Positions 1 through 64,000 of a stretch of 64,000 bases of DNA are shown here, piece after piece. Source of the stretch: a virus. The DNA lies in IMG/VR virus record IMGVR_UViG_3300015371_000008, positions 1 to 64,000 of that record, one strand, 5' to 3'. The position numbers were made by a program, and so were the translations under genes. The notes under the pieces are model-generated. The model was not told the origin of the DNA. It made no database searches and worked only from the letters and a program-made list of their open reading frames with translations. Position 1 is the stretch's first letter; each line of letters begins with the position of its first letter.

Positions 1-39
1 GCCGGGCGTCAGGGAAGGGTTACAGATCGGCATAGGTGG

Positions 40-99
40 CTATCTGATAGGCCAGGTAGCCGACCGCAGGTCGAACTCCTGCTCGCCGATCTCGTTCAC
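40..99 (-). CDS. small peptide overlapping the next gene's stop, possibly frameshifted
   Basis: A 19-codon frame starts with GTG in a GTGA overlap with the stop of the upstream gene, an arrangement used repeatedly here. It begins MNEIGEQEFDL and stops at 40-42. A different frame over the same end reads VGYLAYQIATYADL and stops at 20, which looks more protein-like, so a one-base frameshift is possible. No function recognised. Confidence 0.3.
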   Translation of the reverse strand: MNEIGEQEFDLRSATWPIR

Positions 100-482
100 G
101 GCGCCACCTCCAGCGGGCCGACGGCCGCCCATACCCGGCACAGCGGGATGTCGCATTCGCTCCAGTCCTTGCGGGACAAAATCGGCTGGGTGTCGGGGTC
201 GGCGTGGAAGCCGCCTGCGTATTGCCACAGGTCGCCGTGGCAGTCACGGAGATCGCGGCGGAGGTCCCAGACGATGCGACCGGTGGCGTCCTTCCACGTA
301 TCCGGGTCGCTCTCGCCATAGCCCTTCTGCATGTCGCAGTCGGGGTGTGGGGCGACATGCTCGGCGGCGCCCAGGGCGATGAGCAGGGCGCCGGTCATCG
401 ACGTATTGAGGTCGCCGTCCTGGTGGAGCTGACGAACAAGCGCGGCCGTATCGCGCAGCCGCATCTCAGTCACGACGCTCAC
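96..482 (-). CDS. hypothetical protein, 128 aa
   Basis: An open frame with strongly GC-biased third positions encodes a 128-residue protein beginning MSVVTEMRLRD. It has no signal peptide or membrane segment and is Trp/Asp-rich in the second half. Its start lies inside the end of the upstream 466-843 gene (17-nt overlap), so the two are probably translationally coupled. I do not recognise a family. It may be a small phage accessory protein. Confidence 0.7.
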   Translation of the reverse strand: MSVVTEMRLRDTAALVRQLHQDGDLNTSMTGALLIALGAAEHVAPHPDCDMQKGYGESDPDTWKDATGRIVWDLRRDLRDCHGDLWQYAGGFHADPDTQPILSRKDWSECDIPLCRVWAAVGPLEVAP

Positions 483-843
483 CTGCTTCTTCTTCCTGGG
501 CCCGCTGCGCCGTGGCGGCGGCTTCGCCGATAGACTGGACTTCGGCGAGCAGGTCGTGAGCGGCGTTTTTGACCGCGTCTACACCGCTTTTCCAGCCGAG
601 GTCGTACGCGGTCCTGGCGCGGCGCTCGGCCCATCCCCACAGGAGTGCGACGATGCCCGCCATGGCGAACGCGAACCCGGCCTCACGGTCGCCGGAGGTG
701 ACATGGCCGATGGTCAGGCCGACCATGACAGCGGCGACGGATGTAGCCAGACTTTCCAGGATGGCGGAGGCGAGGGGGCGATGCGCGAGGACGCGCCGCC
801 CGGTGTGGGCGACGCGCTCCGCGATCTGGTGAAACCTGTTCAC
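466..843 (-). CDS. small membrane protein
   Basis: The 125-residue product has a basic N-terminus (MNRFHQIAERV), two adjacent hydrophobic segments at about residues 25-50 and 55-70, and a long Ala/Glu-rich, probably helical C-terminal tail containing QRAQEEEAGER. It overlaps the stop of the upstream 840-1715 gene by 4 nt and the next gene by 17 nt, so it sits in an operon. A holin-like role cannot be excluded, but nothing beyond topology supports it. Confidence 0.7.
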   Translation of the reverse strand: MNRFHQIAERVAHTGRRVLAHRPLASAILESLATSVAAVMVGLTIGHVTSGDREAGFAFAMAGIVALLWGWAERRARTAYDLGWKSGVDAVKNAAHDLLAEVQSIGEAAATAQRAQEEEAGERRD

Positions 844-1715
844 AGGTTCTCGTATCCTTCCTCTGCGGCGATCTGCTCCTCATGTCTGGCCTGAAGTGCT
901 TCCTGGATCTGGTCGTACAGCACGTCCTCGCTTTCGCCGGTCAGCATGCAGAACGCCTTCTCCAGCCCCCGGACGTAGCCGCCCCGATCCTCAGACTGGC
1001 AAGAGTGGGAGGCGTCCAGGATTTCGGTGAACAGGCGCTGGCCCATCTCTGCGGAGACGCGGTGCTTCAGCGGGATGCGCACGTCGCCCTCGTAGGCGAA
1101 TACCTTCGAGTGATCGACGCCCCGGGCGGGGCTGAAGACGACCTGGAGGTTGACCACATGGCCACGCTGTCCGTCGCCAGTCTTCTCGACGACCGTGTGG
1201 TCTGCACCGTGCAGGGTGACTACGTCGCCCGACTTGACGTTGCGCATGGCAACGGTGGGGTAGGCGGCGGTCAGCTCGTGCATGTGCAGGGCGAACAGGT
1301 GCCGCAGCGCGGCGTCCTTGGTCTCCTGGTCGGCCTGCGCCACGGCGTCGTCTGCGGCGGTCCAGAGGTTTTCCGGGGCACCGTGGTTCCAGGGGGGGCC
1401 GACGGGGGTGGCGTTGAGAAGGCGGCGCACGGCGGAGGCGCCGTGCATGCGGCCCTGGGGGTCGGCGCCTCCGGGTTCGTCGCGGTGCAGCGGGGAGGTC
1501 GTCGGCGGGACCTGTATGCGGTAGTAGTCGTTGCCGGGGTATGCCTGGTTGTTCTGGGCGTCGCCGGGGCCGTAGTCGGCGCACTGCCAGCGGCCGTTGT
1601 GGTCGTGCACCCAGCGGCCGTAGCTGGGGCCGGTGATGTAGTGGATCGGCAGGCCACAGGTGGGTCTGGCGCAGGTGGCGTTGCGGGGGCTCTGGATGGG
1701 GGCCGGGTCGGGCAT
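840..1715 (-). CDS. hypothetical protein with N-terminal Cys pair
   Basis: The start was chosen at the ATG preceded by AGGAGGAAAC rather than 16 codons earlier. The 291-residue protein (MPDPAPIQSPRN) has CARPTCGLPIHY near the N-terminus, a possible zinc knuckle, and a predicted beta-rich middle (GDVVTLHGADHTVVEK). The C-terminus is acidic. Expression is preceded by a 12-bp hairpin with an AGAGCGGC loop (1726-1760). Function unknown. Confidence 0.75.
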   Translation of the reverse strand: MPDPAPIQSPRNATCARPTCGLPIHYITGPSYGRWVHDHNGRWQCADYGPGDAQNNQAYPGNDYYRIQVPPTTSPLHRDEPGGADPQGRMHGASAVRRLLNATPVGPPWNHGAPENLWTAADDAVAQADQETKDAALRHLFALHMHELTAAYPTVAMRNVKSGDVVTLHGADHTVVEKTGDGQRGHVVNLQVVFSPARGVDHSKVFAYEGDVRIPLKHRVSAEMGQRLFTEILDASHSCQSEDRGGYVRGLEKAFCMLTGESEDVLYDQIQEALQARHEEQIAAEEGYENL

Positions 1716-1725
1716 GTTTCCTCCT

Positions 1726-1760
1726 GTGGTGGTGTCGTGCCGCTCTATCGACACCACCAC
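1726..1760 (-). promoter_or_regulatory. 5' UTR hairpin, GAGCG-loop family
   Basis: On the minus strand a perfect 12-bp stem (GTGGTGGTGTCG with CGACACCACCAC) closes an 11-nt loop containing AGAGCGGC. It lies 10 nt before the Shine-Dalgarno site of the 840-1715 gene. It is the longest stem and a slightly divergent loop of the recurring hairpin family. Confidence 0.7.
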
Positions 1761-1766
1761 CATACA

Positions 1767-2138
1767 TCACGCGCTAAATGCCTGTACAGCTTTACTGGTG
1801 GACGCCTCAATCAATTCCGACCAGACACTCACAGACAGCAGCTCCCCAGCCGCCTCCACGCGCACGCGCACGACCCGAATGGAACAGTCCTGACACAGCC
1901 CGTACTCCACCAGGTAGGCGGCCGGGCCGATCGACTCCGCCTGGCCACGCCGCACTACGACGGCGGTGGGGTGGTCGCATTCCAATGGCTCCAGCGCGGC
2001 CGTCACCTCCCGGTAGGGGGCTCCGCCGCCGATCGGCGTGGTGATACCGCTGGCCTGGGTGACGTACATGACACGGTCGAGGTGCGCGATGGCGGCCTGG
2101 ATGTCGTCCGGCCGCCCGGTGACCCGGATGTGAACCAT
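1767..2138 (-). CDS. hypothetical protein, 123 aa
   Basis: The ATG at 2138 (MVHIRVTGRPDD) is chosen because GGAGGA lies just upstream. A longer frame to 2204 is possible. The sequence alternates predicted strands and helices (DIQAAIAHLDRVMYV) and has a CDHPTAV...CQDCSIRV cysteine cluster that might bind a metal. Its last codons overlap an inverted copy of the CTAAATG element. Function unknown. Confidence 0.65.
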   Translation of the reverse strand: MVHIRVTGRPDDIQAAIAHLDRVMYVTQASGITTPIGGGAPYREVTAALEPLECDHPTAVVVRRGQAESIGPAAYLVEYGLCQDCSIRVVRVRVEAAGELLSVSVWSELIEASTSKAVQAFSA

Positions 2139-2185
2139 GGGGAAGTGTCCTCCGGCGGGTGTCGCAGGAGACTCGCGGCGTCTCC

Positions 2186-2232
2186 TGTACACATAGTGAC
2201 GCATGAGATCTCAAATGGTGATGCATGAGATC
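2186..2232 (-). promoter_or_regulatory. promoter with direct-repeat operator
   Basis: The minus strand has TTGAGA (2209-2214), a 17-nt spacer and TGTACA (2186-2191) upstream of the 1767-2138 gene. Two identical GCATGAGATC-type decamers (2201-2210 and 2223-2232 on plus) are 22 bp apart, two helical turns, and overlap or flank the -35. That is a likely repressor or activator site. Confidence 0.45.
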
Positions 2233-2641
2233 CAAAAACCTGGCCGGGAAAAGACGGCATCTTGGCCGTCTCCTCGGGCTCAAGGAAGCACTCCTCAGCG
2301 GGAATCCGCGCCCGGCTCCTAAAACACGCCAGCGGGGCCTGGTGAGGTTGCACCCTCTCCAGATCCCCGCCCGTACGTGCAACTGCCAGCGCGGCTGATG
2401 TGAAGTAGAGGCCCCGGGATCAGAAGTGCACCTGGACCGGGGTTCTACTGTCATCCACTCTAATTGATCCCCGTCGGGAGCGCTGCGCGAACAGAATGTT
2501 CCTCCAGGCACCCACCCTACCGGCCGGTAACTTGCGAGAACTTAGCATTCCCGCAAGTTCGCGACCGAGAGCACTGCTCCAGAAAACGAGCGGCCGACAC
2601 CCTGGCGCGAGCGTTGGTCGAATGGGATACTCCGGTTTCGA
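2233..2641. other. about 400 bp without a supported gene
   Basis: No frame in this stretch has a convincing start, ribosome site and codon bias. It carries several short inverted repeats but I see no tRNA and no terminator with a T-run. It may be an untranslated leader or hold an unrecognised RNA. Confidence 0.4.
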
Positions 2642-3310
2642 TCACCAGCCTGCGCGCCTCTGGTCTAGCCAGAGATCAACGGATCGTACGATCTTCTTCT
2701 GCTGGTCTCCCGGCCCCTCGATCAGATCAAGCAGCCACTCCTCGTCACCGTCTCGCAGTCGCCCACCCGCCTCTCCAAGACGCTTCATGGCGTAGGCCAG
2801 TCGATGCGCCGCCACCATCAGCGGATGGTCAGCCACAGCCCCCTTGCGCGAGAATGCGCCACCACCACGGCGGGCCACACGGTCCAGGTTCGCCGAAAGC
2901 GTCAGCCGCTCCCGGTGTTCCAGCACCTCTTCGACCCCGACAGAGAAGAGTCGGCCCAATGCCGTCCTTCGAGCCGCATGAGCTGGACCAACGAGGATGT
3001 CCCGTACGGTGGTGGTGTCCACGAGCACCTTCAAGGTCGCACCATCCGGGAAGTCGCGCAGACCCATCCGCAGGGCGTGCAGCTCGCAGACGTCCGTCCG
3101 CATACGACCCTCATGCGTAGCCAGCGCCGGGGGGCAGGTGAACCAACCGCCCGAGACACCGCCACTACCGTCCACCGTGCCGTAAGCGCCGATCAGCATC
3201 CGACTGGATACCGAACCGTCCACGGCCAACAGCCACTCGTCAAGATCCAGGGCGGCGGAATCAAGGTGTACCGTGCCCACGTCAGAGACATCGGGCGCTG
3301 AGGTGCCCAT
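2642..3310 (-). CDS. RNase H-like protein
   Basis: The 222-residue product resembles the ribonuclease H fold. AVDGSVS near residue 30 fits the first catalytic Asp, DVCELHALRMGL near residue 75 fits the Glu helix, and LKVLVDTTTVRDIL near residue 95 fits the second Asp strand. A later LDRVARRGG may supply the last acidic residue. This order is that of RNase HI. The start is ambiguous between adjacent ATGs at 3313 and 3310 after AAGGAGG. A role in removing primers or degrading RNA-DNA hybrids is inferred from the fold only. Confidence 0.55.
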   Translation of the reverse strand: MGTSAPDVSDVGTVHLDSAALDLDEWLLAVDGSVSSRMLIGAYGTVDGSGGVSGGWFTCPPALATHEGRMRTDVCELHALRMGLRDFPDGATLKVLVDTTTVRDILVGPAHAARRTALGRLFSVGVEEVLEHRERLTLSANLDRVARRGGGAFSRKGAVADHPLMVAAHRLAYAMKRLGEAGGRLRDGDEEWLLDLIEGPGDQQKKIVRSVDLWLDQRRAGW

Positions 3311-3372
3311 CATCCTCCTTGAAAGCCTGGCCCGCGATAAGCGGTGTTATCACGGGTCAGGCGACTGATGAC

Positions 3373-3795
3373 CTAGAGATTCTTGAGCGCCACAGCCAGG
3401 GGCTCGCGAGAGTTGGGGATGAGGTCGAGGTCGAGAACCTCGTCCTTGGGGACCCACCTGTAGCCGTCGATGAAGTCGCCCGGCCCGTGGCGGCTCATGT
3501 CCACCTCGTCGCCGCCCGCCTCGCAGAGTCGGGCAACGGCCACCACCGTCGGGCTGTCGGGCTGATTTCCGAGACGCCATGACCAGACGGCCAGCGGGCG
3601 TCCAGGGGACACCTCCAGGCCCACCTCCTCGTACACCTCCCGGATAAGTGCTTCGTCTGGCGTTTCGCCGTTCTGCATGCGTCCGCCCGGCAGCTCCCAT
3701 CGACCCGGTTGATGCGGGTCGTCCATGCTCTTTCTGACCAGCAGCAGCTTGCCTTGCCACTGGATTACGGCCTTCTGCGCGAATTGCACGTACAT
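3373..3795 (-). CDS. Nudix hydrolase
   Basis: The 140-residue protein contains a full Nudix box (residues about 37-59): GGRMQNGETPDEALIREVY followed by EEVGLEV, matching GX5EX7REUXEEXGU, whose glutamates bind the metal. The family hydrolyses nucleoside diphosphates linked to another moiety, and in phages often removes damaged or unwanted nucleotides. It is full length for a single-domain member. The neighbouring dCTP deaminase also acts on nucleotides. The exact substrate cannot be told. Confidence 0.88.
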   Translation of the reverse strand: MYVQFAQKAVIQWQGKLLLVRKSMDDPHQPGRWELPGGRMQNGETPDEALIREVYEEVGLEVSPGRPLAVWSWRLGNQPDSPTVVAVARLCEAGGDEVDMSRHGPGDFIDGYRWVPKDEVLDLDLIPNSREPLAVALKNL

Positions 3796-3836
3796 GGATC
3801 CCCTTCTTCGGCGGGGGGTTATTGTCCGCCCTCAGG

Positions 3837-4340
3837 TCATCCTTTCCGGCTGTAGTAGCGGGCTGCGATGATGAAGGCGATGGTGTGGGTTACCAGGGCG
3901 GCGTTGGAGATGCCGAGTCCCAGGGCCAGCCAGTCGCCGTCGTCGGTGATGGTGGCTCCCGCCAGGGACGCGAACTCCGCACCGAAGATCGCGAAAAGCA
4001 CGGGGATGACCATGGCGACCACTCCGGCGAGGAATCCCGCCTTGTCCTGGAGGCGACTCTGGCGTTCGTCCTGCCACGGCCCGCCTTCGGCAATCATGGC
4101 GGCATCGCTCCTCGGCGGCTTCTTGCGGAGCAGCCGGATTATGAAGTAGGCGTTACGGGCGAGGAGGGGGATAGCGAGCGCGCCGAGCATCGAGATGCGG
4201 ACGTCCCAGGAGGCGTCACTGGCGATGCTGTAGCCGACGATGACCATCCCCGCGACCCAGAGCAGGATCAGGGCCAGGTTGCCGAGGCGGTAGGCGGCGG
4301 CACCGTCAGCTTCCGGTGCCGTTGACGCTGTGGTCTTCAT
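3837..4340 (-). CDS. membrane protein, about four segments
   Basis: The 167-residue protein has hydrophobic stretches at about residues 22-40, 50-68, 104-122 and 140-158, with a charged loop (RKKPPRSDAAMIAEGGPWQDERQSRLQDK) between the second and third. Its start overlaps the end of the Xre-type regulator (35 nt). The pairing of a small helix-turn-helix regulator with a membrane protein resembles bacterial YgzD-like/DUF2178-type pairs. No function assigned. Confidence 0.75.
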   Translation of the reverse strand: MKTTASTAPEADGAAAYRLGNLALILLWVAGMVIVGYSIASDASWDVRISMLGALAIPLLARNAYFIIRLLRKKPPRSDAAMIAEGGPWQDERQSRLQDKAGFLAGVVAMVIPVLFAIFGAEFASLAGATITDDGDWLALGLGISNAALVTHTIAFIIAARYYSRKG

Positions 4341-4524
4341 AGAAGATCTCCCGAAGGTCGATGACGCCGAAAAGGTCTGCGATCTTGAGCGCCAGTGGCA
4401 GGGACGGGTTATATCGGCCCTGCTCGATGGAGATGATCGTCTGACGGCTCACGCCGAGTTTCTCGGCCAGGTTCTCCTGGCTCATGTCGCTTCCTTTGCG
4501 GAGCTGTTCGAGGTTGTTCCGCAT
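4306..4524 (-). CDS. Xre-family helix-turn-helix regulator
   Basis: The 72-residue protein (MRNNLEQLRKGSDMSQENL) is almost entirely a Cro/C1-type helix-turn-helix. MSQENLAEKLGVSRQTIISIEQ is the five-helix core, and the ending GVIDLREIFYED resembles small YgzD-like regulators. The start was set at 4524 because the promoter's -10 box ends only 7 nt upstream, so the message should be leaderless. A longer frame would begin upstream of the transcription start. It probably binds the palindrome in its own promoter and controls both divergent genes. Confidence 0.85.
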   Translation of the reverse strand: MRNNLEQLRKGSDMSQENLAEKLGVSRQTIISIEQGRYNPSLPLALKIADLFGVIDLREIFYEDHSVNGTGS

Positions 4525-4531
4525 GTCGAGT

Positions 4532-4578
4532 AGCGTATGTAAAGGTCCCTTGACTGTCAAGGTCGCTTTACATACGCT
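4532..4578. promoter_or_regulatory. back-to-back divergent promoters in one palindrome
   Basis: Two promoters share their -35 region. Minus strand: TTGACA (4555-4560), 17 nt, TACGCT (4532-4537). Plus strand: TTGACT (4550-4555), 17 nt, TACGCT (4573-4578). The whole forms a near-palindrome with arms AGCGTATGTAAAG and CTTTACATACGCT centred on TTGACTGTCAA. It is a probable operator for the adjacent Xre regulator. Confidence 0.8.
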
Positions 4579-4716
4579 CGCTGTGTGTCGATGATTGTTC
4601 GAAGGTGTTTCGATCCGTCCAACCCCCCGGCGCCACCCCCGGCGCGCACGGCATCATAGACACACACCCGATTTCCGATCCCGGCAGAGCGAACCGGGAA
4701 CCACCAGGAGACCCCC

Positions 4717-5310
4717 ATGACCATGGCCAGCGACAGCGGCAAGCAGCCCGGCATTCTGATGGCCATCGGCCACTACCTGGACCCGGTATGGCCCCCCGCC
4801 ATGGTGGCGTCCGGCGTAGCGTCCACCCTCATCCCCTCCGGCTCCGCACTGTCGTGGACATTCAGCGCCGCCTACTTCGCCGTCTTCTTCGGCGCCCTGG
4901 CCTGCGACCTCTTCGTCCACATGGGGAACCTATGCGAGCGGTGCATCCGAGCCATCCCCCTGGATCCACAGGCCGCCATCGAACGCGACCGCATGTGGTT
5001 GAAGCTCTTCCACCGAACCTCCAGCCAGATCTGGGTGCACATCCGGTCCGTCCGTGTTCCGGTACCGAACAAACTCCTCGCCCTCATGCTGCTCGGAACG
5101 GCCGTCCTTACCGCGATCCGGCTCACCTTCGACCCCGGCGAGCAGGCGCTGAAGTTCGTCGCCCTGCTCACATGGACCACCCCTCTTGCCAGCATTTTCT
5201 GGGCAACCTACCGGCACAACCGGCTTCAGCCATGGTGCCCGTTCTGCCCACGTGACGACGGCGACGACAGGGTGGAGGCTCCGGAACCTGACCCGTCGAT
5301 CAGCAGTTAG
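4717..5310 (+). CDS. membrane protein with C-terminal Cys motif
   Basis: This is the only well-supported plus-strand gene. The start ATG follows AGGAG by 6 nt. The 197-residue product has hydrophobic segments at about residues 27-45, 50-68, 122-138 and 145-165, a LCERC motif near residue 72 and a CPFCPRD motif near the C-terminus, possible metal or disulfide sites. It is driven by the divergent promoter, with a 5' UTR of about 130 nt. Convergent with dcd, which it overlaps by 11 nt. Function unknown. Confidence 0.8.
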
Positions 5311-5947
5311 CCCGCGACGGACCCCCGGAACCCCTTCCAGTTGCTTTACCGGGTATCCTCAGCGTCGGTCGGCTGGGCCCTCGCCAGTCGGAATCCAGGA
5401 ACGAGCGTGACTCCACCGGCCCATGCTGCCCCTGATATCGCGATCCCAGACCTGGGCTTCCGTACGGCCGGGCGGCAGGCGACGACATCCGCATGAAGCA
5501 GAGCTGACCCACCTTCATCCCCGGGTGCAGCAGGATCGGCAGGGCGGCCACGTTCGACAGCTCCAGGGTGATGCGGCCGGTGAAGCCGGGGTCGATGAAT
5601 CCGGCCGTGGAATGGGTCAGCAGCCCCAACCGGCCGAGCGACGATTTCCCCTCCAGGCGGGCGGCCAGGTCGTCGGGCAGCGTCACCTCCTCCATGGTGG
5701 AGGCCAGCACGAATTCGCCCGGGTGCAGCACGAACGGCTGACCGTTGCCGACGCGCACCAGCCTGGTCAGATCAGGTTGGTCGGTCGCCGGGTCGATGGC
5801 CGGGTGCCGGTGGGTCTCGAACACCCGGAACAACCGGCTCAGCCGAACATCCACACTCGCCGGTTGGATCATGGCCGGGTCGTACGGGTCGATCCCGAGT
5901 GCGCCCGTATCCAGGCACATCTTGATGTCGGCATCCGACAGCAGCAC
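5300..5947 (-). CDS. dcd: dCTP deaminase
   Basis: A GTG start preceded by GAGGGG gives a 215-residue protein beginning [11 protein letters not shown]. The diagnostic core [11 protein letters not shown]...[10 protein letters not shown] (about residues 105-130) with TLELSN matches Dcd, including the region that carries the catalytic Glu and nucleotide-binding residues. The enzyme turns dCTP into dUTP, or directly to dUMP if bifunctional, feeding thymidylate synthesis. The last 30 residues are Gly/Arg/Ser-rich and extend beyond the usual end. Such enzymes are common in large phages. Confidence 0.9.
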
Positions 5948-5964
5948 AGCTTCCCCTCGATCTA

Positions 5965-6441
5965 TCAGCGTGCCGGTAGCGGCGGCACGGCCTGCTGCGG
6001 CACGAACCATGACGGCCGCCGCCCGCCCGGGTTGCGCATCCACTCCGGCCGTCGCGCCGCCCGGCCCTGCATCGCGCCGACCACCCGGAAGGTCGGAGGG
6101 TCGGCGATGACCAGCACGTACCAGCGGTCTTCCGGGTCGTTGTCTCGGACGATCAGGCAGCCGTCGGCGCGGGGGGTGGCCCGGATCTCCCAGGCGCGGC
6201 CCGCGTCCGGCTTGCCGTGGAAGGTGTTGACGGAGCCGTCCCAGTACAGCGACCGCACCTTGCAGAATGCCCGCTCCGCGCACGCCCCGTAAATCTCGTC
6301 GGCCAGACGCTCCATCCAGGAGCGCGGGCTGCCGGTGGATTGGTGCGGGTCCAGGTTCTGCAACCCGGAGGTGGCGAACCGGAGGAGGCCGACATGGGCG
6401 GCGCCCAGGAACTCGTACCAGTTCAGCCGGACCTCGCTCAC
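5965..6441 (-). CDS. conserved phage protein, possible nuclease fold
   Basis: The 158-residue protein runs [16 protein letters not shown]...[11 protein letters not shown]...[29 protein letters not shown] and ends [17 protein letters not shown]. This pattern (acidic residue, strand with E-R, then IVRDND) is familiar from phage proteins with a PD-(D/E)XK-like core. Catalytic residues are not certain, so nuclease activity is inference. Start overlaps the upstream gene by 4 nt (ATGA). Confidence 0.7.
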
Positions 6442-6965
6442 CCGGGGAAGGACCTGCCGGGCAGCAGGGGAGGAGGCGGCGGCATCGCGGCGACGTCGTC
6501 CTGGATCGCCAGTTTGAACTCCGCCAACGTGATGTTCAGGGGGGACGACCCGGAATGCTTGATCATCAACCCGATCGGTGTGTTCGGAAACACGAAAATC
6601 TCATGCGCATAGTGCCGGTACTGGCCGCCCGGCGTCGGGCTGTCGTCCACCGTAGCCGTGGAGTCGGCGCCGGTGGTCAGGTTGAGGGGGTCACGGACGA
6701 ACTGGGCCCGGTACTCCGTGGAGCTACCGGCGGCCCAGAACACCATCGCCGTCAGGCTGCCCCACCCAGCCGTGATCGGCCAGATCAGCCCTGAGCGGGC
6801 GTCGGGATAGGTGGAGGCTCCACCCACGGGCTGGGCGGCGGGGTGCATGTTGTGCGGGTCGAACGACTCGGCCGCGCCGTACGGGAAACGCACCAGGTAG
6901 TAGTCGCCGCTGACCGGCACCACCTGCGGATCCACGACCTTCAGGGAGCAGACGTTAAGTGTCAC
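6438..6965 (-). CDS. hypothetical protein with poly-Pro tail, maybe structural
   Basis: The 175-residue product starts with GTG ([10 protein letters not shown]) and is rich in aromatic residues and predicted beta strands. It ends with [15 protein letters not shown]. Such short beta proteins with Pro tails are often virion decoration or baseplate parts, but that is only a guess. It is coupled to the next gene by an ATGA overlap. The ribosome site is weak. Confidence 0.65.
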
Positions 6966-7273
6966 CCGCCCAGGGTGGTAGGCAGCGGCCGGTAGCGTCG
7001 CGGTCTAACCGCATCATCCTTTCGCTGACTCAACCGTGGAAGAAGACGATCACGCCGGTTGCTGCGGTGGCACCTGCTACATTGATGCGCGGAGCGTCGT
7101 TGCCCGAAATGCCGAACCCCGGGGAACTTCCCAGGCTTTGCCGGGGCGTACTGAAACATCTGATGGCAGCCTTATCAAGGGCAAAAGTAGTAAGACCCGC
7201 GATTGACTGCTAATTGGACTAATAGGGAAAACTCGTCGTCTGGGCGGGCAACGGCGCTCCGCCTTCTTTTCGA
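6966..7273. other. intergenic; unstarted coding-like frame
   Basis: On the minus strand one frame ending at a TGA near 7047 reads STPRQSLGSSPGFGISGN then DAPRINVAGATAATG, with good codon bias but no ATG, GTG or TTG at its beginning. It may be the remnant of a gene. Nothing else is supported between the tRNA-Cys and the 6438-6965 gene. Confidence 0.3.
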
Positions 7274-7345
7274 AGCCTGAGGGGGGATCGAACCCCTGAA
7301 CCGACGGCTTTGCAGGCCGCCTCCCGCGCCAGCGAGAACCCAGGC
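7274..7345 (-). tRNA. tRNA-Cys(GCA)
   Basis: Acceptor GCCTGGG/CTCAGGC, anticodon loop CTGCAAA and T-loop TTCGATC are visible. It is the last tRNA of the array in the direction of transcription. Confidence 0.88.
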
Positions 7346-7569
7346 TATGTATTCAGACGTATGGCTGCCGCCCATACGATCAGGAGGACCAGGGCCGCCA
7401 ATTTGATGAACGTCCACACGCCGCGCTTGGCGTCCTGCTCCATTTTCGGAAGTGCGGCCAGAGTACCCTGCCATCTGCGCCACAGGTCCAACATCACCTG
7501 GAATCGTCTGCCGACGATGAATAGCATCATTCCGACGATGATGAGCAGCAGGACCCATTTGTGTGCCAA
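7345..7569 (-). CDS. small membrane protein in tRNA array
   Basis: A TTG start after GGGAG gives a 74-residue protein with two hydrophobic segments (VLLLIIVGMMLFIVG and LAALVLLIVWAAAI) separated by a basic loop (RRFQVMLDLWRRWQ). Two-segment topology and size would fit a holin, but so would many phage membrane proteins. A 42-aa frame (MTLNAPHS..., 7527-7655) overlaps its start and is less convincing. Confidence 0.6.
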   Translation of the reverse strand: MAHKWVLLLIIVGMMLFIVGRRFQVMLDLWRRWQGTLAALPKMEQDAKRGVWTFIKLAALVLLIVWAAAIRLNT

Positions 7570-7651
7570 GTCTCACTCCCGCAGGTCAGAGGACTGCAAA
7601 GCGCCTCCGCCAACGTACGCGCGGACGTCTCCGAATGTGGGGCGTTCAGTG

Positions 7652-7798
7652 TCATCGGGTCGCGTCGAATCGTACGGCGCCGCCCGGCTGCGACTGCTCC
7701 AGGTCCACCACGGCAGCCAGAAATCCGGCGGCGTCCAACTCTCCTCGCTGCAACCGCGCGACCAGATCGGACGCGTCCAGAATCACCACTTCGTTCAT
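7652..7798 (-). CDS. small acidic protein, 48 aa
   Basis: A short frame from ATG 7798 reads MNEVVILDASDLVARLQRGEL then DAAGFLAAVVDLEQSQ, with excellent GC third-position bias and amphipathic helices. The ATG lies directly after the 3' end of tRNA-Tyr and no ribosome site is visible. It ends in an ATGA overlap. It is too short to place in a family. Confidence 0.5.
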   Translation of the reverse strand: MNEVVILDASDLVARLQRGELDAAGFLAAVVDLEQSQPGGAVRFDATR

Positions 7799-7799
7799 G

Positions 7800-7883
7800 T
7801 GCGCCAGGAGAGATTCGAACTCCCAATGCCCGGAAGGGCCACAGCTTTACAGGCTGCTGAGCGACCAACTGCTCAACTGACGC
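7800..7883 (-). tRNA. tRNA-Tyr(GTA), long variable arm
   Basis: Acceptor GCGTCAG/CTGGCGC, anticodon loop CTGTAAA and the long variable arm normal for bacterial tRNA-Tyr. Confidence 0.9.
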
Positions 7884-7887
7884 TTGG

Positions 7888-7972
7888 GGTGACCGACGGG
7901 ACTCGAACCCGCATGAACCTTTCGGCTCCGGGGGTTCACAGCCCCCTTCCTCAACCAATTCGGATCGGTCAC
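7888..7972 (-). tRNA. tRNA with GTG (His) anticodon and long variable arm
   Basis: Acceptor GTGACCG/CGGTCAC, a perfect GGGGG/CCCCC anticodon stem with loop CTGTGAA, and discriminator C73 as expected for His. Unusually, the variable region is a hairpin (GAGCC-GAAA-GGTTC) as in Ser/Leu/Tyr tRNAs, and position -1 is T, not the G expected for His. Confidence 0.8.
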
Positions 7973-7975
7973 AGT

Positions 7976-8045
7976 CGGCCTGGAGGGAATCGAACCCACA
8001 CCTGATCTTTAGGAGAGATCTGCTCGGTCCTTCGAGCTACAGGCC
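7976..8045 (-). tRNA. tRNA-Arg(CCT)
   Basis: Acceptor GGCCTGT pairs with CCAGGCC, anticodon stem GATCT/AGATC with loop CTCCTAA. Reads AGG, a rare codon in high-GC hosts. Confidence 0.82.
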
Positions 8046-8055
8046 GTGCCGCCGG

Positions 8056-8394
8056 TTACTTCGCCAGGCGGCTCGCGGTACGCCGCGCCGCTTCCGCCGA
8101 GTCGGGCGACGCCCTGAACACGTTGACCTCGTAGACGTCAACCTGCTCACCCAGCACCGGGAGCGTCTCCAACGTCCGCACCGTGGCGACGCCCGCATCA
8201 CGCGCTTCGACGACGAAGGTCGCTTGCACCGCCGTATTGGCGGGGTCTCCCACCCAGGTCAGGTGCATAACGTTCGGCACCACGTCCCTGCCGGGGGGCA
8301 GAGACGACAGCCTGGTGCGCGCCTCCTCCGCATCCGCCTTCGTCGCGAAGCCCCCCAGGATCAGTTTGACGTGCCAATTCTGCATGTCAGTCAC
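8056..8394 (-). CDS. SPOR/stress-like small domain protein
   Basis: A GTG start in a GTGA overlap with the stop of the upstream gene gives 112 residues. The N-terminal half MQNWHVKLILGGFATKADAEE has the alternating strand-helix look of small phage domains seen again at 38027-38260 (FIAHAFYADGTLAKTRGGFTTKADAEQHA). Both share GGF-TKADAE. A function is not known. Confidence 0.7.
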   Translation of the reverse strand: MTDMQNWHVKLILGGFATKADAEEARTRLSSLPPGRDVVPNVMHLTWVGDPANTAVQATFVVEARDAGVATVRTLETLPVLGEQVDVYEVNVFRASPDSAEAARRTASRLAK

Positions 8395-8549
8395 CACCCA
8401 TTCCCTCGCAAGATCTTGGCGCGTTCCTCGCTCCGCCGCAGCGCCTTGAAGCCGTACTTGTCGTCTTCCGCCACGGCCCTCTGGCGGCGCCAGATCTTCG
8501 GAGCCTTCTTCGGCTTGTCGTCCTCGCTCGCGCTCTTGCCGAATCCCAT
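8391..8549 (-). CDS. small basic protein, 52 aa
   Basis: Starts at MGFGKSASEDD after AGGAGGAACGC. Upstream codons in the same frame belong to tRNA-Val. The protein is lysine/arginine-rich (KPKKAPKIWRRQRAVAEDDK). Possibly nucleic-acid binding. No family recognised. Confidence 0.7.
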   Translation of the reverse strand: MGFGKSASEDDKPKKAPKIWRRQRAVAEDDKYGFKALRRSEERAKILRGNGW

Positions 8550-8580
8550 GCGTTCCTCCTGTGGTTGTGTCGCTCTGACG

Positions 8581-8651
8581 TACCCGGTGAGGGAGTCGAA
8601 CCCCCGCCTTCGCCTTGTAAGGGCGTTGCTCTCCCGTTGAGCTAACCGGGC
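8581..8651 (-). tRNA. tRNA-Val(TAC)
   Basis: Acceptor GCCCGGT/ACCGGGT, anticodon stem ACGCC/GGCGA, loop CTTACAA, discriminator A. It is first behind the promoter at 8669-8697. Confidence 0.9.
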
Positions 8652-8668
8652 TTGACCATACACCAAAC

Positions 8669-8697
8669 AGCGTACAGTCATTTAGCGTTCAAGTCTA
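8669..8697 (-). promoter_or_regulatory. CTAAATG-type promoter inside the tRNA array
   Basis: Minus strand TAGACT (8692-8697), 17-nt spacer ending CGCTAAATGACTG, then TACGCT (8669-8674). It lies 18 nt before tRNA-Val and would restart transcription of the distal tRNAs. Confidence 0.65.
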
Positions 8698-9129
8698 GGT
8701 TGTTTTGTGATCGTGACCGCAACCGCTGACCAGCGGCGGCACCTGAACGCGGACGACTTGTTCTCGATCGCCATAGCGGATCTGGATGAGTTCGTTCAGC
8801 GATGCCTTACCGGCCCGCTTCGACGCCTTGTCCTCGCCGAGCAGGACGGCGGCCAGTTCGTCAAAGGTCTGATTGACGCGGGCGACCGCGTGACGCATCG
8901 CCGCTTCGGTCGCATCCGCCAGCTTGGCGACTTCGGCCTTCAGCCGGTCGTTGACCGCCTGGTCGGTGAGCTGGGGGATGCGGTCGATGAGCGCTTGCAG
9001 CGCCTTGCGTTCGGCGATCATATCCTTCAGGACGCCCCTGGCCTCACTAGTCGCCTCCCGCAGGCTCTCCTCTGTCGTGATTGCCGATGAGATGTCGTCT
9101 GGCCGCTGCTGACGGCGTTTGGTTCCCAT
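8695..9129 (-). CDS. coiled-coil-like protein, 144 aa
   Basis: The start is set at MGTKRRQQRPDD (9129), as earlier codons lie in the tRNA. The protein is nearly all charged helix (TTEESLREATSEARGVLKD, AVNDRLKAEVAKLADATEAA) and probably forms a coiled coil. No clear ribosome site precedes the ATG, which lies 2 nt after the tRNA 3' end. Function unknown. Confidence 0.7.
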   Translation of the reverse strand: MGTKRRQQRPDDISSAITTEESLREATSEARGVLKDMIAERKALQALIDRIPQLTDQAVNDRLKAEVAKLADATEAAMRHAVARVNQTFDELAAVLLGEDKASKRAGKASLNELIQIRYGDREQVVRVQVPPLVSGCGHDHKTT

Positions 9130-9130
9130 G

Positions 9131-9203
9131 TAGTCGCGGCAGGATTTGAACCTGCGACCTTCGCTGTGTCGAAGCGGTGCTCTACCAGCTGAGCTACACG
9201 ACC
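9131..9203 (-). tRNA. tRNA-Val(GAC) with C33
   Basis: Canonical D-arm, T-arm and acceptor (GGTCGTG/CGCGACT). The anticodon loop is TCGACAC, so position 33 is C instead of the almost universal U. A mismatch sits at 27-43. Confidence 0.75.
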
Positions 9204-9345
9204 TTTTGTGGTCGAACCCGGATCCCGGCATGCAGGGTAGTCCCTTGCGTTCCCTGTCTGCCGTCGGCGGGCCCGGCCGGTCGGCCCAGGCTTTCAGGGG
9301 GCGATACAGCCGTGGGTATCGCTAGGTTGGTCCGGGTTCGACCAG

Positions 9346-9418
9346 CACCGGTGGGAGGGTTCGAACCCCCGGCCTTCCGCTTTGGAGGCGGCTGCTCTAC
9401 CAACTGAGCTACACCGAT
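9346..9418 (-). tRNA. tRNA-Trp(CCA)
   Basis: Acceptor ATCGGTG/CACCGGT, discriminator G, anticodon loop CTCCAAA on a GC stem. Confidence 0.92.
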
Positions 9419-9483
9419 CGGGCGCGAGTGAGGTATCGCGCAGCTTTTTGCAGGACTTCCGGATCATCGCTCCTGACGATGAA

Positions 9484-9517
9484 GGCCGACGCCTGAGACG
9501 GGATCCAGGCGTCGGCC
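9484..9517. repeat. perfect 12-bp spacer hairpin
   Basis: Inverted repeat GGCCGACGCCTG/CAGGCGTCGGCC with a 10-nt loop between tRNA-fMet and tRNA-Trp. No T-run, so more likely an RNA-processing or spacing structure than a terminator. Confidence 0.7.
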
Positions 9518-9525
9518 CGCTGAGT

Positions 9526-9598
9526 GGCGGGGGCAGGATTTGAACCTGCGACCTCTGGGTTATGAGCCCAGCAAGCTACCGAACTGCTCCACCCCGCT
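9526..9598 (-). tRNA. initiator tRNA-fMet(CAT)
   Basis: Three consecutive G-C pairs in the anticodon stem (CTGGG/CCCAG), loop CTCATAA and an unpaired position 1-72 (A.C) are initiator hallmarks. Confidence 0.92.
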
Positions 9599-9608
9599 AC
9601 GTCCCATC

Positions 9609-9959
9609 CTACTTGGGACGCTCCACTACGTGGAGATCCTTTAGTGCGTCCTCGATCGCACGGTTCGTCGTCGCCGTCTCAATGACGGCGACACGCTGCT
9701 CATGCTCTACGAGGCTCAGGCGCCGATCGGCATAGGCGTCGGCCACCTGCTGCAACGCGTGGTCACGGTCGTCGCCGGTCGGCCTGGCGGCCAGCCAGCG
9801 TTCCATCTGCCGGGAGCGCCGCGCGTCCTGGATTACCTGCCTCTTCCGCTTCGCGTGGTCGATCTTCTCGGTCATCCACGGAATAGCCACAACGATCACA
9901 ATTACGGCTATGGCCAGCCACAGGATGGCGAATGCCGGTAGAGCTGCCTTCATCATCAC
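9609..9959 (-). CDS. membrane-anchored protein with DUF1707-like domain
   Basis: The 116-residue protein has one N-terminal membrane segment (AFAILWLAIAVIVIVVAIP, residues 9-27) and a C-terminal helical segment ADAYADRRLSLVEHEQRV..., which resembles the DUF1707/SHOCT-type short domain (AYADGRLSLEEFEERV). Start ATG follows AAGGAG by 7 nt. An AGAGCGAC-loop hairpin at 9972-9989 precedes the ribosome site. Probably acts at the host membrane, role unknown. Confidence 0.75.
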   Translation of the reverse strand: MMMKAALPAFAILWLAIAVIVIVVAIPWMTEKIDHAKRKRQVIQDARRSRQMERWLAARPTGDDRDHALQQVADAYADRRLSLVEHEQRVAVIETATTNRAIEDALKDLHVVERPK

Positions 9960-9971
9960 TCATCTCCTTCG

Positions 9972-9989
9972 GGTGGGTCGCTCTCCACC
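9972..9989 (-). promoter_or_regulatory. 5' UTR hairpin, GAGCGAC loop
   Basis: Stem GGTGG/CCACC with loop AGAGCGAC, 9 nt before the ribosome site of the 9609-9959 gene. Confidence 0.75.
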
Positions 9990-9993
9990 AACG

Positions 9994-10067
9994 TGCCGCC
10001 GACGGGATTCGAACCCGCAAAACCCCAGATTGAAAGTCTGGTGACTCTACCCTTCGTCCACGGCGAC
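9994..10067 (-). tRNA. tRNA-Glu(TTC), copy 1
   Basis: Acceptor GTCGCCG/CGGCGGC, anticodon stem CCAGA/TCTGG, loop CTTTCAA. Confidence 0.9.
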
Positions 10068-10079
10068 CAGGGACTTACG

Positions 10080-10151
10080 TACTCCGCGCGGGGATCGAAC
10101 CCGCACCTCCTGATTGAGAATCAGGTATCCAGACCACCAGACCAGCGGAGC
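10080..10151 (-). tRNA. tRNA-Glu(CTC), copy 1
   Basis: Acceptor GCTCCGC/GCGGAGT, anticodon stem CCTGA/TCAGG, loop TTCTCAA. Confidence 0.88.
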
Positions 10152-10217
10152 TTGTAGGGCCAGGCAGCGCATACCCAGATCACCCCTCCGATTCCTGGGG
10201 ATGGCGCCTGACCCTTC

Positions 10218-10733
10218 TCACGCAACAGTTGCCGACTCTACTCGGAACCATTCGCGAGCCTGTGCGAAATGCTTGGCCGATACACCATGCTGCCACCCGG
10301 TGTGAATCAGCCGGAAGTCGCCGACGCCCGGATGCCCTTTCAGCCACACCTTGTCACGCCTGGTCAGCTCGTCATCGAACCAGACGAACGGCCGCCCCTG
10401 CACGAACTTCGCCACCCTCGGCGTCTTGCGGTGCACCCGGTAGTCATCCCCCGGCTCCACCGCCTCCCGCATGTCGATGACCGGCAACTGAGGCAGCCCC
10501 AGAAGGGGAGCGATATGCGCGTTTGCGTCGTGGCTCCACATGGTCGCCCACACCAGGTCGGCGCCGACCGTCTCGGCCAGCTCCAGCAGCACCGGTCCAT
10601 GTTCGGGGTTGAGCAGGACGTTGTACGTCTCGCCCTGGCAGGTCAGCCTGTGCGCCTGCCACTGCGGACCGGGACGCCCGAACGGTGCGAGCACACCATC
10701 CACGTCCAACAGGATCAACTTGTCCACGTGCAC
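10218..10733 (-). CDS. HAD-superfamily phosphatase-like protein
   Basis: The GTG start (VHVDKLILLDVDGV) follows GGAG. LLDVDGVLAPFG near the N-terminus is HAD motif I (DxDG), with the nucleophile and general acid aspartates at residues 10 and 12. ATMWSHDAN may be motif II, and VWFDDELTRRD near residue 115 fits motif IV. At 171 residues it lacks a large cap. HAD enzymes cleave phosphate esters; the substrate is unknown. Phage members often act on nucleotides or RNA ends. An AAGAGCGAC hairpin (10748-10766) precedes it. Confidence 0.82.
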   Translation of the reverse strand: MHVDKLILLDVDGVLAPFGRPGPQWQAHRLTCQGETYNVLLNPEHGPVLLELAETVGADLVWATMWSHDANAHIAPLLGLPQLPVIDMREAVEPGDDYRVHRKTPRVAKFVQGRPFVWFDDELTRRDKVWLKGHPGVGDFRLIHTGWQHGVSAKHFAQAREWFRVESATVA

Positions 10734-10747
10734 ATCCTCTCCTTCGC

Positions 10748-10766
10748 GCGGGGTCGCTCTTCCCGC
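10748..10766 (-). promoter_or_regulatory. 5' UTR hairpin, GAGCGAC loop
   Basis: Stem GCGGG/CCCGC with loop AAGAGCGAC upstream of the HAD gene. Confidence 0.72.
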
Positions 10767-10795
10767 ACCCGCGAAGACGTAGACCGTCTTCGCCG

Positions 10796-10868
10796 TACCC
10801 CCGCCGGGATTCGAACCCGGATTTCGACGCTTAAAAGGCGCCTACTCTGCCAATTGAGCTACAGGGGC
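10796..10868 (-). tRNA. tRNA-Lys(TTT)
   Basis: Acceptor GCCCCTG/CGGGGGT, loop CTTTTAA, discriminator A. Confidence 0.9.
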
Positions 10869-10871
10869 ATG

Positions 10872-11015
10872 TCACGCAGGATTGGCGATCACCATCCCGC
10901 AGTCCTCACAGTGCGGCGGCCAGACCAGCCACCCCATCCACTCCTCCGAACGATCCAGTCCCTCCGGAACGATCCTGCCGCCGCACTGCTGACAGTCGGG
11001 ATAGAACCAGGTCAT
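10872..11015 (-). CDS. zinc-ribbon-like protein, 47 aa
   Basis: Start MTWFYPDCQQCGG after GGAGGGTCT. CQQC at residues 8-11 and CEDC at residues 38-41 form a classic four-cysteine zinc ribbon. Upstream in-frame codons are tRNA-Arg sequence. Function unknown. Confidence 0.78.
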   Translation of the reverse strand: MTWFYPDCQQCGGRIVPEGLDRSEEWMGWLVWPPHCEDCGMVIANPA

Positions 11016-11029
11016 AGACCCTCCGTACG

Positions 11030-11102
11030 TGCGCCGTGAGAGATTCGAACTCCCAACCATCCGGGTAGAAACCGGCCGCGCTATCCATTGCGCCAACGAC
11101 GC
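11030..11102 (-). tRNA. tRNA-Arg(TCT)
   Basis: Acceptor GCGTCGT/ACGGCGC, anticodon loop TTTCTAC, T-loop TTCGAAT. Reads rare AGA codons. Confidence 0.88.
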
Positions 11103-11130
11103 GAACCTTTCACGATCCGAAACGATCGTT

Positions 11131-11313
11131 TCATTCCATCGCCACGCCCGGTCCTAGAACCGGGCAGAACGACACTGGCACCAGCCGCCCGGTGGCCATG
11201 TCGCTGCACGCGAGGCAGATCTCCGCCGGGATCGTGTGGCGGCTTTCCCCGTCGGGCCGGTAGTCGATCGACTCGTGCCAGCCCGACTCCGGGTCGTCCG
11301 GGTCATAGCCCAT
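11131..11313 (-). CDS. hypothetical protein with CxxC, 60 aa
   Basis: The ATG at 11313 (MGYDPDDPESGWHE) is preceded by GAGGCGAAAT. The next ATG upstream lacks spacing. It overlaps the upstream gene's stop. The protein contains EICLACSDM, a possible half zinc site. Function unknown. Confidence 0.7.
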   Translation of the reverse strand: MGYDPDDPESGWHESIDYRPDGESRHTIPAEICLACSDMATGRLVPVSFCPVLGPGVAME

Positions 11314-11710
11314 ATTTCGCCTCATCCTTCACGTACACCATGTAGGCGATCACGCCCGCTTCGTAGGCGGCCCGCCGAGCGTCGGCGTCGGTGTCGTACT
11401 TGGTGCCGTCCAACGGGTGCCTGATGATGTCGCAGCCGCCTTCGGGCTTGTACTTGATCTGTCTGATACTCAGCTCGATCTTGCCGTCGTCGGCTGCGAC
11501 CACGGACGGCGAGGACATCACCTTGCACAGTCGCGGGAACGACACTCCCCACTCGGCGTGAGTCACTATCGGCGGCCCGCCGTCGGCGTAGGTCGGGAAG
11601 CGGCCGTAGGGGGCTTCATTGAAGGTCCAGATGCGGTAGCGACCGTCGTGCCAGTCGTATTCCTGGCCCTGCATCGGCGGGTAGTCGGTAACGTTCTGTG
11701 GCGTGTCCAT
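11303..11710 (-). CDS. hypothetical protein, 135 aa
   Basis: Start MDTPQNVTDYPP follows GGAGGACCCC. The central part is aromatic (YDWHDGRYRIWTFNEAPYGRFPTY) and the C-terminus has a repeated Asp/Ala helix. No family recognised. First gene behind a strong promoter at 11750-11779 and a loop-AGAGCGA hairpin. Confidence 0.75.
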   Translation of the reverse strand: MDTPQNVTDYPPMQGQEYDWHDGRYRIWTFNEAPYGRFPTYADGGPPIVTHAEWGVSFPRLCKVMSSPSVVAADDGKIELSIRQIKYKPEGGCDIIRHPLDGTKYDTDADARRAAYEAGVIAYMVYVKDEAKYGL

Positions 11711-11726
11711 GGGGTCCTCCGTGGGG

Positions 11727-11779
11727 GTTGGTCGCTCTCCAACACCCCAAAGATACATCCATTTAGCGTCTTAGGTCAA
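11727..11779 (-). promoter_or_regulatory. CTAAATG-type promoter plus GAGCGA hairpin
   Basis: TTGACC (11774-11779), 18-nt spacer with CGCTAAATGGATG, TATCTT (11750-11755). The hairpin GTTGG-AGAGCGA-CCAAC occupies 11727-11743. It sits between the promoter and the ribosome site. Confidence 0.85.
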
Positions 11780-11782
11780 GGG

Positions 11783-11873
11783 CGGAAAATGGAGGACTCG
11801 AACCCCAGGGCCGTTCACACCAGCCCTCATCCGGTTTAAATCGGCGGCCACCTCCTTGGTGGCGTCATTTTCC
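11783..11873 (-). tRNA. class II tRNA-like element, anticodon unclear
   Basis: The acceptor GGAAAAT/ATTTTCC is perfect, discriminator G (Ser-like), T-loop TTCGAGT, length 91. The middle does not form a normal anticodon arm: only CCG/CGG pairs around ATTTAAAC. The anticodon could be UUA or UAA, or the gene is degenerate. Confidence 0.45.
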
Positions 11874-11899
11874 CCCACCGTGTTGAGGGGTGGGTCCAG

Positions 11900-11983
11900 C
11901 GGAAGGCGGAAGACTCGAACTTCGGCCGCCGCCGACGGCCACGCGGATTCCAGCCGCGTCCCGGCACCTGCCGGTCACCTTCC
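11900..11983 (-). tRNA. tRNA-Ser(GGA)
   Basis: Acceptor GGAAGGT/GCCTTCC, perfect CGCGG/CCGCG stem with loop CTGGAAT, long variable arm, discriminator G. Confidence 0.88.
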
Positions 11984-11986
11984 ATG

Positions 11987-12061
11987 GTCCTCGGAGCAGG
12001 AGTCGAACCTGCCGTCGCCCGGTTATCAGCCGGGTGCCTTCACCGCTTGGCCACCCGAGGA
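11987..12061 (-). tRNA. tRNA-Ile(GAT)
   Basis: Perfect acceptor TCCTCGG/CCGAGGA, stem CCCGG/CCGGG with loop CTGATAA. Confidence 0.87.
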
Positions 12062-12064
12062 AAG

Positions 12065-12149
12065 CGGAGAGGGAGGGTATCGAACCCCCGCCGGTGTGAC
12101 CCGGGCAGCGGCGTAGCAAGCCGTCCCATTACCTCTCTGGCACCTCTCC
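12065..12149 (-). tRNA. tRNA-Ser(GCT)
   Basis: Acceptor GGAGAGG/CCTCTCC, loop TTGCTAC, long variable arm, discriminator G. A degenerate GCTAGATG element lies just upstream (12150-12170). Confidence 0.87.
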
Positions 12150-12253
12150 ACGATACTTCCATCTAGCGCCTGCCGGTGCTACCTTGGAGTGGTACGCCCC
12201 TGGTCCGGCTCTGCACCGCATCCCGCCAGGGGCACGGCCATTTCTGGGACTGG

Positions 12254-12325
12254 TGCCGACCCCGGGATTCGAACCCGCCCTACCGCCTTGGCAAGGCGAT
12301 GTGCGACCGCTGACACTTCACCCAC
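12254..12325 (-). tRNA. tRNA-Gly(GCC), weak acceptor stem
   Basis: Anticodon arm TCGCC-TTGCCAA-GGCGG and T-loop TTCGAAT are good, and the D-stem GTGT/GCAC is present. The acceptor halves (GTGGGTG and GGTCGGC) pair poorly. It may be decaying or edited. Confidence 0.65.
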
Positions 12326-12327
12326 AA

Positions 12328-12396
12328 GTTCCGTGACCGGTGGACCGACGACTCGGGTGTGGACGGGGCCGGGGCGACCATCCTCCGGTCACGGAA
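12328..12396. repeat. 12-bp inverted repeat flanking a spacer
   Basis: TTCCGTGACCGG and CCGGTCACGGAA are perfect complements about 45 nt apart between tRNA-Thr and tRNA-Gly. Likely an RNA-processing stem. Confidence 0.6.
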
Positions 12397-12398
12397 AG

Positions 12399-12468
12399 AG
12401 CCCAACCCCGGAGTCGAACCGGGCAGGCCGTTCGTACCAAGAACGGGTGCACACCAGGTGCGAAGGGC
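12399..12468 (-). tRNA. tRNA-Thr(GGT)
   Basis: Stem CGTTC/GAACG with loop TTGGTAC. The acceptor GCCCTTC/GTTGGGC has two U.U mismatches, as does tRNA-Thr(CGT). The D-region is short. Confidence 0.72.
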
Positions 12469-12480
12469 AAACGGGTAGGG

Positions 12481-12512
12481 GTGTCCGGGCCGTGAACGCC
12501 CGGCCCGGACAC
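12481..12512. repeat. perfect 12-bp spacer hairpin
   Basis: GTGTCCGGGCCG/CGGCCCGGACAC with an 8-nt loop between tRNA-Gln and tRNA-Thr. Confidence 0.7.
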
Positions 12513-12517
12513 CACCG

Positions 12518-12590
12518 CTCTGGGATCAGGAATCGAACCTGAGCAAACCGGAACCAAAATCCGGCCGCCGAGCCAGCACGGCATCCCAGA
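12518..12590 (-). tRNA. tRNA-Gln(TTG)
   Basis: Perfect acceptor TCTGGGA/TCCCAGA, stem CCGGA/TCCGG, loop TTTTGGT. Confidence 0.9.
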
Positions 12591-12595
12591 ATGCG

Positions 12596-12666
12596 AGCCC
12601 AAGGGCGGAATCGAACCGCCTCGAACGCCTTACGGGGGCGCTGCTCTGCCAGTGAGCTACAAGGGC
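12596..12666 (-). tRNA. tRNA-Thr(CGT) with C33
   Basis: Stem GCGCC/GGCGT with loop CCCGTAA: position 33 is C. The acceptor GCCCTTG/CTTGGGC has tandem U.U mismatches. Confidence 0.75.
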
Positions 12667-12681
12667 GTGACCCCGAAGGGC

Positions 12682-13359
12682 CTACATGTCCGGCCGGGGC
12701 TGAAACTCCGGCCTGGAGCTGATCTCCTCAACCCAGTCCGACAGGGAGATCTCTTCGCCGGAGCCACTATAGAAGGCGAGATCGTCCACCTTCGCATGCA
12801 GTTCCACGTCATGCGGCATTGGCAGGATGCCTTCTGCTTCGGCGGTGTCGCGGTGCTTAACGACCGCGAAGGCGAGGCGGAACAGGGTGTCCTGGTTCCG
12901 TTTGCGCTTGTCCGGATTAGGTTCTGCCGGATGCCTGCCGTTCAGCTTGTTCGGCCCGGAGGCTGCGCGGATCCGTTTGATGTCGGAATGCCGCAAGCTG
13001 ATGATCTGCTTGTCTTTGAGGATTTTCGTACGCCACAGGTCATATTCGCCCTTGGCGGCGAAATACTTGCGTTTCCCCTCTTCGCCCAGATTCCAGCACT
13101 GCTGATGGTAGGAGTCCATCTCTGCTCTCCGCGTCGCGATCTGGTCGTCCAGGGCACGCAGCAGACGAACCAGAGCCTGCTCGGTCCGTTCGATCAGCGA
13201 CGGCCCGGAGAGCATCCCCCAAAGCTGTTGACGCTTTTCGGTCACCGAGACGTCGTCGTGGCGACGAGGGTCGGGATAGCCGATGTTTTGACGGATCAGC
13301 AGGTCGAAGCCTTCAGGCTCCAGCTCTTGAATGGCGGCAAGGCTCACGGGGATGGCCAT
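12682..13359 (-). CDS. hypothetical protein, 225 aa
   Basis: Start MAIPVSLAAIQELEPEGF (13359). Upstream codons run into tRNA-Leu. Mostly helical and charged, with a central helix (LIERTEQALVRLLRALDDQIATRRAEMDSYHQQ) and basic middle (GRHPAEPNPDKRKRNQD). Possibly DNA-associated, but no motif is recognised. It is the largest protein gene in the tRNA array. Confidence 0.75.
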   Translation of the reverse strand: MAIPVSLAAIQELEPEGFDLLIRQNIGYPDPRRHDDVSVTEKRQQLWGMLSGPSLIERTEQALVRLLRALDDQIATRRAEMDSYHQQCWNLGEEGKRKYFAAKGEYDLWRTKILKDKQIISLRHSDIKRIRAASGPNKLNGRHPAEPNPDKRKRNQDTLFRLAFAVVKHRDTAEAEGILPMPHDVELHAKVDDLAFYSGSGEEISLSDWVEEISSRPEFQPRPDM

Positions 13360-13389
13360 GGGTGGCGTGTTCCTTCTTCCGGGGGTTGC

Positions 13390-13419
13390 CGTCCCGGCGC
13401 CGGACAAGACACCGGGACG
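13390..13419. repeat. 8-bp spacer hairpin
   Basis: CGTCCCGG/CCGGGACG with a 14-nt loop between tRNA-Leu(AAG) and the 12682-13359 gene. Confidence 0.5.
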
Positions 13420-13434
13420 ATCCTGTGTGGTGCG

Positions 13435-13507
13435 TGCGCCCGCCGGGACTCGAACCCGGATCATCCGCATCCTTAGTGCGACGCCTCTGCCATTGGGCCA
13501 CAAGCGC
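13435..13507 (-). tRNA. tRNA with AAG (Leu) anticodon, short variable loop
   Basis: Acceptor GCGCTTG/CGGGCGC, stem TCGCA/TGCGG, loop CTAAGGA. The variable loop is only ATGAT, whereas bacterial Leu tRNAs carry a long arm. Confidence 0.75.
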
Positions 13508-13543
13508 TTCAGGACGGTTCTACAGGCCGCCACCGACAAAACG

Positions 13544-13612
13544 AGCCGCCCCCCGGAATCGAACCGGGCCTACCCCCTTACAAGGGGGGCGTCGCATCCA
13601 TGGCGCGGCGGC
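13544..13612 (-). tRNA. tRNA-Thr(TGT)
   Basis: Stem CCCCC/GGGGG with loop CTTGTAA; acceptor GCCGCC/GGCGGC, with an unpaired seventh position. Confidence 0.8.
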
Positions 13613-13622
13613 AGACGGAAGA

Positions 13623-13710
13623 GGGTGGCGACGGAAAGGATTCTGCAGCCAAACCGCCCAACCAGCCCGGCGGTCTCCTTCCCGTTCTTCTGTGGCTGTC
13701 CACGCCACCC
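13623..13710 (-). ncRNA. structured RNA element, copy A
   Basis: Minus strand folds into three stacked helices: P1 GGGTGGCG/CGCCACCC, P2 ACGGGAAGGA/TCCTTTCCGT, P3 CCGCC/GGCGG capped by loop GGGCTGGTTG. An internal loop with GTGGACAGCC and CAGAAG joins P1 and P2. Copy B (13841-13932) keeps loops and changes helices compensatorily. No open frame explains it. Confidence 0.65.
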
Positions 13711-13715
13711 CCGTG

Positions 13716-13835
13716 TGGACCCGGCGGGATTCGAACCCGCATCTCCGGCTCTCCCTATGACGCACACCGCCCCCGGACGGAGGTGGCCACCTCGTATCCG
13801 GATCGCGCGGTCACGCCCGATTGAGTTACGGGCCC
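13716..13835 (-). tRNA. tRNA-like element, 120 nt, internal hairpin
   Basis: Acceptor GGGCCCG/CGGGTCC and T-arm GCGGG-TTCGAAT-CCCGC are intact, but the middle is about 40 nt too long. It holds a hairpin (GAGGTGG/CCACCTC core) and no clear anticodon stem. It lies between the two structured RNA copies. Confidence 0.5.
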
Positions 13836-13840
13836 TGGCA

Positions 13841-13932
13841 GATGATGGCGACGAGGGGGACAAAGCCTCCAAAGCGCCCAACCAGCCCGGCGCGCTCCCT
13901 CTCGTCCTTCTGCGGCTGTCCACGCCACCACC
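13841..13932 (-). ncRNA. structured RNA element, copy B
   Basis: Same architecture as copy A: P1 GGTGGTGGCG/CGCCATCATC (with G-U pairs), P2 ACGAG.GGGA/TCCC.CTCGT, P3 GCGCC/GGCGC, same loop GGGCTGGTTG and same internal GTGGACAGCC. P3 differs from copy A by a compensated double change. Confidence 0.65.
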
Positions 13933-13936
13933 TGAG

Positions 13937-14019
13937 CTGTCGGGCGGAGAATCGAACTCCGGCCGCCCCTCGCGCGAGGAGAACGACCCTGCCACACGTC
14001 TCAACGACGCGACCCGACA
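13937..14019 (-). tRNA. tRNA-like element, anticodon unclear
   Basis: Acceptor TGTCGGG/CCCGACA and T-arm CGGAG-TTCGATT-CTCCG are perfect. A D-like stem GCGTC/GACGT and a hairpin CCTCG/CGAGG occupy the middle. No standard anticodon arm can be drawn. Confidence 0.45.
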
Positions 14020-14097
14020 CCGTGACGGTTCCTCCGGATCACCTCGGGAGCAGCCGACAAGCCCGAGAGGGCGGGAGCGACCCTATTCGGTACCCTT

Positions 14098-14161
14098 CCG
14101 TCGCGAGCCGGTGCGGACTCGAACCGCCGTTGACCGTCACCGGCCGTCCCCACTCGCGACG
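14098..14161 (-). ncRNA. mini tRNA-like hairpin
   Basis: Long stem CGTCGCGAG/CTCGCGACG plus CCGGTG/CACCGG encloses a T-arm-like GCGG-TTCGAGT-CCGC segment. There is no room for D and anticodon arms. Confidence 0.35.
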
Positions 14162-14203
14162 CGGGGACGGTCGGCCGCCGGAGTCGAACCGGCATACCCA
14201 ATG

Positions 14204-14273
14204 CTCCCGGACCAGGAATCGAACCTAGAGACACAGGGGCCAGAACCCTGCTGACGGCCACCGCCATCCGGGA
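14204..14273 (-). tRNA. tRNA-Gln(CTG)
   Basis: Perfect acceptor TCCCGGA/TCCGGGA, stem CAGGG/CCCTG, loop TTCTGGC. Confidence 0.88.
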
Positions 14274-14335
14274 AGGAGCAGACCCGGTTGCAGCCGGGCC
14301 CGCCAATTATCCGCCTGCTCTACGGACGGGCAAAT

Positions 14336-14764
14336 CTACCAGGAGTCCCACACGCCGAAGTGGCGGTGGCGCGGGTCCGGGTATTCGACGTCCCAGGCGG
14401 CCTGTACGGCATCCTGGGCGCCTCGCAGCATCTTGCCGGCCTCCCGGCCAACGGCCCGATCGGCAGCGCGCAGGGCGCGTTCCTGACGGTTGGAGATGCC
14501 GCCGATCACGTGCCCCAGGTTGAAGGTACGCGGGTAGGTGCCCGCCTCCAGGCGGCGGGTCACCCGGTCCGGGCGCGGACGGTGCCCGGCGCGCTCAGCC
14601 TGGGCCAGCGCGGCGGCGCTGTAGCGCAGCGCGGACCGGATCTCGTTGGCGGTGCTCGGGTAGGTGGCACGCCACCAGGCGAAGATGTAGAGGCGACCGT
14701 CGGCGTCGTAACGCCGGGTGCCAGTGCGGTGGTTGTAGGGGACGTGGTGAACAGTACGGGACAT
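14336..14764 (-). CDS. hypothetical protein, 142 aa
   Basis: Start ATG follows GGAGTCCGA. The protein begins MSRTVHHVPYNHRTGTRRYD, is rich in Arg/Ala helices (EIRSALRYSAAALAQAERAGH) and ends HFGVWDSW. Basic, probably soluble. No family recognised. Confidence 0.72.
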   Translation of the reverse strand: MSRTVHHVPYNHRTGTRRYDADGRLYIFAWWRATYPSTANEIRSALRYSAAALAQAERAGHRPRPDRVTRRLEAGTYPRTFNLGHVIGGISNRQERALRAADRAVGREAGKMLRGAQDAVQAAWDVEYPDPRHRHFGVWDSW

Positions 14765-14849
14765 TCGGACTCCGACGTGCGGGCCCGCCCCGGATGGGCA
14801 AGCCGTCTACGTCTCACCCGCCGTGAACATCACATTCGCCTCCTTCGCG

Positions 14850-14922
14850 TAGGGGTGGCCGGATTTGAACCGGCATCATCCGCATTTTGAATGCGGCGCC
14901 TCTGCCGTTGGACTACACCCCC
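14850..14922 (-). tRNA. tRNA with CAA (Leu) anticodon, short variable loop
   Basis: Acceptor GGGGGTG/CACCCCT, stem CCGCA/TGCGG, loop TTCAAAA, variable loop ATGAT as in the AAG gene. Class I shape with a Leu anticodon is unusual in bacteria. Confidence 0.78.
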
Positions 14923-14923
14923 G

Positions 14924-14995
14924 TGCGCCGTCAGGGACTCGAACCCTGCTCTCTCGATTAAGAGTCGAGTGCATAACCATCCATGCTCACGGCGC
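14924..14995 (-). tRNA. tRNA-Lys(CTT)
   Basis: Perfect acceptor GCGCCGT/ACGGCGC, stem CTCGA/TCGAG, loop CTCTTAA. Confidence 0.92.
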
Positions 14996-15078
14996 TTTCC
15001 GTCCGGCCGGTTAGCGTCGGCCTGCCGGACGATCCCTGACCCGCCCGGGGGACGCCAATCCCGCCGGTGCAGTATCAG

Positions 15079-15098
15079 GGCACCCCACCCAAGTGGGG
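15079..15098. repeat. 8-bp spacer hairpin
   Basis: CACCCCAC/GTGGGGTG with a 4-nt loop just downstream of tRNA-Gly(TCC) on the minus strand. It lacks a T-run. Confidence 0.5.
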
Positions 15099-15103
15099 TG
15101 TAG

Positions 15104-15174
15104 AGCCGTACCGGAGAGTCGAACTCCGCTCCCCGCGTTGGAAGCGCGGGACATCGCCACAATGCTTGTACGGC
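15104..15174 (-). tRNA. tRNA-Gly(TCC)
   Basis: Perfect acceptor GCCGTAC/GTACGGC, stem CCGCG/CGCGG, loop CTTCCAA. Confidence 0.9.
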
Positions 15175-15177
15175 ATG

Positions 15178-15243
15178 GGGACCAGGCGGGGAATCGAACC
15201 CCGCTTTCCTAGGATTTCCGTGCCCTTTCCGGGGGCCTGGTCC
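15178..15243 (-). tRNA. tRNA-like element with unpaired anticodon arm
   Basis: Acceptor GGACCAG/CTGGTCC, D-arm GCCC/GGGC and T-arm GCGGGG/CCCCGC pair well. The 17-nt region where the anticodon arm should be contains CCTAGG and cannot pair as a stem. It overlaps the end of a possible 41-codon frame (MNRIGKGETPTD). Confidence 0.45.
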
Positions 15244-15409
15244 ACGGCGGGAAACGGCCCGGGTGCCCACGAGTGATCAGCTCGCAAACACTGACGGTAT
15301 CCGTAGGGGTTTCCCCCTTTCCGATCCGGTTCATCCCGCGTGCTCGACGACGCTCCGGATCCCCCTTCGCTGGCAACCCAGCTACTAAGTTCACCTGCAC
15401 CGTCGTGCG

Positions 15410-15481
15410 TGGCTCCCCAGAGAGTCGAACTCTGTCCTCTGGATCTTCAGTCCGGCGCTCATCCCCATGAGCTTGAGAGCC
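15410..15481 (-). tRNA. tRNA-Phe(GAA)
   Basis: Acceptor GGCTCTC/GGGAGCC, loop CTGAAGA, discriminator A; one mismatch in the anticodon stem. Confidence 0.87.
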
Positions 15482-15506
15482 TTTCGATCTCACCCGGCCG
15501 CAGAAG

Positions 15507-15650
15507 CTAGTGGTCGGGTGTCTTGTTCTCGTCGTCTATGACGCGTGTGGCCGCTGCCGCTGTGGCATCCTTCTTGGCCGCTATCCGCTTATTGATCTCT
15601 CTTATGTCTGCCTCGATCTCACGCAGTTCGCGTGCCTTTCGTCCGAACAT
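15507..15650 (-). CDS. small helical protein, 47 aa
   Basis: ATG follows AGGAGGCGAC. The peptide MFGRKARELREIEADIREIN continues KRIAAKKDATAAAATRVID and is one continuous charged helix, probably a coiled coil. It is not long enough to name. Confidence 0.75.
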   Translation of the reverse strand: MFGRKARELREIEADIREINKRIAAKKDATAAAATRVIDDENKTPDH

Positions 15651-15695
15651 GTCGCCTCCTGGCTAGGGGGGTGTCAACCTGGCGGGGAATTTTCG

Positions 15696-15914
15696 TTACG
15701 GTGCCTGGTCGAAGTATCGGCGGCCACGTTCGAACGCCGTCGTCCGATGTACGCCGTGCACGCCCTCCGTTGCCGCCAGGACGCGTCCCAGCGCCGTCTT
15801 GTAGGCGCTACGGGCGGTCGCCGCTCCAGGGAGTGGCCCGTCCGCGTTGTTGACTCTGGCGTCTTCACGGGCGATGTCAGCCAGCAGGTCTTCAACAAGC
15901 TTCTGTATGTCCAT
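15696..15914 (-). CDS. hypothetical protein, 72 aa
   Basis: Begins MDIQKLVEDLLADIARED after CAGGAGAACC. A helical N-terminus precedes a loop and AYKTALGRVLAATEGVHGV. The leader has the CGGG-AGAGCGA-CCCG hairpin at 15926-15940. Function unknown. Confidence 0.75.
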   Translation of the reverse strand: MDIQKLVEDLLADIAREDARVNNADGPLPGAATARSAYKTALGRVLAATEGVHGVHRTTAFERGRRYFDQAP

Positions 15915-15925
15915 GGTTCTCCTGT

Positions 15926-15940
15926 CGGGTCGCTCTCCCG
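15926..15940 (-). promoter_or_regulatory. 5' UTR hairpin, GAGCGA loop
   Basis: Stem CGGG/CCCG, loop AGAGCGA, before the 15696-15914 gene. Confidence 0.65.
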
Positions 15941-15981
15941 TTGGGTGGTGGGCTGCTGTACAGCGCCGCCCACCAGGCGCT

Positions 15982-16003
15982 CCCCCGCACGGCCGTGCGG
16001 GGG
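15982..16003. repeat. 22-bp perfect palindrome
   Basis: CCCCCGCACGG and CCGTGCGGGGG form an uninterrupted palindrome between tRNA-Arg(ACG) and a protein gene. No T-run. Confidence 0.65.
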
Positions 16004-16044
16004 CCGGTCACCCATACTCGATGACTTTCAGGTGATTCCGGACG

Positions 16045-16116
16045 TACCCGCGACAGGATTCGAACCTGCATCCTCGACGTTCGTAGCGTCGCGCTCATCC
16101 ATTGAGCTACACGGGC
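16045..16116 (-). tRNA. tRNA-Arg(ACG)
   Basis: Acceptor GCCCGTG/CGCGGGT, stem GACG/CGTC, loop CTACGAA. A34 would be deaminated to inosine by the host TadA enzyme. Confidence 0.9.
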
Positions 16117-16120
16117 ATGA

Positions 16121-16184
16121 TGCACGACAGGGCCAGGGACTTCCGTCGCAATGCGTGTTACCGCTCTTCCAGCCCTGCCGTGCA
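16121..16184. repeat. 13-bp inverted repeat (one mismatch) between tRNA and gene
   Basis: TGCACGACAGGGC and GCCCTGCCGTGCA are complementary except for one A.C. They bracket 38 nt of spacer. Confidence 0.55.
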
Positions 16185-16235
16185 CGATCTCCTGGCCGAC
16201 CACGCGGGCGTCTCACCCCGCGACCGGACCCCCAC

Positions 16236-16463
16236 CTAACCGGCCAGGTCGTTCTCACCGCCCAGTGCGGCGCATTCCGTGCACGGGCGCGTCCTCAGCG
16301 GACCAGGCCGCCAGAACAGGATCAGCGCCCCGAACGGCGGAATGATCGCCGCTATGGACGGGTTGCAGAACTCGTCCTCACCCTTGAAAATCGTTGGCTT
16401 CCACCAGCAGGTGAGCGTGGTGGGCGACCACCACATCAGGCGGCCGATGTTGAACTGCTTCAC
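16236..16463 (-). CDS. hypothetical protein with CxxC, 75 aa
   Basis: GTG start (VKQFNIGRLMWWSPTTLTC) after AAAGGCGA. It has a hydrophobic centre (SIAAIIPPFGALILFWRPG) that could be a membrane segment and a C-terminal CTECAALGG. Possibly a membrane-anchored redox or metal protein. Unassigned. Confidence 0.65.
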   Translation of the reverse strand: MKQFNIGRLMWWSPTTLTCWWKPTIFKGEDEFCNPSIAAIIPPFGALILFWRPGPLRTRPCTECAALGGENDLAG

Positions 16464-16490
16464 ACTCGCCTTTCGGATCAGCCGGGAAGG

Positions 16491-16664
16491 TCACTTCTTG
16501 TTGTTGATCTTTGCGCTACGGGCGACCGTCCTGGCCCGCTCGTAATGCGCATCCGACTCCGCCTTGTCGCCGTCCAGCTCCGCGATGAAACCCTTCGCGG
16601 CATGCTTGGCGACCTGGTCAAGCTGCTTGTCGGTCAACTTCCCATACTCCGCATTGCCCGCCAT
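16491..16664 (-). CDS. small helical protein, 57 aa
   Basis: Start MAGNAEYGKLTDKQLDQV is preceded by AGGAGGCGCCC. It is a charged helix ending SAKINNKK. Similar small Lys-rich helical proteins appear at 36664-36834 and 37794-37961. Leader contains the CCCGG-TTGAGCGAC-TCGGG hairpin. Confidence 0.75.
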   Translation of the reverse strand: MAGNAEYGKLTDKQLDQVAKHAAKGFIAELDGDKAESDAHYERARTVARSAKINNKK

Positions 16665-16683
16665 GGGCGCCTCCTGTGAGACT

Positions 16684-16702
16684 CCCGAGTCGCTCAACCG
16701 GG
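16684..16702 (-). promoter_or_regulatory. 5' UTR hairpin, GAGCGAC loop
   Basis: Stem CCCGG/TCGGG (one G-U pair) with loop TTGAGCGAC before the 16491-16664 gene. Confidence 0.72.
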
Positions 16703-16832
16703 AGAAGGTGCGGGTGCCGCTTCACTACGGCCTAGGCCACGACCGACCGGCTTTCTCCGCAACGCGTACGCTTCGCCGACCAGCCTCCCAAGGGCCAGAG
16801 CCCGGGGTAAGGGTTCCCGGGCGCTCCCGCCG

Positions 16833-16987
16833 TCCCTGGTGCTGGATTCGAACCAGCAACTTCCGCCCCCGTATTCGGGATTACCCGGCCAGGTCCCCGC
16901 CCTGCCCGACTAGTACGGGCTGAACGGTTTACCCCTGACAAACGGGCCCCGGCGGGACGATGCCTCTACCAATTGGGCTACCCAGGG
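16833..16987 (-). tRNA. interrupted tRNA, about 80-nt insertion
   Basis: A 5' half (CCCTGGG, D-arm GCC/GGC with AATTGGTAGA) and a 3' half (T-arm GCTGG-TTCGAAT-CCAGC, acceptor ACCAGGG) pair with each other though 155 nt apart end to end. CGTCC and GGGCG form the anticodon stem and enclose about 86 nt, against 7 normally. The insert has its own GCCCG/CGGGC hairpin. Anticodon not determinable. Whether it is spliced is unknown. Confidence 0.5.
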
Positions 16988-17020
16988 CTGGAGTGAGGCG
17001 TGATGTGCCTCACTCTCGCG

Positions 17021-17096
17021 TACCCGCAGCAGGATTCGAACCTGCACCATGCCCCACTCCGGAGGTGGGTGCCCTGTCCAGTTGGGCGATACGGGC
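17021..17096 (-). tRNA. tRNA-Arg(CCG), copy 1
   Basis: Acceptor GCCCGTA/TGCGGGT, stem CCCAC/GTGGG, loop CTCCGGA. Confidence 0.9.
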
Positions 17097-17100
17097 GTGC

Positions 17101-17148
17101 GTCAGATCGTGGACGCCTGTCGAGGGTCGAACCGGCTCACGATCTGAC
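17101..17148. repeat. 11-bp inverted repeat, paralog 1
   Basis: GTCAGATCGTG/CACGATCTGAC encloses a TTCGACC-containing loop. A paralogous stem at 17645-17748 differs by compensated changes. Confidence 0.65.
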
Positions 17149-17156
17149 TTGCGACG

Positions 17157-17357
17157 TCACGTGTCGTCGCCGTCCGAAGCGTACGGGTTCACCTGGTAGA
17201 GCTGCTCCCGAAGCTTGTCGTAGTCGAGAACGAGGGCCTCAGTTCGACCGTCACTGGGGATTCGCATGAGGACGGCATGCCCGTCCTCATCCCACCCCAA
17301 CTCGTAGGGGTTGCCGACTTTGTCATGACACGTTTTCCACGATCCACTGAACTTCAT
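17157..17357 (-). CDS. hypothetical protein, 66 aa
   Basis: ATG after AAAGGAGGGACAGC. MKFSGSWKTCHDKVGNPYELG, then a beta-like core (WDEDGHAVLMRIP) and a helix (YDKLREQLYQV). It sits inside one unit of a duplicated tRNA segment but has no counterpart in the other. Unknown function. Confidence 0.78.
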   Translation of the reverse strand: MKFSGSWKTCHDKVGNPYELGWDEDGHAVLMRIPSDGRTEALVLDYDKLREQLYQVNPYASDGDDT

Positions 17358-17381
17358 GCTGTCCCTCCTTTCTCTGTGACG

Positions 17382-17457
17382 TACCGCTGGCCGGAATTGA
17401 ACCGGCGACCTTCAGATTGAGAATCTGACGACCCGAACCAGCAGAGTCTTCAGCGGC
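17382..17457 (-). tRNA. tRNA-Glu(CTC), copy 2
   Basis: Acceptor GCCGCTG/CAGCGGT, stem TCAGA/TCTGA, loop TTCTCAA. Paralog of the Glu(TTC) gene at 17773. Confidence 0.82.
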
Positions 17458-17459
17458 CT

Positions 17460-17554
17460 TGTGACATCCGGACTCGAACGAGCCGGTACGTATGCCCACC
17501 GTACGAATTACCGCGCGGACCTTCGTACAGTGCGGTACCGCTGGGGAGTGCCAC
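17460..17554 (-). tRNA. tRNA-like element, 95 nt
   Basis: Acceptor GTGGCAC/ATGTCAC (6 of 7) and a TTCGAGT loop are present. The centre folds as GTACGAA/TTCGTAC and GTACG/CGTAC hairpins instead of ordinary D and anticodon arms. Confidence 0.35.
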
Positions 17555-17567
17555 GCCCCCCGGGCCG

Positions 17568-17640
17568 TGCTCGCAGCAGGATTCGAACCTGCGGTCTCCT
17601 CCTCCGGAGGGAGGCGCCTTGTCCTCTGGGCCATACGAGC
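17568..17640 (-). tRNA. tRNA-Arg(CCG), copy 2
   Basis: Acceptor GCTCGTA/TGCGAGC, stem CCTCC/GGAGG, loop CTCCGGA. Confidence 0.9.
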
Positions 17641-17644
17641 GTGC

Positions 17645-17748
17645 GTTAGATCATGGGCGCCTGCCGGGGAGTCGAACCCCTCTACGACTTGGATGCGCAT
17701 CCGCTGCCGCTTCGCCGGACCTGGAGTCGAACCGGATCATGATCTAAC
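17645..17748. repeat. 11-bp inverted repeat, paralog 2, with tRNA-like insert
   Basis: GTTAGATCATG/CATGATCTAAC: relative to 17101-17148 each arm changed at two positions and the partner changed with it. The loop is 82 nt here and contains two TTCGACT T-arm-like segments. Confidence 0.65.
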
Positions 17749-17772
17749 TTGCGACGTTGTACACCGTCGCCG

Positions 17773-17847
17773 TGCCGCTGACCGGAATCGAACCGGCGAC
17801 CTCCAGGGTGAAAGCCTGGCAACCCAACCAGCAGGGTCTTCAGCGGC
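17773..17847 (-). tRNA. tRNA-Glu(TTC), copy 2
   Basis: Perfect acceptor GCCGCTG/CAGCGGC, stem CCAGG/CCTGG, loop CTTTCAC. Confidence 0.85.
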
Positions 17848-17885
17848 ATTGCCCGATTGCGGCTCGGGGCGGCCGTCGGACAACG

Positions 17886-18035
17886 TCAACTCTTCCCCTT
17901 GGAAGCACGGGCCGCGAGGCGCCTTTCGTAGTTCTGTTTGGCCCTAGCGTTCGACTCCCTAAGGTCCTTCCTCATCTGAGCTACGCCCTCGATCAGCACG
18001 ACGACGGCGTCACCAACTGTCAACTTTCTGCGCAA
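17886..18035 (-). CDS. small basic protein, TTG start
   Basis: The extended ribosome site AGGAGGTGATC ends 4 nt before the TTG codon at 18035. The 49-residue product (RRKLTVGDAVVVLIEGVAQM) continues as a basic helix (RESNARAKQNYERRLAARASKGKS). Probably binds nucleic acid. Unnamed. Confidence 0.72.
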   Translation of the reverse strand: MRRKLTVGDAVVVLIEGVAQMRKDLRESNARAKQNYERRLAARASKGKS

Positions 18036-18202
18036 TATGATCACCTCCTCCTGGTCATATTCACGATCGGCCCTCGGTCCCACCCCTGCGCGGCGCGTGT
18101 ACACCACGCCGCACAGGCTCCCGAGGTCTCTCCGCCCCGTCCGCCGATCGCTAAGCCGCCTTCTGTCCGAGGGTGACGGCCCCCATACCCATGGGTGGAC
18201 AC

Positions 18203-18270
18203 TGTGCTGAGAGGGCCGCAGGTCCCCGCGTACGGCGTACCTGCGCTGCCAGGCCAAAGGACCCTCTCAC
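18203..18270. repeat. spacer inverted repeat
   Basis: TGAGAGGG/CCCTCTCA arms enclose a second stem GCAGGT/ACCTGC between tRNA-Asp and the 17886-18035 gene. Confidence 0.5.
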
Positions 18271-18272
18271 CG

Positions 18273-18343
18273 CGCCTGCGACGGGATTTGAACCCGCGCC
18301 CCCCACGCTGACAACGTGGTGCTCTGCCTTGAGCTACACAGGC
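18273..18343 (-). tRNA. tRNA-Asp(GTC)
   Basis: Acceptor GCCTGTG/CGCAGGC, discriminator G, stem CCACG/CGTGG, loop TTGTCAG. Confidence 0.92.
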
Positions 18344-18376
18344 TTGCCGTGCAGGCGGTCACCCGCACGGGGATGG

Positions 18377-18508
18377 TTACTCGTCGTGCCAGGAACCTGG
18401 CCCGCACGGGTTCTTCTTGCAGTCAGCGCACACGCCCGGATTGGCGATGTCGTTGACCATCATGTGAACGCCGCAACAGGTGCAGTCCGCAACGCCGGAT
18501 TCAGCCAT
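18377..18508 (-). CDS. zinc-ribbon-like protein, 43 aa
   Basis: ATG after AGGAGGACGAT. MAESGVADCTCCGVHMMVND with CTCC and later CADCKKNPC form two Cys pairs typical of a zinc ribbon. The leader has the AAAGGG-AGAGCGAC-CCCTTT hairpin. Confidence 0.78.
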   Translation of the reverse strand: MAESGVADCTCCGVHMMVNDIANPGVCADCKKNPCGPGSWHDE

Positions 18509-18522
18509 ATCGTCCTCCTGGT

Positions 18523-18542
18523 AAAGGGGTCGCTCTCCCTTT
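18523..18542 (-). promoter_or_regulatory. 5' UTR hairpin, GAGCGAC loop
   Basis: Six-pair stem AAAGGG/CCCTTT with loop AGAGCGAC ahead of the 18377-18508 gene. The A-T pairs contrast with the GC stems of other copies. Confidence 0.8.
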
Positions 18543-18775
18543 GCGATCACAGGCATTTTGCGGGGGAGTGGCCCTCCTGGCTGACGTCCGGACGTCTCCA
18601 GGTCAGTTCCCCCTCCGTGATGGGATTGCCTCGATTGAGGACGACCGGCCACCTCACCGGATCCCCGGCGGTTCCCGGCAGGCGACCGAAGCCGCCTACC
18701 GGACTGGAGACTCATCACGGGTGATCGGCGCGTTTTCCCGGGAACCACCCCGAAGATTGGCGCCGAACCACTGCG

Positions 18776-18847
18776 TAGCGACAGCAGGGTTCGAACCTGC
18801 GACCTTCTCGTTATGAGCGAGGCGCTCTACCACTGAGCTATGCCGCC
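18776..18847 (-). tRNA. tRNA-Met(CAT), elongator type
   Basis: Paired acceptor GGCGGCA/TGTCGCT, stem CTCG/CGAG, loop CTCATAA. An Ile2 tRNA (lysidine at C34) cannot be excluded from sequence. Confidence 0.85.
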
Positions 18848-18866
18848 AGAAATCATCGACAGACGT

Positions 18867-19076
18867 CTACGCCAGGTCATAGCCGCCACGCGGGTCGATA
18901 TCGTCAATAGCGATTCCTTCGGCAAGACACAGGGCTCCGCGAGCATCTGCCATCGACGTTCGCAGATCAGCCAACGCCACCGAGTCACCGCGCTCCTTCG
19001 CCAAGCGCATGTCACCTGCCAGACTGAGCATCAGGTACTTGGGGTGAAGTTCCAACCCAAGGGGGATCTTGGTCAC
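18867..19076 (-). CDS. hypothetical protein, 69 aa
   Basis: The GTG at 19076 is 5 nt after GGAGG and is preferred over an ATG at 19091 that contains the ribosome site. Sequence MTKIPLGLELHPKYLMLSLA, then helices ending DDIDPRGGYDLA. No recognised family. Confidence 0.72.
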   Translation of the reverse strand: MTKIPLGLELHPKYLMLSLAGDMRLAKERGDSVALADLRTSMADARGALCLAEGIAIDDIDPRGGYDLA

Positions 19077-19222
19077 ATGAACCTCCAGCATTGGGGGTGG
19101 TAAAAACGGACCCCCCGGCGAACGGGTTACCCCCGCCCTACGCGGCCCTCAGGGGCTCTCAGGTCCGCGATTTCGCATGGATCGGGGGATCCGGTCGGGA
19201 CGTCCGCGAGAACGTCCCTGCG

Positions 19223-19294
19223 TGCGGATGACAGGATTCGAACCTGCGCACTCCTCGCCCCAAACGAGGTGGGCTACCACTGCCCTACATCCAC
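19223..19294 (-). tRNA. tRNA-Pro(TGG)
   Basis: Acceptor GTGGATG/CATCCGC, stem CCTCG/CGAGG, loop TTTGGGG. Confidence 0.9.
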
Positions 19295-19300
19295 AGTGAC

Positions 19301-19367
19301 GGGTACTTCGGGGGCTGTTTCCTCTTGCGTCGGAGCGACCAACCACGGAGCGCTCCCCGAAGTACCC
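19301..19367. repeat. 13-bp inverted repeat bracketing spacer
   Basis: GGGTACTTCGGGG and CCCCGAAGTACCC are perfect complements 41 nt apart, between tRNA-Pro and a tRNA-like element. Confidence 0.65.
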
Positions 19368-19371
19368 GAAG

Positions 19372-19441
19372 TGGACCGGCGGGATCCGAGCCCCCGCATC
19401 CGCCCCCCGTCGGAGGCGAGTCTTCCTTAGACTGACGGCCC
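19372..19441 (-). tRNA. degenerate tRNA-like (GAC?)
   Basis: Acceptor GGGCCGT/CCGGTCC pairs at six positions; D-stem GTCT/AGAC and stem CGCCT/GGGCG with loop CCGACGG suggest anticodon GAC with C33. The T-loop is abnormal (GGCTCGGAT). Confidence 0.4.
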
Positions 19442-19481
19442 TGATGATGTTCCGATCATCTGCGGTGTGTGCGCAACACAG

Positions 19482-19554
19482 TGGACCTGAGAGGACTCGA
19501 ACCTCCCGCCTACGCCCTGCCGAGGCGTCGCTCTACCTGATGAGCTACAGGCCC
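19482..19554 (-). tRNA. tRNA-Ala(GGC) with C33
   Basis: Acceptor GGGCCTG/CAGGTCC, perfect stem ACGCC/GGCGT, loop TCGGCAG with C at position 33. Confidence 0.8.
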
Positions 19555-19559
19555 ATATG

Positions 19560-19623
19560 GGACGGGCGCCGGGTACAGCCGGTTCTCCCGGTGTGGCGAT
19601 CGGCTTCTGCTTCTCGCCCGTCC
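19560..19623. repeat. 9-bp inverted repeat spacer
   Basis: GGACGGGCG/CGCCCGTCC brackets 46 nt which itself contains CCGGG/CCCGG. It lies between tRNA-Ala and a structured spacer. Confidence 0.5.
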
Positions 19624-19735
19624 AGAGGGGACTTACCCGACCCCTCGGCGGTGGGACATATCCGGTCCCTGCGGAGGCAGCCTTTCCAGTGTTTTTGAAA
19701 GGAGATTCCGGTCGGCTGCCACCCACCTGTCTTCT
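19624..19735 (-). ncRNA. possible structured RNA spacer
   Basis: Minus strand shows nested helices: GGTGGG and GGCAGCC pair with CCCACC and GGCTGCC across an A-rich loop (CTTTCAAAAACACTGGAAAG). A separate hairpin GAGGGG/CCCCTC follows. No reading frame is supported. Confidence 0.4.
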
Positions 19736-19739
19736 CCTT

Positions 19740-19807
19740 GTGGACCGGCCAGATTCGAACTGGCGACTATCCCCGCTAAGGGTTGCCACGCCAACGGCTG
19801 CGGTCCT
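19740..19807 (-). tRNA. tRNA-like, weak anticodon arm (AGC?)
   Basis: T-arm GCCAG-TTCGAAT-CTGGC and acceptor AGGACCG/CGGTCCA (6 of 7) are good. D-stem GCC/GGC. The putative loop TTAGCGG has a poorly paired stem. Confidence 0.4.
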
Positions 19808-19884
19808 GGGGATCATCCACGAGGTGCTAGACCGAACGTCGGTGACTAGTACGACGCTCACGCTTGCCTCCCGGCTTCACCCTT

Positions 19885-19957
19885 GCGCACCGACGGGATT
19901 CGAACCCGCACCCTTCCCCTGGCCTTACGGGGTGCTCTCGCCATGAGCTGCGGCGCG
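19885..19957 (-). tRNA. tRNA-like with non-standard anticodon loop
   Basis: Acceptor CGCGCCG/CGGTGCG, D-arm GCTC/GAGC and T-arm GCGGG/CCCGT are canonical. The anticodon stem CCCC/GGGG closes a nine-base loop GTAAGGCCA, so the anticodon (AAG or AGG) is ambiguous. Confidence 0.5.
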
Positions 19958-20096
19958 TCCGACGGTCAGGTGTGCAGGTGGCCTGCCTGCGTCTGCCGCC
20001 GGAAGTTGGTGGGGCCCGCAGGTGAGCGCCGTGGCGCAGGAACCCCTTCGCGTCTGACTGTGCGCCAGCGCGTCGGGCACCGTATTGGACCCCGCG

Positions 20097-20166
20097 TGGA
20101 CCTGGAGAGATTCGAACTCGTCTTCCCGCACCTTGCAAGGGTGGGGCGTCCCCTGGACTCAAGCCC
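20097..20166 (-). tRNA. tRNA-Ala(TGC), short D-arm
   Basis: Acceptor GGGCTTG/CAGGTCC (with G-U pairs), loop CTTGCAA on CACC/GGTG, T-loop TTCGAAT. The D-loop is only about three bases. Confidence 0.65.
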
Positions 20167-20170
20167 GTGG

Positions 20171-20310
20171 GGGTGGATGCCGGTCGCCGGGTGCACGAAT
20201 CGTGCGCCGACCGGTAGCGGGAATCACTGACCATCTGGGGTTAGCTACCCGCCGGGCCATGGCGCCGCGTCATCGCGGAACCTGTTGGCTTCCGGCATCC
20301 ACCCGATCCC
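20171..20310. repeat. 13-bp inverted repeat around tRNA-like region
   Basis: GGGTGGATGCCGG and CCGGCATCCACCC are perfect complements about 115 nt apart. Inside are further hairpins (GCGCACG/CGTGCAC) and a TAGCTAA loop, suggesting a highly diverged tRNA-like element. Confidence 0.5.
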
Positions 20311-20648
20311 CTTGCCTCATTCGCGGCGCATGACAGTTACCGGCGGACCGGGTTGTGGGCTGTGAATGAGGTTCGGGAATTCTTTCATATGCCCCGGGAT
20401 GGCGCCCGGGGCGAAGTCGGCGTGTACGGGACCGTGGGTCGCCGGAAGCGAGTCGGCGCGGTGTTGCCGCGTTCGCTTGGCCCGTGAGGCGTTTGCTTGG
20501 CGACAGGTCCGGGCTAGGGTCGCATATCCGGCGGCCCACGGAGCCCGTGCACACCTTTCTTAGGTGTCTTCTTCCACTGTTGAGTTTTCAACGCGCCCCG
20601 GCTGGGGCTCCTACCCGTACACACCCCGTGGTGGCGGTGTGGGGTGCG
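20311..20648. other. about 340 bp leader region, hairpin rich
   Basis: No convincing protein gene. Minus strand carries hairpins ACACCT/AGGTGT, GTTGA-AAAC-TCAAC and CCCCGGG/CCCGGGG. A 23-codon frame (MKEFPNLIHSPQPGPPVTVM) has no ribosome site. It may be spacer RNA of the tRNA operon. Confidence 0.4.
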
Positions 20649-20720
20649 CACCGATGGCTGGATTCGAACCAGCAGTCCTCGCCTTAACAGGGCGGCGCTC
20701 TGCCATTGAGCTACATCGGT
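20649..20720 (-). tRNA. tRNA-Asn(GTT)
   Basis: Perfect acceptor ACCGATG/CATCGGT, stem CCGCC/GGCGA, loop CTGTTAA, discriminator G. First tRNA behind the promoter at 20959-20988. Confidence 0.92.
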
Positions 20721-20808
20721 ATGGAGTTTGGGGCCGGGGCGGTGGTGAAGCCGCCCCGGGATTCAGGTTCCCGGTCGGGCGGCTTCGGTGTCATCCGGTT
20801 TTCCGGAT

Positions 20809-20913
20809 TTACACGTCTGCCACCCGTTCGGAGGCGAAGCCCGTGTCGGGGTGCACCAGGCGCGTGTGGCTCTGGGTCCCGGTGTTCGGGTCTGTGGCCT
20901 GTCGGTTGGTCAC
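20809..20913 (-). CDS. small protein at head of tRNA operon, 34 aa
   Basis: GTG start about 10 nt after AGGAGG. MTNRQATDPNTGTQSHTRLV, then HPDTGFASERVADV, and TAA. Codon bias is good. A tetraloop hairpin ATCCGG-AAAA-CCGGAT follows directly and may attenuate or separate the tRNA transcript. Confidence 0.55.
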   Translation of the reverse strand: MTNRQATDPNTGTQSHTRLVHPDTGFASERVADV

Positions 20914-20958
20914 CTGCTGTGCACCTCCTGCCGTGTTCTTCGTTCTTTCGATAACCCA

Positions 20959-20988
20959 AAGGTACAGTCATCTAGCACGAGACGTCAA
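20959..20988 (-). promoter_or_regulatory. promoter of the tRNA array
   Basis: TTGACG (20983-20988), 18-nt spacer ending TGCTAGATGACTG, TACCTT (20959-20964). Faces the whole tRNA array. Confidence 0.8.
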
Positions 20989-21029
20989 GAGGTATTTCTG
21001 GTTTCTTTTGTATAGACAAGAACCGCAGG

Positions 21030-21449
21030 TCAGGCCGCTGCCAGGCCCTCCTCCGGCTCGCCCTCGGCCAGGACGGATCCGGCGGGCAGCGTCTCCTGCT
21101 CCGGCGGAGACGGCGGGGAGACCATGTCGGCGAGGCGGCCGACCGTGGCGGCGGCGGCCACCGGGTCGGCACGCAGCAGCAGCCCGGCCAGTTCGCCGAC
21201 CACCTGCGCAACCATGGCGGGGGGTAGGAGGTAGAGGGCGCGGACCCGGTCGGTGGTGTCGTCCACCACGCCGCCGACGGCGTAGGCGATAGTGATCTCT
21301 CCGGCGACGGGGTGTTCGATGAGGCATCCGTCGGTGCCAGTGACGACGATGCCGTAGCGGGTGTCCACCTTGCGGCCGTTGTCGTCGTGGGTCATGGCCT
21401 GTCCGGAGATACTGCCGGGCAGGAACCGGGGGTTGGTGGTTTCCATCAT
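21030..21449 (-). CDS. hypothetical protein, 139 aa
   Basis: Start ATG six nt after GGAG. Beta-rich N-terminus (GIVVTGTDGCLIEHPVAGEITIAY) and Ala/Val-rich helical second half with an acidic, Pro-rich tail. No family recognised. Leader carries a weak GGG-TAAGAGCGA-CCC version of the hairpin family. Confidence 0.75.
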   Translation of the reverse strand: MMETTNPRFLPGSISGQAMTHDDNGRKVDTRYGIVVTGTDGCLIEHPVAGEITIAYAVGGVVDDTTDRVRALYLLPPAMVAQVVGELAGLLLRADPVAAAATVGRLADMVSPPSPPEQETLPAGSVLAEGEPEEGLAAA

Positions 21450-21542
21450 GTGGTGCTCCCAGGGGTCGCTCTTACCCGTTGAAGATTGGCCGCATCATGA
21501 CACAGGGGTGCGGCGGGCGGTAGCGAGGCGGTAACGGGGCGT

Positions 21543-21872
21543 TTACGGGACATTGCCGGGCAGAACATCAGAATCGATGATCAGGGTGACGCCGAACAGC
21601 TTCGCCCACGCCATCCCCGGTCGGGGAGAAACGGCCAGGTTGAACCGGGTCGTACGGGGCTGCGCCCCGGCCGGGGTCTCCATGAACATCTCCCATGCTT
21701 CACCCTGGGCACAATCCAGCAACAAAAAAGCTTCACCCGACGTGATCAGCATGGCGGCGCGCACCGTTGCGGTATCCAGCCCACCCGACTGCAACGCCAT
21801 GGCGAAGGCGTAGACCCGCTGGATCAGCTCACGGGCACCCGGCGGCAGCGACGCGGTCATGACGGCCAGCAT
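21543..21872 (-). CDS. hypothetical protein, 109 aa
   Basis: A well-biased frame beginning MLAVMTASLPPGARELIQRV. Helical N-terminal half, strand-rich end (TTRFNLAVSPRPGMAWAKLFG). No good ribosome site precedes either of the two Met codons, so the start is uncertain. Unknown function. Confidence 0.62.
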   Translation of the reverse strand: MLAVMTASLPPGARELIQRVYAFAMALQSGGLDTATVRAAMLITSGEAFLLLDCAQGEAWEMFMETPAGAQPRTTRFNLAVSPRPGMAWAKLFGVTLIIDSDVLPGNVP

Positions 21873-21945
21873 GGGAGGAGCGAGGCGCTTACGTCTCGCC
21901 CTGACCGGCGGCCGATACGCTAAATAACGGCTACCATGGGCCCGT

Positions 21946-22195
21946 CACTTGCCGCCCTTTGCATGGGGTGGCTGGTGGTCGGAGATATCCCTCTTGGGAG
22001 TCGGCGGACCCACCTTGCCCCGCAGGCGCCCGCGATGAGGGAGGCGGCACATCGAGGGCCTGACGGCGGCCAAAGAGTCGCGCACCCCTTCGGCGTAAGA
22101 CCTACCCGTTGAGCCCAGCTCCGGGGGGCGGTCGAGGATCGCGCGGACCGCGCTGTCAGATCACCCTCGATGTTGTCGTTTTCAGGCGGCCACAC
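21946..22195 (-). pseudogene. coding-like region lacking an intact start
   Basis: One frame reads SAVRAILDRPPELGSTGRSY, AEGVRDSLAAVRPSM and ends PTPKRDISDHQPPHAKGGK; this is phage-protein-like but has no usable start after the in-frame TGA. A second frame begins GTG at 22195 (MWPPENDNIEGD). A single-base frameshift would join them. Confidence 0.35.
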
Positions 22196-22499
22196 GTACC
22201 CGGCGGCTGGTGTTCAGTCGTCCGGCGGCGTGCAGTCTCTCCACGACCACCCGCGCCCGGTCCCGGTCGGTGACGCGGTCGGTCCACATGTCGGCGAGTG
22301 CCTGAGTTCCCATCTCGACGCAGGCGTCAATACCGGCGCGGTCGGCGGGGTCGATGGCGGCCGGACGCACCGCCTCGTTAATGTGCCGCAGAGTGGGCCC
22401 GATGCCGGTAATCGGGGTCGGGCACTTCAGGCACTCACGGTAGCCGTCTTCGTTCCGCCATTCGACGGCCTGGTGGTCGTAGGGCTTCACCACGGTCAT
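22182..22499 (-). CDS. hypothetical protein with CxxC, 105 aa
   Basis: ATG at 22499 follows AGAGG (a GTG three bases earlier is possible). MTVVKPYDHQAVEWRNEDGY, CLKCPTPITG, then helices ending in an Arg-rich tail. The Cys pair might be half a zinc site. No family recognised. Confidence 0.72.
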   Translation of the reverse strand: MTVVKPYDHQAVEWRNEDGYRECLKCPTPITGIGPTLRHINEAVRPAAIDPADRAGIDACVEMGTQALADMWTDRVTDRDRARVVVERLHAAGRLNTSRRVRVAA

Positions 22500-22598
22500 C
22501 ACCCCTCTGACCTGATCATACCCAGATGTCGTTGCACACGCACTTAGTTTCCAAGTGGGGTAATCTTCGCTCCCCTGCGGCGGAACCAGGCGGCGGCC

Positions 22599-22895
22599 TC
22601 ACCCCTTGCCGGACCGGTTCTTCGCCGCCAGGACGCGAGACAGACCCTGCACGGTGAGCCGGTACCGGCGGCGGGGGAGTATCTCCTCCCCATACTGGTC
22701 GATCTCTGTCATCTCCCAGTGGGAGTTGATCCAGTCGGAGCGTTCCAGCCTGGCCAGATCGGGATACAGGTTGCCCGACCACGACAGGTTCAGCGCGTGG
22801 TAGAGGTCGATCCCCGTCATCCCCCCATCGGGCCCGTTGAACAGGGCGACCAGGATCGCCACCTGTCGCTTGACCCGCCGCTTCCTCCCGAACAT
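22599..22895 (-). CDS. PadR-like winged-helix protein
   Basis: ATG overlaps the upstream stop (TGATG). After a basic start (MFGRKRRVKRQVAILVALFN) come TGIDLYHALNLSWSGNLYPDLARLERSDWI and RRRYRLTVQGLSRVLA. This matches the PadR winged-helix pattern, in which a GxLYPxLxRLE recognition helix is followed by an RRxYxLT wing. It lacks the usual C-terminal dimer helices (98 aa). Likely a DNA-binding regulator of phage or host genes. Confidence 0.65.
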   Translation of the reverse strand: MFGRKRRVKRQVAILVALFNGPDGGMTGIDLYHALNLSWSGNLYPDLARLERSDWINSHWEMTEIDQYGEEILPRRRYRLTVQGLSRVLAAKNRSGKG

Positions 22896-23260
22896 CACGC
22901 GGACTCCTTCAGGGCCTTGTCGTACTCGATCAGGGCGGCGGCCAGGGCCGACTGGTGGATGTCGGTGTAGAACGCCTGCCAGGATTCGCCGAACTCGTGT
23001 TGGGCCCATGAGCGGACGATATGGAAGGCGGCCCAGGCGCGCGCCTCCGGGCCGTCCTGGTCGGTGTGGACCTGGCCGCGCCGTTCCTGCATGGCGGCCA
23101 GCGCCGGTCCGCCGAGGAGGCGGGCGCATTCGGTGCAGTTGAGTCCGGCGGGGTGGTTGACGCTGCGGCAGGGCCGCAGCCCCTTCTCATCTTCGGGGTG
23201 CGCCGGTGTGGGGTGGCCGCACATGGTGCAGTGGGTGAACTCCGTGTCCGTGTCGCTCAT
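22895..23260 (-). CDS. zinc-finger-like protein, 121 aa
   Basis: Start MSDTDTEFTHCTMCGHPTPA after GAGGAGGTCCGT. CTMC and later NCTEC form two Cys pairs, a likely zinc ribbon in the N-terminal half. The C-terminal half is helical (ARAWAAFHIVRSWAQHEFGE). Coupled to the PadR-like gene. Function unknown. Confidence 0.75.
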   Translation of the reverse strand: MSDTDTEFTHCTMCGHPTPAHPEDEKGLRPCRSVNHPAGLNCTECARLLGGPALAAMQERRGQVHTDQDGPEARAWAAFHIVRSWAQHEFGESWQAFYTDIHQSALAAALIEYDKALKESA

Positions 23261-23283
23261 ACGGACCTCCTCATGTGTTGGTG

Positions 23284-23565
23284 TTACGGCGTTTGGGTGA
23301 TCTTCTTCTCTGCTTGCCGCAGGCACGTCTTACAGGTGCGTGAATCCCGGGGCCAGTCAATCTTGCGGTAGTCGCGGTCGGTGGGCAGCCAAACCTGGCG
23401 CCCACACAACGCCCTGTAGGGAACCTTGTAACCTTCGAACCGGGCAGGCCGGGGGCTGCCTGCGGTGGTGGAGCCCTGCGGCACGGCATGGTCTGTGAAT
23501 CCGACGCCGAAGTCCCGCCCCACCCAGAAGGTGGCCGGGGCGGCTGGGCGGCCGTTGCCGGTCAT
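23284..23565 (-). CDS. hypothetical protein, 93 aa
   Basis: Coupled to the upstream gene by an ATGA overlap. Contains VGRDFGVGFTDHAV and a C-terminal CKTC, with ALCGRQVW earlier. Possibly metal-binding. Unassigned. Confidence 0.7.
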   Translation of the reverse strand: MTGNGRPAAPATFWVGRDFGVGFTDHAVPQGSTTAGSPRPARFEGYKVPYRALCGRQVWLPTDRDYRKIDWPRDSRTCKTCLRQAEKKITQTP

Positions 23566-24020
23566 GGCGTTTCCGGGGTTTGCCGGTCGATGGCATGCCG
23601 TGCTGCGTCGGCGGCCATGGCGAGCATGGCCAGGAACAGTTTGGCCAGCCTGTCAGACTCCTCCTGCCAGTAGGGCTTCAGGATGGCGGCCATCATCTGG
23701 TGGTCGTCGTTCTTGTAGCAAGTGACCAACCTGATGACGTCGCGCCCTTCCGGTGACATGGTGGTCTGGTCAAGGGTGACGGGCTGCCCGGTGGTGACGT
23801 CGATGATTTCGACGTACCAGAAGTCTCCGCCAGATGGGCCGTCGCTCATCTGGTCGGCTATGAGGTGGGCCCAGGCGCACATGGCGCCGTGGACGGCCCT
23901 AATGCCATGTTCGACGATCAGTGAGGTTGCGGTGGCGGCCATTTCGCGGTCGCCTGCGAGGGCGGCGATGAGGGCCGTCTTGACGGCTTCGCCCACCTCG
24001 GGTGGCATGGTCTTGGACAT
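23562..24020 (-). CDS. hypothetical protein, 152 aa
   Basis: Begins MSKTMPPEVGEAVKTALIAAL. Long helices flank a beta segment (DFWYVEIIDVTTGQPVTLDQ). No motif recognised. Immediately downstream of dnaB (9-nt gap). Confidence 0.72.
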   Translation of the reverse strand: MSKTMPPEVGEAVKTALIAALAGDREMAATATSLIVEHGIRAVHGAMCAWAHLIADQMSDGPSGGDFWYVEIIDVTTGQPVTLDQTTMSPEGRDVIRLVTCYKNDDHQMMAAILKPYWQEESDRLAKLFLAMLAMAADAARHAIDRQTPETP

Positions 24021-24029
24021 TGGTGGTCC

Positions 24030-25385
24030 CTAGGAGTTGTGGGGCTGGGCCATATCGACGAATCTGCTGTAGTGGCCCTGGAAGGCGACGGTGATCGTCG
24101 TTGTGGGGCCATTGCGGTGTTTCGCGACAATAAAGTCCGCTTCGCCTGCGCGGGGGCTTTCCTTTGTGTAGGCGTCTTCGCGGTGCAGCAGGAGAACCAT
24201 GTCCGCATCCTGCTCTATCGATCCGCTTTCACGTAGATGGACCAATTCAGGGCGTTTGTCGGCTTTCTGCTCCGGGCCCCGGTTCAGCTGCGACATCGCC
24301 ACCACGGGAATCTCCAGCTCCTTGGCCAGCAGCTTGATCGACCGGGAGATCTCCGACACCTCATTCTGCCGATTCTCCGACCGGCTGCTGCCCGACGACA
24401 TCAACTGCATGTAGTCGATGACGACGAACCGCAGGTCGTGCCGCTCCTTCAACCGGCGGGCCTTGGCCCGGATCTGCATCATGTTCTGATTGGCGGTGTC
24501 GTCGATGAACAGCGGCGCCTCGGTGATGGCGGCCATCCGCTTGGCCATGCGGGTCCAGTCGTCTTCGCCGAGTGTGCCGCTTCGGATGCCGTGCAGGACG
24601 ACGCGCGCCTCGGCGGCCAGCAGGCGTTGCACGATCTCCAGCCGGGACATTTCCAGGCTGAAGATGGCGGTGGTCAAACCATGCTTGATGGCGGCATTTC
24701 GGGCGAAGTCGAGTCCGAGGGTCGATTTGCCGATGGCGGGCCTGGCCGCCACGACGATCATCTGCTGTGGGTGGAGTCCCCCGGTGAGCCGGTCCAGATC
24801 CTCGAAACCGGTCGGGATGCCGACCAGCTCGCCGCCCCGGCCGCCCGCCGCCTCGATCTCGTCCAGGGCGCCCGGCATGATGTCGGACAGCGGGGCGTAG
24901 TCGTCGCTGGGCCGCAGCCCTGGCACCTTGCCCAGCTCCGCCTGGGCCCGCTCCAGAACCGCGTCAGCGCTTTCCCCAGCCGGGTTCCGCGCCCAGCTCT
25001 GCACCCGGATCGTTGCTTCCAGCAGGCGGCGCAGCACCGCCTGCTCACGCACGATCTTGGCGTAGTGGGAGGCGTTGACAGCCGTCGGCGTCACCGCCGT
25101 CAGCTCATGCAGATACAGCGGCCCGCCGACGCGACCCCCTTCCCCGTTGTTCTGCAGCACGCTGTAGACGGTGACGGTGTCGGCCGGTTTGCCCTTGCCG
25201 AACAAGTCCACGACCACGTCGTAGATCATCTGGTGGGCTGGGCGGTAGAAGTCGTCCGCCTTCACCACCTCCACCACGTCGGAGATGGCGTCGCGGGACA
25301 TCAGCATGGCGCCCAGCACCGACTGCTCCGCTTCGATGTTGTGCGGCGGAGGCGTCTCGAAATCCGCCTCCAGCATGTCGGTCAC
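24030..25385 (-). CDS. dnaB: replicative DNA helicase, DnaB family
   Basis: A GTG in a GTGA overlap gives 451 residues. The N-terminal domain (PHNIEAEQSVLGAMLMSRD) and the RecA-like C-terminal domain are complete. Walker A is ARPAIGKST (about residues 216-224) after VGIPTGFEDLDRLTGGLHPQQ. Walker B is FVVIDYMQLM, followed by SQLNRGPEQ and the arginine-finger region FIVAKHRNGPT. It unwinds the phage replication fork 5' to 3' as a hexamer. The upstream HTH protein may be its loader or an origin binder. Confidence 0.95.
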   Translation of the reverse strand: MTDMLEADFETPPPHNIEAEQSVLGAMLMSRDAISDVVEVVKADDFYRPAHQMIYDVVVDLFGKGKPADTVTVYSVLQNNGEGGRVGGPLYLHELTAVTPTAVNASHYAKIVREQAVLRRLLEATIRVQSWARNPAGESADAVLERAQAELGKVPGLRPSDDYAPLSDIMPGALDEIEAAGGRGGELVGIPTGFEDLDRLTGGLHPQQMIVVAARPAIGKSTLGLDFARNAAIKHGLTTAIFSLEMSRLEIVQRLLAAEARVVLHGIRSGTLGEDDWTRMAKRMAAITEAPLFIDDTANQNMMQIRAKARRLKERHDLRFVVIDYMQLMSSGSSRSENRQNEVSEISRSIKLLAKELEIPVVAMSQLNRGPEQKADKRPELVHLRESGSIEQDADMVLLLHREDAYTKESPRAGEADFIVAKHRNGPTTTITVAFQGHYSRFVDMAQPHNS

Positions 25386-26440
25386 GCAGCCTCCAGTTTC
25401 GGCTTGCCGTCCAGGGACGTCCACAGGCGGGCGTCCATCATGCCCAGCTCTACGCAGAAGGGGTGCGGGTCAGCCAGTTCACCGGCTTGCCGCCACCGCT
25501 CCACCACGTCCAGGATCTGGGCGATGCGCTCCTCCTGGCCGGGCTTCGGGCCGTGGGCTTTGCCGCCGTCCCAGGCCAGGCCGAGCGCCTTGCGGGCCCG
25601 CCTGATCGTATGGTCCTCGACGGCGGGCGTCGTCAGGCGCAACTGCTTGGCTATCTCGCCCAGGCTCATGTTGTACTGGACCGCCATCCGGGCCACCTGC
25701 ATGTGCAGCAGCGCTTCCCGGTCGCGGCGGGCCCAACGCTCCTCGATCTTCTCGTTGCGGATGTCGCCCTCCCACAGCAGCCCGTCTGGGGCGTAGTCGT
25801 CGGGAGTGCGGAACCCGTACCGGCGGGCCAGGTCCTTGGCGCGGATGTGGTGGATGCCGGTGTAGGGGATCGCGCACATCTGGTCAAAGAAGGCGTTGAC
25901 GTCGTCAAGCATGTCGCGGGCGACGCGACGACGATGTCCCGTAACGATCTGGAGGATGGTGGTGTAGCCGTATCCGAGGCGGGAGCCCTGCACGGCGGCG
26001 GGCCAGCCATTGGCGCACAGCGAACCCAGCTTCCACCTGATGAGACGGGCGGGGACGCTCGTCGTAGATGCCGCGATCAGGTCGTCTTCGGTGATGGCCG
26101 CGATGCGGCGTCCGGTACTGACGAGGACAGAGTCCACCTGCCCGTTGAGGATCTTTTCGAGGCCATGGCGGGACAGTCCAGCTGCGCGAGCCACAGGCTG
26201 GTGCACCCACTCTTTGTCGTCGATCCAGGTCCGCAGGATGGTGCGAAGTTCGGATACGCGGTAGCGGCGCGGAACTCCTTGACGGACCTTCTGCCGACGT
26301 TCGGCGTCGGCAAGGCGGATGATCTCCGAACACGTGGAGGCTCCGGGGCAAGGGTAGGTGGCCCGGCATCCGGCCCGGTAGCCGAGTGCGGTGCCGTGCG
26401 GGAAGTCGGGGTCGTTGGGGTCACGCGGACGTGCGGGCAT
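25382..26440 (-). CDS. large helix-turn-helix protein next to dnaB
   Basis: ATG after AAGGAG gives 352 residues. The N-terminus HGTALGYRAGCRATYPCPG is a Cys-containing motif common in actinophage DNA-binding proteins. Two or three helix-turn-helix segments are visible: WVHQPVARAAGLSRHGLEKI, GYTTILQIVTGHRRRVAR and MSLGEIAKQLRLTTPAVEDHTI. Position upstream of and coupled to dnaB suggests a role in replication initiation or regulation, which is inferred. Confidence 0.78.
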   Translation of the reverse strand: MPARPRDPNDPDFPHGTALGYRAGCRATYPCPGASTCSEIIRLADAERRQKVRQGVPRRYRVSELRTILRTWIDDKEWVHQPVARAAGLSRHGLEKILNGQVDSVLVSTGRRIAAITEDDLIAASTTSVPARLIRWKLGSLCANGWPAAVQGSRLGYGYTTILQIVTGHRRRVARDMLDDVNAFFDQMCAIPYTGIHHIRAKDLARRYGFRTPDDYAPDGLLWEGDIRNEKIEERWARRDREALLHMQVARMAVQYNMSLGEIAKQLRLTTPAVEDHTIRRARKALGLAWDGGKAHGPKPGQEERIAQILDVVERWRQAGELADPHPFCVELGMMDARLWTSLDGKPKLEAA

Positions 26441-26464
26441 GCAGCATCACTCCTTGAGGGTGGA

Positions 26465-26495
26465 CCCGGTCGCTCACGGGTACACTCATTTAGTA
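26465..26495 (-). promoter_or_regulatory. CTAAATG element plus GAGCGAC hairpin
   Basis: Hairpin CCCG-TGAGCGAC-CGGG (26465-26480) follows ACTAAATGAGTGTACCCG. The -35 is weak. The element overlaps the stop codon of the upstream gene. Confidence 0.6.
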
Positions 26496-26792
26496 TGACC
26501 GCTCGTTGCGGAATCTGGCAAGGACGTCAGCCTCCATCGCTGCCGCGTTCGCTCTCATGACCTGCACCAACGCTTCACAGATCTCGCGTGCCTGACGCCG
26601 GGTGAAGGCGTGGCCTTCCTCGTCTGAACGGGCGGCGTCCCACCTCTGCACCACCCCCGTAGCGTCCCTGATTTCGACGCTGGGGCGGGTCAGGCGGATG
26701 GCGTGCCGGTGGATACGGAAGGGCCGGGATGGGCGCCACCGGGTGCGTTCCAGGGCCGCAGACAGGGCGTCGTGGAGGTCGTACGGGTTCAG
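26490..26792 (-). CDS. hypothetical protein, probable CTG start
   Basis: An excellent coding frame (NPYDLHDALSAALERTRWRP ... ARFRNERSY, TAA) has no ATG, GTG or TTG near its beginning. A CTG at 26792 overlaps the upstream TGA as CTGA and lies 7 nt after GGAGG, exactly the coupling used elsewhere here with ATGA and GTGA. The 100-residue product is helical and basic. Function unknown. Confidence 0.65.
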   Translation of the reverse strand: MNPYDLHDALSAALERTRWRPSRPFRIHRHAIRLTRPSVEIRDATGVVQRWDAARSDEEGHAFTRRQAREICEALVQVMRANAAAMEADVLARFRNERSY

Positions 26793-27049
26793 GATCGCTC
26801 CTCCTCTTCTGCGGTCAGTGGGCCGGTCGGGTGCGCCTCCGCCGTAGTGGCTTCATCGGAGCAGGCCCAGACGGCGAGCATCGCCGGGAGGGTGGAGTCG
26901 TAGGAGTTGACGCCCACCACGTCGCCGGTGGGACGCAGGCGGCACACGACGGCCAGGGCTGGGGCGTAGAGCAGGTCGGCGAACGCCGCCACCACGATGT
27001 CGATGGCGGCGTTAGACGGCATTTCGGGCATGGGTATAGCAGGGCTCAC
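26789..27049 (-). CDS. hypothetical protein, 86 aa
   Basis: GTG seven nt after GGAG (VSPAIPMPEMPSNAAIDIV). Contains a hydrophobic stretch around AFADLLYAPALAVVCRL and an acidic tail (TAEEEERS). Preceded by a CCCGG-TAGAGCGA-CCCGG hairpin. No family. Confidence 0.7.
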   Translation of the reverse strand: MSPAIPMPEMPSNAAIDIVVAAFADLLYAPALAVVCRLRPTGDVVGVNSYDSTLPAMLAVWACSDEATTAEAHPTGPLTAEEEERS

Positions 27050-27069
27050 AGGGGGTCTCCAAAGGTATG

Positions 27070-27121
27070 CCCGGGTCGCTCTACCGGGCCGGTCGGACCC
27101 CTCAATTCTACAATCATTTAG
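27070..27121 (-). promoter_or_regulatory. CTAAATG-type promoter plus GAGCGAC hairpin
   Basis: TAGAAT -10 box (27105-27110) behind GCTAAATGATTG, with a poor -35. Hairpin CCCGG-TAGAGCGAC-CCGGG at 27070-27088. Confidence 0.7.
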
Positions 27122-27140
27122 CGGATCGGGTGTGGCTTTG

Positions 27141-27857
27141 TCATATCGGCACACCCCAGCCCTGAAACAGCGTCGCCGTGTAGGTGAGCCGGACCTGCCC
27201 CGCCCGTCCGGCAGCGCCCGCCAAGGTGCCCGAGTTGGTGCCGCCCGCCCCGCCACCACCACCGCCAGGGCCGGATGCTGGAGTTGTCGCGTTGTTGGAC
27301 CCCTGAGTGCCGCCGGTACCACCAGGCCCACCGCCGGTGACTGCCGTCGCACCCGCGCCTCCGGCGCCGCTGCTCGTTGACGCGTTACTCCCCGCGTTGC
27401 CAACGGCGGCGGTACCAGCGGAACCTCCTCCACCTCCACCGCCGCCCCAGGAGGAGTTGCCCGCACCGCCCGCACCGCCGTTGAAATGCGTGCCTGTCGC
27501 CGTGCCGGTGCCGCCTGCACCGCCCGCACCCGCCGCAGCGGAAGCGCCTCCGCTGCCGCCGTGTCCCGTCACCGTGACGGACGTGCCCGTGAAAGTCGAG
27601 CTCCCTCCGGAGCCGCCGGTCGCCTGGGCTACGCCGGTGCCGCCCGCACCGACCGTGTAGGAGTAGCCGGTGCCGGGCGAGACCGCCACGCCGGTCACCT
27701 TGGCGTACTCGCCGCCGCCGCCTCCTCCGCCGTTCTTGGACGTGGACGCGCCACCGCCCGCGCCGCCGCCGCCCCAGCATTCGACGTCAACGCTGGTGAC
27801 CCCGGATGGGCAGGTCCACGTAGATGTGCCCGCCGTGGTGAACGTGTCGGTCGCCAT
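27141..27857 (-). CDS. glycine-rich tail/receptor protein
   Basis: The 238-residue product begins MATDTFTTAGTSTWTCPSGV and is dominated by GGGG runs between short beta strands. It ends AGQVRLTYTATLFQGWGVPI. This matches glycine-rich domains at tips of phage tail fibres and minor tail proteins. It is followed (transcription sense) by the gap before the next operon, and overlaps the stop of the upstream tail gene by one base. Likely involved in host-surface binding, by family analogy. Confidence 0.8.
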   Translation of the reverse strand: MATDTFTTAGTSTWTCPSGVTSVDVECWGGGGAGGGASTSKNGGGGGGGEYAKVTGVAVSPGTGYSYTVGAGGTGVAQATGGSGGSSTFTGTSVTVTGHGGSGGASAAAGAGGAGGTGTATGTHFNGGAGGAGNSSWGGGGGGGGSAGTAAVGNAGSNASTSSGAGGAGATAVTGGGPGGTGGTQGSNNATTPASGPGGGGGGAGGTNSGTLAGAAGRAGQVRLTYTATLFQGWGVPI

Positions 27858-28345
27858 CAGCAGAGAATCTGCACTACTAGGTCCGCCCCGGCCACGGTGC
27901 TCCCAATTTGATCTATGTCCACGGTGAAGTAGGCCCCATCGGCGATCGTCGTCGTGTTCATGTTCGTGACCTTGCCGGAGGTGTTTCCGCTGATCGCGAT
28001 CGTCGGCCGGTTGCCCTGCGTAGAGAAGATCGTGGTGCCGTTGACGTTGATGTCCACGATGATCGCGGCGCCCGTGGGGGCCGTGCCGACACTCGCGCGT
28101 ACGCCCTTGATGTCGAGGGTGGCGGTGGTGTCGTTGTAGATCCGGAACGTCCCGGCGCCCGTGGTCAGAGTGCCAGCGCGGGAGAACGGGAACAGAATCC
28201 CCGCCTCGACAAGGTGTTCCGCACCTGCACTGTTACGCGTCCACAGCACCGCATTGGGCCTGGCGAATACGGCGCACCATCCGGACGGCGGATTGCCCGG
28301 ACTGGCTTGCTCCGGCAGCGCCACCGCGCTCGCGAACTTCGGCAT
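27857..28345 (-). CDS. minor tail/structural protein
   Basis: MPKFASAVALPEQASPGNPP shares its MPKF start with the 28542-29744 tail protein, a pattern of phage baseplate sets. The rest is a series of beta strands (GTFRIYNDTTATLDIKGVRA, AAIIVDINVNGTTIFST). Likely a jelly-roll virion protein. Exact position unknown. Confidence 0.7.
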   Translation of the reverse strand: MPKFASAVALPEQASPGNPPSGWCAVFARPNAVLWTRNSAGAEHLVEAGILFPFSRAGTLTTGAGTFRIYNDTTATLDIKGVRASVGTAPTGAAIIVDINVNGTTIFSTQGNRPTIAISGNTSGKVTNMNTTTIADGAYFTVDIDQIGSTVAGADLVVQILC

Positions 28346-28539
28346 CAGACGTCCTTGGTTTCGAGCCCCTCCGGGCGCCAGCCGACTCCGTGACAGTGAT
28401 CACACTGCACGAGGCGTTGTGCGACGGCCAGGGCGCGCAGCCGGTGCGGGAACGGACGTGGCTCGTCGGTGGAGGTGGAGTAGCACGGCTCCCCTGGCTC
28501 GGCCAGGCAGCAGGAGCAGGTCGCCTCCAGCGGATCCAT
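28345..28539 (-). CDS. zinc-binding small protein, 64 aa
   Basis: ATG seven nt after AGGG. CSCCLAEPGEPC near the N-terminus and CDHCHGVGW near the end form a zinc-finger-like set, resembling 'CxxCxAxPGxxC' phage zinc proteins. Embedded among tail genes. Function unknown. Confidence 0.75.
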   Translation of the reverse strand: MDPLEATCSCCLAEPGEPCYSTSTDEPRPFPHRLRALAVAQRLVQCDHCHGVGWRPEGLETKDV

Positions 28540-28541
28540 GT

Positions 28542-29744
28542 TCACGCCCTGGCCTGCACGACGACGCGGTAGACGGCGGAGGAGGCGGAGTTGGCTGAGG
28601 TCAGGGAGATGTTGTTGGTGTCCACCACGATCTCGTCCATGTAGACGCGGGCGCCGCCGGTGTTCTCGTACACGAACACCTGGACGTCCTTGGTCCCCAG
28701 GTTGTGGGTGATATTGAGGGCGCTGCCGCCGGTCAGCGCGCCGACGTCGGCGGCGTAGGCGGTGACGGCGACCAGGTTGGTACGGGCGGCCGACGCGCTG
28801 GTGGCGTTGGTGCCGCCCTTGCTGAGGGGTACCAGGCCCACGGTGATGTCGTTCGAGTTCACCGTCAGGCTGCCGTCGGCGGCCACGACGTCGAACGTCG
28901 AACCGGTCAGGGTCAGACCGGCCCCGGCGACGTAGGTGGTGCCGGAGGTCGTGTAGACGGTCCACGTCTGCGTCCACGAGCCTGGCGAGCCTGACGGGGT
29001 GGCCGTCTGGATGTACTGGCCGCCCGCGTAGGTGCCCTCGGCTACGGCGACGAGGGTGCCGTCCAGGATCTCCCCGGTGGCGTCGGCGTCGGGAGCGCGG
29101 GTGGCGGCGGAGCCGGACCCGTTGAAGACGTAGATGCCGTTCTGGGTGCCGGTCGTCTGCCCGGCGGCCAGGAATCGGTCGCCGCTGGTCAGGGTGACGC
29201 CGTCCACGGTCGTGCCGGGGCCGGACAGGGTGACGTTGGATTGGGTGGCCACCCTGACGGGGTCCTTGACGCCCACGATCCCGGCCCGCGCATCGTCAAC
29301 GTACTGTTTGTTGGCGGCGTCGGTGCCGGTGCTGGGCGCCAACAGGTTGGTGATCTTCTGGGAGTTGAGGGATACCGACGCCGTCGGCGCCGCCATCTGG
29401 TCCAGGCGGGACGTACGAACCTGCGTGTCGAAGTCGCTGATCGTGGACGCGGTCTGAGTGCCGGTGTGGTTGGCGCGGGCCAGCGGGTCGGTGGCCAGTT
29501 TGGACAAGGCGATGGCGGCGCCGGAGGCGACCTTGGCGTTGGTGATCGTGTCGTCGGGGATGTCCCCGCCATCCATGCGGACCCAGGATGTGCCGTTGTA
29601 GTACTTGTCCACCGGCGGCGTCAGAGACGTGTCGGTCCACATCTGGCCGGTGACCGGGCTGCTCGGCGCAGTGCCGGACGCTTCCGGCGTCAGCCCCTTG
29701 ACCGGAATCTTGGACGTGTCGATCGGCGCCAAAAACTTCGGCAT
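28542..29744 (-). CDS. tail fibre / minor tail protein
   Basis: Start MPKFLAPIDTSKIPVKGL after AGGGGGCAGG. 400 residues of Thr/Ser/Gly-rich beta repeats. GQMWTDTSLTPPVDKYYNGT and NAKVASGAAIALSKLATDPL are hallmark phage-tail-fibre segments, with KITNLLAPSTGTDAANKQYVD as a trimerisation-type motif. The C-terminus HNLGTKDVQVFVYENTGG is a common tail-tip domain. Probably a trimeric host-binding fibre. Confidence 0.88.
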   Translation of the reverse strand: MPKFLAPIDTSKIPVKGLTPEASGTAPSSPVTGQMWTDTSLTPPVDKYYNGTSWVRMDGGDIPDDTITNAKVASGAAIALSKLATDPLARANHTGTQTASTISDFDTQVRTSRLDQMAAPTASVSLNSQKITNLLAPSTGTDAANKQYVDDARAGIVGVKDPVRVATQSNVTLSGPGTTVDGVTLTSGDRFLAAGQTTGTQNGIYVFNGSGSAATRAPDADATGEILDGTLVAVAEGTYAGGQYIQTATPSGSPGSWTQTWTVYTTSGTTYVAGAGLTLTGSTFDVVAADGSLTVNSNDITVGLVPLSKGGTNATSASAARTNLVAVTAYAADVGALTGGSALNITHNLGTKDVQVFVYENTGGARVYMDEIVVDTNNISLTSANSASSAVYRVVVQARA

Positions 29745-29752
29745 CCTGCCCC

Positions 29753-30145
29753 CTACGAGGTGAGGTCGAGTTGGCCAGCCATGGGGAAGGCCCACTCGAC
29801 GCGGACTTGTGTGGGGGTGGGATAGGAGACGTCGCCCTCAATGAGGACTCCGCCGGTATCGGTAGCGATCACGTTGGGGGTGATGGGGATCGTGTGGGTG
29901 ACCTGCCACACCGCCAGCGGGGAGGCGAAGACGTAGGTCTGCTGTATCGCTCCGCCGGGAGGTCCTGCCGGACCGGTAGGCCCGGCAGGACCCTGCGGCC
30001 CGGTCGTGCCGGGCGGCCCCTGCACGCCCGGCATGGTGAGTTCCAGGGCGACGTCAGGGCCGCCGTCAACGGTGACGGTCGTCTGAGAGTCGATCTCGAC
30101 CAGAATGGCGCCCGGCGCCTCGACGACCTCCAGCAGGATCGTCAC
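29753..30145 (-). CDS. collagen-like tail protein
   Basis: 130 residues with a GxY collagen-like block (GVQGPPGTTGPQGPAGPTGP, about residues 40-64) between two beta domains. The C-terminal domain (FASPLAVWQVTHTIPITPNV) is typical of actinophage tail proteins. Coupled to the next upstream gene by ATGA. Confidence 0.85.
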   Translation of the reverse strand: MTILLEVVEAPGAILVEIDSQTTVTVDGGPDVALELTMPGVQGPPGTTGPQGPAGPTGPAGPPGGAIQQTYVFASPLAVWQVTHTIPITPNVIATDTGGVLIEGDVSYPTPTQVRVEWAFPMAGQLDLTS

Positions 30146-30507
30146 CGGGTCACCTCGGCGGACACCTCAACCTCGCCCCGCAGCAGCCGCGTGGTATCGC
30201 CACCCGGCGACTCAATCTCCAGGTCATAGACGCCGTAACGCCACGTCCAGGCGGCGGTGACGTCGTCGGCGACGGCCAGCCGGATCTCCCCTTCGGCGGC
30301 GTCCACCGTGATGCCGGATCCGACGGTCAACGACAGCAGCGGAGTCGGCGACGTGATCGACTCACGGACCTGCATGCGTACGGCGTAGCCGGTCAGGTCG
30401 ATCGGCGTGGGCGGGTCGTCGGCCGGGTTTTTGAGGCGCAGCAGCATGGACCAGGACTCACCCTGGCCAATTTCGATCTTCCAATACGCGGCTGGCACGC
30501 GGCCCAC
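30142..30507 (-). CDS. beta-sandwich structural protein
   Basis: 121 residues from a GTG start. VRMQVRESITSPTPLLSLTV, GSGITVDAAEGEIRLAVADD and YDLEIESPGGDTTRLLRGEV have the strand order of LtfC/Gp6-like beta-sandwich proteins found beside actinophage tail genes. Virion role inferred. Confidence 0.72.
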   Translation of the reverse strand: MGRVPAAYWKIEIGQGESWSMLLRLKNPADDPPTPIDLTGYAVRMQVRESITSPTPLLSLTVGSGITVDAAEGEIRLAVADDVTAAWTWRYGVYDLEIESPGGDTTRLLRGEVEVSAEVTR

Positions 30508-30549
30508 CGTGACGGACCGGGACAGTTAAGGTCGCGCCCTACAGGCACG

Positions 30550-30586
30550 AAAAAGCGGGCCCCGACGCCGTGTCGGTGGCCCGCTC
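30550..30586 (-). terminator. rho-independent terminator after ssb
   Basis: Minus strand GCGGGCC/GGCCCGC stem with TTTTT immediately 3', just downstream of ssb. The best intrinsic terminator in the window. Confidence 0.88.
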
Positions 30587-30596
30587 CTGTTGGGGT

Positions 30597-31058
30597 TTAG
30601 AACGGCGGCTCCTCCGGAGCGTTAGCTGGGGTCGCCCACGGGTCGTTCGCCGGTGCGCCACCCTGCCCGTGCTGTCCGTTGCCGCCCTGCCGGGCCGTCT
30701 TGTTGACCTTGGCGGTGGCGTTGCGCAACGACGGGCCGACCTCGTCCACCTCAACCTCATAGGTGGTGATCTTATGGTTCTCCTTGTTGGTGTACTGCCG
30801 CTGCTTCAACCGGCCCTGCACGATGACGCGGGAGCCCCGGATCAGACTCTCGGCGACGTTCTCCGCCATCTGCCGCCACACGTTGCAGCGCAGGAACAGC
30901 GTGTCGCCGTCCTTCCACGTGTTCGTGGCCTTGTCCATGAAGCGGGGGGTGGAGGCGATAGTGAACCCGGCGACCGCCTCCCCCTTGCCGGTGAAGCGGA
31001 GGGTGGGGTCGTCGGTCAGGTTCCCGACGAGCGTGACGACGGTGTCTCCTGCTGCCAT
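30597..31058 (-). CDS. ssb: single-stranded DNA-binding protein
   Basis: The 153-residue protein has a complete OB fold ([20 protein letters not shown] ... [35 protein letters not shown]), a Gly/Gln-rich linker and the acidic tip EEPPF that binds partner proteins. Size and order match bacterial SSB. It coats single-stranded DNA at the phage fork. It has its own terminator. Confidence 0.95.
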
Positions 31059-31097
31059 GGTGATCTCTTCTCTACTCGTTGTGGATTTGCTGGGGCG

Positions 31098-31481
31098 TCA
31101 GGCGACGCACTTCTCCCAGTCGGACCAGGTGTTGGGGCGGCGGAACCGGCCGGTGCCGAACTCGCCGAACTGCAGAATGATCTGCAACGCGACGCCCGCC
31201 TCGACATGCAGCCTGGTCAGCCCGTCATGTTCGTTGTCGAGGTAGGCGTCCTGGAGGCTCTCGTCCCACTCGTCCTTGAACCCAGGCTCGACGATCCCGG
31301 CGACGCTGTGCAGCACGGAGGAGGTGCCGTAGGGCCGCTTCGGGTCGATGGCGGGGGCGCCGAACTCCGGCCCCCGCCAGGTGATGCAGGCCCGCCGCAG
31401 CAGCGCCAGATGACTGTCGGTGATCTCGAACTCGGTCAGCCGGTCGGCTTCGCGGATCTGCTTGCTGTAGACGTCGTCCAT
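31098..31481 (-). CDS. hypothetical protein, 127 aa
   Basis: MDDVYSKQIREADRLTEFEI, then helices and loops with many Trp/Phe (CITWRGPEFGAPAIDPKRPY). It is soluble and widely seen in outline beside actinophage early genes. No function known. First gene of a set (with 31497 and 31808) upstream of ssb. Confidence 0.75.
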   Translation of the reverse strand: MDDVYSKQIREADRLTEFEITDSHLALLRRACITWRGPEFGAPAIDPKRPYGTSSVLHSVAGIVEPGFKDEWDESLQDAYLDNEHDGLTRLHVEAGVALQIILQFGEFGTGRFRRPNTWSDWEKCVA

Positions 31482-31496
31482 GTGGGGTGTCTCCGT

Positions 31497-31811
31497 TCAG
31501 TTGGTGGGCCACAGGAACACGGCCAGGAGGGCGCCCGGCGGCGCCGGATCGTATGCGTCGGCGTCGTCGCGGCTGAGCCGGTCCGGCTCCGTCATGTAGT
31601 GGTCGCCGCACCAGGGCTGATTCGGCATGTACATGCCGACGTCCACCCCGTCCTTGAGCGGAAGGGGGGAACAGCCGTTGTCCTGGGCAGACGCGTCGCT
31701 GGACAGCACCACGAGGGTGTTCCCGGGGGTGCCCTTCGCCTTCAGTTCGGTCAGGGCGGCCAGCAGCGAGTCGAGGGTATGGGAGTCGGCTATGGCGTCC
31801 GTGATGCTCAT
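31497..31811 (-). CDS. hypothetical protein, 104 aa
   Basis: MSITDAIADSHTLDSLLAAL, NTLVVLSSDASAQDNGC and PDRLSRDDADAYDPAPPGAL. Mixed alpha/beta. ATGA overlap with the upstream gene. Unrecognised. Confidence 0.75.
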   Translation of the reverse strand: MSITDAIADSHTLDSLLAALTELKAKGTPGNTLVVLSSDASAQDNGCSPLPLKDGVDVGMYMPNQPWCGDHYMTEPDRLSRDDADAYDPAPPGALLAVFLWPTN

Positions 31812-32038
31812 CGTGGGGCCTTTCGTGCGAGTGGAATGTGCAGGGTTCCGGAGGTGTGATCGCAGGTGACTGGGAATCCGGCTCCGGCGAGAGCACGCGA
31901 GGCGGTGATGCGGTTGGTGCGGCCGGTGACCCGGACGGCGAGGCCGCCGTTGATGTGGCGGACAGCCGCCACGGTGCCCCAGACGGGCAGGGAGCCAACG
32001 ACCAGATCAACAACACGGTCGAGATCGGTGGCGTGCAT
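31808..32038 (-). CDS. hypothetical protein, 76 aa
   Basis: MHATDLDRVVDLVVGSLPVW then RHINGGLAVRVTGRTNRITA: a compact alpha/beta domain. Ribosome site CAGGAGG, with the GCCGG-TTGAGCGAC-CCGGC hairpin before it. Function unknown. Confidence 0.75.
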   Translation of the reverse strand: MHATDLDRVVDLVVGSLPVWGTVAAVRHINGGLAVRVTGRTNRITASRALAGAGFPVTCDHTSGTLHIPLARKAPR

Positions 32039-32061
32039 GGATACACCTCCTGGTCGAGCCA

Positions 32062-32116
32062 GCCGGGTCGCTCAACCGGCCAGCACGTTACAACACCCGA
32101 TTGTACAGTCATTTGG
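32062..32116 (-). promoter_or_regulatory. CTAAATG-like promoter plus GAGCGAC hairpin
   Basis: -10 TACAAT (32100-32105) behind CCAAATGACTG, here with A for T in the element. Hairpin GCCGG-TTGAGCGAC-CCGGC at 32062-32080. Confidence 0.7.
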
Positions 32117-32118
32117 CG

Positions 32119-32937
32119 TCAAGTGATAGGGGAAGTCCAAGCCGCCTCCCAGGTGATCGGCCCAACCACGCCGTCGGCCACCAGCCCCTTCTCCGCCTGG
32201 AAGGCGCGGGCAACGTCGGCGTCGGCGCGGGCCCACGCCGAGTCCACGACGATGGACCAGCCGCGCTGCCGCATCTGCCGCTGCCACGTAGCGACGTCGC
32301 TGCCGCGCATAGGCGGGTTCTTCACCGTGAAGTAGCGGCCCGGCCACACCGGCACCTGGACGGCGGTCACCGGCGGCTCCGTCGTGATGGCATTAAGCGC
32401 CTCATGGACCATGGCCAGGAACCAATCCCACGGGAAGCCCGGCCCCGGGTCGGTGTGGTCGGAGCGTTTGTAGACGGCCGACACGTCGGCGTGGCAGGTG
32501 ATGCCGCGATTGCCTGCCGCCAGCTCCGCCCGGGTCAGCCGCCGGACGGGCAGGCCGTACTTTGCGCACCAGGCGGCGGTCACCTTGGCCGCCTGACCCA
32601 AGGCCGCCTTGGAGTAGTCATCCAGCCATTCGTCGCGGGACTGCCGCATGTATCCGGCGATCTCCAGTTGGAGGCCGTCAGTGTTGGCGCCGGGCGCGGC
32701 GTACGCGGTGTCCTCGTCGGGGACGCAGCGCACCGCAGAATCGTTGTCTACGCAGATGTGGGCGGAGGCGACGACGCCGGAGTCCCGGAAGTAGCGGGCC
32801 ACGTTCTCGGCCGTCAGCGGCCCCTCAGGGGCTTCCGCATCGTGGATGACGACGAGCCGGACGGTGGCGAGGCGGCCCTTTCTGTACTGGCTGGACAGGA
32901 TGGTCTGCATATCGGCACGGTCGCGCCCGACAGGCAT
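32119..32937 (-). CDS. endolysin: amidase plus peptidoglycan-binding domain
   Basis: An N-acetylmuramoyl-L-alanine amidase (amidase_2) domain covers about residues 25-175. VVIHDAEAP gives the first zinc His, SAHICVDND...CVPDEDTAYAAPGANTDGLQLEIAG the core, and CHADVSAVYKRSDHTDPGPGFPW the second His and active site. A PG_binding_1 repeat follows (GSDVATWQRQMRQRGW...GPITWEAAW). It cuts host peptidoglycan for lysis. The start at 32937 is the better of two Met codons, but no clear ribosome site is visible. Confidence 0.92.
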   Translation of the reverse strand: MPVGRDRADMQTILSSQYRKGRLATVRLVVIHDAEAPEGPLTAENVARYFRDSGVVASAHICVDNDSAVRCVPDEDTAYAAPGANTDGLQLEIAGYMRQSRDEWLDDYSKAALGQAAKVTAAWCAKYGLPVRRLTRAELAAGNRGITCHADVSAVYKRSDHTDPGPGFPWDWFLAMVHEALNAITTEPPVTAVQVPVWPGRYFTVKNPPMRGSDVATWQRQMRQRGWSIVVDSAWARADADVARAFQAEKGLVADGVVGPITWEAAWTSPIT

Positions 32938-32960
32938 TAACGTCGCGGGCTGCGACACGC

Positions 32961-33002
32961 AGACGCCCCGCCGAAGCCTTGCGGCAAAGACTCCGGCGGG
33001 GC
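32961..33002 (-). terminator. hairpin downstream of the 33015-33470 gene
   Basis: CGCCCCGCCG/CGGCGGGGCG stem with an inner loop, directly 3' of the gene and before the endolysin start. No T-run. Confidence 0.55.
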
Positions 33003-33014
33003 GGGAACGGGGGA

Positions 33015-33470
33015 TCAGGGGGTGTGCTTCCAGGCGGTCCGCTGCGCCGGGTCGGCGTAGACGAGGCCGAATAGGAGGGTGGCCGGGCTGCACCGGTCAG
33101 GGTCGGGCACGAGGCGTACGGAGGAGCCGCAGATCTGCGGCTTGTGCTTCAGCACCATGACGCCGTCCCAGATGTCGGCCGGATGTTCGGAGCGGAAGCC
33201 GAGCAGGCCGTCTCCCGCCTCCAGCCTGGCGACGGGGACGGGGGTGACCGGGTATACGCCGGTGGCACAGAACAGCATCCAGTCGCCGGGGCGGAACGTG
33301 ACGACTCCGCTGTTGCGGGTGGCGACGCGGTAGCCGCGCTGTTGGGTGACGGAGAAGTCGGCGCCGAGGGCGGAAAGTGTTCCCGCGATGGCGCCGTGTG
33401 TTTCGAATGCGGATTCGTCGGCTTGCTGTTCCAGGGCGGGGATGTGGAACACGGTTCTGATCGGTGGCAA
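33015..33470 (-). CDS. hypothetical protein, 151 aa
   Basis: TTG start six nt after AAAGGAG (MPPIRTVFHIPALEQQADES). A beta-rich middle (GYRVATRNSGVVTFRPGDWM) suggests a small barrel. Leader hairpin GCGGC-TAGAGCGAC-GCCGC. Unrecognised. Confidence 0.75.
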   Translation of the reverse strand: MPPIRTVFHIPALEQQADESAFETHGAIAGTLSALGADFSVTQQRGYRVATRNSGVVTFRPGDWMLFCATGVYPVTPVPVARLEAGDGLLGFRSEHPADIWDGVMVLKHKPQICGSSVRLVPDPDRCSPATLLFGLVYADPAQRTAWKHTP

Positions 33471-33485
33471 GGTGGTCTCCTTTTG

Positions 33486-33504
33486 GCGGCGTCGCTCTAG
33501 CCGC
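33486..33504 (-). promoter_or_regulatory. 5' UTR hairpin, GAGCGAC loop
   Basis: Stem GCGGC/GCCGC with loop TAGAGCGAC. Here it overlaps the end of the upstream 33497-33772 gene. Confidence 0.72.
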
Positions 33505-33772
33505 TTTCGTCGATTCTGGTGGGCAGTTCGGATTGTATGGAGCGGTAGTGCGGGCTCGGTTGCTCGCGTGGTGGCGGCGGTTTGGTCACTTCTTCCAGGT
33601 AGGCGTTGACTCGGGCGTAGATGTAGTCGAGCAGGGCTTTGGCTTCGACTGTGTTGACGCCTTCTCCTAGGTGGAGCCTGACCTGGTTCGTCCAGTCGAA
33701 GCTGATCACTAGGCGGAAGCGGTCGAGTTGAAGAGTCGGAGGTCGCCTACCTTGGGGTTGTTGTGGAGCCAT
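33497..33772 (-). CDS. hypothetical protein, 91 aa
   Basis: MAPQQPQGRRPPTLQLDRFR then strands and a helix (EAKALLDYIYARVNAYLEEV), ending PTRIDESG. Overlaps the upstream gene by 26 nt in another frame. No family recognised. Confidence 0.7.
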   Translation of the reverse strand: MAPQQPQGRRPPTLQLDRFRLVISFDWTNQVRLHLGEGVNTVEAKALLDYIYARVNAYLEEVTKPPPPREQPSPHYRSIQSELPTRIDESG

Positions 33773-33998
33773 CGTCTGGTTTGTCCTGTCCTGTCAGGCA
33801 GGCGATTAGCGTCTGCGGCTCCACCATGTCACGGTTAAGTTTCGCCAGGTAGGCGATCGACAGGGCCCGCTGATTGGCATCGGCGATCATGACCAGTCGG
33901 CGCATGACCTCTCTGCTGTCAGCTTCCGCCTTGGACTTAGCGGCTATAGCCCTCCGAAGCATGGTCAGGAGGGCCAAGTCGTCTACGTCGCCACCCAT
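33747..33998 (-). CDS. helical protein, 83 aa
   Basis: Start MGGDVDDLALLTMLRRAIAA after GGGAGGAATC. Continuous helices (KSKAEADSREVMRRLVMIAD). Possibly a dimerising coiled coil. Unrecognised. Confidence 0.72.
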   Translation of the reverse strand: MGGDVDDLALLTMLRRAIAAKSKAEADSREVMRRLVMIADANQRALSIAYLAKLNRDMVEPQTLIACLTGQDKPDDGSTTTPR

Positions 33999-34113
33999 GA
34001 TTCCTCCCGCTTCTCCCGCGCACGCTTTCGGTACGGATGTGGGGTCGCCCGTCCCACTTCTACTCATCCCCACCATGGCACGCATTTAGCGGCAGGTCTC
34101 GGACTGTTCGCAT

Positions 34114-34983
34114 TTAGTTATCAGACGGTGCGAGGTCGTCAAGGATTCTGCGCGCCACCTGGTAGGCGAAGTAGCCGGGGCACTCCTCCGGCGTGACGTA
34201 CAGGTCGCCGCAGGCGGTGCACTCCCACACTCCGGAGTTGTCGGGTCGGTAGGGCGCCTCGTGCACGTCGTGGCCCTGCTTGGCCAGCCTGCCGAGCAGG
34301 CAGCCCAGCGACCACGACTTGTCGGCCAGGTCGGGGATGCGCACCTTGCCGCTTGACAGGAGCGAGCCCGCCCGGCCGAGAGCTTCATGAGTCTCGGCCG
34401 CCTCCGCTTCTGCCACGTCCAGCCGGTTGCGCAGCATCTCCCGCAGCGGGGCGATTACAGCGCACAGTTCGTCGGCGGCGGCCCGCCAATCGTCGCGGGC
34501 GTCCAGCGGCACCGCGTTGATGGTCCAGTGGTTGACCAGGTAGCGGCGCTGCTCCGCCGTCTTGCACATCGCCATCTCCTCCCACGGGTTGGTGCGGAGC
34601 GGCCCCGCCGTGGTGGACAGTTCCACCGCCCGGTCCCGGATGTCGGTCAACCGGGCCTTCTCGGCGTCGTAGGCGGCCTGCGCCTCCGCCCGCTCCTCCT
34701 CGTCCATCCAGTCGGCGGGCGGCAGCATCCCGATCGGCTTGATCGCCTTCTCCGGGTCTTCGCGCCGCCGGTGGTAGATCTCCTTGCCCCAGAGGGCGTC
34801 CACCAGGGCTCCGTCGATCCATTCGTAGTCACTGCCGGTTACCAGCAAATGCTCCAGGGCGGCCGTCCGGTTGGAGTATCCGGCGGGCCAGAAGCGGATC
34901 AGCCGTTCCACGGTGCAGTCCACCGAGTCGCACGGGTAGTCCGGCAGCCGGGTTTCCCGGCCACACCGTTCACACGTCGTCAT
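34114..34983 (-). CDS. zinc-finger / helical protein, 289 aa
   Basis: N-terminal CERCGRETRLPDYPCDSVDC and C-terminal CTACGDLYVTPEEC are two zinc-finger-like clusters bracketing a long helical body with EEERAEAQAAYDAEKARLTD. A degenerate CTAAATG element lies downstream. Probably a nucleic-acid-associated protein. No named family. Confidence 0.78.
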   Translation of the reverse strand: MTTCERCGRETRLPDYPCDSVDCTVERLIRFWPAGYSNRTAALEHLLVTGSDYEWIDGALVDALWGKEIYHRRREDPEKAIKPIGMLPPADWMDEEERAEAQAAYDAEKARLTDIRDRAVELSTTAGPLRTNPWEEMAMCKTAEQRRYLVNHWTINAVPLDARDDWRAAADELCAVIAPLREMLRNRLDVAEAEAAETHEALGRAGSLLSSGKVRIPDLADKSWSLGCLLGRLAKQGHDVHEAPYRPDNSGVWECTACGDLYVTPEECPGYFAYQVARRILDDLAPSDN

Positions 34984-35254
34984 CGTCGTACTCCTGCCAG
35001 GACTTCTTGGGGGTGCCCGTCAGACGGCGCACGATGGCGGCGCCGGGGCCGGATGCGGTGGCCAGGTTGTCCTGGTGGCGGTGCCGCCACCACCAGCGGG
35101 CCGTGTGGATGACGTACGCGGGCCACAAGATCCACCACAGCCACAGGGTGGCCAGATGCTCGAACGCCTCGTCAGTGCCGTCCAGCCGCAGAATGACGGC
35201 GCCGAGGCCGGTCAGGGCGATGCCCGCGCCGACGCCGCACAGGAAGCCGGTCAT
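34970..35254 (-). CDS. small membrane protein, 94 aa
   Basis: Two hydrophobic segments (FLCGVGAGIALTGLGAVIL and LATLWLWWILWPAYVIHTA) then a basic Trp/Arg cluster (RWWWRHRHQD) and an acidic C-terminus EYDDDDV. ATGA overlaps both neighbours. Topology is holin-like but unproven. Confidence 0.78.
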   Translation of the reverse strand: MTGFLCGVGAGIALTGLGAVILRLDGTDEAFEHLATLWLWWILWPAYVIHTARWWWRHRHQDNLATASGPGAAIVRRLTGTPKKSWQEYDDDDV

Positions 35255-35826
35255 CGTCCGTCCTCCTTGGTCATGCCGAGTGCGATGAACATGAAGGCGG
35301 TGACGAATCGGTCCTTTGCTCTCAACCTGGGCGACCTGGGCGAGCTGGGCACCTGACCCTTCTGGACCATTGCATGCGCGTCCAGCGCCCACTGCGGGAA
35401 GACGACGGGGCCCAGGCCGTGTTCGGCCCGAATCTCGTTGATCAGGTAGGTCGCCTGGACGTCCGTCCAGTCTCCTTCGAGTGCGAGCAGGAGACGCTTG
35501 CGGACAGCCATGCGGGCCTTCATGTCGGGCCGGGCCGCAGCCACCTGCGGATCGGGGATCGCATCGGCGTCGGGCATGGGCACGTCGTAGCGGAAGATGA
35601 GCCCGTTCATGAGGACGGCCAGGTGGTGCCCGAACGGGCCCGGTTCGAACGCGAACATCTTGGCGTAGTGCCATTCGTCGATAACGTCCTCGACGGCATG
35701 GCGCCCGGTCGCGATCTCGCCTCTGGCCGTGAAGCACATGCCATGGATGGTGCTGTCTCCGGCGACGGTGGCGGCGTTGCGCAGCGCGTCGGCGGCCTGC
35801 TCCCGTGTGATGCGGATGCTGATCAT
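35251..35826 (-). CDS. hypothetical protein, paralog of the next gene
   Basis: Start MISIRITREQAADALRNAAT four nt after GAGGAG. N-terminus and the segment IFRYDVPMPD closely resemble the 35856-36257 product (SIRITREQAAAALRAAAKDG, FHFDVPMPD), so the two arose by duplication. The C-terminal half here (LEGDWTDVQATYLINEIRAEHGLGP) resembles the 36254-36592 protein (VNEIRAGHGLEP), suggesting exchange of modules. Function unknown. Confidence 0.78.
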   Translation of the reverse strand: MISIRITREQAADALRNAATVAGDSTIHGMCFTARGEIATGRHAVEDVIDEWHYAKMFAFEPGPFGHHLAVLMNGLIFRYDVPMPDADAIPDPQVAAARPDMKARMAVRKRLLLALEGDWTDVQATYLINEIRAEHGLGPVVFPQWALDAHAMVQKGQVPSSPRSPRLRAKDRFVTAFMFIALGMTKEDGR

Positions 35827-35855
35827 TTCACTCCTCAATGGGACTGGCGGTTCGG

Positions 35856-36257
35856 TCACGGCCCCTCCAGTTCTTCGCGCTGGTTGACGTAGTGCACGAG
35901 GGCCTGGTAGGCGTCCTCGGCACGGGAGGAGACGCCGCCGTTTTCGTTCTCCAGCAGTTCGAAGATGAGGTCGGCGTACTCGGCCAGGAACGCCTCAGCG
36001 GGCGTCTGGTCGGGCATGGGCACGTCGAAGTGGAAGACGGTGAGTCCGAGCAGCATGGACAGGTCGTAGCCGAACGGTCCCGGCTGGTAAGCGAGGAGGG
36101 TGGCGTGTTCGAGCTGGACCATCAGCACGTGGATGGCCGTCTCCTCCGAGACGAGCGCGCCGCTGGAACTGTGCCACAACACTTTGACCGTGCCGTCCTT
36201 GGCGGCGGCGCGCAGTGCGGCGGCGGCCTGCTCGCGGGTGATGCGGATGCTGGTCAT
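35856..36257 (-). CDS. hypothetical protein, paralog of 35251 gene
   Basis: Start MTSIRITREQAAAALRAAAK six nt after GGAG (133 aa). Shares GPFG-DLSMLLGLTVFHFDVPMPD with its neighbour. Single-domain version of the pair. Overlaps the upstream stop by 4 nt. Confidence 0.78.
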   Translation of the reverse strand: MTSIRITREQAAAALRAAAKDGTVKVLWHSSSGALVSEETAIHVLMVQLEHATLLAYQPGPFGYDLSMLLGLTVFHFDVPMPDQTPAEAFLAEYADLIFELLENENGGVSSRAEDAYQALVHYVNQREELEGP

Positions 36258-36592
36258 GTATTTCTCCATTCCGGCATTCCCAGGGCCAGGAAGGCGCTGC
36301 GCAGGGCGTATTTGGCGGCGTAGTCGGAGTGGCCGCTTGCCGACGCTTCGATTTCGCGGATGAGGTCGATGCCGACCGGTTCCAGGCCGTGTCCGGCACG
36401 GATCTCGTTGACCAAGGCGTGCATCTGTTCCGCTTCCCAGGCGACCCAGGCGAGTTCCTGTCCGCCGTCGGGGGCGGCCACCAGGTCTTCCCGCTCGTGC
36501 CGCTGTTGGGTGATGCGGAGGAGTAGCTGCCAGAAGCGGTCGCGTGTCTGCATGCGTTCACGGATGGGGACGGTAGGCCCCGGGTTCGTCAT
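36254..36592 (-). CDS. hypothetical protein, 112 aa
   Basis: Start MTNPGPTVPIRERMQTRDRF after AGGAGGTCCAGC. Mostly helical. Shares the EIRAGHGLEP segment and C-terminal ALRSAFLALGM with the end of the 35251 protein. Unknown function. Confidence 0.78.
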   Translation of the reverse strand: MTNPGPTVPIRERMQTRDRFWQLLLRITQQRHEREDLVAAPDGGQELAWVAWEAEQMHALVNEIRAGHGLEPVGIDLIREIEASASGHSDYAAKYALRSAFLALGMPEWRNT

Positions 36593-36617
36593 GCTGGACC
36601 TCCTGTAAGTCGGGCGG

Positions 36618-36651
36618 CCACCCTCGGGGGATCCGGGGTGGCCGCTGAATT
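36618..36651 (-). terminator. hairpin terminator-like, no T-run
   Basis: GCGGCCACCC/GGGTGGCCGC, 10 bp, directly 3' of the 36664-36834 gene. Confidence 0.6.
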
Positions 36652-36663
36652 CGACGGGTCGAT

Positions 36664-36834
36664 CTACTTGTAGAAGCTGTCCGGGTCGTTGTAGATCTTC
36701 TTGAAGTCGGCGCTCGCCTTGTCGTGCTCCGGGCTGCCGAGCGGGGTTGATGTCAGCCGGTCCACGACCTTCTTGGTCTTGGATACGAGCGACTTCTTCA
36801 GTTCGCCGGGCTTCGGCTGGTCGGACTTCGCCAT
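36664..36834 (-). CDS. small basic helical protein, 56 aa
   Basis: Start MAKSDQPKPGELKKSLVSKT after AAGGAGATCAAC. Lys-rich and helical, ends KKIYNDPDSFYK. A second, better ribosome site (AGGAGG) 60 nt upstream drives a different overlapping frame (MLLAPPGRATSRATSSAQGD), perhaps a leader peptide. Confidence 0.75.
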   Translation of the reverse strand: MAKSDQPKPGELKKSLVSKTKKVVDRLTSTPLGSPEHDKASADFKKIYNDPDSFYK

Positions 36835-36910
36835 GTTGATCTCCTTGTGCTGATGATGTTGCACGTGATGTTGCACGCCCCGGAGGGGCCAACAACATCG
36901 CTTCCTCCTG

Positions 36911-36952
36911 GTTGGGTCGCTCCCCAACACCACTCAATGTACAGGCGTTTAG
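36911..36952 (-). promoter_or_regulatory. CTAAATG-type promoter plus GAGCGAC hairpin
   Basis: -10 TACATT (36936-36941) behind GCTAAACGCCTG. Hairpin GTTGG-GGAGCGAC-CCAAC (36911-36928). Confidence 0.75.
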
Positions 36953-36961
36953 CGTCTGCGG

Positions 36962-37309
36962 CTAGTGGTTGCCCTCAGTCTTTGCGGACACCCGCGCGTA
37001 GGTCTCCCCGCCAAACTCCTCCCGCAGTGCGGTAAGCGTCCGGTCGGCGTCTTTTACCCAGCGGTCGGCGTTGCGGGCGGCGTCCCGGCGTTCACGGCGA
37101 ACCGCGTCGCCGTCCCATTGCGCGTTGATGAGGGCGTTCAGGGTTACGCACAGGGCGTCCGCGACCGCCTTGCCGTGCCTGAGGTCGGACAGGGGGTCTG
37201 AGATGTCGTTCTCCAGGATGCTGCTCAGCCACGGGGCCAGGTCGTGCAGCTCTTCGCCGGTCAGGCGGAAGGTCACGCCGGACAGTTTGTAGTCGGGAAT
37301 GACGTCCAT
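36962..37309 (-). CDS. hypothetical protein, 115 aa
   Basis: Start MDVIPDYKLSGVTFRLTGEE overlaps the upstream stop, ribosome site AAGGAG. Acidic then Arg-rich helix (RRERRDAARNADRWVKDADRT). No family recognised. Confidence 0.74.
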   Translation of the reverse strand: MDVIPDYKLSGVTFRLTGEELHDLAPWLSSILENDISDPLSDLRHGKAVADALCVTLNALINAQWDGDAVRRERRDAARNADRWVKDADRTLTALREEFGGETYARVSAKTEGNH

Positions 37310-37311
37310 GA

Positions 37312-37578
37312 TCAGATGAACTCCTTTCGGGGATCGTTTTCCACCCAGTCCTCCAGATCCAGTAGCACCTGGTTGGCCAGCTCGCGGCGGTCGTATGTGC
37401 TGCCGTCGAACTCGACGGTGGCGGCGGTGTCGCGCCACCGCTCCATCTCGTCGGCCAGCATTTCCAGGAGGTACAAGCCGTACTCGCCGAGCAGGATGTC
37501 AGCGTTGATCGCACGCTGTAGGCCCGCTTCGAAGTACTTCTGCTGCCGCTCCTGCTTGCTCAGCTCCGGGCTACTCAT
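37312..37578 (-). CDS. helical protein, 88 aa
   Basis: MSSPELSKQERQQKYFEAGL continuing as helices (NADILLGEYGLYLLEMLADE, RRELANQVLLDLEDWVENDP). Acidic. Probably a small regulatory or structural helper. Unrecognised. Confidence 0.74.
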   Translation of the reverse strand: MSSPELSKQERQQKYFEAGLQRAINADILLGEYGLYLLEMLADEMERWRDTAATVEFDGSTYDRRELANQVLLDLEDWVENDPRKEFI

Positions 37579-37783
37579 CCTCGGCTACCCCCCAGGAACG
37601 CTCGGACATTCCGTCACTGAAGATCCAGGCGGCCATCAGCCGGTCGGCGATCTCGTTCTGCTCAGCGAGGGACAACGCGCCCCATGCCTGCGGGGTTAGG
37701 CAGGTGTCCGCCTCGTGGTCGAAGTTGAAGGGCATGCCGCTCAGCGTGAACGACATGGACAGCCGGACGGTTGGGGTGTTCAT
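37571..37783 (-). CDS. hypothetical protein, 70 aa
   Basis: MNTPTVRLSMSFTLSGMPFN then acidic helices ending SERSWGVAEDE. The start follows AAGGAGATCGAC. Overlaps the next gene by 8 nt. Unrecognised. Confidence 0.75.
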   Translation of the reverse strand: MNTPTVRLSMSFTLSGMPFNFDHEADTCLTPQAWGALSLAEQNEIADRLMAAWIFSDGMSERSWGVAEDE

Positions 37784-37793
37784 GTCGATCTCC

Positions 37794-37961
37794 TTAGGAC
37801 TTGCCCAGCTTCTTGTCGGCCCTGGCCTTGACATTCCGGGCCGTCCTGGTCGCCGACTGAAGGTCGGCGTTGTCGCTCTTGCCGTGCTTGGTGATGAGGT
37901 CGTCGCAGGCGGCGGACAGCTTCTCCAGGTCCACACGCTGCTGGTCTGTGATCTTCTTCAT
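37794..37961 (-). CDS. small Lys-rich protein, 55 aa
   Basis: MKKITDQQRVDLEKLSAACD then DLITKHGKSDNADLQSATRT, ending NVKARADKKLGKS. Strong codon bias. Similar in composition to the 16491 and 36664 small proteins. Probably binds nucleic acid or a host protein. Confidence 0.7.
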   Translation of the reverse strand: MKKITDQQRVDLEKLSAACDDLITKHGKSDNADLQSATRTARNVKARADKKLGKS

Positions 37962-37991
37962 GGTGGATGCTCGCTTTCTCGGGTTCTCCTG

Positions 37992-38014
37992 GCGTCGGGT
38001 CGCTCAACCGACGC
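37992..38014 (-). promoter_or_regulatory. 5' UTR hairpin, GAGCGAC loop
   Basis: Seven-pair stem GCGTCGG/CCGACGC with loop TTGAGCGAC upstream of the 37794-37961 gene. No promoter motif near it. Confidence 0.75.
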
Positions 38015-38026
38015 GTTCCTACGGGT

Positions 38027-38260
38027 TTATGCCGCCCTGGCTTCGCCCTGGGCGACCGTCGTGCCCTCCACGGGCTGTGAGTGGTCGCTGACGGCCCAGT
38101 TGTGCCAGCGGTGCGGAAGAGTCTCAACGACGCTCCAGGCGGCACCCTGGAGCCGGGCAGCTTCGCTGCGGGCGTGCTGTTCGGCGTCGGCCTTCGTGGT
38201 GAAGCCGCCGCGCGTTTTGGCCAGGGTGCCGTCGGCGTAGAAGGCGTGCGCGATGAACAT
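38027..38260 (-). CDS. small domain protein, paralog of 8056 gene
   Basis: MFIAHAFYADGTLAKTRGGF, TTKADAEQHARSEAARLQGA. Shares the GGF-TKADAE core with the 8056-8394 protein, suggesting a family of small alpha/beta proteins. TGATG overlap with the upstream gene. Confidence 0.74.
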   Translation of the reverse strand: MFIAHAFYADGTLAKTRGGFTTKADAEQHARSEAARLQGAAWSVVETLPHRWHNWAVSDHSQPVEGTTVAQGEARAA

Positions 38261-38865
38261 CACCGCTCCGCCCGGTAGTAGCCGTCGGCAGTGGGCCGCA
38301 TCCGTGACAGCTTGACCCGGATGGACCGACCGATGTGACTGACCGCCCACGGGTAGGGCTGCTCGCAGCGGTGACGCAGCGCGTCGGTGTTGCAGTCGAG
38401 CATTCGGCGCGTCTCGTCCGTGTCAGTCAGCACCACGCCGTAGGCGTAGCCGTCGGTGATGGCGGTGATGCGGAAGGTCCGGCCGCGCGTCAGAACGCCG
38501 TAGTTGGCCCACACATCGCCCACAACCACCGGGGCGCCCACGATTCGGCCGCGCGGGTCACGCTTCGGCGTCGGCGGCAGCGACCGCTGCCATTGCTCGA
38601 CCGCCGCAGCCAGATCGGCGGCCTCGTCGCCGGTCGGCATGGACAGGTGACGCAGCAGTTCATACAGGTCGTCGTAGGTCTCGTTGACGCCGGGGCCAGC
38701 CACGATGGCGCGGCTGAACCCGGCGCTGGTGTAGAACACCTCGATGGTGAGGCCGTCGATGGTGGCGGCCAGGTAGTCGTCGCCGTCCGGGCTGGGCAGC
38801 AGCACCGTGGCGGCGCCGTGCGCCTCCAGGTGCGCGCCCAGCTCGGCGGAGGTCATCGTCGTCAT
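38260..38865 (-). CDS. hypothetical protein, 201 aa
   Basis: MTTMTSAELGAHLEAHGAAT. A first alpha/beta domain with acidic helix (YDDLYELLRHLSMPTGDEAA) is followed by a beta barrel-like segment (GAPVVVGDVWANYGVLTRGR). No strong ribosome site, but it lies just after the upstream gene's stop. Unknown. Confidence 0.73.
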   Translation of the reverse strand: MTTMTSAELGAHLEAHGAATVLLPSPDGDDYLAATIDGLTIEVFYTSAGFSRAIVAGPGVNETYDDLYELLRHLSMPTGDEAADLAAAVEQWQRSLPPTPKRDPRGRIVGAPVVVGDVWANYGVLTRGRTFRITAITDGYAYGVVLTDTDETRRMLDCNTDALRHRCEQPYPWAVSHIGRSIRVKLSRMRPTADGYYRAER

Positions 38866-38873
38866 GGCCGGGC

Positions 38874-39194
38874 TCAGTTCCGGTGTCCGCCGCGCCGGTG
38901 ACCGGTCCGCAGGGCGTTGGCCAGCTCCTTCAGCGTGGTCGCGCTGCCCAGTTCGCATTCGGTGGCCACGCAGCCGTCGCGCATGAACCGGCCGTCGATC
39001 TCGTCGAATGCGGCGGTGACCATGCGGTCGCAGCGCTCTCCGAGGTAGGCGTGGACGTACTTGACGCCGTCCTCGTATTCGATCTCCGTTCGGGCGCCCT
39101 GCTTGGCGCACCAGTCGGCGAACATGCGCGGGATGGCGGAGTAGTCGTCGGGCAACGTCCGATCGATGATCGGGTGGGGCGGGTTGGTCAGCAT
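38874..39194 (-). CDS. hypothetical protein, 106 aa
   Basis: Start MLTNPPHPIIDRTLPDDYSA after AGGAGGAACC. Contains CAKQGARTEIEYEDGVKYVH. First gene behind a tandem CTAAATG promoter and hairpin. Unrecognised. Confidence 0.76.
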   Translation of the reverse strand: MLTNPPHPIIDRTLPDDYSAIPRMFADWCAKQGARTEIEYEDGVKYVHAYLGERCDRMVTAAFDEIDGRFMRDGCVATECELGSATTLKELANALRTGHRRGGHRN

Positions 39195-39209
39195 GGGTTC
39201 CTCCTGTGG

Positions 39210-39288
39210 GTGTCGGGTCGCTCTCCAACACCCTTCCAACGTACACCCATTTAGCATCTACGTCCAGCGTGGGCGGACAGCCATTTAG
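39210..39288 (-). promoter_or_regulatory. promoter with tandem CTAAATG elements plus hairpin
   Basis: -10 TACGTT (39238-39243), element GCTAAATGGGTG, -35-like CTGGAC (39262-39267). A second GCTAAATGGCTG lies at 39278-39288. Hairpin GTGTTGG-AGAGCGAC-CCGACAC (39210-39231) uses one U-G pair. Confidence 0.78.
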
Positions 39289-39291
39289 CCC

Positions 39292-39879
39292 CTACTCGTC
39301 GCCGTCAAACCCCTGCTCCACCACATCACCCTCCACGACACCGGAGGCGCCCCCGTCGATCGCTGCCAGCTCAGCGTGCAACCGCTGCGCCAACTCCCCG
39401 ATAGACGCTGAATGCTCCACCTGGATCGCGCCACCGCCCGGCCCGGACACCTCCGTAGGCTGCCGCCCCCAGCCGCGATCCCAGAACCGGCGAGCCAGGA
39501 TCTCCAGACCGACCCGGCCATCCGCCGGGGCCGTCTGCTCCTCCTCCTCCACCGTCCCGTCAGGCTTCCGCCGTGTGACGCGCTTAACGACGTAACCGCC
39601 CATTGCTGCTTTCATCACCGATCCGGCGACAACCCGCACTTCAAGCTCATCACGCGCCCGATAAAGATCCTGAAGGAACTGAACCTTCCAACTTGGGGCG
39701 TTGGGTTCTTCGGCTTCGTTGATCCAGTTGTAGAGGGTGCGTTCGCTGATGCCTGCGGCTCCGGCGGCGGCGTTGAAGGTGGCGCCTGCTCGGACGGCGT
39801 TGACGATGCGGTCGTGGATTTCGGGGGTGAGTTTGGAGCGTCGGCCGCCTGTGCGGCGTCGTGTGGGTGCGGTGTCCAT
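39292..39879 (-). CDS. small-terminase-like helix-turn-helix protein
   Basis: 195 residues. The N-terminal RRSKLTPEIHDRIVNAVRAGATFNAAAGAAGISERTLYNWI is a helix-turn-helix of the type found in terminase small subunits and phage terS-like proteins. It is followed by EVRVVAGSVMKAAMGGYVV and a KPDGTVEEEEQTAPADGRVGLEILARR segment common in that group. Likely recognises DNA packaging sites. No large terminase lies beside it, so another DNA-binding role is possible. Confidence 0.68.
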   Translation of the reverse strand: MDTAPTRRRTGGRRSKLTPEIHDRIVNAVRAGATFNAAAGAAGISERTLYNWINEAEEPNAPSWKVQFLQDLYRARDELEVRVVAGSVMKAAMGGYVVKRVTRRKPDGTVEEEEQTAPADGRVGLEILARRFWDRGWGRQPTEVSGPGGGAIQVEHSASIGELAQRLHAELAAIDGGASGVVEGDVVEQGFDGDE

Positions 39880-39934
39880 AGTGGGGTCTACGGTGACCGG
39901 GGGCTGGTGTTTGTGTCGCGTGGTGGCGTACAGG

Positions 39935-39971
39935 AACGCCCCCGGGTCCTGTGTGGGGCGCCGGGGGCGTT
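39935..39971 (-). terminator. 11-bp hairpin terminator-like
   Basis: AACGCCCCCGG/CCGGGGGCGTT directly 3' of the 39988-40416 gene on the minus strand. It separates that operon from the terminase-like gene. Confidence 0.68.
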
Positions 39972-39987
39972 GCTGGTGTGGGGGGGG

Positions 39988-40416
39988 TCAGGCGTCGTCG
40001 TCCTCGTTGTGCTGTTCGAGGAAGGTGGTGTAGGCGCACGCCTCCTTCCAGCGTTCGGCGGCTTCGATGTCGCCGACCATGCATTTCAGCAGTAGGTAGA
40101 GGTCGGGGAAGGCGTCTTCACCGGATGCGTCGTCGCTGGGGTCCAGGAGGGCGAAGGTGATCTCCCCGATGGAGGTGGGGATGGTGTCGGGGTTGATGTG
40201 CTCCTGGCTTGGGTCGTGCGGGCTCATCTCCCATGTGGTGCCGGTCGGCATGGCGGTGCTCTGGCGTGACCAGTTCAAGTAGGTGATCCACCGTTCGGCT
40301 TGGTGGCGGAACGGAATGGGGCCGTAGCGCAGGGTGTCACGGCCGGGCCTGGTGATGACGACATCCGTCATAGGGTCGCCGGTGTGTGGGTTGATAGCGC
40401 GCGGGTCGTGGCTCAT
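39988..40416 (-). CDS. hypothetical protein, 142 aa
   Basis: MSHDPRAINPHTGDPMTDVV; contains WITYLNWSRQSTAMPTGTTW and an acidic end HNEDDDA. ATGA coupled to the upstream small basic gene. No family. Confidence 0.74.
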   Translation of the reverse strand: MSHDPRAINPHTGDPMTDVVITRPGRDTLRYGPIPFRHQAERWITYLNWSRQSTAMPTGTTWEMSPHDPSQEHINPDTIPTSIGEITFALLDPSDDASGEDAFPDLYLLLKCMVGDIEAAERWKEACAYTTFLEQHNEDDDA

Positions 40417-40556
40417 GACTGCTCCTTGATGGCGGCGCGGCGGCGGTCGCTGCGGGTGCGCAGGCGTTTGGTTCCGCGTGCGTGGCGTCCTGCTGCGTTG
40501 CTGGTGCGGAGTCCGGCCAGGCGGGCGCCGGTTGCGGTGGGGGCGGTGCGCTTCAT
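40413..40556 (-). CDS. small Arg-rich protein, 47 aa
   Basis: MKRTAPTATGARLAGLRTSN then AAGRHARGTKRLRTRSDRRR. Very basic, ribosome site AAAGGAAG. Likely binds DNA or RNA. Ends in an ATGA overlap. Confidence 0.66.
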   Translation of the reverse strand: MKRTAPTATGARLAGLRTSNAAGRHARGTKRLRTRSDRRRAAIKEQS

Positions 40557-40577
40557 GGCCGGTCTTCCTTTCGTGGG

Positions 40578-40604
40578 GCCGCCCATCCGGAGCGGATGGG
40601 CGGC
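40578..40604 (-). terminator. 12-bp hairpin after the 40615-41229 gene
   Basis: GCCGCCCATCCG/CGGATGGGCGGC with a three-base loop, no T-run. Confidence 0.65.
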
Positions 40605-40614
40605 GGTGGTGCGG

Positions 40615-41229
40615 TCAGGCGAGAGAGAGTCCGTCTTCGGTGGACACTCCGCCGTAGAAGCGTCTGTCGAAGTAGTCGATCTGCGGCTCGCTGCCGTCGT
40701 GGTTGTAGGCGTTGGAGACGGCCTTCAGTTCTTTGGCCAGGGCGCGGAGGGCGTCAGTGGGCATGGCGCGCTCGTGGCCCCAGTCGTCGGTGACGGTGGT
40801 GAATCCCCACAGGTCGGGGATGTTCTTGACCGTGATTTCGATGCTTCCGCCGCCGCTGTAGTAGGAGGTGCGGACACTGAAGGTGATCTGGTCGGGGGCG
40901 TCGCCGATGGGGTCGATGACGGCGATGTCGCCGGGGACGGCCGGGGTTGTCTTGGCCAGTTTGCGGGCCAGGGCGAGGTCGGCGCGGATCATTTTGGCGA
41001 TCTCGGTGAGGGTCTTGCCGGTGGTGAGGTGGTACTTGTCGCCGTACCAGCGGTTGTAGAGGTTCCAGCCGCTTTCGCCGCCGTCGGTCTTGGCCTGGCC
41101 GTTGAGGAGGCGGGCGAGGGCGCGGGCGGCGTTGCTGCGTTCGCCGTCGCCGGTGGTCTTGCGCTCGATGATGGCGCGCAGGGTGGCGATGCGGCGTTCG
41201 CGGCGGTCGGCCTTGGTGGTGGTGCTCAT
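40615..41229 (-). CDS. hypothetical protein with LPD29-like segment
   Basis: Start MSTTTKADRRERRIATLRAI after GGAG (204 aa). The middle LTEIAKMIRADLALARKLAK and TFSVRTSYYSGGGSIEITVK resemble the LPD29-type domain of phage polyvalent proteins (FSVRTSKYSGGSSIDV). The domain's role is unclear. The leader has the strongest promoter/hairpin pair of this stretch. Confidence 0.72.
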   Translation of the reverse strand: MSTTTKADRRERRIATLRAIIERKTTGDGERSNAARALARLLNGQAKTDGGESGWNLYNRWYGDKYHLTTGKTLTEIAKMIRADLALARKLAKTTPAVPGDIAVIDPIGDAPDQITFSVRTSYYSGGGSIEITVKNIPDLWGFTTVTDDWGHERAMPTDALRALAKELKAVSNAYNHDGSEPQIDYFDRRFYGGVSTEDGLSLA

Positions 41230-41244
41230 GTTCTGCTCCTGTAC

Positions 41245-41297
41245 GTTGGTCGCTCTCCAACACCACCAACGTACAGTCATTTAGCGTCTCAGGTCAA
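41245..41297 (-). promoter_or_regulatory. CTAAATG-type promoter plus GAGCGA hairpin
   Basis: TTGACC (41292-41297), 18 nt with CGCTAAATGACTG, TACGTT (41268-41273). Hairpin GTTGG-AGAGCGA-CCAAC (41245-41261). Confidence 0.85.
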
Positions 41298-42010
41298 GGG
41301 GTTGGGGGGCGCAGCATCTTCGCGAACTCTGTCACCTGCTCATCCATCAGCGTGATCGTCAACAGCCGCCGATCGTTGATGTGCCGCATGCGCACGGACA
41401 CGACGAAGTCCAACGGTGCGTTCATCGCGGTGAAGAAGTCGGTGATGGTGTCGTAGTCGGCGCCGAACTTCTCCCGCACCTCCGCCTCTTCTGCCTCCCG
41501 GGCCTTCCTCGCTTCCGCGATCTCCGCCTTCGTCTTCGCGTCCTGCTCTGCCACGAGCGCCTGGTAGGCATCCGGCAGGATGACCCACAGTGCGCGGGCG
41601 TTCGGCTGGTGATACACAGCGCCGTACTTGCTCACCAGGAAGCCGAAGGTGTCCACAGTGAACCGCAGCGTCTGGTCGGACTCCCACTGGAAGTCGTAGC
41701 GGTCGGCGTCCGGTGCGTCCGGCGGCAGCGGCACCATCTGGTCCGTCAGGCTGCCGTCGATCTCGCTGCGCCAGATCATCACCTGCCCCGCTTTGCAGGC
41801 CGCCCTCAGCCACTCCAACGCCTTGTCCTGGTGGGTGTGCAGCGCGGACGCCAGGTAGCGGACGACATACTCCTGCCGGACGAACTCCGCTTCGCTGCCG
41901 TCGTCTGCTCTGATGCGGTGCGCGGGCCAGCCGTGCATGCCGTTCTTCGACGGCATCTCCCGCAGTGCGGCGGCCACCTCTTCGGGGGTCGCAGGGACAC
42001 GCTTAGCCAT
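41294..42010 (-). CDS. hypothetical protein, 238 aa
   Basis: MAKRVPATPEEVAAALREMP; helical N-terminus, beta core (RFTVDTFGFLVSKYGAVYHQ) and a coiled-coil (AKTKAEIAEARKAREAEEAEVREKF). Its last codons overlap the promoter of the downstream gene. Unrecognised. Confidence 0.76.
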   Translation of the reverse strand: MAKRVPATPEEVAAALREMPSKNGMHGWPAHRIRADDGSEAEFVRQEYVVRYLASALHTHQDKALEWLRAACKAGQVMIWRSEIDGSLTDQMVPLPPDAPDADRYDFQWESDQTLRFTVDTFGFLVSKYGAVYHQPNARALWVILPDAYQALVAEQDAKTKAEIAEARKAREAEEAEVREKFGADYDTITDFFTAMNAPLDFVVSVRMRHINDRRLLTITLMDEQVTEFAKMLRPPTP

Positions 42011-42296
42011 GGTCTTCTCCTGTCGCGCATTCGGGTGCGGTGGTGTGGAGTTCGCCGCAGGGGCACATGTGCAGGCCAGCCGCAGCCGCTTCTGTCGCCA
42101 TCCGGTCCATCACGGCGGGATAGTGGCCCATGCGGTTTTGCGTCTTCAGTTCGAGCTTCAGCAGTCTGCACGTGTTGTCGTGGTTGAATCCGAACTCCTC
42201 GCGGATCACCTGCCATTTGCCGAGCATTGGCCGGTCCGCGTCGTAGGCGGCCACCAGTTCCTCCAGAACCCTGGCGAGGTCTTCTCCGGCGCTCAT
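42003..42296 (-). CDS. hypothetical protein with Cys/His cluster
   Basis: MSAGEDLARVLEELVAAYDA, then GFNHDNTCRLLKLELKTQNRM and MCPCGELHTTAPECATGEDH. CPC...H...C could bind zinc. ATGA coupled. Unrecognised. Confidence 0.72.
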   Translation of the reverse strand: MSAGEDLARVLEELVAAYDADRPMLGKWQVIREEFGFNHDNTCRLLKLELKTQNRMGHYPAVMDRMATEAAAAGLHMCPCGELHTTAPECATGEDHG

Positions 42297-42763
42297 CCCA
42301 GAACCTCCTTCAGGGCTTCGACTGCGGGAACCAAGGTGATGGTCCCATCGGGGTTGTGCGCGGCCACCATCCGGTCGGGCCGGTCCGGGAACGTGTGGAT
42401 GTCGCCCCACCGGGAGGCGGGGATGCGACCGGGCAGGACATACCAGTGGACGGCCGCCTCCATGCCGCCGCCGTGGTGGATCAGGCTGTCACGGACATCG
42501 CGGCGCATCTTCGACAGGGCGGGCGGCCAGTCGAGCCAGCGGATCGCGGGCACGTTCACGGTGATCCGTACTTGCTTCTTGTCGTACAGCGACCCTTCCA
42601 TGCCGTGGGAGACGTCGCCCAGGTCGGGCAGGTCTGTCAGCCACACCACCTGCGGTCCGGCGTTCGGGACGGTGCGGGAGAAGTTCGACTCGGTCGGCCG
42701 GATCACCCCGTCTGCCTGGATCTTCGGCAGGTGGTACAGGCTGGTGAAGTGGTAGAGGGTCAC
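42293..42763 (-). CDS. possible ADP-ribosyltransferase-like fold protein
   Basis: MTLYHFTSLYHLPKIQADGV then IRPTESNFSRTVPNAGPQVVW. The YHFT...L..I..DG.I.P start is typical of ART-fold and RES/DarT-like proteins that use a His in the first strand. Later catalytic positions are not obvious. If right it could modify host targets using NAD. This is inference from one motif. Confidence 0.6.
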   Translation of the reverse strand: MTLYHFTSLYHLPKIQADGVIRPTESNFSRTVPNAGPQVVWLTDLPDLGDVSHGMEGSLYDKKQVRITVNVPAIRWLDWPPALSKMRRDVRDSLIHHGGGMEAAVHWYVLPGRIPASRWGDIHTFPDRPDRMVAAHNPDGTITLVPAVEALKEVLG

Positions 42764-43152
42764 GACGCACCATCCTTCCCGCCCGAACCGGGCAGCAGGA
42801 CGCCCAGGGGGGCCCTACGGCGCTCCGCACGGGTGCGGGCGGCCCCGACAGCACGGGCGGCGTCAGCGCGGCGCAGCGACTCGTACCGGTCCGGGCGAGC
42901 CACCCCGGCGTTGTCCACCCTGCGAGACAGGATGTGCAGGTAGGCGACCTCCGATTCGATCGTGACGGCTACCCGCCACGACAATTCGGCCCGGCCCGCC
43001 GGATCCGGCGCCGTCGCAGGGTCGGGGCGGGGGGAGGCGAACTCCCACGCGATGCACTCCTCCAGCCACGCGGCGTGCGCGGGCCGGTCGGCGGTCGCTT
43101 CGCGAAGCGCGGCAAGCCGCTCCTGGACGATCTCTTGATTTCTGTCGTTCAA
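42760..43152 (-). CDS. helical protein, TTG start, 130 aa
   Basis: TTG in a TTGA overlap with the upstream stop (MNDRNQEIVQERLAALREAT). Helical and Arg-rich C-terminus (RTRAERRRAPLGVLLPGSGG). Ribosome site GGGAAG. No family. Confidence 0.68.
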   Translation of the reverse strand: MNDRNQEIVQERLAALREATADRPAHAAWLEECIAWEFASPRPDPATAPDPAGRAELSWRVAVTIESEVAYLHILSRRVDNAGVARPDRYESLRRADAARAVGAARTRAERRRAPLGVLLPGSGGKDGAS

Positions 43153-43997
43153 CGGATCTTCCCTGTCTCGGGGCAGATGGAGTCGAGGCGGTGCTGCTGA
43201 CCGGTGAAGCGGGTGATGGTGGCGCGGCGGCCGAAGTTGTTGACGTGGACCACGTCGTAGGTCTCCAACGTCCCGGACACGGCGCCCTGCTGCCGCCATG
43301 TGGTCACGAGGTCGCGGGCTGACGCTTCGGTCAGGCCGAACTGTGCTGCGGTGCTGCCCCGGTCGGATTCCCAGCGCAGTTCGTAGGCAAGGTGATGCTC
43401 ATGCCCCTCAGGAACGTAGGCGACCGGCTTCCGGTAAGGATACGGAGCGCCGACGGCCGGGACCGGCTTACCGTCCACCTCGTACGGCATGACGCCGAAC
43501 GAGCGGACCCAGCCGACCACCGGGTGATCAGGCAGGTACAGGAAGGTTCCGGTGACGACGCGCCTGGCGTGGTCGATCTTCACGTCCTTCGCGCGCAGCG
43601 CTTCCGCCGACATCGCAATGTCGCGCAGGCGCCGGTCGATCTCTTCCTGCGGCATGTCCCGGGACGGGGTGACGGTGTCGCGGGTGCCCATCATGAACGA
43701 GCCTGCGATCTTGTATTCGGCGTGCCGGAAGTTGGCGGTCGCCTCGAATGCGAAACGGTTCTCCGCCCCGTACGGCATCCACGGGTAGACGCTGACGTCA
43801 GGGTCGGTCCAGTAGGCGACGCCGCCACCCGTGCACGGCACGTACCTGTGCGGCAGCATCTCTGTCAGCTTCACCGACGGGGAACACGTGCGGGTCATCT
43901 CCCGCAGGTGGTGACCGAGGACGAAGGTGCAGGTGTCGTGGGCGTCGGCGATCTCCTGCATCGACACCGGCCTCTTGTCCAAGCTGTAGTGGCTCAT
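43149..43997 (-). CDS. hypothetical protein, 282 aa
   Basis: MSHYSLDKRPVSMQEIADAH. Beta-rich with conserved aromatic clusters (YWTDPDVSVYPWMPYGAENRFAFEAT) and a C-terminal helical segment with FGLTEASARDLVTTWRQQG, which looks like a helix-turn-helix. Large for this operon. Unknown function. Confidence 0.77.
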   Translation of the reverse strand: MSHYSLDKRPVSMQEIADAHDTCTFVLGHHLREMTRTCSPSVKLTEMLPHRYVPCTGGGVAYWTDPDVSVYPWMPYGAENRFAFEATANFRHAEYKIAGSFMMGTRDTVTPSRDMPQEEIDRRLRDIAMSAEALRAKDVKIDHARRVVTGTFLYLPDHPVVGWVRSFGVMPYEVDGKPVPAVGAPYPYRKPVAYVPEGHEHHLAYELRWESDRGSTAAQFGLTEASARDLVTTWRQQGAVSGTLETYDVVHVNNFGRRATITRFTGQQHRLDSICPETGKIR

Positions 43998-44305
43998 GAC
44001 GCCGCCTGTCGCAGGGCTGCCGCACGCTGGTCGATCAAGTACAGCAGGGTCTCGAACATGTCGAGGGTCATGGTCACGGCCGTCACCTCAAGTTTCGGGA
44101 GGCCGTCCGGGCGCGGACCGTACAGGTAGTCGATCAGGGAGGCGAACATGGCGCCGGTCAGGGTCAGCCCGGTCACGGTGCCGTCGATGCCGCGCTTCAG
44201 CTCGATCGGCTCGAACATGATGCGGGACGCGATTCTGCCGTTTACCGCGTACTGGCCGAACTCGTCGATCAGCTTGGCGGCACGTTCCTCGGTGGTGGTG
44301 TTCAT
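43994..44305 (-). CDS. hypothetical protein, 103 aa
   Basis: MNTTTEERAAKLIDEFGQYA after GAGGAGCTGACC. Compact alpha/beta with ELKRGIDGTVTGLTLTGAMF. ATGA overlap downstream. Unrecognised. Confidence 0.75.
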   Translation of the reverse strand: MNTTTEERAAKLIDEFGQYAVNGRIASRIMFEPIELKRGIDGTVTGLTLTGAMFASLIDYLYGPRPDGLPKLEVTAVTMTLDMFETLLYLIDQRAAALRQAAS

Positions 44306-44391
44306 GGTCAGCTCCTCGTGAAGTAGTCGGCGACGGCGGTACGAACGGAGCGCATCGCCTGGTGCTTGTAGCGTCACCGTCAAGGCGCAGG

Positions 44392-44422
44392 AAACGCCCC
44401 CGGACCACGAGATCCGAGGGCG
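44392..44422 (-). terminator. terminator after the 44431-44994 gene
   Basis: CGCCC-CGGAT stem pairing GTCCG-GGGCG, followed by TTT on the minus strand. Confidence 0.7.
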
Positions 44423-44430
44423 CAGGCCGG

Positions 44431-44994
44431 TCAGCCGCACTGCATGAAGTGGACCTGCTCCAGGCCCTCCTCCAGCGGCCACAGGAAGCGGGCGCTGGCC
44501 GGGTCGTCCAGGGTGGCCGTCGGCTCGTCCCAGTCCTGGGACGGGTTGACGTACAGCCAGCCGTTCCGGGGGAGGGAGATGGTCCAGGCGTTGTCGGCGT
44601 GCTTCTCCATCACGATGTCGTCGTGCTGGCCGTCGCCGCCGTAGAACTTGCAGTCGCCGTGGCAGAGCTGGGCGGGGAAGTCGAACCGGGTCACCTTGTC
44701 GATGTGTCGGATGGCCGGATGGCTGAGGACAGAGTCGGCGAAGTTCACGTAGAACGCGGACGCGTACGGCTTCGCCGCCTCCTTGGCCTCGTCCATGGTG
44801 ATGTGGAAGCTTTCGGCCTTCGAGGTGTCGAACATCTGCTTGGGCAGGTTGACCTTCAGTCGATAGCCGAACTGGAGGACGCGGTCGATCTCGAAGGCGG
44901 CGAAGGCGCCGCCGACGCTACCGGTGGCGTTGTGCCGATCGTGGTTGTAGTGGGTCCAGTGGATGTCAACGTTCAGGGCGTTCGTGTCGGCCAT
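44431..44994 (-). CDS. hypothetical protein, 187 aa
   Basis: Start MADTNALNVDIHWTHYNHDR after GGAGTAGGC. Beta-rich (FEIDRVLQFGYRLKVNLPKQ) with CHGDCKFYGGDGQHDD. Single-gene operon with its own promoter and terminator. Unrecognised. Confidence 0.77.
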   Translation of the reverse strand: MADTNALNVDIHWTHYNHDRHNATGSVGGAFAAFEIDRVLQFGYRLKVNLPKQMFDTSKAESFHITMDEAKEAAKPYASAFYVNFADSVLSHPAIRHIDKVTRFDFPAQLCHGDCKFYGGDGQHDDIVMEKHADNAWTISLPRNGWLYVNPSQDWDEPTATLDDPASARFLWPLEEGLEQVHFMQCG

Positions 44995-45004
44995 GCCTAC
45001 TCCT

Positions 45005-45047
45005 GGGTTCGGGTCGCTCTCAACCCCTTCAGTGTACATCCATTTAG
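45005..45047 (-). promoter_or_regulatory. CTAAATG-type promoter plus GAGCGAC hairpin
   Basis: -10 TACACT (45031-45036) behind CGCTAAATGGATG. Hairpin GGGTT(G)...(G)AACCC with AGAGCGAC in the loop (45005-45026). Confidence 0.7.
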
Positions 45048-45060
45048 CGTCTTTGGGGGG

Positions 45061-45426
45061 TTATTCGACGGGCGGATTTTCAATGATGCGGCGGGCGTAG
45101 CGGACCGCCTCCGGGATCCCCTCGTCCGGGTGGCGGAGAGAGTCGTAGATCTCGACCTGTTCGCGGTTGGGCCGATCGCGGGCGGCCAGAAGGGCGGCGA
45201 TGGCCTCCTCCACTGAGGCGTGGTGGGTGGCCGGGCCGACAGCGAACAGGGGGGAGGCGTGGAAGGGGAGGCGGTCGTGGATGCCGGGTTCGCACAGGGC
45301 GTCTTGGTGACTGGTGTCCTCGTGCGGGGCGGGTGCCTTGTCGGGCCAGTAGCAGCCGAGGAGGGCGCCGTCTGCGTAGACGCTGCGTCCTTTGACGCGG
45401 AAAGGCTGGGTTGTGATGTCTGGCAT
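45061..45426 (-). CDS. hypothetical protein, 121 aa
   Basis: MPDITTQPFRVKGRSVYADG after GGAGCAAGCCC. Strand-rich start, then helix (SVEEAIAALLAARDR). Preceded by TAGCCT -10 (45472-45477) behind ACTAAATGCATG and by an AAGAGCGACAC segment with little stem. Unrecognised. Confidence 0.75.
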   Translation of the reverse strand: MPDITTQPFRVKGRSVYADGALLGCYWPDKAPAPHEDTSHQDALCEPGIHDRLPFHASPLFAVGPATHHASVEEAIAALLAARDRPNREQVEIYDSLRHPDEGIPEAVRYARRIIENPPVE

Positions 45427-45471
45427 GGGCTTGCTCCGTGGTGCGTGTGGTGTCGCTCTTCAAGCCATGTC

Positions 45472-45488
45472 AGGCTACATGCATTTAG
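45472..45488 (-). promoter_or_regulatory. CTAAATG-type -10 region
   Basis: TAGCCT (45472-45477) adjoining ACTAAATGCATG. No good -35. Confidence 0.5.
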
Positions 45489-45509
45489 TGTTTCGGTGTA
45501 GATGCCTGT

Positions 45510-45549
45510 GGGGCTCAACCGTGTCACGGTGACCGGTCAAGCCCCACGT
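45510..45549 (-). terminator. 14-bp hairpin after the 45559-45840 gene
   Basis: GTGGGGCTTGACCG/CGGTTGAGCCCCAC with a 12-nt loop, no T-run. It isolates the operon upstream. Confidence 0.7.
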
Positions 45550-45558
45550 CAGAGGTGT

Positions 45559-45840
45559 TCACGCTGAGTCGCTGCGCAGTGTCTCCAGGTAAGGGTTGTG
45601 CGGGCCGGGCTTGACGATGCCGGTCTCGCGGGCGTAGCGGACCCGGGCCAGTTCCCACGCCATCGACAGGGCGCCGGTGATGGATCGCGGGGAGTTGTGG
45701 GCCACATCGTCGATCAGCGCCGACAGGCGCTCCAGATCAGTCCGACTGGCGCGGGCGAGCTTGTTCAGTTCGGCTGTGCGGGGGTCGGAGGGGGTGCGGC
45801 CCCGGCGGGGGCCGAGGGTGAGTTCGCGGGCGCGGCTCAC
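45559..45840 (-). CDS. hypothetical protein, 93 aa
   Basis: GTG in a GTGA overlap. MSRARELTLGPRRGRTPSDP (basic), then helices (AELNKLARASRTDLERLSAL). End of a three-gene operon that includes two membrane peptides. Function unknown. Confidence 0.72.
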   Translation of the reverse strand: MSRARELTLGPRRGRTPSDPRTAELNKLARASRTDLERLSALIDDVAHNSPRSITGALSMAWELARVRYARETGIVKPGPHNPYLETLRSDSA

Positions 45841-46013
45841 CGGCCCGTCTCCCGCCGTACCGTCTTGATCACCATGATGACGACGAGGGCGGCCCAGTGG
45901 GCGGCGCACGTGGTCAGGGCCATCCAGGCGCCCAGTTCCGGGGTGATGACGCCGACGGCCATCAGGAGGGTGAAGACGGCCAGGAAGCCGAGCACGGACG
46001 CGGTGAACTTCAT
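45837..46013 (-). CDS. membrane protein, 58 aa
   Basis: MKFTASVLGFLAVFTLLMAV, GVITPELGAWMALTTCAAHW; two hydrophobic segments then a basic tail. ATGA overlap with the 25-aa peptide upstream. Topology compatible with a holin but unproven. Confidence 0.72.
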   Translation of the reverse strand: MKFTASVLGFLAVFTLLMAVGVITPELGAWMALTTCAAHWAALVVIMVIKTVRRETGR

Positions 46014-46087
46014 CGGCCGCTCGCCACCTTTACGGTGGCGTAGGCCAGGACGGCGCTGATCTGGATGACGATGACGGTGACGATCAT
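46010..46087 (-). CDS. 25-aa membrane peptide
   Basis: MIVTVIVIQISAVLAYATVK then VASGR. Excellent ribosome site AGGAG six nt upstream, so very likely translated. First gene after the strong promoter at 46127-46156. Confidence 0.68.
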   Translation of the reverse strand: MIVTVIVIQISAVLAYATVKVASGR

Positions 46088-46101
46088 TTCTTACTCCTGT
46101 G

Positions 46102-46156
46102 GTGTTGGTCGCTCTCCAACACTCCAAAGATACAGTCATTTAGCGTCTCGGGTCAA
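46102..46156 (-). promoter_or_regulatory. reference CTAAATG promoter plus GAGCGA hairpin
   Basis: TTGACC (46151-46156), 18 nt with CGCTAAATGACTG, TATCTT (46127-46132), then the seven-pair hairpin GTGTTGG-AGAGCGA-CCAACAC (46102-46122) and AGGAG. Confidence 0.9.
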
Positions 46157-46797
46157 GGGGTTTTGACGAGGTCGAAGAACTCGCTGCGCATCGCCACACT
46201 GTCCCGGAACGAGCCGCGCAGGTGCGACGTCACCATGGCCGCGCCGACCGCGCGGGCTCCCCGCAGCGTCATGCAGGAGTGCGCTGACCGGATCACGCAC
46301 GCCGCCCCCTCGGTGTCGAGGTTGCGGACGATCGCGTCCACGATCTGATCGCCGAGGCGTTCCTGCATCTGCGGCCGGGCCGCGTACTCCTGCACGATCC
46401 GGGCCAGCTTCGACAGGCCGACCACGCGGGCGCCCGGCGCTGGAACGTAGCCGACGGCGGCCGTGCCGGTGAAGGCGAGGAGGTGGTGTTCGCAGATTGA
46501 GGTGAACGCGATACCCGGCACGATGATCATGCCGGGGTTGTTCGACGGCGGCGGGAATGTCCGGGCGAAGTGCCGGTCCGGGTCGGCCCGAGTTCCGGCC
46601 GTCAGCTCGACCAGGGCGCGCACGAACCGGCCCGGCGTCTCCTCGGTGCCGTCGTCGTCGCACGGCATCCCCAGCGCCCGCAGCATCGCGCGGGCATGCA
46701 TGACGGCGACGTTGAAGTCCCCGGCCGCTTCCGGGTCCGTCTCGATGTAGCCGACCGGGTCCGGCAACCCGTACGTGTAGATCTCTTCTACGGCCAT
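46153..46797 (-). CDS. folE: GTP cyclohydrolase I
   Basis: 214 residues. The zinc site SICEHHLLAFTG gives C102, H104 and H105; with AHSCMTLRG (C175) and GLSKLARIV...QERLGDQI this is a complete FolE. It converts GTP to dihydroneopterin triphosphate, the first step towards 7-deazaguanine. Last gene of queC-queD-queE-folE order in transcription. TGATG overlap with queE. Confidence 0.94.
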   Translation of the reverse strand: MAVEEIYTYGLPDPVGYIETDPEAAGDFNVAVMHARAMLRALGMPCDDDGTEETPGRFVRALVELTAGTRADPDRHFARTFPPPSNNPGMIIVPGIAFTSICEHHLLAFTGTAAVGYVPAPGARVVGLSKLARIVQEYAARPQMQERLGDQIVDAIVRNLDTEGAACVIRSAHSCMTLRGARAVGAAMVTSHLRGSFRDSVAMRSEFFDLVKTP

Positions 46798-47534
46798 CAG
46801 CGCCCCCGCTCGTCTCCCCAGAGCAGCACATGCATGCGATGGGTGTAGTTGAACCGGTAGAACAGCGCCTGCTCTACGGTGTTCCTGGTGGTGACGGCCA
46901 GCACTTCGGCGCTCCGCCCCTCCGGCATGATCCAGACGCGTTCGGCCGGGATGTCCAGGTCAGTGACGTAGGCGGCGACCGCATCGACGTCAGAGGCGAT
47001 ACGGCATACCCACTTGAAGACGGCTTTGCCCGTGTCGCGGAACGCGGTCAGCACCTCGGGCCGGATCCGCTTCTCCTCGCTCATCCCGGCGTGCGCCAAC
47101 TTGGGGCTCACGTTGAACTGGCTTACGCAGGCAACCGTGTAGGCGTCGGGGGTGATGGTGCCGTTCGTCTCCACCTCCACCCGTTTGCCGAGCCGCTTCA
47201 GCCCGTCCAGCAGGCTGCGCCATCCCTCCTGCTGCTGGTGCAGTAGCGGTTCACCGCCGGTGATGACGACCATGTCGGCGCCGTGCTGCTCCACTTCGGC
47301 CAGGATCCCGGCGACCGGCGCCCGCGTCAGCTCCTCGCGCAGGTTGTAGCGGTCGGCGTTCCAGGTGTATTGGGTATCGCACCAGCCGCAGGACAGGTTG
47401 CAGCCGCCAGTGCGGACGAACGACGCCGTACGGCCCGCCGACGCTCCTTCGCCTTGCCAGGTTGGGCCGAAGCATTCGGCGATCACCAGGGATTCGTCTG
47501 TGCTGAACAGCTCAACCGGGGGGGTGTCGGTCAT
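46797..47534 (-). CDS. queE: 7-carboxy-7-deazaguanine synthase (radical SAM)
   Basis: Start MTDTPPVELFSTDESLVIAE five nt after GGGAG, ATGA overlap with queD. The radical-SAM cluster motif C45xxxC49xxC52 (GGCNLSCGWCDTQYTW) and ITGGEPLL are present, with the QueE-typical start GPTWQGEGASAGRTASFVR. It converts 6-carboxytetrahydropterin to CDG. 245 residues, full length. Confidence 0.94.
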   Translation of the reverse strand: MTDTPPVELFSTDESLVIAECFGPTWQGEGASAGRTASFVRTGGCNLSCGWCDTQYTWNADRYNLREELTRAPVAGILAEVEQHGADMVVITGGEPLLHQQQEGWRSLLDGLKRLGKRVEVETNGTITPDAYTVACVSQFNVSPKLAHAGMSEEKRIRPEVLTAFRDTGKAVFKWVCRIASDVDAVAAYVTDLDIPAERVWIMPEGRSAEVLAVTTRNTVEQALFYRFNYTHRMHVLLWGDERGR

Positions 47535-48037
47535 GCGCTCTCCCGTAGGGGTTGGGTGGCTCGGGACCACACCTCGCGCACGGTGACGCGGGGGGCGGGC
47601 GCCTCCCACTCTGCCGCGTTGACGTGGGTCTCCGTCACCACAACGCGCGCAATGTGGGTGCCGTCCGGCGGTTCCGGCGGCAGCCACATGACGGCCCGGT
47701 CGGCGATCATCTCCGCGACCGCCTCCACCGTCGGCCAGTCGGCGCCGGGCCAGTCGTAGCCGAACCGGAACACCTTGCAGCCGTGCTCCAGCAGGATCTT
47801 GGCCAGCGGATCCTGATTGCCGAGCATGGCGCCGTGGTCAAGGTTGGTGTCGATCCAGGCGCGCATGTGCGCCTTGAAGCCGCCGAACTCCACGATCGTG
47901 CCGTAGCCGTCCAGTTCGGGGGCGGACACCGTTACCGTGGCCCACCAGGAGTGGCCGTGCAGGTTGGTGCACTTGTCGCCGAGTAGCGGCAGCCGGTGGG
48001 CCGCTTCGAAATTATGACGAACGGAAATGGAGCGCAT
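47531..48037 (-). CDS. queD: 6-carboxytetrahydropterin synthase
   Basis: 168 residues. MRSISVRHNFEAAHRL and NLHGHSW give the three zinc histidines (H14, H27, H29), with C23 as the catalytic Cys. It converts dihydroneopterin triphosphate to CPH4. The start codon lies inside a perfect 14-bp hairpin (48029-48064). Confidence 0.93.
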   Translation of the reverse strand: MRSISVRHNFEAAHRLPLLGDKCTNLHGHSWWATVTVSAPELDGYGTIVEFGGFKAHMRAWIDTNLDHGAMLGNQDPLAKILLEHGCKVFRFGYDWPGADWPTVEAVAEMIADRAVMWLPPEPPDGTHIARVVVTETHVNAAEWEAPAPRVTVREVWSRATQPLRESA

Positions 48038-48064
48038 CCCCGGATCGTGGCGGGGATGCGCTCC
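48029..48064 (-). promoter_or_regulatory. 14-bp hairpin over the queD start codon
   Basis: GGAGCGCATCCCCG/CGGGGATGCGCTCC with an 8-nt loop. The ATG of queD is in the 3' arm and AAGGAG adjoins the 5' arm, so translation start should be occluded when folded. Confidence 0.75.
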
Positions 48065-48081
48065 TTGTGTCGCGGCCTGGG

Positions 48082-48201
48082 TCAGTCCAGGTTGCGGGAC
48101 AGCCAGCGGTCGTATTCCGTTTCGCGGGCTGCCTGCTCCGTCTTCTCTTCGCAGGCCGGGGTGCAGACGAAGTGGCCGCAGTCAGAGCACATACTGTTCA
48201 T
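48082..48201 (-). CDS. zinc-binding small protein, 39 aa
   Basis: MNSMCSDCGHFVCTPACEEK, then a charged helix. CSDC...CTPAC is a zinc-ribbon pattern. ATG after GGGAGAAATTC. Unrecognised. Confidence 0.74.
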   Translation of the reverse strand: MNSMCSDCGHFVCTPACEEKTEQAARETEYDRWLSRNLD

Positions 48202-48242
48202 GAATTTCTCCCTGGGGGGGTCGCAGGTTAGCGGTTGGGGGG

Positions 48243-48659
48243 TTAGGCGGCGCACTTGTCGGCGTCGCGGCAGAAGTGCTGGGCGGGGCCGCAGATGCGG
48301 GCGGCTTCGCGGATCGTCTTCGGGCTCCAGTAGCAGTCCCGCTCCACGTAGATCGGGACGGGCAGGCCGTACCTGGCCCGGCCCACCGTCTGCTCCAGGT
48401 CGCGCAGGTCGAAGTAGCACAGCTCGGCACCCTGCGGGTTACCGGCCAGTCGGACGTAGCCGAATACTTCGCCGGTGGTGTCGAAGTCGTCGGCGAACTC
48501 GGTCACCCACCAGTCGCCTGCGGCGCCGAAGTAGTGGACGTGGACGGTGGCGTCCAGCCCCTTGCCTTCCTGGGCGTAGAGCTTCGGGTATTTGGCGAGT
48601 TCGCGGGCGGTGGGGTAGAAGCGGTGGCCGCGAAGGCGCCGGTTCTTCTCGATGAACAT
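48243..48659 (-). CDS. DUF2958-like protein
   Basis: Start MFIEKNRRLRGHRFYPTARE after AGGAGAACAG. The segment GDWWVTEFADDFDTTGEVFG, ELCYFDLRDLEQTVG and YVERDCYWSPKTIREA matches the DUF2958 pattern (W-tEfd....fFG.v, Gy-sl-eLe, ierDl-w-p-tl). Widespread in mobile elements, function unknown. Confidence 0.75.
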   Translation of the reverse strand: MFIEKNRRLRGHRFYPTARELAKYPKLYAQEGKGLDATVHVHYFGAAGDWWVTEFADDFDTTGEVFGYVRLAGNPQGAELCYFDLRDLEQTVGRARYGLPVPIYVERDCYWSPKTIREAARICGPAQHFCRDADKCAA

Positions 48660-48717
48660 CTGTTCTCCTGTGCGTCGCTCAAGGTGGGGGCCCCGGATCC
48701 CGGGGCCCATCGGCCGG

Positions 48718-48852
48718 TCAGAACATGCATCCCAGGCGGGCGACGACGATCTCCCAGGCCCACTCGCGGAAGGCGGGGACGAAGATCAGGGCGGCGATGT
48801 GGGCGACGAACAGCGTGACGCCGATAACGAAGGGGAGGTCGCTGCGCTTCAT
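48718..48852 (-). CDS. small membrane protein, 44 aa
   Basis: MKRSDLPFVIGVTLFVAHIA, ALIFVPAFREWAWEIVVARL. One or two hydrophobic segments. Ribosome site AGGAGAAGATC, TGA at 48718. First gene behind a strong promoter/hairpin. Confidence 0.74.
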   Translation of the reverse strand: MKRSDLPFVIGVTLFVAHIAALIFVPAFREWAWEIVVARLGCMF

Positions 48853-48870
48853 GATCTTCTCCTGGGGGTG

Positions 48871-48924
48871 TCGGTCGCTCTTTCCGATACCCCAAAGATA
48901 CAGTCATTTAGCGCCTCAGGTCAA
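48871..48924 (-). promoter_or_regulatory. CTAAATG promoter plus GAGCGA hairpin
   Basis: TTGACC (48919-48924), 18 nt with CGCTAAATGACTG, TATCTT (48895-48900). Hairpin TCGG-AAAGAGCGA-CCGA (48871-48887). Confidence 0.85.
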
Positions 48925-49787
48925 GGGCCGTAGCCCATCGCGTTCATCACCGCGTACACCTCGCCCAGCCGGGCCGGACTCGTCGTCACGACGTTCCAGT
49001 GCAGCCGGTTCCAGAACTCGCGTGCCGGTTCGGTGAAGTCGATGCCGTCCGGATACGTCGCCTCCACCTGCCGCCGGTAGCCCCGGGCGGCGAACGCCAC
49101 ATACCGGTACAGGCAGGCCCAGCAGCGTCCGCAGTGGCCCGGCATGTCGGCGAAGCAGGAGCGGGCGGCCAAGGCGTCCTCCAGCCAGCCCCGGGCGGCC
49201 CACCATGACACGCAGTCGGCCTTGGACATGCCGATCAGTGGGGAGGACAGGCGGAAGTCGAAGCCGTTCGCGGTGGCCATGTGCTGCATGGTGGACGCCC
49301 ACCGGAACGACTTGTCGCCGCCGACGATCGGTGTCTCCAGGTAGTTGCCGCCCAGGTGGCCGAACCAGACTTCGCCCCACCAGCCGTGAGCGTGCGCCCA
49401 TTCCAGCAGCCGCCACACGATGATCGAATTGCGGCCGATCTGGAAGTCTCCGACGGCGGTCCAGTCGTCGCCCACCTCCAGCATGTGCAGGCGGCCCTCA
49501 GTCAGCCGTAGCGCGGCTTCCCGGTCGCGGCGGGCGTACGGCACGCCGGTGGCCGCCATGACCGCCTCTACGGGCAATCCAGCGGCGCGGGCCATCCGGT
49601 AGCAGGTGGAGGAGTCCAGGCCGCCGGACACCGGGATGATGATCCGGAAACGCGGGTCGTCACGGTCGGCGTGCGGCAGCATCTGCCGCCGGAACGCGGT
49701 GTCGTCGCGACCCAGCCGCCACACCGCGCCCGGGTCGCCGCCGTCCAGCGCCGTCATCTCTTCGACTGCGTCGCCGGGCAGGTTCAC
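48921..49787 (-). CDS. queC: 7-cyano-7-deazaguanine synthase
   Basis: GTG seven nt after GGAGG, GTGA overlap with dpdA. The PP-loop SGGLDS (residues 54-59, IIPVSGGLDSSTCY) adenylates the substrate. The C-terminal SCFADMPGHCGRCWACLYR is the QueC zinc motif. It converts CDG to preQ0. At 288 residues it is about 50 longer than typical, mainly at the N-terminus. Confidence 0.9.
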   Translation of the reverse strand: MNLPGDAVEEMTALDGGDPGAVWRLGRDDTAFRRQMLPHADRDDPRFRIIIPVSGGLDSSTCYRMARAAGLPVEAVMAATGVPYARRDREAALRLTEGRLHMLEVGDDWTAVGDFQIGRNSIIVWRLLEWAHAHGWWGEVWFGHLGGNYLETPIVGGDKSFRWASTMQHMATANGFDFRLSSPLIGMSKADCVSWWAARGWLEDALAARSCFADMPGHCGRCWACLYRYVAFAARGYRRQVEATYPDGIDFTEPAREFWNRLHWNVVTTSPARLGEVYAVMNAMGYGP

Positions 49788-50731
49788 GCTGCCGCCTCCT
49801 GTCGTGTGCGCTGCACGACCAGGTCCACGATCAGGTCGAAGTCGCCCTCCGATCCAACCGCGAGGTAGATCTTGGGGCCGTTGAAGTGGATTCCGGGCGG
49901 TGTCGGTACGTAACGGTGGACGGCCAGGTGGTCGGCGTAGTTCATCCACGACAACAGTGCGGAGGAGGAGGTCCAGTCGCGTTCGGCCCGGCCCAGCTCC
50001 TTGCCGCGCATGCCGACGCGGGCGAAGCCAGGGTTGGCCAGAGCGACGGGATCGCCGCCATAGGCGCGCACCAGACTGGCGGAGGGGCGTCTAACTCCCC
50101 TTTTGATGTCGTCGGGGTGGCGCACGCACACCCATCGACCTCGCCCGCTATCGAAAAGGGTGATGGAGCCGTTGCGACTGCCCTGGGACCAGAAGGATGA
50201 GTCCACGCTGTAGAAGGGCAGCAGATCGGGGTAGGGCGGCCGGGTCATGCCGAGTCCGTGCAGGACGGCGCCGTGCGCTCGTGCGATCTTGTGGGCGCGG
50301 ATGAGCCACTGCATCATCGCCTTGCCCCGGGCGTTGACGGCGACGCCGCCGCCGAGGGCGACGAACGGATGCGTCGCGCACCACCGTTCCAGTTCCGACC
50401 ATGGCGAGCCGACGTGGAAGATCGGGATGATGTAGGTGGCGTCGCCCACCATCTGCTCCAGTTCCAGGGTGTTGCGGCCGGACGCGGCCGGATCCCCGAT
50501 GACGTCCAGTGTCATGGCGCAGTTGACGTACGGGCCGTATACCTGCAACCAGGTTGCATACCCCTTCAGCGAGATCGTCTTGCCTGTGGTGTAGGCGGTG
50601 AACGCCCCCGAGTCGGCCATGAAATCCACCTCCACGCCCCGTTCCCGGGCCCGGCGGACCAGCTTGCCCAGGTCCGTCTTGGCGAAGTAGGCGAACGAGC
50701 CGAGGATGGTGACGCGGCGTTCAGGCTGCAC
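49784..50731 (-). CDS. dpdA: DpdA-like DNA-guanine transglycosylase
   Basis: 315 residues from GTG. FMADSGAFTAYTTG carries the TGT-type Asp (D40) of DSGGF, and HGLGMTRP...FYSVDSSFW supplies the second catalytic-type Asp (D177). No C-terminal zinc motif of tRNA enzymes is seen, as expected for phage DpdA. It would exchange guanine in DNA for preQ0 or a derivative. Coupled to queC. Confidence 0.85.
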   Translation of the reverse strand: MQPERRVTILGSFAYFAKTDLGKLVRRARERGVEVDFMADSGAFTAYTTGKTISLKGYATWLQVYGPYVNCAMTLDVIGDPAASGRNTLELEQMVGDATYIIPIFHVGSPWSELERWCATHPFVALGGGVAVNARGKAMMQWLIRAHKIARAHGAVLHGLGMTRPPYPDLLPFYSVDSSFWSQGSRNGSITLFDSGRGRWVCVRHPDDIKRGVRRPSASLVRAYGGDPVALANPGFARVGMRGKELGRAERDWTSSSALLSWMNYADHLAVHRYVPTPPGIHFNGPKIYLAVGSEGDFDLIVDLVVQRTRQEAAA

Positions 50732-51377
50732 TGTCGTGCGCCCACTCGATCAGCCGAATGAACCGGGCGGAGTCGTCCAGTTCCCCGTACGGCTCGGTCA
50801 AGTCCATGAAGAAGTTGCGGATGTGCGGCGGCACCTTGAACCGCAGCAGCGGCCACAGGTCGGAGTCGTCGGGGTCGCCGTATTCCTTCTCCAGGTCGTC
50901 CAGGGTGGGCGGCTCACCCAGGGATGCGATCATGTCGTCCAGGTCGGTTTGGGAGTATCCGGCGAGTTCGAGCAGGTCGGGGTTGTCGTCGGCGATCTCG
51001 TCCAGGACTTCGACCAGGAGACGGTCGTCCCAGCCGCCCAGTTCCGACAGCCGGTTGTCGGCCACCAGGTACGCCTCGGCTTCGGCGTCGGAGCGGGATG
51101 CCCAGCCGCGCACGATCGGGACCAGCCAGTCGCCGTCGGCTTCGGTGACGCCTTCGGGCGGGGTGGCGCCGTCGGCGCGCATGGAGTCCAGGGCGGCCAG
51201 GCGGCCGTGCCCGGCGACGAGGCGGCCGGTGCGTTCGTCGAGGAGTCCGGCCATGGTGACGCCGAATTTTTCGATCGACGCGCGGATGGCGCTGGCTTGG
51301 TGCGCTTTCGGATTGCGGGTCGCGCGGGTGATGCCGGACAGGGGCAGGTGGTCGATGCGGCGGGAGGTGGTCGTCAC
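50721..51377 (-). CDS. ParB/Srx-like protein beside dpdA
   Basis: 218 residues. RNPKAHQASAIRASIEKFGV and LVAGHGRLAALDSMR match the ParB N-terminal domain (GHxR box, here GHGR), followed by PIVRGWASRSDAEAEAYLVADN, typical of phage ParB-like nucleases. CTP/ATP-dependent nuclease or DNA-binding activity is inferred. It overlaps dpdA by 11 nt, and such proteins often lie near DNA-modification genes. Confidence 0.85.
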   Translation of the reverse strand: MTTTSRRIDHLPLSGITRATRNPKAHQASAIRASIEKFGVTMAGLLDERTGRLVAGHGRLAALDSMRADGATPPEGVTEADGDWLVPIVRGWASRSDAEAEAYLVADNRLSELGGWDDRLLVEVLDEIADDNPDLLELAGYSQTDLDDMIASLGEPPTLDDLEKEYGDPDDSDLWPLLRFKVPPHIRNFFMDLTEPYGELDDSARFIRLIEWAHDSAA

Positions 51378-51404
51378 GTCCGGCAGCGTGCCCGACGCCG
51401 GAGG

Positions 51405-51854
51405 TTAAGGTCGCGTCCTTTCGGCGCGGCCGAACAGCCACAGGATGTGGGTGACGACGACGTCCAGGCGGTGGGTGTCTCCGATCGTGTTGCCCCATTC
51501 GGAGATGTAGGCGCAGGCTCCCCGCACGGGCACGACGGTGATCTCTATTCCGGCGTCGTGAATGGCGGGTGGTCCTGCGTGCACGCAGGAGCTTCCGGCG
51601 TCGTCGGTGTAGGTGTAGCCCGGTAGGCCGTGTTCGGTGAGGCGCTGCATGAGGACCCGTCCGGCCGTCTGTGGTTCCCACCGTCGCATGATGCCCGCGC
51701 CGACCTTTCGTCGCTCCCGAAAGTCCTGCCACTTAGCGTTCGCATGACGATACGCCTCGTTACGCGGGAAGGTCTCGGGATCGTGCACCTTTTCGGCGCG
51801 TCCTACTGCTTCAACGGCATCGTCCGGATCTTCGGGTGCTGGCAGAACGGGCAC
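51405..51854 (-). CDS. hypothetical protein, 149 aa
   Basis: The longest frame starts GTG 51854, overlapping the upstream gene by 52 nt. A GTG at 51788 would remove the overlap. RRKVGAGIMRRWEPQTAGRV then beta strands with GCSSCVHAGPP-like cysteines. It ends GRAERTRP at AAGGACGCGACCTTAA. Unrecognised. Confidence 0.65.
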   Translation of the reverse strand: MPVLPAPEDPDDAVEAVGRAEKVHDPETFPRNEAYRHANAKWQDFRERRKVGAGIMRRWEPQTAGRVLMQRLTEHGLPGYTYTDDAGSSCVHAGPPAIHDAGIEITVVPVRGACAYISEWGNTIGDTHRLDVVVTHILWLFGRAERTRP

Positions 51855-52435
51855 TTACAGCGGGTGTAGCGCTTCCCGCGACGCAGCTGCTGAAGGGCTA
51901 TCTTCCCCGAACAGCGGTAGTGCCGCCCCTCCCGGCACGGATTCGACACATCGACGAGCTTGCCGACCAGCGGGGTGGTGTGGTTCGGCCCCAGCGCCTC
52001 CCATGTGGCCTGCGCCCCCGCCTTCCGCCCCCGCTCTTCGGCCGCGAGGGCGGCCACGAGGGCGGCGCGGATCTGCTCCAGCGTTCCGGAGGCGACACCG
52101 GGCAGGGCCAGCAGGTCGGCGTCGGCCATCTCCAAGAGATCTCCGATCTTGGGGTTGTGGGTGACAGCGTCACGGAGCAGGACGTGCGCACGCAGCCCTC
52201 GATCCAGGGCCCTGCTTGCGCGGCTTGGCACGCCGGGCAGCCCGTCGGCGACGGGCTCATCTGCCGACACCAACTCCAGATCCAGGAAGTGTCTTACCAG
52301 ATGGCGGATCTCCGTGCTGCTCACTGTGACCACGGCGACACTCACAAAATCGTTGTACCCGGACAGCCTCGCGGCCACCCGGGAACCGGCAGGTTGCGTG
52401 GCCGCGAACAGCCACTTGATCCTTTCTATCATCAA
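51803..52435 (-). CDS. HhH-like plus zinc C-terminus protein, 210 aa
   Basis: MMIERIKWLFAATQPAGSRV. The middle MADADLLALPGVASGTLEQIRAALVAAL has the look of a helix-hairpin-helix DNA-binding unit. The C-terminus has NPCREGRHYRCSGK and KCPFCQHPKIR, zinc-ribbon-like. Likely DNA-binding. Confidence 0.7.
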   Translation of the reverse strand: MMIERIKWLFAATQPAGSRVAARLSGYNDFVSVAVVTVSSTEIRHLVRHFLDLELVSADEPVADGLPGVPSRASRALDRGLRAHVLLRDAVTHNPKIGDLLEMADADLLALPGVASGTLEQIRAALVAALAAEERGRKAGAQATWEALGPNHTTPLVGKLVDVSNPCREGRHYRCSGKIALQQLRRGKRYTRCKCPFCQHPKIRTMPLKQ

Positions 52436-52471
52436 GGGCCGGGCCCCCGACAGTAGGGGGTCCGGCCCTTG
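52433..52471 (-). terminator. 16-bp hairpin between two genes
   Basis: CAAGGGCCGGACCCCC pairs with GGGGGCCCGGCCCTTG (one mismatch) around TACTGTC. It separates the 52489 membrane-protein gene from the one downstream. No T-run. Confidence 0.72.
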
Positions 52472-52488
52472 AGATGGGCGCTAAATGG

Positions 52489-54252
52489 CTATGACTTCGG
52501 TGTGGTGGCCCGCCGCCGGTACTCATCCAGGTAGACGGCGGCGCAGTCCACCAGCGCCTTCTCCTGCATCTTGGCCGGATCATTGGTGCAGCCGGACGCC
52601 GTCGCCTGGGTGGTGGCGTTGACGTTGGTCTGCGTCGTGGGCGGCTGTGTGGCGGCGTCCAGGGTGACGACAGAGGTGGCTGACGCCTGCCCGTAGGTGA
52701 CGTCCATGTACAGCTTGGTGACACCGCGCACCTCGCCGAACAGTCGCCACTTCGTCTCCGTCAACGGCGTGAACTCCGTGAGCTTCAACCCCGAGGGGAC
52801 CAGCGTGGAGTAGTCGCGGGAAATGGCCAGGTAGTTGACGGCGTCGGACAGCATGTCGTTGAAGTTGACGGGGTTGTGGTCGGCGCCGAAGACGTGGATG
52901 TCGAGCGGGTTCAGGGTGCCGCTGGTCACCCGGTCGGCCGGGATCATCGTGTAGGCGATGATCGACTGCGACTTTGAGCCGTTCGGCGTGGCCGGGGTGA
53001 CGAACCACAGCCGCCGGGTCTTGCGGTCACGCAGAAGGAACTCCGAGGTGTTGCCCGCCTGAACCTCATCGGTGGCAGGCTCGAAACCGAAGCTGGCAAG
53101 GTTCATGTAGCGGCGTCCGGCGGTCCATTCGGTCGCCTCCCGCTGGTCGGTGACGATCGACAGCGGGTAGACCGGGCCGGGGAACTCGCCCGCCTTGACG
53201 TTCGGCTTCCACGTGATGTCGGGGGTTCCGGATGTGGAGCCCTTCAGCACCAGGACACCGGCCGGGACGCGGACCGTCTGCACCTCGAACGGTACGGCCT
53301 GCTGCACCGGGATGACGATCACCGGGTAGCGGTCGGCAACCGGCGCCTTGGGGTCACCGGCGCAGTAGCCCCACACGTCGCTGCGCTCGAACAGCAGCTG
53401 CGGGTAGTACTCGGTGACGTAGTTCTCCAGGTCGTTCATCCTGTCGCCGTTGAAGGCGCGGTTGAACTTGTAGCCGTCGCGGAACGGGCACACCTGGGCG
53501 GCCTGCGCCTTGCCGTCCCACTCGGCCACGCCGGAGATCGGCTGGATCCGCTCGGAGCCGTCCAGGATGGTGGTCCACACGCCGGTGTCGGCGTCCTTGC
53601 CGGGCAGGTAGGTGGCCGACTCCTCCATGACGTCCACCCGTTGCACCGTCGAGGCGGCCTTGCCGATCGCCTTGAGGGCGCCGTTGAGGGAGGCGGTACG
53701 GCCCTCCCAGTCGGGCACGAACGGGGTGTCGGACACCTTGATGCACGCCTTGACGTCGTGCACGCCGTATTGGCAGCCGTTGGCCGCCTTGGTCATCGTG
53801 GCGGGCTTGTCGTCGGCCGTCTTGAACAGCGGCGCCGTGGAGGGGGGCGTCTTGGTCGGCAGGTGGTAGACGGTGGCGGAGGAGTAGTAGCGGCCGTCGT
53901 CCTTGTCGTTGTCCCAGAACGCGGCCACCATCGGGGCCAGGCAGACCAGCGCCAGGATAGCGGCGAGCACTCCCACGGAATTGTCCCCGACGGAGGGTCG
54001 ATACTCGCTGGTGAGCATGATGACCGCCGTGCCGATCATGCCGACGATGACGTAGATCCAGGCCAGCGGCGTGTAGGAGCCGACATCGAACAGGCCGCCG
54101 GGCAGCAGCCACTCCTGGACAGCCAGGGAGAGGGACTGGCGGGCTTCTCCGAGGCCGTGTCCGAAGAGGGCCAGGAATCCGGTGATGATGAAGTAGACGG
54201 CGGGGATCCACAGCCACCAGACGATGACGCCGACGATACGACCAAGCGACAT
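52489..54252 (-). CDS. large phage membrane protein, 587 aa
   Basis: ATG after AAAGGAGTCGCC. Three hydrophobic segments lie in the first 115 residues (VIVWWLWIPAVYFIITGFLA, LAWIYVIVGMIGTAVIML, GVLAAILALVCLAPMVAAF). A 450-residue, Thr/Ser-rich beta-dominated domain should lie outside (VWGYCAGDPKAPVADRYPVI, FVTPATPNGSKSQSIIAY). A single copy gene of this type occurs in several large actinophages. Possibly a host-envelope or superinfection factor. No enzymatic motif is visible. Confidence 0.82.
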   Translation of the reverse strand: MSLGRIVGVIVWWLWIPAVYFIITGFLALFGHGLGEARQSLSLAVQEWLLPGGLFDVGSYTPLAWIYVIVGMIGTAVIMLTSEYRPSVGDNSVGVLAAILALVCLAPMVAAFWDNDKDDGRYYSSATVYHLPTKTPPSTAPLFKTADDKPATMTKAANGCQYGVHDVKACIKVSDTPFVPDWEGRTASLNGALKAIGKAASTVQRVDVMEESATYLPGKDADTGVWTTILDGSERIQPISGVAEWDGKAQAAQVCPFRDGYKFNRAFNGDRMNDLENYVTEYYPQLLFERSDVWGYCAGDPKAPVADRYPVIVIPVQQAVPFEVQTVRVPAGVLVLKGSTSGTPDITWKPNVKAGEFPGPVYPLSIVTDQREATEWTAGRRYMNLASFGFEPATDEVQAGNTSEFLLRDRKTRRLWFVTPATPNGSKSQSIIAYTMIPADRVTSGTLNPLDIHVFGADHNPVNFNDMLSDAVNYLAISRDYSTLVPSGLKLTEFTPLTETKWRLFGEVRGVTKLYMDVTYGQASATSVVTLDAATQPPTTQTNVNATTQATASGCTNDPAKMQEKALVDCAAVYLDEYRRRATTPKS

Positions 54253-54351
54253 GGCGACTCCTTTCCGATCTTTTCGGGTGTCGGTCCCGGGCGGGACCGG
54301 CTACCGGGGGCGCCACCACGCGGGGTTGGTGACGCGGCCTGGTGGCCGGTA

Positions 54352-54837
54352 CTACTTGCGGGTGGTGCTGGAACGGAAGGTGCCGGTGCTGCCGGACTTG
54401 GGCTGCCGCCGGTCGTCGCCGGACTTGACGCTCCCGCCGTAGCCGGGCTTGGCCTGGTAGGTCGGGGCGATGCCGAGCGTCTTGCGCACCGCCTCGTTGT
54501 AGGAGCGGGCCGCGCCTTGGGCGCGAGCGCTGCCGCCGTAGCGGGGATCACGAACCGTGGTCAGGACGTTGACGGGGCGGTGCGTTGCGCCGCCGCGCAC
54601 GTACCAGCGGTTGCCAGTGCGGTAGGTGGAGCCGCCGTAGTACCAGACTGGCGGATAGTAGACGCCGCCGTAGTACCAGTTGGCATGATCCACGCAGTAG
54701 TCATCGGGTACGACCTGGACGGAACCGTCGGGGTAGGTCGCCGTGCACTGCTGAAGTACGTAGGTGGGGCTGGAGCCGCAGGCGGTCAGGGCCGCGATGG
54801 CGGTGGCGGCGGCTACTGCCAGGGGGAGGGTTTTCAT
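54352..54837 (-). CDS. lipoprotein, Tyr-rich
   Basis: MKTLPLAVAAATAIAALTAC is a type II signal peptide with lipobox LTAC and Cys20. The mature part is Tyr/Gly-rich (WYYGGVYYPPVWYYGGSTYR), then basic. It is likely anchored to the host cell membrane. Immediately upstream of the large membrane protein gene, so they may act together. Phage lipoproteins often block superinfection. Confidence 0.82.
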   Translation of the reverse strand: MKTLPLAVAAATAIAALTACGSSPTYVLQQCTATYPDGSVQVVPDDYCVDHANWYYGGVYYPPVWYYGGSTYRTGNRWYVRGGATHRPVNVLTTVRDPRYGGSARAQGAARSYNEAVRKTLGIAPTYQAKPGYGGSVKSGDDRRQPKSGSTGTFRSSTTRK

Positions 54838-54950
54838 GGCGTTCCTCTCATCAGCGCCGGGGCCGGGAGTGGCCTGGCTACCTGAGGTGCACTCGCGGGC
54901 GGGGATGTGGTTGGGGGCCCGCGAGGGCACGGCCAGGGGGCCAGCTCTAC

Positions 54951-55097
54951 CTATCGGCCGCTCTGGGAGACGCGGATGGCGCGGTGCCGGACGTTGGTCC
55001 GGTTGCCTCGCTGGGCACGCCGGTGGCGGTTGCCGACCGGGGTGTAGCGCGGGTCGGGCTCGATGGTCGGGTACTCGTCGTCCATGTCGCGGTGCAT
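54951..55097 (-). CDS. small Arg-rich protein, 48 aa
   Basis: MHRDMDDEYPTIEPDPRYTP, then HRRAQRGNRTNVRHRAIRVS. ATG after CAGGAGTCTTAG. Acidic start, very basic end. Possible nucleic-acid binder. Confidence 0.7.
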   Translation of the reverse strand: MHRDMDDEYPTIEPDPRYTPVGNRHRRAQRGNRTNVRHRAIRVSQSGR

Positions 55098-55120
55098 CTA
55101 AGACTCCTGTGGTCAGGGGG

Positions 55121-55196
55121 CCGGTGTCGCTCAACCCGGTGGATCCCCGTCTGTTGTGTTAACTCAGAACGTACAGTCATTTAGCGGCTAGCGCAA
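55121..55196 (-). promoter_or_regulatory. CTAAATG promoter plus GAGCGA hairpin
   Basis: TTGCGC (55191-55196), 17 nt with CGCTAAATGACTG, TACGTT (55168-55173). Hairpin-like CCGG-GTTGAGCGACA-CCGG at 55121-55139. Confidence 0.8.
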
Positions 55197-55671
55197 GCTC
55201 GTTGAGCCGATTCCCTTCAGAACTTCGCCCACCTCGTCAACGACCAGCCGGGGCAGGTCGTTCCGTGCAGGCATCTTCCGCACACGCAGACGCCCACCGT
55301 CCAGCTCTTCCAGCACGCCACAGCGCACCAGGGACAGCTCCGCGAAGGCGAACCACGCCTCCGCCGCATCGGCGTCGTCCGGGCGCCGCATCGGCGTCGT
55401 CCGGGCGCTGTACGTCCACGTCAGCGGCGCACGCCGCCACGGCGGCCACGCCGGACGGGAAGACGTCGCCGGGCAGCAGGCCGCGATACAGCGGCGCCTC
55501 ACCGAGCCCAGGCTTGATGCTGGTGCAGCGGATGTGCGGCAGTTCGCCGCCGTGCAGGGCTGCGACGATGAGCTGGCAGCGCCGGTAGCAGTCCATGTAG
55601 TCGCGGCCGGGCTCGCCCACCATGAAGGTGTCCAGGCCGGGCCACGTGACCACGTGCAGGGTGTAGGTCAT
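55188..55671 (-). pseudogene. gene frameshifted by a 22-bp tandem duplication
   Basis: The N-terminal frame (MTYTLHVVTWPGLDTFMVGE...AADVDVQRPDDADA) continues, in a frame shifted by one, as EAWFAFAELSLVRCGVLEELD...GSTSLR. Between them 22 bp are repeated exactly in tandem (55365-55386 and 55387-55408); removing one copy gives a single uninterrupted protein. Function unknown. As it stands the product is truncated or fused out of frame. Confidence 0.75.
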
Positions 55672-55778
55672 GACTCACCCTCCTGCCGGGGGTAGGGGCG
55701 GCGGCGGCCGGTCGGCACACCGCGCCGGGTCTGGCGCAGACCTTTGCGCCAGACCCGGGCGTTGTCGGCGGGACGCAT
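55668..55778 (-). CDS. small Arg-rich protein, 36 aa
   Basis: MRPADNARVWRKGLRQTRRG then VPTGRRRPYPRQEGES. TGATG overlap with the upstream gene and ATGA with the next. Translational coupling supports it. Probably binds nucleic acid. Confidence 0.6.
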   Translation of the reverse strand: MRPADNARVWRKGLRQTRRGVPTGRRRPYPRQEGES

Positions 55779-56089
55779 CAGGCGTCCGCCTGGTTGAGGT
55801 AGTGCAGGGGGCAAACGCTGATTGACCAGTAGGTGACCGGCTCGATCCAGATGCCGTCCAGGTTCGCAGCGTGGATGCCGTTGACGCGGGCCTTGGCGTC
55901 GTCGAGGTCGAATCGGATAGACCAGTCGTCCGGGCCTTCCTCCCACACGATCGCCCAGCGGGTGGGGGCCGACTCTAGCCAGTCCCAGTTCTCGATCAGT
56001 TCGGGACTGCGTGTGTCGGTGAGGTAGGCGGGGTGCGTGGCTCGGACGGCGGCGAGGACGGCCTCTGCCTGTTCACGGGTAACAGCCAT
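55778..56089 (-). CDS. hypothetical protein, 103 aa
   Basis: MAVTREQAEAVLAAVRATHP, then TRWAIVWEEGPDDWSIRFDL and IEPVTYWSISVCPLHYL. Mixed alpha/beta. Ribosome site AGGAGAAGATC. The REQAEAVL start resembles the SIRITREQAA family at 35-36 kb only loosely. Unknown. Confidence 0.77.
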   Translation of the reverse strand: MAVTREQAEAVLAAVRATHPAYLTDTRSPELIENWDWLESAPTRWAIVWEEGPDDWSIRFDLDDAKARVNGIHAANLDGIWIEPVTYWSISVCPLHYLNQADA

Positions 56090-56167
56090 GATCTTCTCCT
56101 AGGTTGTCGCTCTTGCGCGCCCCCGTCGGTCGCGAACCGGCGCCGCCGATGCGGGCGGAGGCTGCGG

Positions 56168-56401
56168 CTACGGCCGCTTGACGTATTCGCCGGGCGCCAC
56201 CGTGAAGGTGCTGCCGTCGGCGTACTTCTCGATCCAGCCGAGTGAACCGGTGACGCGCGGGTTGTGCGGGACGCGCCGCTTGATCCATCGGTCGCAGGTG
56301 GTGCAGTGGCTGCGGTCGTTCAGCTTGAGGTTGGTGCACTTCACTTCGACGGTGGACTTCGGGTAGTGGCTGTTCTGGTACTTGGTGCGGCGGTTGGCCA
56401 T
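56168..56401 (-). CDS. zinc-finger-like protein, 77 aa
   Basis: MANRRTKYQNSHYPKSTVEV, with KCTNLKLNDRSHCTTCDRWI forming a Cys cluster and a basic C-terminus. Likely binds metal and nucleic acid. Unrecognised. Confidence 0.74.
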   Translation of the reverse strand: MANRRTKYQNSHYPKSTVEVKCTNLKLNDRSHCTTCDRWIKRRVPHNPRVTGSLGWIEKYADGSTFTVAPGEYVKRP

Positions 56402-56404
56402 GAC

Positions 56405-56665
56405 TTACTCCCCGCCTTCAAGGTCGGCCTTGAGACCGGTGACCATGACGTACGTGGTGCCGTAGGGGTCCTCGATCACATAACCGGCGTCGTCGAGTGT
56501 CTTGGCGATCTGCGTCGCCGTGTGGACGGCGACCAGAGTTGTGGCGTGGATGGCAAGGACCTTGATCTCCGTGCTGCTCCAACTGACGAGGACATCTCGC
56601 GGCACGGCGTATCCGGCGGCGCGGACGGTTCTGATGATGTCGGCGGTGTCGAACTTGACGGCCAT
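56405..56665 (-). CDS. hypothetical protein, 86 aa
   Basis: MAVKFDTADIIRTVRAAGYA after AGGAGAAACGAA. Helix-strand domain (VLVSWSSTEIKVLAIHATTL) ending in an acidic loop. Has promoter and GTTG-AGAGCGA-CAAC hairpin. Unrecognised. Confidence 0.76.
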   Translation of the reverse strand: MAVKFDTADIIRTVRAAGYAVPRDVLVSWSSTEIKVLAIHATTLVAVHTATQIAKTLDDAGYVIEDPYGTTYVMVTGLKADLEGGE

Positions 56666-56682
56666 TTCGTTTCTCCTGTTGG

Positions 56683-56732
56683 TTGTCGCTCTCAACACAA
56701 CCTACTGTACACCCATTTAGCGTTACGTCAAG
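56683..56732 (-). promoter_or_regulatory. CTAAATG promoter plus GAGCGA hairpin
   Basis: TTGACG (56727-56732), 16 nt with CGCTAAATGGGTG, TACAGT (56705-56710). Hairpin GTTG-AGAGCGA-CAAC (56683-56697). Confidence 0.82.
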
Positions 56733-56749
56733 GTGTGCTGATGGCGGAT

Positions 56750-57106
56750 CTACGCGGCGTTCCGGGCCGCCGCACGCGCCTCCCGCTCCGCACGCAACCC
56801 GACGAACCGGCCATGCCGGAGGGCATTCTGGTTGCCCTTCGGCGCCCCGCCCTTGGCCGGTTCGTAGTTCTTGAACCACTCCCACGCCTGCTCCACGTTC
56901 CACACCCGGCAGGTCGGGCCGTAACCCTGCCGAACCCGGCAAGGCTCCGGCATGCCGGTCCTGTCACGGTGGATGTACCAGCTATTGACCTGCTTGTCGG
57001 TGATGTAACGGACGCCGCCCTTCGACTCGGCGGAGCGGGCAGTGAACAGGACGGCCAACTCCTTGGCGGAAGCGTCGGGATTGCGGCCGAGAATCGAGTC
57101 GCTCAT
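56750..57106 (-). CDS. helix-turn-helix-like protein, 118 aa
   Basis: MSDSILGRNPDASAKELAVL...ITDKQVNSWYIHRDRTGMPE has the outline of a MerR/AlpA-type winged helix (tree of K-V-x-W-x-x-R-G-MP), and the C-terminus GAPKGNQNALRHGRFV is basic and terminase-like. A DNA-binding role is probable. Confidence 0.68.
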   Translation of the reverse strand: MSDSILGRNPDASAKELAVLFTARSAESKGGVRYITDKQVNSWYIHRDRTGMPEPCRVRQGYGPTCRVWNVEQAWEWFKNYEPAKGGAPKGNQNALRHGRFVGLRAEREARAAARNAA

Positions 57107-57121
57107 CAAGGTTTCTCCGAT

Positions 57122-57742
57122 CTATCCGAAGGCACCCCAGACGCGGTACGGCACACCCATCGTGATGGCGTGCCGCACCGTCGCCGAGGTGCCAGGGCTG
57201 TTGTTGTAGTTCCACGCCATCAGCAGGGAGACGCGGGCGTCCGGGATCGGCGTGTAGTGCTTGCGTTCGCACCTGTTCGGCGGGCCGTCGTACAGGTAGC
57301 CGACCACGTTCGGGTTACGCCAATGCCCGGCCGATGGGCAGTAGTCGGGCAGGTGGCCCCGGCGCGGATGGTCCGGGTAGCCGGGGTTGGGTCGCCGGTG
57401 CGGCGAACCGTCGGCCTTGAACTCTTTGCAGTGCGGGTTGCAGGCGGCCCAGTCGGCGGGCAACCGCTCCTCGATGATCTCGACGTCGGCGCGATTCGGG
57501 ATAGCGGGACCCGCCTGGCCCTGCATGTGCGCGACCAGCGCGCTGCGGGGCGAAGATGCCCAGCGGTGCGCGATGGCGTCGGGGCCCTCGTCGGCGTCGC
57601 CGTGCCGCACGTACAGGGTGGAGTTCTCCGGCATGCGCAGCAGGTAGTCCGACAGTTCGTCGGTGACGACCGCATGCCACGCTGGACCCTGAGGCCATCC
57701 GACGGATCCGGCGATGGCCAGCCGCCGCCACGGCCTGCTCAT
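57122..57742 (-). CDS. SLOG/DUF2493-like protein
   Basis: MSRPWRRLAIAGSVGWPQGP...LYVRHGDADEGPDAIAHRWA...VEIIEERLPADWAACNPHC. The pattern HGDA..GPD.IA.rWA and then ADW is typical of DUF2493/SLOG proteins that bind nucleotide-like ligands. Function is unknown in phages. Coupled to the exonuclease gene by ATGA. Confidence 0.65.
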   Translation of the reverse strand: MSRPWRRLAIAGSVGWPQGPAWHAVVTDELSDYLLRMPENSTLYVRHGDADEGPDAIAHRWASSPRSALVAHMQGQAGPAIPNRADVEIIEERLPADWAACNPHCKEFKADGSPHRRPNPGYPDHPRRGHLPDYCPSAGHWRNPNVVGYLYDGPPNRCERKHYTPIPDARVSLLMAWNYNNSPGTSATVRHAITMGVPYRVWGAFG

Positions 57743-58506
57743 GCCGCTTCCCGGCGCTGTGCGGTCGCCTGCGGGCCGCTCGCCGCGCTGCGCATGTGGC
57801 GCCACCACAGTCCGGCGCGGGCCGCCCAGATGACCCAGCGGGGCGCGTAGGCCATGTCGTACAGGGCCATCGCCCACTCCACATCGCCGCGTGCCGTATG
57901 GGCGTCGTAGGCGCCAGGGTCCACACCCAGGGCGCGGGACAGGTCCTTGGAGTACCAGTGCGGCCGGATGCCGAGCCGGGCGGCGGCGGCGGTCTCAGCG
58001 TCGAAGATGTGGTGATGCCACGGCGGTTCGGAGTCGATCAGGCCGTGGCGGCGCAGCAGATCGCCGATACCCAGGTCTTCGAATCCGGGGACGCAGCCGA
58101 TCAGGACAGGCTTGGCGTCCATGCCGGTCAGGCCGGATGTCGGCCGGAACATGTAAGCGACGTCTGCGGCCAGTGCCGCCTCCACCGCCACCGGGTCGTA
58201 GGCGCCGTTGCGTTGCGGGTGCCGCTCGTCGAAGCGGCCGTAGCGGTTCATCAGGGCGAGCTGTTCGGGGTCGTCCAGGTTGAACGGCAGGTCCTCCAGT
58301 CGGACGAACGCCTGCAACCACTCTTCGGAGCCGTCGGGGTTGCGGCGGCATAGGGCGATGTCCCAGATGCGGCGGCCGTCGAGCAGGAACGGCAGGCGCA
58401 GGCCGCCGCGTCTGCCGCCGGTCTCGGTGTCGGCGAACACCAGCGCCGGACCTTTCGGCTGGTACGACGGGGGCAGCATGCCGAGCATCGGGTAGTGCAG
58501 GGACAT
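57739..58506 (-). CDS. DnaQ-like 3'-5' exonuclease
   Basis: 255 residues. LVFADTETGGRRGGL gives the DxE exonuclease motif I, and AHTARGDVEWAMALYDM the motif III H...D of DEDDh enzymes; LIGCVPGFEDLG...HHIFDAETAAAAR provides the central acidic motif. It could proofread or process DNA ends. Full domain plus a C-terminal tail. Confidence 0.85.
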   Translation of the reverse strand: MSLHYPMLGMLPPSYQPKGPALVFADTETGGRRGGLRLPFLLDGRRIWDIALCRRNPDGSEEWLQAFVRLEDLPFNLDDPEQLALMNRYGRFDERHPQRNGAYDPVAVEAALAADVAYMFRPTSGLTGMDAKPVLIGCVPGFEDLGIGDLLRRHGLIDSEPPWHHHIFDAETAAAARLGIRPHWYSKDLSRALGVDPGAYDAHTARGDVEWAMALYDMAYAPRWVIWAARAGLWWRHMRSAASGPQATAQRREAA

Positions 58507-58528
58507 GGGCGGGCTCCTCTCATGCCCT

Positions 58529-58548
58529 CCGGGGGCCGAAGCCCCCGG
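58529..58548 (-). terminator. 8-bp CGAA-tetraloop hairpin
   Basis: CCGGGGGC/GCCCCCGG around a four-base loop just 3' of the membrane peptide genes. Very stable, no T-run. Confidence 0.6.
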
Positions 58549-58584
58549 GGGATGGTGCCGGATGGCGGGGTTACTGTCGCGGCC

Positions 58585-58656
58585 TCAGCGCAGGCTGCTC
58601 GCGGCCAGGTGGCGCAGTACGGCGATGGCGACGACGGCGGCGGCCAGGATCAGAGC
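58585..58656 (-). CDS. possible second membrane peptide
   Basis: A frame reading SALILAAAVVAIAVLRHLAA ends at 58585 and overlaps the end of the 58659 gene. It has no ATG/GTG/TTG start (CTG or ATA would be needed). It may be a translational product of coupling. Speculative. Confidence 0.3.
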   Translation of the reverse strand, partial: ALILAAAVVAIAVLRHLAASSLR

Positions 58657-58658
58657 GC

Positions 58659-58772
58659 TTATAGCAGCACAGTGGAGGTGCAGCCGGTGGCCAGCCACAG
58701 GATGACGAACGGGGTGAACGGCGCGGCGGACAGGGCGATCCAGAACGCCATGATGGCGAGGCGGCGGTTCAC
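58659..58772 (-). CDS. small membrane protein, 37 aa
   Basis: MNRRLAIMAFWIALSAAPFT, then FVILWLATGCTSTVLL. GTG in a GTGA overlap with the upstream gene. One strong hydrophobic segment after a basic start. Too small to name. Confidence 0.62.
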   Translation of the reverse strand: MNRRLAIMAFWIALSAAPFTPFVILWLATGCTSTVLL

Positions 58773-59113
58773 GCGACACGCGCCCGCTCGTGGAACGGCA
58801 CGATCATGTGGAGGCGGAGCGCGTCGGTCCGGCCGAACGGCCGGGAGACCGCTGTCCACTCGTCGTGCCGGTAGGCGCGCTTCCACTCGTACCAGCGCAG
58901 GAGGGTGGGTGCCAAGCCGGTGACGCGGTCGTACTTGAGGGCGAGGCGCTTGAGCCGGTCACCGCTGTCGTCGAGCAGGGTGAGGGTCTGGTCGCCGACG
59001 AACAGTTCGCCGTCGGGCTGACCGTGGGTGACGTCCTTGGAGATGACGATCGTGTAGGTCTTGAACAGGAACGGGAAGGCAAGCCTCAGGTAGAGGCCGA
59101 CGTACTCCTTCAT
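58769..59113 (-). CDS. hypothetical protein, 114 aa
   Basis: MKEYVGLYLRLAFPFLFKTY then beta strands and an Arg-rich helix (LLRWYEWKRAYRHDEWTAVS). ATG after CAGGAGATCAAC. Probably associates with the membrane or a large complex. Unrecognised. Confidence 0.74.
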   Translation of the reverse strand: MKEYVGLYLRLAFPFLFKTYTIVISKDVTHGQPDGELFVGDQTLTLLDDSGDRLKRLALKYDRVTGLAPTLLRWYEWKRAYRHDEWTAVSRPFGRTDALRLHMIVPFHERARVA

Positions 59114-59219
59114 GTTGATCTCCTGACTGGCCGGGTCGCAGGTCGCTCACCGAGACGACGGCCGGGGATGGTGGGACTCGCCTACGGCGGTCCTAGATTC
59201 GTGGGTATCAAACACAACC

Positions 59220-59248
59220 ATTGTGTCAGTCATTTAGCGTGTGGTCAA
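59220..59248 (-). promoter_or_regulatory. CTAAATG-type promoter
   Basis: TTGACC (59243-59248), 17 nt with CGCTAAATGACTG, CACAAT (59220-59225). No hairpin of the family follows closely; a degenerate GGTCGCAGGTCGCTC segment does. Confidence 0.75.
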
Positions 59249-59255
59249 GAATGGG

Positions 59256-59288
59256 AACGGCCCCCGCCGGGGAGTGGCGGGGGCCGTT
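59256..59288 (-). terminator. 13-bp hairpin after the 59310 gene
   Basis: AACGGCCCCCGCC/GGCGGGGGCCGTT around a 7-nt loop, immediately 3' of the gene. Confidence 0.72.
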
Positions 59289-59309
59289 CGATCTGGAGGC
59301 CGGTGGCGG

Positions 59310-59951
59310 TCAGGCCAGGTCGTTGCTGCTGATCGCGAACTCCGGCATCCGGTAGATCATGCGGTCGCGGAACCGGTCGTTCGCGGCGATCTCTTCCTCG
59401 CTTCGAAGGCCGCCACCGAGGCTGCGGAGAACGATCCGGATGGCGGCGATGACAGTCTTGCGGGTCAGGTCGCCCAGGTCGGCGTCGTGCTCGGTGACGC
59501 CCTGGAGAATGTCGGCGGCGATGTCGCCGAGGTGGATGGCGATGTGCGCGGACCGAAGGTGGCGTGCCTGGCTGGAAACGTGAATGCTGGACAGGTTGGC
59601 GATCTCCTCGCGGGCCTTGTCGGCGTCGTTCATGAACTCGTTGAGCGCCATCATGATGCGGCGGTCGTTGGAGACGGCGTCTCGCTTCTCGGCCAAGGAC
59701 TTGGCGGAGGAGGTTTTCGCCACTTCCTGCTTGACGAACCTCTCGACCCAGTCGGCCTTGGTGGCGGGCTTGGCGTCGTACTGGGACAGAGTGACGAGGT
59801 CGCGAAGTTCCGCGATGGTCATCCCGTTGGCCTTCTCGCGCAGTTCGTCGGCAAACTTGGCGATGCGCGGCTCCAGGATGGGCTCAGCTTCGGCCAGGGC
59901 GCGGGTGGCGGGGGTGTTCATGTTGTCGGTGTCGAACCGGGTGGCGGTCAT
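59310..59951 (-). CDS. helical protein, paralog of the 60091 gene
   Basis: Start MTATRFDTDNMNTPATRALA after CAGGAGAAACAG. Long charged helices (KADWVERFVKQEVAKTSSAK). Begins and continues like the 60091-60777 product (MTANRFNIDTLDTPATRALA, KPATKADWVELYINQESKKT), so the two are duplicates. 213 residues, no recognised domain. Confidence 0.8.
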   Translation of the reverse strand: MTATRFDTDNMNTPATRALAEAEPILEPRIAKFADELREKANGMTIAELRDLVTLSQYDAKPATKADWVERFVKQEVAKTSSAKSLAEKRDAVSNDRRIMMALNEFMNDADKAREEIANLSSIHVSSQARHLRSAHIAIHLGDIAADILQGVTEHDADLGDLTRKTVIAAIRIVLRSLGGGLRSEEEIAANDRFRDRMIYRMPEFAISSNDLA

Positions 59952-59987
59952 CTGTTTCTCCTGTGATTGTCGCTCCGAACACAACCA

Positions 59988-60016
59988 GCGATACATCCAT
60001 TTAGCGCGTACGTCAA
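59988..60016 (-). promoter_or_regulatory. CTAAATG promoter upstream of the 59310 gene
   Basis: TTGACG (60011-60016), 17 nt with CGCTAAATGGATG, TATCGC (59988-59993). Confidence 0.78.
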
Positions 60017-60090
60017 GGCTGTTATTCGTGTCGTTCGCGCCCCGCCTGGTCACGAACCGGCGCCCCCCGAAGAGGAGCGGGGCTGACGCA

Positions 60091-60777
60091 CTACGGCTTG
60101 ATCATGTCCACGGTGATCGGCATGCTCCGGTCCAGGGACATCACCAGAGCGCTGCGGAACCGCTCCGCCGCCGCCGCCTCCAGCAGATAGTCGGCCTTCA
60201 GCATGCTGGACAGCCCGTTGGCCAAGACCGCCGAAGGGAACTCGAACAGCGTCTCCATGGCTTCGGCGAGGGCCGCCAGGACGGCGTCACGCAGGTCGTC
60301 GCCCTTCTGTACGGCGCGGAGAACCCGGATCGCCCGACTGGCGGTCAGTTGCGCGATGGCGATGGAGTCGACCTGCCAGCGCATCACGGCGTACAGAGCC
60401 CTGCCGTTGGAGTCGTTGGCCAGTTCCCGCAGCTCCTTGTCGGCCGTGTCGGAGGCGTCGAGGAAGTCGTTTAGCTTCTCGGCCAGGTGCCGGTCCCGCT
60501 GCGCCTCCTTCTGGAGCTGCTTGAGCGTCTGGGCGGCGGCGGTCTTCTTCGACTCCTGATTGATGTACAGCTCGACCCAGTCGGCCTTGGTGGCGGGCTT
60601 GGCGTTGACCGGCTTGCCCACGAACTCCTTGAGTTCGGCCACGGTCATCTCCTCGGCCGCCTCGTACGCCTCCCGCGTTCGGGTGGCGACGGCGTCCAGG
60701 AGGACGTCCTTGGCTTCGGCCAGGGCGCGGGTAGCAGGGGTGTCGAGTGTGTCGATGTTGAAGCGGTTGGCGGTCAT
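60091..60777 (-). CDS. helical protein, paralog of the 59310 gene
   Basis: 228 residues; MTANRFNIDTLDTPATRALA, then AETLKQLQKEAQRDRHLAEK-type helices and AIAQLTASRAIRVLRAVQKG. Shares the KPxxKADWVE core with its neighbour. Function unknown. Leader has GAGCGAC without a clear stem. Confidence 0.8.
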   Translation of the reverse strand: MTANRFNIDTLDTPATRALAEAKDVLLDAVATRTREAYEAAEEMTVAELKEFVGKPVNAKPATKADWVELYINQESKKTAAAQTLKQLQKEAQRDRHLAEKLNDFLDASDTADKELRELANDSNGRALYAVMRWQVDSIAIAQLTASRAIRVLRAVQKGDDLRDAVLAALAEAMETLFEFPSAVLANGLSSMLKADYLLEAAAAERFRSALVMSLDRSMPITVDMIKP

Positions 60778-60862
60778 CTGGCTACTCCTGTGGTTGTTGT
60801 CGCTCTGGAGTGCCCCGCCCGGTCATGAACCGGGAGCCGACTACGGTCGGGGCTGGTCGTGC

Positions 60863-61252
60863 TCAGTCGCTCAGGAGGTTGTTCAGCCCCCAGGTTTCGC
60901 TGCGGTCGTGCAGCTGAACGGGGCCCCGGGTGCCGAACAGGCTGATCCAGGCGTCCTCGTACAGGCTTCCGCCGCCCATTACGACCCAGGCGCCACCGGG
61001 CATGTACGGCGTGTGAGTCCTGCTGTCCGGCTCGGCCAGCGGGCGCAGGGTCGGGCCGTAGCCGATTCCGGCCACGATGACGGCGGGGGCGTCCGGGCGG
61101 ACCGGACGCAGTGCCGCGCCGTTCGTCAGCTTCAGGGCGTCCACGTCGGGTCCGACGATGGTGACGTCCCAGTAGGTGGCGCTGATTCCGCCGTTAGGGC
61201 TGTGGAACTGGCTCTTGAGGATCTGGCCCGGGATGCCGTGGGTGTAGTTCAT
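60863..61252 (-). CDS. hypothetical protein, 129 aa
   Basis: MNYTHGIPGQILKSQFHSPN, a beta-rich protein with AVIVAGIGYGPTLRPLAEPD. ATG after GGAGG with 9-nt spacing. Unrecognised. Confidence 0.74.
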   Translation of the reverse strand: MNYTHGIPGQILKSQFHSPNGGISATYWDVTIVGPDVDALKLTNGAALRPVRPDAPAVIVAGIGYGPTLRPLAEPDSRTHTPYMPGGAWVVMGGGSLYEDAWISLFGTRGPVQLHDRSETWGLNNLLSD

Positions 61253-61299
61253 GTCAGCGGTCCTCCGACTCCTGTTGCTTGTCGCTCCGAACACAACCA

Positions 61300-61328
61300 A
61301 CGGTACATCCATTTAGCGCGTACGGCAA
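61300..61328 (-). promoter_or_regulatory. CTAAATG-type promoter
   Basis: TTGCCG (61323-61328), 17 nt with CGCTAAATGGATG, TACCGT (61300-61305). Confidence 0.75.
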
Positions 61329-61331
61329 GGG

Positions 61332-61787
61332 TTATCCGGAAGCGATGCCAGCAGCCGCCAGAATGCACACCTCATGCAGCATCTGGTCCACCAGCGTCTT
61401 GCCGTCGTCGTACCAGTCGCCGGACCCGGTCGCCTCCATGAACCGCTTGACCGGCCAGCGCCGGTCTATGACGGCGTGGGACGCCCACGAGAACGCCACA
61501 GCAGCGGCGGCGCGGCCGGGCCGGACCCGGACGCCGGTCGTCGCGGCTACCGCCGCCACGGTGGCGATGAGGGCCGCGTGGTAGGTGGCGCAGTGGCGCT
61601 GGTTCGCCTTCCACGTCTCCCGATTGGGCGTGCCGTTGTCCTGCCCCGTCTTCGGGTCGATGTTGTAGCCGGGCGCCGCCTTATGTGTGGCGTCGTGGTC
61701 GGTCTGGGGGCCGTAGTCGCCGAGCAGGTGGCCGACGCGGGCGGCGATGGCCAGGACGGCGAAGCGGATGGCACGGTCATGGTTCAT
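61332..61787 (-). CDS. DUF3307-like membrane protein
   Basis: MNHDRAIRFAVLAIAARVGH then LLGDYGPQTDHDATHKAAPG...CATYHAALIATVAAVAATTG...SHAVIDRRWPVKRFME. HLLGDYxxQTD and the later H-x-x-ID resemble the DUF3307 family, integral membrane proteins with conserved His/Asp. The function is unknown. Ribosome site AGGAGGAAATC. Confidence 0.68.
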   Translation of the reverse strand: MNHDRAIRFAVLAIAARVGHLLGDYGPQTDHDATHKAAPGYNIDPKTGQDNGTPNRETWKANQRHCATYHAALIATVAAVAATTGVRVRPGRAAAAVAFSWASHAVIDRRWPVKRFMEATGSGDWYDDGKTLVDQMLHEVCILAAAGIASG

Positions 61788-61800
61788 GATTTCCTCCTGA

Positions 61801-61824
61801 TGACGTGTCGCTCGTTGAACGTCA
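61801..61824 (-). promoter_or_regulatory. 5' UTR hairpin, GAGCGAC loop
   Basis: Stem TGACGT/ACGTCA closes a 12-nt loop TCAACGAGCGAC before the 61332-61787 gene. Confidence 0.6.
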
Positions 61825-61841
61825 TTACAGACCTGATAGGG

Positions 61842-61875
61842 CACCGGGAACCCGTATTAGTACGGGTTCCCGGTG
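61842..61875 (-). terminator. 15-bp hairpin after the zinc-finger gene
   Basis: CACCGGGAACCCGTA/TACGGGTTCCCGGTG with loop CTAA. Perfect. No T-run. Confidence 0.78.
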
Positions 61876-61890
61876 TGGCGTGGGACACCT

Positions 61891-63384
61891 TCATTCGAAG
61901 AAGGCGTCCAGCTTCTTCTTGAAGGAGCGCAGTGCCCTGTCCTTCTCCTTGATGTCGTGCTCCAGCTCCTCGTTGCGCGCCTCCAGGTAGGTCAGGCGCT
62001 CCTTCATGGCCGGGTACTCGGTCATCATCCGGAAGGCGGCTTCGGCCGGTGTCTCGTCCGCGCCGGTCGGTGCGGCACCGTTGACGATGGCGGCCGGGGC
62101 GGGAACCGCCACCGTCTTGGCCTTGGTCGGTTTCGGAGTGGCGGGTGTCACAGCAGCCGTCGGAGGCGCGTCCTCCTTTACCGGAGTCGGCTCGTCGGCG
62201 TGCGTGCGGCGCAGTGCCTCGGGGTGGACTTCCTTCAGGTGGGTGCGGTACTTCGGCGTACCGTCGAACCATTGCAGGCAGTCCAACTTCTGACACATGA
62301 CGTCGCTGTTCTTGTACTTGTCCGGATGGTCCCGCACTAGGTGCTTGCGGTAGGCGTAGGTGGTCAGGCGGACCGCGCCGCAGCCTTCCGGGCAGGGCAG
62401 GCCCGGCACTCCGACGGGGTGCTCTTCGGGGCGGGAGTTGAACTTGTTGATATGCGCCTGGGTGGCGTGCTCGACAGGATCGACGAACGCGCATCCGGTG
62501 GTGGGGCACGGGTAGAGCTTCACAGCTGCGGGAGTCTCCTCCGGTACGGTGGCGGGCTCCGGGGGGATTGACGCCGCGACCAGCGGTGCGAGGGTCGGGG
62601 TAGTGGTGGCGCTCATGGGGACTTCCTTCGGAGATGGCGCAGTCATGACGACCGGTTCGGCCACTGCTCTTCTGCCGTCGTCCCGGACACGCCACACATC
62701 CTTGCCGCCCTTGCGGGCAGTGGGGGCGGAAATCTGCTTTCGTAGCGCGCCGGTGCGGCGCATCTCAGGGATGAGCTGGACATACAGCCGCTTCAAGTCG
62801 TCGGCATCCGGCTGAACCGGGAGGTCCGGCCACAGGCTGCGTAGCACGTCGTACAGGTCTCCGGACCAGTCGTAGACGGTGACGCCCCGTTCTTGGACCG
62901 GGGGGACGTCGGCTGCCCTGGCAAGTTCGAGAACGGCGGCGGTGATCAGGTCCATGGAGTAGGAGGTGTCGGAGAGGATTTCGTCGGCGGCTTTTGTCAT
63001 GTCTACCTCGGGGGATTGGTTCGTTGTTGTGGGGGTGGCCTCTGGCAGCTGTTCGCTCGCCGCCGATGTTTCGTCGGCGACCTGTCGCCGGGCCTGTCTG
63101 GCTTGTTTCTGGAGTCGGTCGGGGCGGATCTCGATGCCCCAGCGGGCTAGCCGGGCTTCGACGTTGACCCGCTTCGACCCGTTGCCGAGCTGTGCGCCGA
63201 AGGTGATCGGCGGGTCCTGCGACCCAACCTTTGTGATCATGTATCCGTTTTTGGTCGTCCCCCTAATTTTGATCTGTGCGTCATCCTCGACGCTGGTCAG
63301 AATGATCGCTCCACCATCCTCCCGCCTGGTGAAGCCGTCAGCGGCACACACTTTGTCGATCAGTTCCGTTCCGTCGCTGACCAC
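61891..63384 (-). CDS. multi zinc-finger plus coiled-coil protein, 497 aa
   Basis: MVSDGTELIDKVCAADGFTR. The N-terminal half is alpha/beta (ITFGAQLGNGSKRVNVEARLA). Residues about 300-400 hold three Cys/His clusters (LYPCPTTGCAFVDPVEHATQAHINKF, LPCPEGCGAVRLTTYAYRKHLVRDH, CQKLDCLQWFDGTPKYRTHLKEVH) that look like C2H2 zinc fingers, rare in phages. The C-terminus is a coiled coil (ERLTYLEARNEELEHDIKEKDR). Likely DNA-binding and oligomeric. Confidence 0.8.
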   Translation of the reverse strand: MVSDGTELIDKVCAADGFTRREDGGAIILTSVEDDAQIKIRGTTKNGYMITKVGSQDPPITFGAQLGNGSKRVNVEARLARWGIEIRPDRLQKQARQARRQVADETSAASEQLPEATPTTTNQSPEVDMTKAADEILSDTSYSMDLITAAVLELARAADVPPVQERGVTVYDWSGDLYDVLRSLWPDLPVQPDADDLKRLYVQLIPEMRRTGALRKQISAPTARKGGKDVWRVRDDGRRAVAEPVVMTAPSPKEVPMSATTTPTLAPLVAASIPPEPATVPEETPAAVKLYPCPTTGCAFVDPVEHATQAHINKFNSRPEEHPVGVPGLPCPEGCGAVRLTTYAYRKHLVRDHPDKYKNSDVMCQKLDCLQWFDGTPKYRTHLKEVHPEALRRTHADEPTPVKEDAPPTAAVTPATPKPTKAKTVAVPAPAAIVNGAAPTGADETPAEAAFRMMTEYPAMKERLTYLEARNEELEHDIKEKDRALRSFKKKLDAFFE

Positions 63385-63454
63385 GCGATCTCCTCTCGGT
63401 CAGGATTCCCGGGGCGGGTCTGGCTAGCCCGCCCAGGGGAATCGGATGGGGGTG

Positions 63455-64000
63455 TCAGGCACGGCCACCGAATCCGCGCCGGGTGTAGGCCCAGGCGACG
63501 TCGCCGACTACTTCAGCCTCCGCCTGATCCTCGACCTCCGGGTCGGCGAACCGGCCGTTGAGGACAGCGTCCAGGGTGACCCGCTTACCTCCGACCATGT
63601 CGTCAAGGTAGGAGTCGATCAACGGGTTACCGTCGGCATCCGTGCGGGCCACCAGGCGATAGGCGGTGCAGGGCCGGGTCTGGCCGATGCGGTGGATGCG
63701 CTTGGCCAGCTGATCCTCATCGCCGGGCCCCCACGTCAACTCCACCTGGAGGATGCGGTTGCAGCCGCCGTCCGCGTGCAGGGTGTGGCCCGTGCCGCCC
63801 GCCTTGATGGCTATGGAGATGACCTTGGCTGTTGGGTCGGTCTGGAACCGCTTCTTGTCGGCCTGCTTGGACTCCGACGACTGGCCGCCCTGCAACCGCA
63901 GACCGCCGTACGCCTTGGCGTAGGCGGTGACCTCTTCGCGCCGGTCGGCTGAGACGACCACTTTCTCTCCGGCGGCCACCTGCCGGTCGATCCATCGCAT
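63455..64000 (-). CDS. SNF2-type helicase, C-terminal part (cut by edge)
   Basis: The frame continues beyond the window. AGGTGHTLHADGGCNRILQVELTWGPGDEDQLAKRIHRIGQ contains motifs V and VI of the SF2/SNF2 helicase C domain. Such DEAD-like helicases occur in actinophages. Only the C-terminal 181 residues are visible, and the first Met shown need not be the real start. Confidence 0.85.
   Translation of the reverse strand: MRWIDRQVAAGEKVVVSADRREEVTAYAKAYGGLRLQGGQSSESKQADKKRFQTDPTAKVISIAIKAGGTGHTLHADGGCNRILQVELTWGPGDEDQLAKRIHRIGQTRPCTAYRLVARTDADGNPLIDSYLDDMVGGKRVTLDAVLNGRFADPEVEDQAEAEVVGDVAWAYTRRGFGGRA

Follow-up and report, generated by a model that had tools for sequence, protein, structure and literature searches.

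A predicted 7-deazaguanine DNA-modification cassette in a phage genome fragment encodes a QueC-family protein that lacks key residues of canonical QueC

Introduction

Replacement of guanine in DNA by an altered base, 7-deazaguanine, can block restriction enzymes. Rules based on gene content serve to predict the type of 7-deazaguanine in a given phage. Phages with FolE, QueD, QueE, QueC and DpdA carry dPreQ0 (Hutinet 2019; PMC6884629). In Rosebush it replaces about 28% of G, and in CAjan it is lost when dpdA is missing. In the same study, Gat-QueC of phage 9g did not restore tRNA queuosine, assayed by boronate gel, in E. coli K-12 delta-queC. A protein of the ParB superfamily, DpdB, accompanies DpdA (PMC6392294). 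A conserved histidine, H196 in 9g DpdA, is missing from DpdA2.

E. coli QueC forms no preQ0 when any one of Y35, Y131 and Y189 is changed to alanine (PMC13329287). The QueC fold also occurs in the protein deazaguanylases Cap9 (type IV CBASS) and QatC (Qat). In QatC, the YxQxHxxE and YPDC motifs are gone and the protein is extended at its termini (PMC13329287, PMC13279940). Cap9 recognises the Watson-Crick edge of the deazaguanine through the aspartate that corresponds to D133 (PMC13279940). Here, we describe a phage cassette in which the QueC position is occupied by a divergent member of the family, termed QueC'.

Results

The DNA analysed comprises positions 1 to 64,000 (the window) of the 89,220-bp IMG/VR record IMGVR_UViG_3300015371_000008. 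The initial annotation placed folE, queE, queD, queC and dpdA together, with a ParB-like gene adjoining dpdA. All of these genes were recovered, the first five at the coordinates given, on the minus strand. In the direction of transcription, the first of them encodes a ParB-like protein of 218 aa, a DpdB-like companion of DpdA (50721..51377; phrog_620, E 7.7e-28; GHGR motif). Next are genes for DpdA, the predicted DNA-guanine transglycosylase (315 aa; 49784..50731; phrog_887, E 3.7e-39), and QueC', a non-canonical QueC-family PP-loop enzyme (288 aa; 48921..49787). Three small ORFs follow. The first (44 aa; 48718..48852) is a gene call with a codon score of 22 and a ribosome-binding site, and the third (39 aa; 48082..48201) is a Cys-rich gene call. 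Between them, an ORF of 138 aa (48243..48659) matches phrog_5203, of unknown function (E 1e-4); its DUF2958 match falls below the cut-off and it has only two weak relatives among phage records. The final three genes encode QueD, 6-carboxytetrahydropterin synthase (168 aa; 47531..48037; PF01242, E 3e-23), QueE, 7-carboxy-7-deazaguanine synthase (245 aa; 46797..47534; phrog_2076, E 1.8e-61), and FolE, GTP cyclohydrolase I (214 aa; 46153..46797; PF01227, E 1.1e-53). Catalytic motifs are kept in all three: FEAAH, CTNLHGH, LDH and TET in QueD, the CNLSCGWC cluster motif and GGEP in QueE, and CEHH and CMTLRG in FolE.

The genes had been called largely coupled. This description fits four junctions, where ORFs overlap (11 bp at ParB/dpdA, 4 bp each at dpdA/QueC' and queD/queE, and 1 bp at queE/folE). 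It does not fit the 883 bp gap between QueC' and queD, which holds the three small ORFs. A search of the cassette against Rfam returned no structured RNA.

Across the 89,220-bp record we found no QueF, class II glutamine amidotransferase, YhhQ-type transporter, second QueC or TGT. Hence, the earlier remark that no QueF and no obvious amidotransferase could be seen stands as far as the record reaches. With no terminal repeat, the sequence is probably an incomplete fragment. Therefore, a further QueC, QueF or amidotransferase may lie beyond its ends. The window also contains 37 tRNA genes, and the GUN-anticodon tRNAs for Tyr, His, Asp and Asn are among them.

Both catalytic aspartates of DpdA are kept, in DSGA and VDSS, and align with those of E. 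coli TGT. We take H158, in the sequence HGLG, as the equivalent of H196 in 9g DpdA, a protein that is absent from the alignment. The nearest annotated DpdA, from Arthrobacter phage Sonali, is 38% identical. In a phylogenetic tree, the window DpdA groups with the Sonali and Rinkes proteins (support 99/98), far from E. coli TGT. The CxCxxC zinc motif of the tRNA enzyme is missing and there is no PF01702 match. A DpdA profile matches 7ui4, a solved DNA-guanine transglycosylase, weakly (E 0.011). The structural model of DpdA is poor (mean pLDDT 69); a fold search with it returned only generic barrels and was set aside. A ParB-like gene also precedes dpdA in Sonali, Finch, Cracklewink, StAugustine and Rinkes. 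We infer that the window DpdA acts on DNA. The cassette might instead modify tRNA, for instance the 37 phage tRNAs, among which all four GUN-anticodon species are represented. We consider this highly improbable; the record has no TGT family match, a ParB/DpdB-like partner is encoded, and DpdA both lacks CxCxxC and sits with phage DpdA proteins.

QueC' is recognised by PF06508 with 41 bits, where the cut-off is 22. Conversely, it scores 30 bits with the NCBIfam equivalog TIGR00364, which requires 150.3. The ATP loop, SGGLDSS, and the zinc cysteines C211, C219, C222 and C225 are retained. The substrate motifs are altered. At YxQxHxxE, the aligned stretch is TGVPYARRD, so canonical YGQRH becomes TGVPY and Y35 is replaced by Thr. 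At VPxRN, the protein has QIGRN; R99 and the Asn are kept, VP is lost and P97 is Ile. At YPDC, the sequence GGDKS replaces Y131 with Gly and C134 with Lys, and retains the Asp (D133). Finally, SCF replaces SCY, converting Y189 to Phe, in the window protein and in loci L020 and L021; most other QueC' proteins keep this Tyr. Thus, three of the four residues essential in E. coli QueC are missing from the window protein and the fourth, R99, is kept. Because Y35 and Y131 are lost, and Y189 also in the window, binding of 7-carboxy-7-deazaguanine (CDG) is not assured.

The predicted QueC' model is closest to Cap9 (9nto) and QueC (2pg3 and 3bl5). Cap9 is the best solved match (TM 0.80 over Cap9). The subgroup containing the window protein carries N- and C-terminal extensions. 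Two other identities were considered. PADLOC, used to look for a known defence QueC, gave a weak QueC match alone (25.8 bits).

DpdL, which Cui et al. reportedly described in 2023 as a CDG decarboxylase, was the second. Cellulophaga phage phiST, reportedly one of the phages in that work, has FolE, QueE and QueD but no QueC' match in positions 1-60,000 of 79,114, and this stretch gives no support for equating QueC' with DpdL.

The QueC' group, as defined here, comprises 35 sequences from dereplicated, phage-borne loci. The window protein appears to fall within it, alongside three IMG/VR proteins. The group is separated from canonical QueC by a branch with support of 100/99, and the window protein is on a very long branch. 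Its best pairwise matches are the QueC' proteins of L020 and L021 (87 and 80 bits, compared to 55.5 for the best canonical QueC). Conversely, a QueC' profile built without the window protein scores it at 43.9 bits, below the 57.6 bits of the canonical profile, and placement with canonical QueC was not rejected by an AU test (p 0.13). R99, N100, D133 and the zinc cysteines are invariant, as is K165, in 35/35 QueC' and 23/23 canonical rows. The window-type zinc motif pattern had no match in 84,980 genomes. No description of the QueC' group was found in the literature covered, which does not extend to the principal study of 7-deazaguanines in phages (Cui et al., 2023).

DpdA is encoded within 6-7 kb of QueC' at 33 of the 35 loci. 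QueE is present at 23, and QueD and FolE at 20 each. Just one locus has another QueC. This distribution would follow if QueC' performed the QueC step. One locus, L049, has QueC' in addition to Gat-QueC. Across the 35 loci we found neither a common tailoring gene nor a conserved partner protein beside QueC'. Only in L020 and L021 does a methyltransferase gene come after QueC'; there is none beside the window QueC'.

Discussion

The motifs of FolE, QueD and QueE, the type and grouping of DpdA, and the gene order shared with actinobacteriophages whose DNA is known to contain 7-deazaguanine lead us to regard the locus as a well supported candidate for a 7-deazaguanine DNA-modification cassette of the ordinary kind. 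To this extent, gene content, order, motifs and relatives bear out the initial annotation. Its further description of the set as complete is less secure, since residues required by the E. coli enzyme are missing from QueC'. For the same reason, the exact base is not readable from the genes and may differ from the one expected, and the step from a complete set to dPreQ0 is unsafe.

We think it fairly likely, judging from sequence comparisons, that QueC' converts CDG to a base that DpdA places in phage DNA. The operon would then replace part of the guanine in the phage's own DNA with a 7-deazaguanine. FolE, QueD and QueE would make CDG from GTP. QueC' would activate the CDG carboxylate with ATP and supply the resulting base to DpdA. 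Aided by the ParB/DpdB-like protein, DpdA would exchange DNA guanines for that base, and the modified DNA would be protected from host restriction. We infer both the action of QueC' on CDG and the protection. The final base may be dPreQ0 (a nitrile), dADG (an amide) or another amide.

Possibly, in line with the initial annotation, QueC' is a fast-evolving enzyme that still makes preQ0, and the phage DNA, like that of Rosebush and CAjan, contains dPreQ0; we hold this view tentatively. Operon order and DpdA type match those of phages with canonical QueC, and QueC is, with Cap9, the best match to the QueC' fold. The tyrosine that replaces H39 in 30/35 QueC' proteins might substitute for the lost stacking residue Y131. 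That neither QueF nor an amidotransferase was found in the record, and that no extra tailoring gene recurs at QueC' loci, also speaks for this view. However, the window protein has T, G and F where alanine substitutions each kill preQ0 formation (PMC13329287), and the QueC proteins of the Rosebush species and CAjan, proven dPreQ0 phages, retain YxQxHxxE, VPxRN and YPDC.

A somewhat doubtful option is that QueC' either couples activated CDG to some amine besides ammonia or goes no further than the plain amide, giving dADG or a new N-substituted 7-amido-7-deazaguanine. Cap9, the closest solved structure, performs such coupling with the N-terminus of a protein (PMC13279940). QueC' retains the ATP, zinc and Asp features but not the residues on the substrate side, and the window subgroup has terminal extensions. 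The methyltransferase genes of L020 and L021 fit the same proposal, and co-occurrence with Gat-QueC in L049 argues for a non-redundant role. Against this, a tailoring gene common to QueC' loci is absent and the window QueC' has no neighbouring methyltransferase. The bolder claim, that QueC' is a distinct phage family coupling CDG to a non-ammonia amine or stopping at a previously unassigned product, and so yields an undescribed DNA base, we rate as unlikely.

It is more improbable that QueC' modifies a protein, like QatC and Cap9, and that DpdA inserts CDG itself or host-made preQ0. QatC likewise lacks YxQxHxxE and YPDC, and some phages with DpdA, QueD, QueE and FolE have no QueC (Cracklewink/Bipper). 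Yet QueC' holds the QueC slot of the cassette with DpdA close by, no partner protein is conserved, and D133, a Thr in QatC, is kept.

Counting QueC-family genes as QueC without an active-site check would assign dPreQ0 to an entire group of phages that lack the key residues. Some members of the group occur in hosts that can be cultured (Bacteroides phage BS162P1; Phocaeicola plebeius DSM 17135), making the product directly measurable.

The locus resembles Hutinet group 2 (Rosebush and CAjan; PMC6884629) in its five gene families, in having no detected QueF or amidotransferase, here in a fragmentary record, in its mycobacteriophage operon order, and in a DpdA with the conserved His and Asp. The order DpdA-QueC-QueD-QueE-FolE occurs in Arbiter, which belongs to the Rosebush species. 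The window locus differs from group 2 in the QueC substrate motifs and in the three small ORFs that interrupt the operon. Sonali (MK411746) and Finch share the order ParB-DpdA-QueC-QueD-QueE-FolE. However, Sonali QueC is canonical (YGQRH, VPNRN, YPDC and SCY) and is encoded directly between dpdA and queD.

Cap9 and QatC share the QueC fold, ATP loop and zinc cysteines with QueC', which would be a further repurposing of that fold. Terminal extensions are common to QatC and the window protein, but QatC has Thr/Thr in place of Gly and D133. Cap9, the best fold match, keeps a YxDC motif that the window protein does not. Instead of a QatB or CD-NTase substrate gene, the neighbours are dpdA, queD, queE, folE and small ORFs. 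The QueC' proteins of BS162P1 and its relatives share the loss of Y35 and Y131, the retention of R99, D133 and the zinc cysteines, an adjoining DpdA and, in most cases, the change of C134 to Lys. The window protein has diverged much further than these; it has long terminal extensions, and Y189 and P97 are replaced by Phe and Ile.

Organisation of the cassette

The folE, queE, queD, queC-family and dpdA genes reported in the initial annotation were all found where it placed them, on the minus strand. Transcription would first meet a ParB-like gene (50721-51377), then dpdA (49784-50731), which matches phrog_887, and the QueC-family gene, which we call QueC' (48921-49787). Three small ORFs from gene calls follow (48718-48852, 48243-48659 and 48082-48201). 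Next are queD (47531-48037), with its FEAAH, CTNLHGH, LDH and TET motifs, queE (46797-47534), with CNLSCGWC and GGEP, and lastly folE (46153-46797), with CEHH and CMTLRG. The genes had been described as largely coupled. This holds within two translationally tight blocks, with overlaps of 11 bp (ParB/dpdA) and 4 bp (dpdA/QueC') upstream, and 4 bp (queD/queE) and 1 bp (queE/folE) downstream. It does not hold between the blocks, where 883 bp containing the small ORFs separate QueC' from queD. By the established pathway, FolE, QueD and QueE convert GTP to 7-carboxy-7-deazaguanine (CDG).

The window belongs to a virus record of 89,220 bp, with 66% G+C and almost all genes on the minus strand. The record has no terminal repeat, and the 30 larger proteins scanned included neither a terminase, a portal protein nor a DNA polymerase. 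It is probably a fragment, and gene absences within it are weak evidence. This applies to QueF and the class II glutamine amidotransferase, which were again not found in the record, and equally to YhhQ and a second QueC. Elsewhere, 37 minus-strand tRNA genes are mixed with small ORFs (window 7272-20720); no tmRNA was found. A ParA-like partition protein (record 71858-72700) and a 921-aa protein weakly similar to FtsK/SpoIIIE (record 84049-86814) suggest plasmid-like maintenance genes. A head-decoration-like protein (window 28542-29744) has relatives in mycobacteriophages of the Myrna type, which are about 160 kb; this, together with the scarcity of structural genes in the record, suggests a larger phage.

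DpdA and its ParB-like neighbour

The window DpdA is 38% identical to that of Arthrobacter phage Sonali. In alignments it retains DSGA, HGLG and VDSS and has no tRNA-transglycosylase zinc motif. In a tree it clusters with the Sonali and Rinkes proteins (support 99/98), far from E. coli TGT. The DpdA profile matched the solved DNA-guanine transglycosylase 7ui4 weakly (E 0.011). The ParB-like gene adjoining dpdA, as first annotated, is a normal neighbour, because DpdB, of the ParB superfamily, accompanies DpdA (PMC6392294) and a ParB-like gene precedes dpdA in Sonali, Finch, Cracklewink, StAugustine and Rinkes. In Sonali, another, shorter gene bears a DpdA-like annotation (locus L003, 4996-5613); it lies about 2.4 kb upstream of the main cassette. 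Microbacterium phage Megan has two tandem DpdA genes adjoining a Gat-QueC fusion (locus L010, 670-2543).

QueC' departs from canonical QueC

QueC' scored 41 bits against Pfam, above the cut-off, and 30 bits against the NCBIfam equivalog, which requires 150. Unlike DpdA, QueE and FolE, which have many relatives in phage records, QueC' had none at E 1e-5 in 50,697 such records (tblastn; best match 9e-4). In E. coli QueC, residues Y35, R99, Y131 and Y189 are each required for preQ0 (Libby et al. 2026, PMC13329287). The aligned residues in the window protein are T, R, G and F. SGGxDS, RN, D133, K165 and the four zinc cysteines are kept. The window protein is not a canonical QueC.

A QueC' group among phages

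Proteins gathered by searches of IMG/VR and phage records comprised, once dereplicated, 35 sequences of QueC' and 23 of canonical QueC or Gat-QueC; the sets were partly picked by similarity to seed proteins, so counts describe these groups rather than a sample of all phages. Position 35 is Tyr in 1/35 QueC' but 23/23 others; at position 131, Tyr or Phe occurs in 0/35 and 23/23, respectively. Within QueC', position 134 is Lys in 29/35 and never Cys, and position 39 is Tyr in 30/35. R99, N100, D133, K165 and the zinc cysteines are invariant in both sets. A single branch (support 100/99) divides them.

Within 6-7 kb of QueC' we found DpdA at 33 of the 35 loci, QueE at 23, and QueD and FolE at 20 each. 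The loci lacking DpdA are NCTB and L061, the latter gene lying at the locus end. Another QueC, a Gat-QueC, occurs at one locus only, L049 (IMGVR 3300005613_003639). The cluster there (370-5170) combines DpdA and Gat-QueC with another two radical-SAM-like proteins and a QueC' of its own, possibly a multi-step 7-deazaguanine pathway. Methyltransferase-type genes of differing types lie directly 3' of QueC' at L020 (5738-6361) and L021 (3627-4277), a hint of tailoring in those phages; such neighbours are not general across the 35 loci. In Cellulophaga phage phiST, a short ORF near FolE/QueE/QueD (locus L105, 46841-47200), weakly similar to QueD (13 bits), is possibly a second PTPS-like gene. Among 84,980 species genomes, BS162P1-type QueC' occurred on two Bacteroidales contigs with the same cassette, from a Tannerellaceae MAG and Phocaeicola plebeius DSM 17135. 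P. plebeius DSM 17135 is a gut commensal and a type strain in culture; its genes for ParB, DpdA, QueC', QueD, QueE and FolE lie at 3756-7099 of locus L107, on a 288-kb contig.

The closest BLAST relatives of the window protein are the L020 (87 bits) and L021 (80 bits) proteins; the best canonical match scored 55.5. All three share GGDKS, SCF and both terminal extensions. The window protein occupies a very long branch, and a QueC' profile built without it scored it lower (43.9 bits) than a canonical profile did (57.6 bits). Grouping with canonical QueC was not rejected by the AU test (p 0.13). The residue losses are independent of this placement.

Predicted structure and chemistry

The predicted QueC' structure (mean pLDDT 78) is nearest in fold to the protein deazaguanylase Cap9 (9nto_B; TM 0.80 over Cap9, E 2.8e-7), with QueC (2pg3, 3bl5) next. 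In the Cap9 pocket, a Tyr stacks on deazaguanine and an Asp reads the Watson-Crick edge; in QatC both residues are Thr (PMC13279940). QueC' has the Asp, where QatC has Thr, but not the stacking Tyr of Cap9. Because the Asp is kept and the Tyr lost, we propose that QueC' would still use CDG and ATP, through an altered pocket. The product may be the nitrile, the amide or an adduct with another amine; sequence cannot tell which. QueC' has acquired a Tyr at position 39, which may make up for the lost stacking residue; ordinary preQ0 synthesis would then be possible.

Comparison with known systems

DNA of phages Rosebush and CAjan carries dPreQ0 at 28% and 32% of G; it is absent from CAjan lacking dpdA, and DNA with dPreQ0 resists some restriction enzymes (Hutinet et al., PMC6884629). 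As positive controls, QueC of Arbiter (species Rosebush) keeps YGQRHVVE, VPNRN, YPDC and SCY, and that of CAjan keeps YGQRHNIE, VPNRN and YPDC. The ten largest QueC-family clusters analysed previously cover 98.5% of sequences, and none of the clusters described there matches QueC' in motifs and context (PMC13329287). No prior description of QueC' was found in the literature searched; a paper by Cui et al. (2023) on novel 7-deazaguanines of phages lay outside it. The window cassette has the gene content of the dPreQ0 phages of Hutinet et al. and is of a known kind. However, whereas QueC of Arbiter and CAjan keeps the canonical motifs, three of the four essential residues are replaced in the window QueC'. 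The cassette counts as a variant because its QueC is non-canonical.

Follow-up and report, generated by a model that had tools for sequence, protein, structure and literature searches.

Results

The interrupted gene and the duplicated unit

The window analysed here is a stretch of 64,000 nucleotides of viral DNA (positions 1 to 64,000 of the IMG/VR record IMGVR_UViG_3300015371_000008). The locus under study lies on its minus strand and consists of a small gene whose reading frame is broken by two adjacent exact copies of a 22-bp unit, CGCCGCATCGGCGTCGTCCGGG (Table 1). The Shine-Dalgarno sequence GGAGGG precedes the start codon, and the frame opened by this ATG passes through the repeat without a stop, yielding an ORF of 144 aa that ends at position 55237 and whose last approximately 50 residues resemble non-coding sequence.

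Table 1. Features of the interrupted gene and its flanks (window coordinates)
Feature	Position	Strand	Evidence
Strong hairpin separating the broken gene from the one before it	55725-55760	-	55715-55775: -39.9 kcal/mol, z -5.2
Interrupted gene, ATG 55671-55669 to TAG 55190-55188	55188-55671	-	Shine-Dalgarno sequence, switch of coding potential, GC3 pattern
N-terminal part (87 codons ahead of the repeat), ATG frame	55409-55671	-	Codon log-odds +38
22-bp unit, 5' copy with respect to the gene	55387-55408	-	TRF, 100% match
22-bp unit, 3' copy with respect to the gene	55365-55386	-	TRF, 100% match; exact period scan
C-terminal part (58 codons plus stop), open in no frame but the shifted one	55188-55364	-	Codon log-odds +19
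Out-of-frame tail of the 144-aa ORF	55237-55364	-	ORF list; codon score of the tail -30.3 (51 codons)
Possible C-terminal product of 67 aa starting at ATG 55391	55188-55391	-	Sequence; AlphaFold2 single-sequence model, mean pLDDT 67
Promoter-like element belonging to the transcription unit that follows	55171-55199	-	GCTAAATGACTGTAC, exact member of the 18-copy window family

The array reported by TRF spans 47 bp (55362-55408) with a period of 22 and 100% matches, and it has the top tandem-repeat score within the window. The identity between the copies runs 3 bp further, into the CGC at 55362-55364, so that 25 of 25 bases match at period 22, and the duplicated unit is thus bounded on both sides by the trinucleotide CGC, a microhomology at the junction. 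In an exact period scan of the 108,648 bp of readable phage sequence, joined from two overlapping contigs, this unit was the exact tandem duplication with the longest period. The longest exact tandem period in 30 simulated 108-kb sequences (third-order Markov) was 12, and the duplication is far beyond chance. Since a direct CGC repeat bounds the unit, slipped-strand mispairing is the probable mode of origin. A hairpin as the driver of slippage found no support, the DNA fold of the array being unremarkable (z 0.31).

The coding phase switches at the repeat

As 22 is not a multiple of three, any change of the copy number by one unit moves the reading frame. In a codon model for which 56 phage ORFs served as the training set, the frame of ATG 55671 had summed codon log-odds of +26.6 and +11.4 upstream of the repeat and of -16.8 and -20.4 downstream of it (+38 before and -37 after in total). 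The reverse applied to the frame ending in TAG 55190-55188, with -31.9 and -7.3 upstream and +11.1 and +8.1 downstream (-39 and +19 in total). The third minus-strand frame was negative throughout, and none of the plus-strand frames scored well across the locus. GC content by codon position was 0.72/0.49/0.92 upstream of the repeat in the ATG frame and 0.76/0.45/0.79 downstream of it in the shifted frame, and codon usage on either side was at levels normal for the phage. The coding phase thus changes exactly at the duplication and by one base, as expected of a 22-bp gain. When the 108 kb were searched for frame breaks within one strand, the interrupted gene came out as by far the strongest and the sole strong break, the remaining candidates being three weak ones, all on the plus strand. 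An earlier note on this DNA had described an exact 22-bp repeat that shifts the frame in the middle of a gene; both statements hold, the repeat being exact in its coordinates and identity according to TRF, and the frame shift being borne out by the switch of codon log-odds and of GC by codon position. Judged from coding statistics and layout, the two halves appear to have once been one protein.

These scores also bear on whether the 144-aa frame might itself be a normal, selected protein and the shifted frame a chance ORF. The frame is indeed open for 144 codons and is equipped with a good ribosome-binding site, but its stretch behind the repeat scores -37, against +19 for the shifted frame over the same stretch, which makes this reading extremely improbable. 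Structure prediction for the 144-aa ORF gave no usable model (pLDDT 37).

Transcription context

Two promoter-like elements on the minus strand, at about 56704-56731 and 55171-55199, enclose a stretch in which the interrupted gene comes last. In the second of these elements, the -35-like hexamer TTGCGC overlaps the shifted frame's final codons, TTG CGC, and abuts its TAG; the position of this stop directly at the next promoter-like element is consistent with TAG 55190-55188 as the original end of the gene. Because the broken gene is the last of its apparent transcription unit, the neighbouring genes should be unaffected by its loss.

The promoter-like family has 18 copies in the window at no more than one mismatch (0.01 expected), and the 89-kb record has about 30. 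Nearly all lie on the minus strand, for example those at 56707-56721, 55171-55185, 48898-48912 and 41271-41285. Its members follow the pattern TTGACC/G, a few bases, GCTAAATGNNTGTAC..T, followed by a leader in which GAGCGAC and AGGAG precede the ATG. Conservation of the spacer motif GCTAAATG equals or exceeds that of the hexamers, suggesting that a dedicated regulator or a phage-specific factor is involved. The hairpin upstream of the broken gene (Table 1) is not accompanied by a T tract.

A second contig carries the same allele

A second contig, IMGVR_UViG_3300015373_000001, shares 58,389 bp with the window, differs there by nine SNPs and no indel, and contains the identical duplication, although its dataset and that of the window may share reads and their independence is unproven. 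A third contig of the phage, IMGVR_UViG_3300015374_000002, stops at window position ~51,114, short of the locus. A search of IMG/VR with the 22-mer matched the second contig only, again with two copies, and a single-copy allele was not found there. Given that both assemblies covering the locus have the duplication, the two-copy allele was common there, a point against the broken-gene reading.

The earlier note had left open whether the repeat is a recent mutation, an assembly error or a reversible switch. Exact copies together with the switch of coding phase at the repeat favor the first of these, and the identity of the copies and the undecayed downstream frame indicate an event that is recent on the substitution scale, copy identity over 25 bases being a weak clock. 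An assembly or sequencing error would mean that the phage has one copy and an intact protein. Overlapping read sets behind both contigs would be compatible with such an error, but a one-off artefact is unlikely given that a second contig, distinguishable by SNPs, has the identical array. Moreover, a typical short read is longer than the 47-bp array, which therefore fits within a single read, and the 108 kb hold no other strong break of such kind. We consider an error of this type highly improbable. The note had also named, as a case against its view, relatives that carry both copies and translate the upstream frame to its end as a normal protein; the sole relative encountered with both copies is the near-clone IMGVR_UViG_3300015373_000001, which does not decide the matter.

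Relatives of the gene and features of the phage

When phage records, viral contigs and GTDB genomes were queried with either half or with the read-through protein, the near-clone alone was returned, and no intact single-copy relative was found in these collections. Neither half had a homologue in the 20 records holding related head-decoration genes, a significant match in PHROGs, Pfam, NCBIfam, PADLOC or the PDB, or a paralogue in the 108 kb of the phage. Neighbouring genes used as bait for syntenic relatives led back to the same contig only, and the literature on comparable phage cases yielded nothing directly on point. By these sequence comparisons, the interrupted gene is a small orphan with no family assigned; it is probably an accessory gene.

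The phage itself carries 37 tRNA genes at window positions 7272-20720, all on the minus strand and covering nearly all amino acids. One of the tRNA genes (7275-7345) was called tRNA-Sec by Rfam, just above the threshold, and tRNA-Cys by ARAGORN. The closest counterparts of the phage's head-decoration gene are in phages of Mycobacterium, Gordonia and Rhodococcus, so that an actinobacterial host is likely and the virus is probably an actinophage.

Other repeats were also observed. A second exact tandem duplication, of 19 bp, lies outside the window at record positions 79405-79442 in the 3' end of a 107-aa ORF; located at the end of a gene, it breaks nothing clear. Besides the promoter-like family, a second dispersed element, of 50-70 bp and containing the inverted-repeat-like CCCGGTCGCGAACCGGG followed by AGCCGACTACGGTCGGGGCT, occurs with 90-98% identity at window positions 60785-60857 and at record positions 69033-69102 and 74644-74695. 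An array of 12-bp units, GGATGTCCTCAT, is found at record positions 88348-88409, likewise outside the window.

Discussion

Could both parts of the gene still be in use? It is only through the duplication that ATG 55391 shares the frame of the C-terminal half, and translation from this codon would result in two polypeptides of 144 aa and 67 aa that might work together or apart. The single-sequence AlphaFold2 model of the C-terminal piece (helix, beta-hairpin, helix) is moderately confident over the first 40 residues (pLDDT 73-82), which fits such a split. However, the sequence upstream of ATG 55391 contains no Shine-Dalgarno motif, translational coupling is not expected since the N-terminal ORF has no nearby stop, and the fold matches of the piece in the PDB, including GntR-type winged helices, were not significant, the best having an E value of 1.6. 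We therefore regard a functional split of the gene as very unlikely.

The reversible on/off switch proposed in the earlier note would require slippage to add and remove one 22-bp unit, toggling the gene within the phage population. Slippage can remove exact tandem copies, and neither reading frame has decayed so far, as such a switch would have it. On the other hand, typical slippage switches are built of many short units and this array has two copies only; the IMG/VR search gave one allele, the fold of the array is unremarkable, and the gene has neither a relationship to known phase-variable genes nor a homologue. Return to one copy is thus possible in principle, a useful rate or coexisting states are without support, and we found no positive evidence for a switch, which we consider quite unlikely. 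Even taken more broadly, a role of the unit as a two-state switch, or as the source of an in-frame start codon that splits one protein into two cooperating ones, seems unlikely.

Starting from what is directly observed at the locus, namely the duplication, the switch of coding phase, the bounding CGC repeat and the presence in two assemblies, we consider it probable that a recent frameshifting duplication by slipped-strand mispairing has hit a small accessory gene of an uncultured, tRNA-rich phage and left it inactive or strongly altered. Mispairing between the two CGC trinucleotides would have led to the tandem gain of 22 bp and moved the frame by one base, so that the present allele would encode 144 aa in which a meaningless tail follows the N-terminal part. 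The gene is probably inactive or strongly altered, and it would be dispensable.

In its exact, adjacent head-to-tail copies, in the short direct repeat bounding the unit (CGC here) and in the resulting frameshift, the array resembles small tandem duplications generated by slipped strands, from which it differs in no tested feature, although the single-copy ancestor was not found here. What it shares with simple-sequence contingency loci is a reading frame that depends on how many times a repeat within the coding sequence occurs; those loci, however, contain a long tract of short units, whereas here two 22-bp copies, one allele (two copies in both contigs) and no known contingency gene were seen. 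T4-family phages escaping ToxIN carry deletions bounded by short direct repeats, for which the authors considered slippage or recombination possible (PMC5449768). The short direct repeats bounding the rearrangement are common to both cases, but the ToxIN escapes are large deletions under selection, whereas here a single gene has gained 22 bp and no selection is known.

At the level of a single mutation the event is ordinary, and it suggests that this phage population can do without the small gene or that selection on the gene has changed there. The 144-aa ORF should accordingly not be annotated as a natural protein. A larger importance would arise only if both repeat states coexist.
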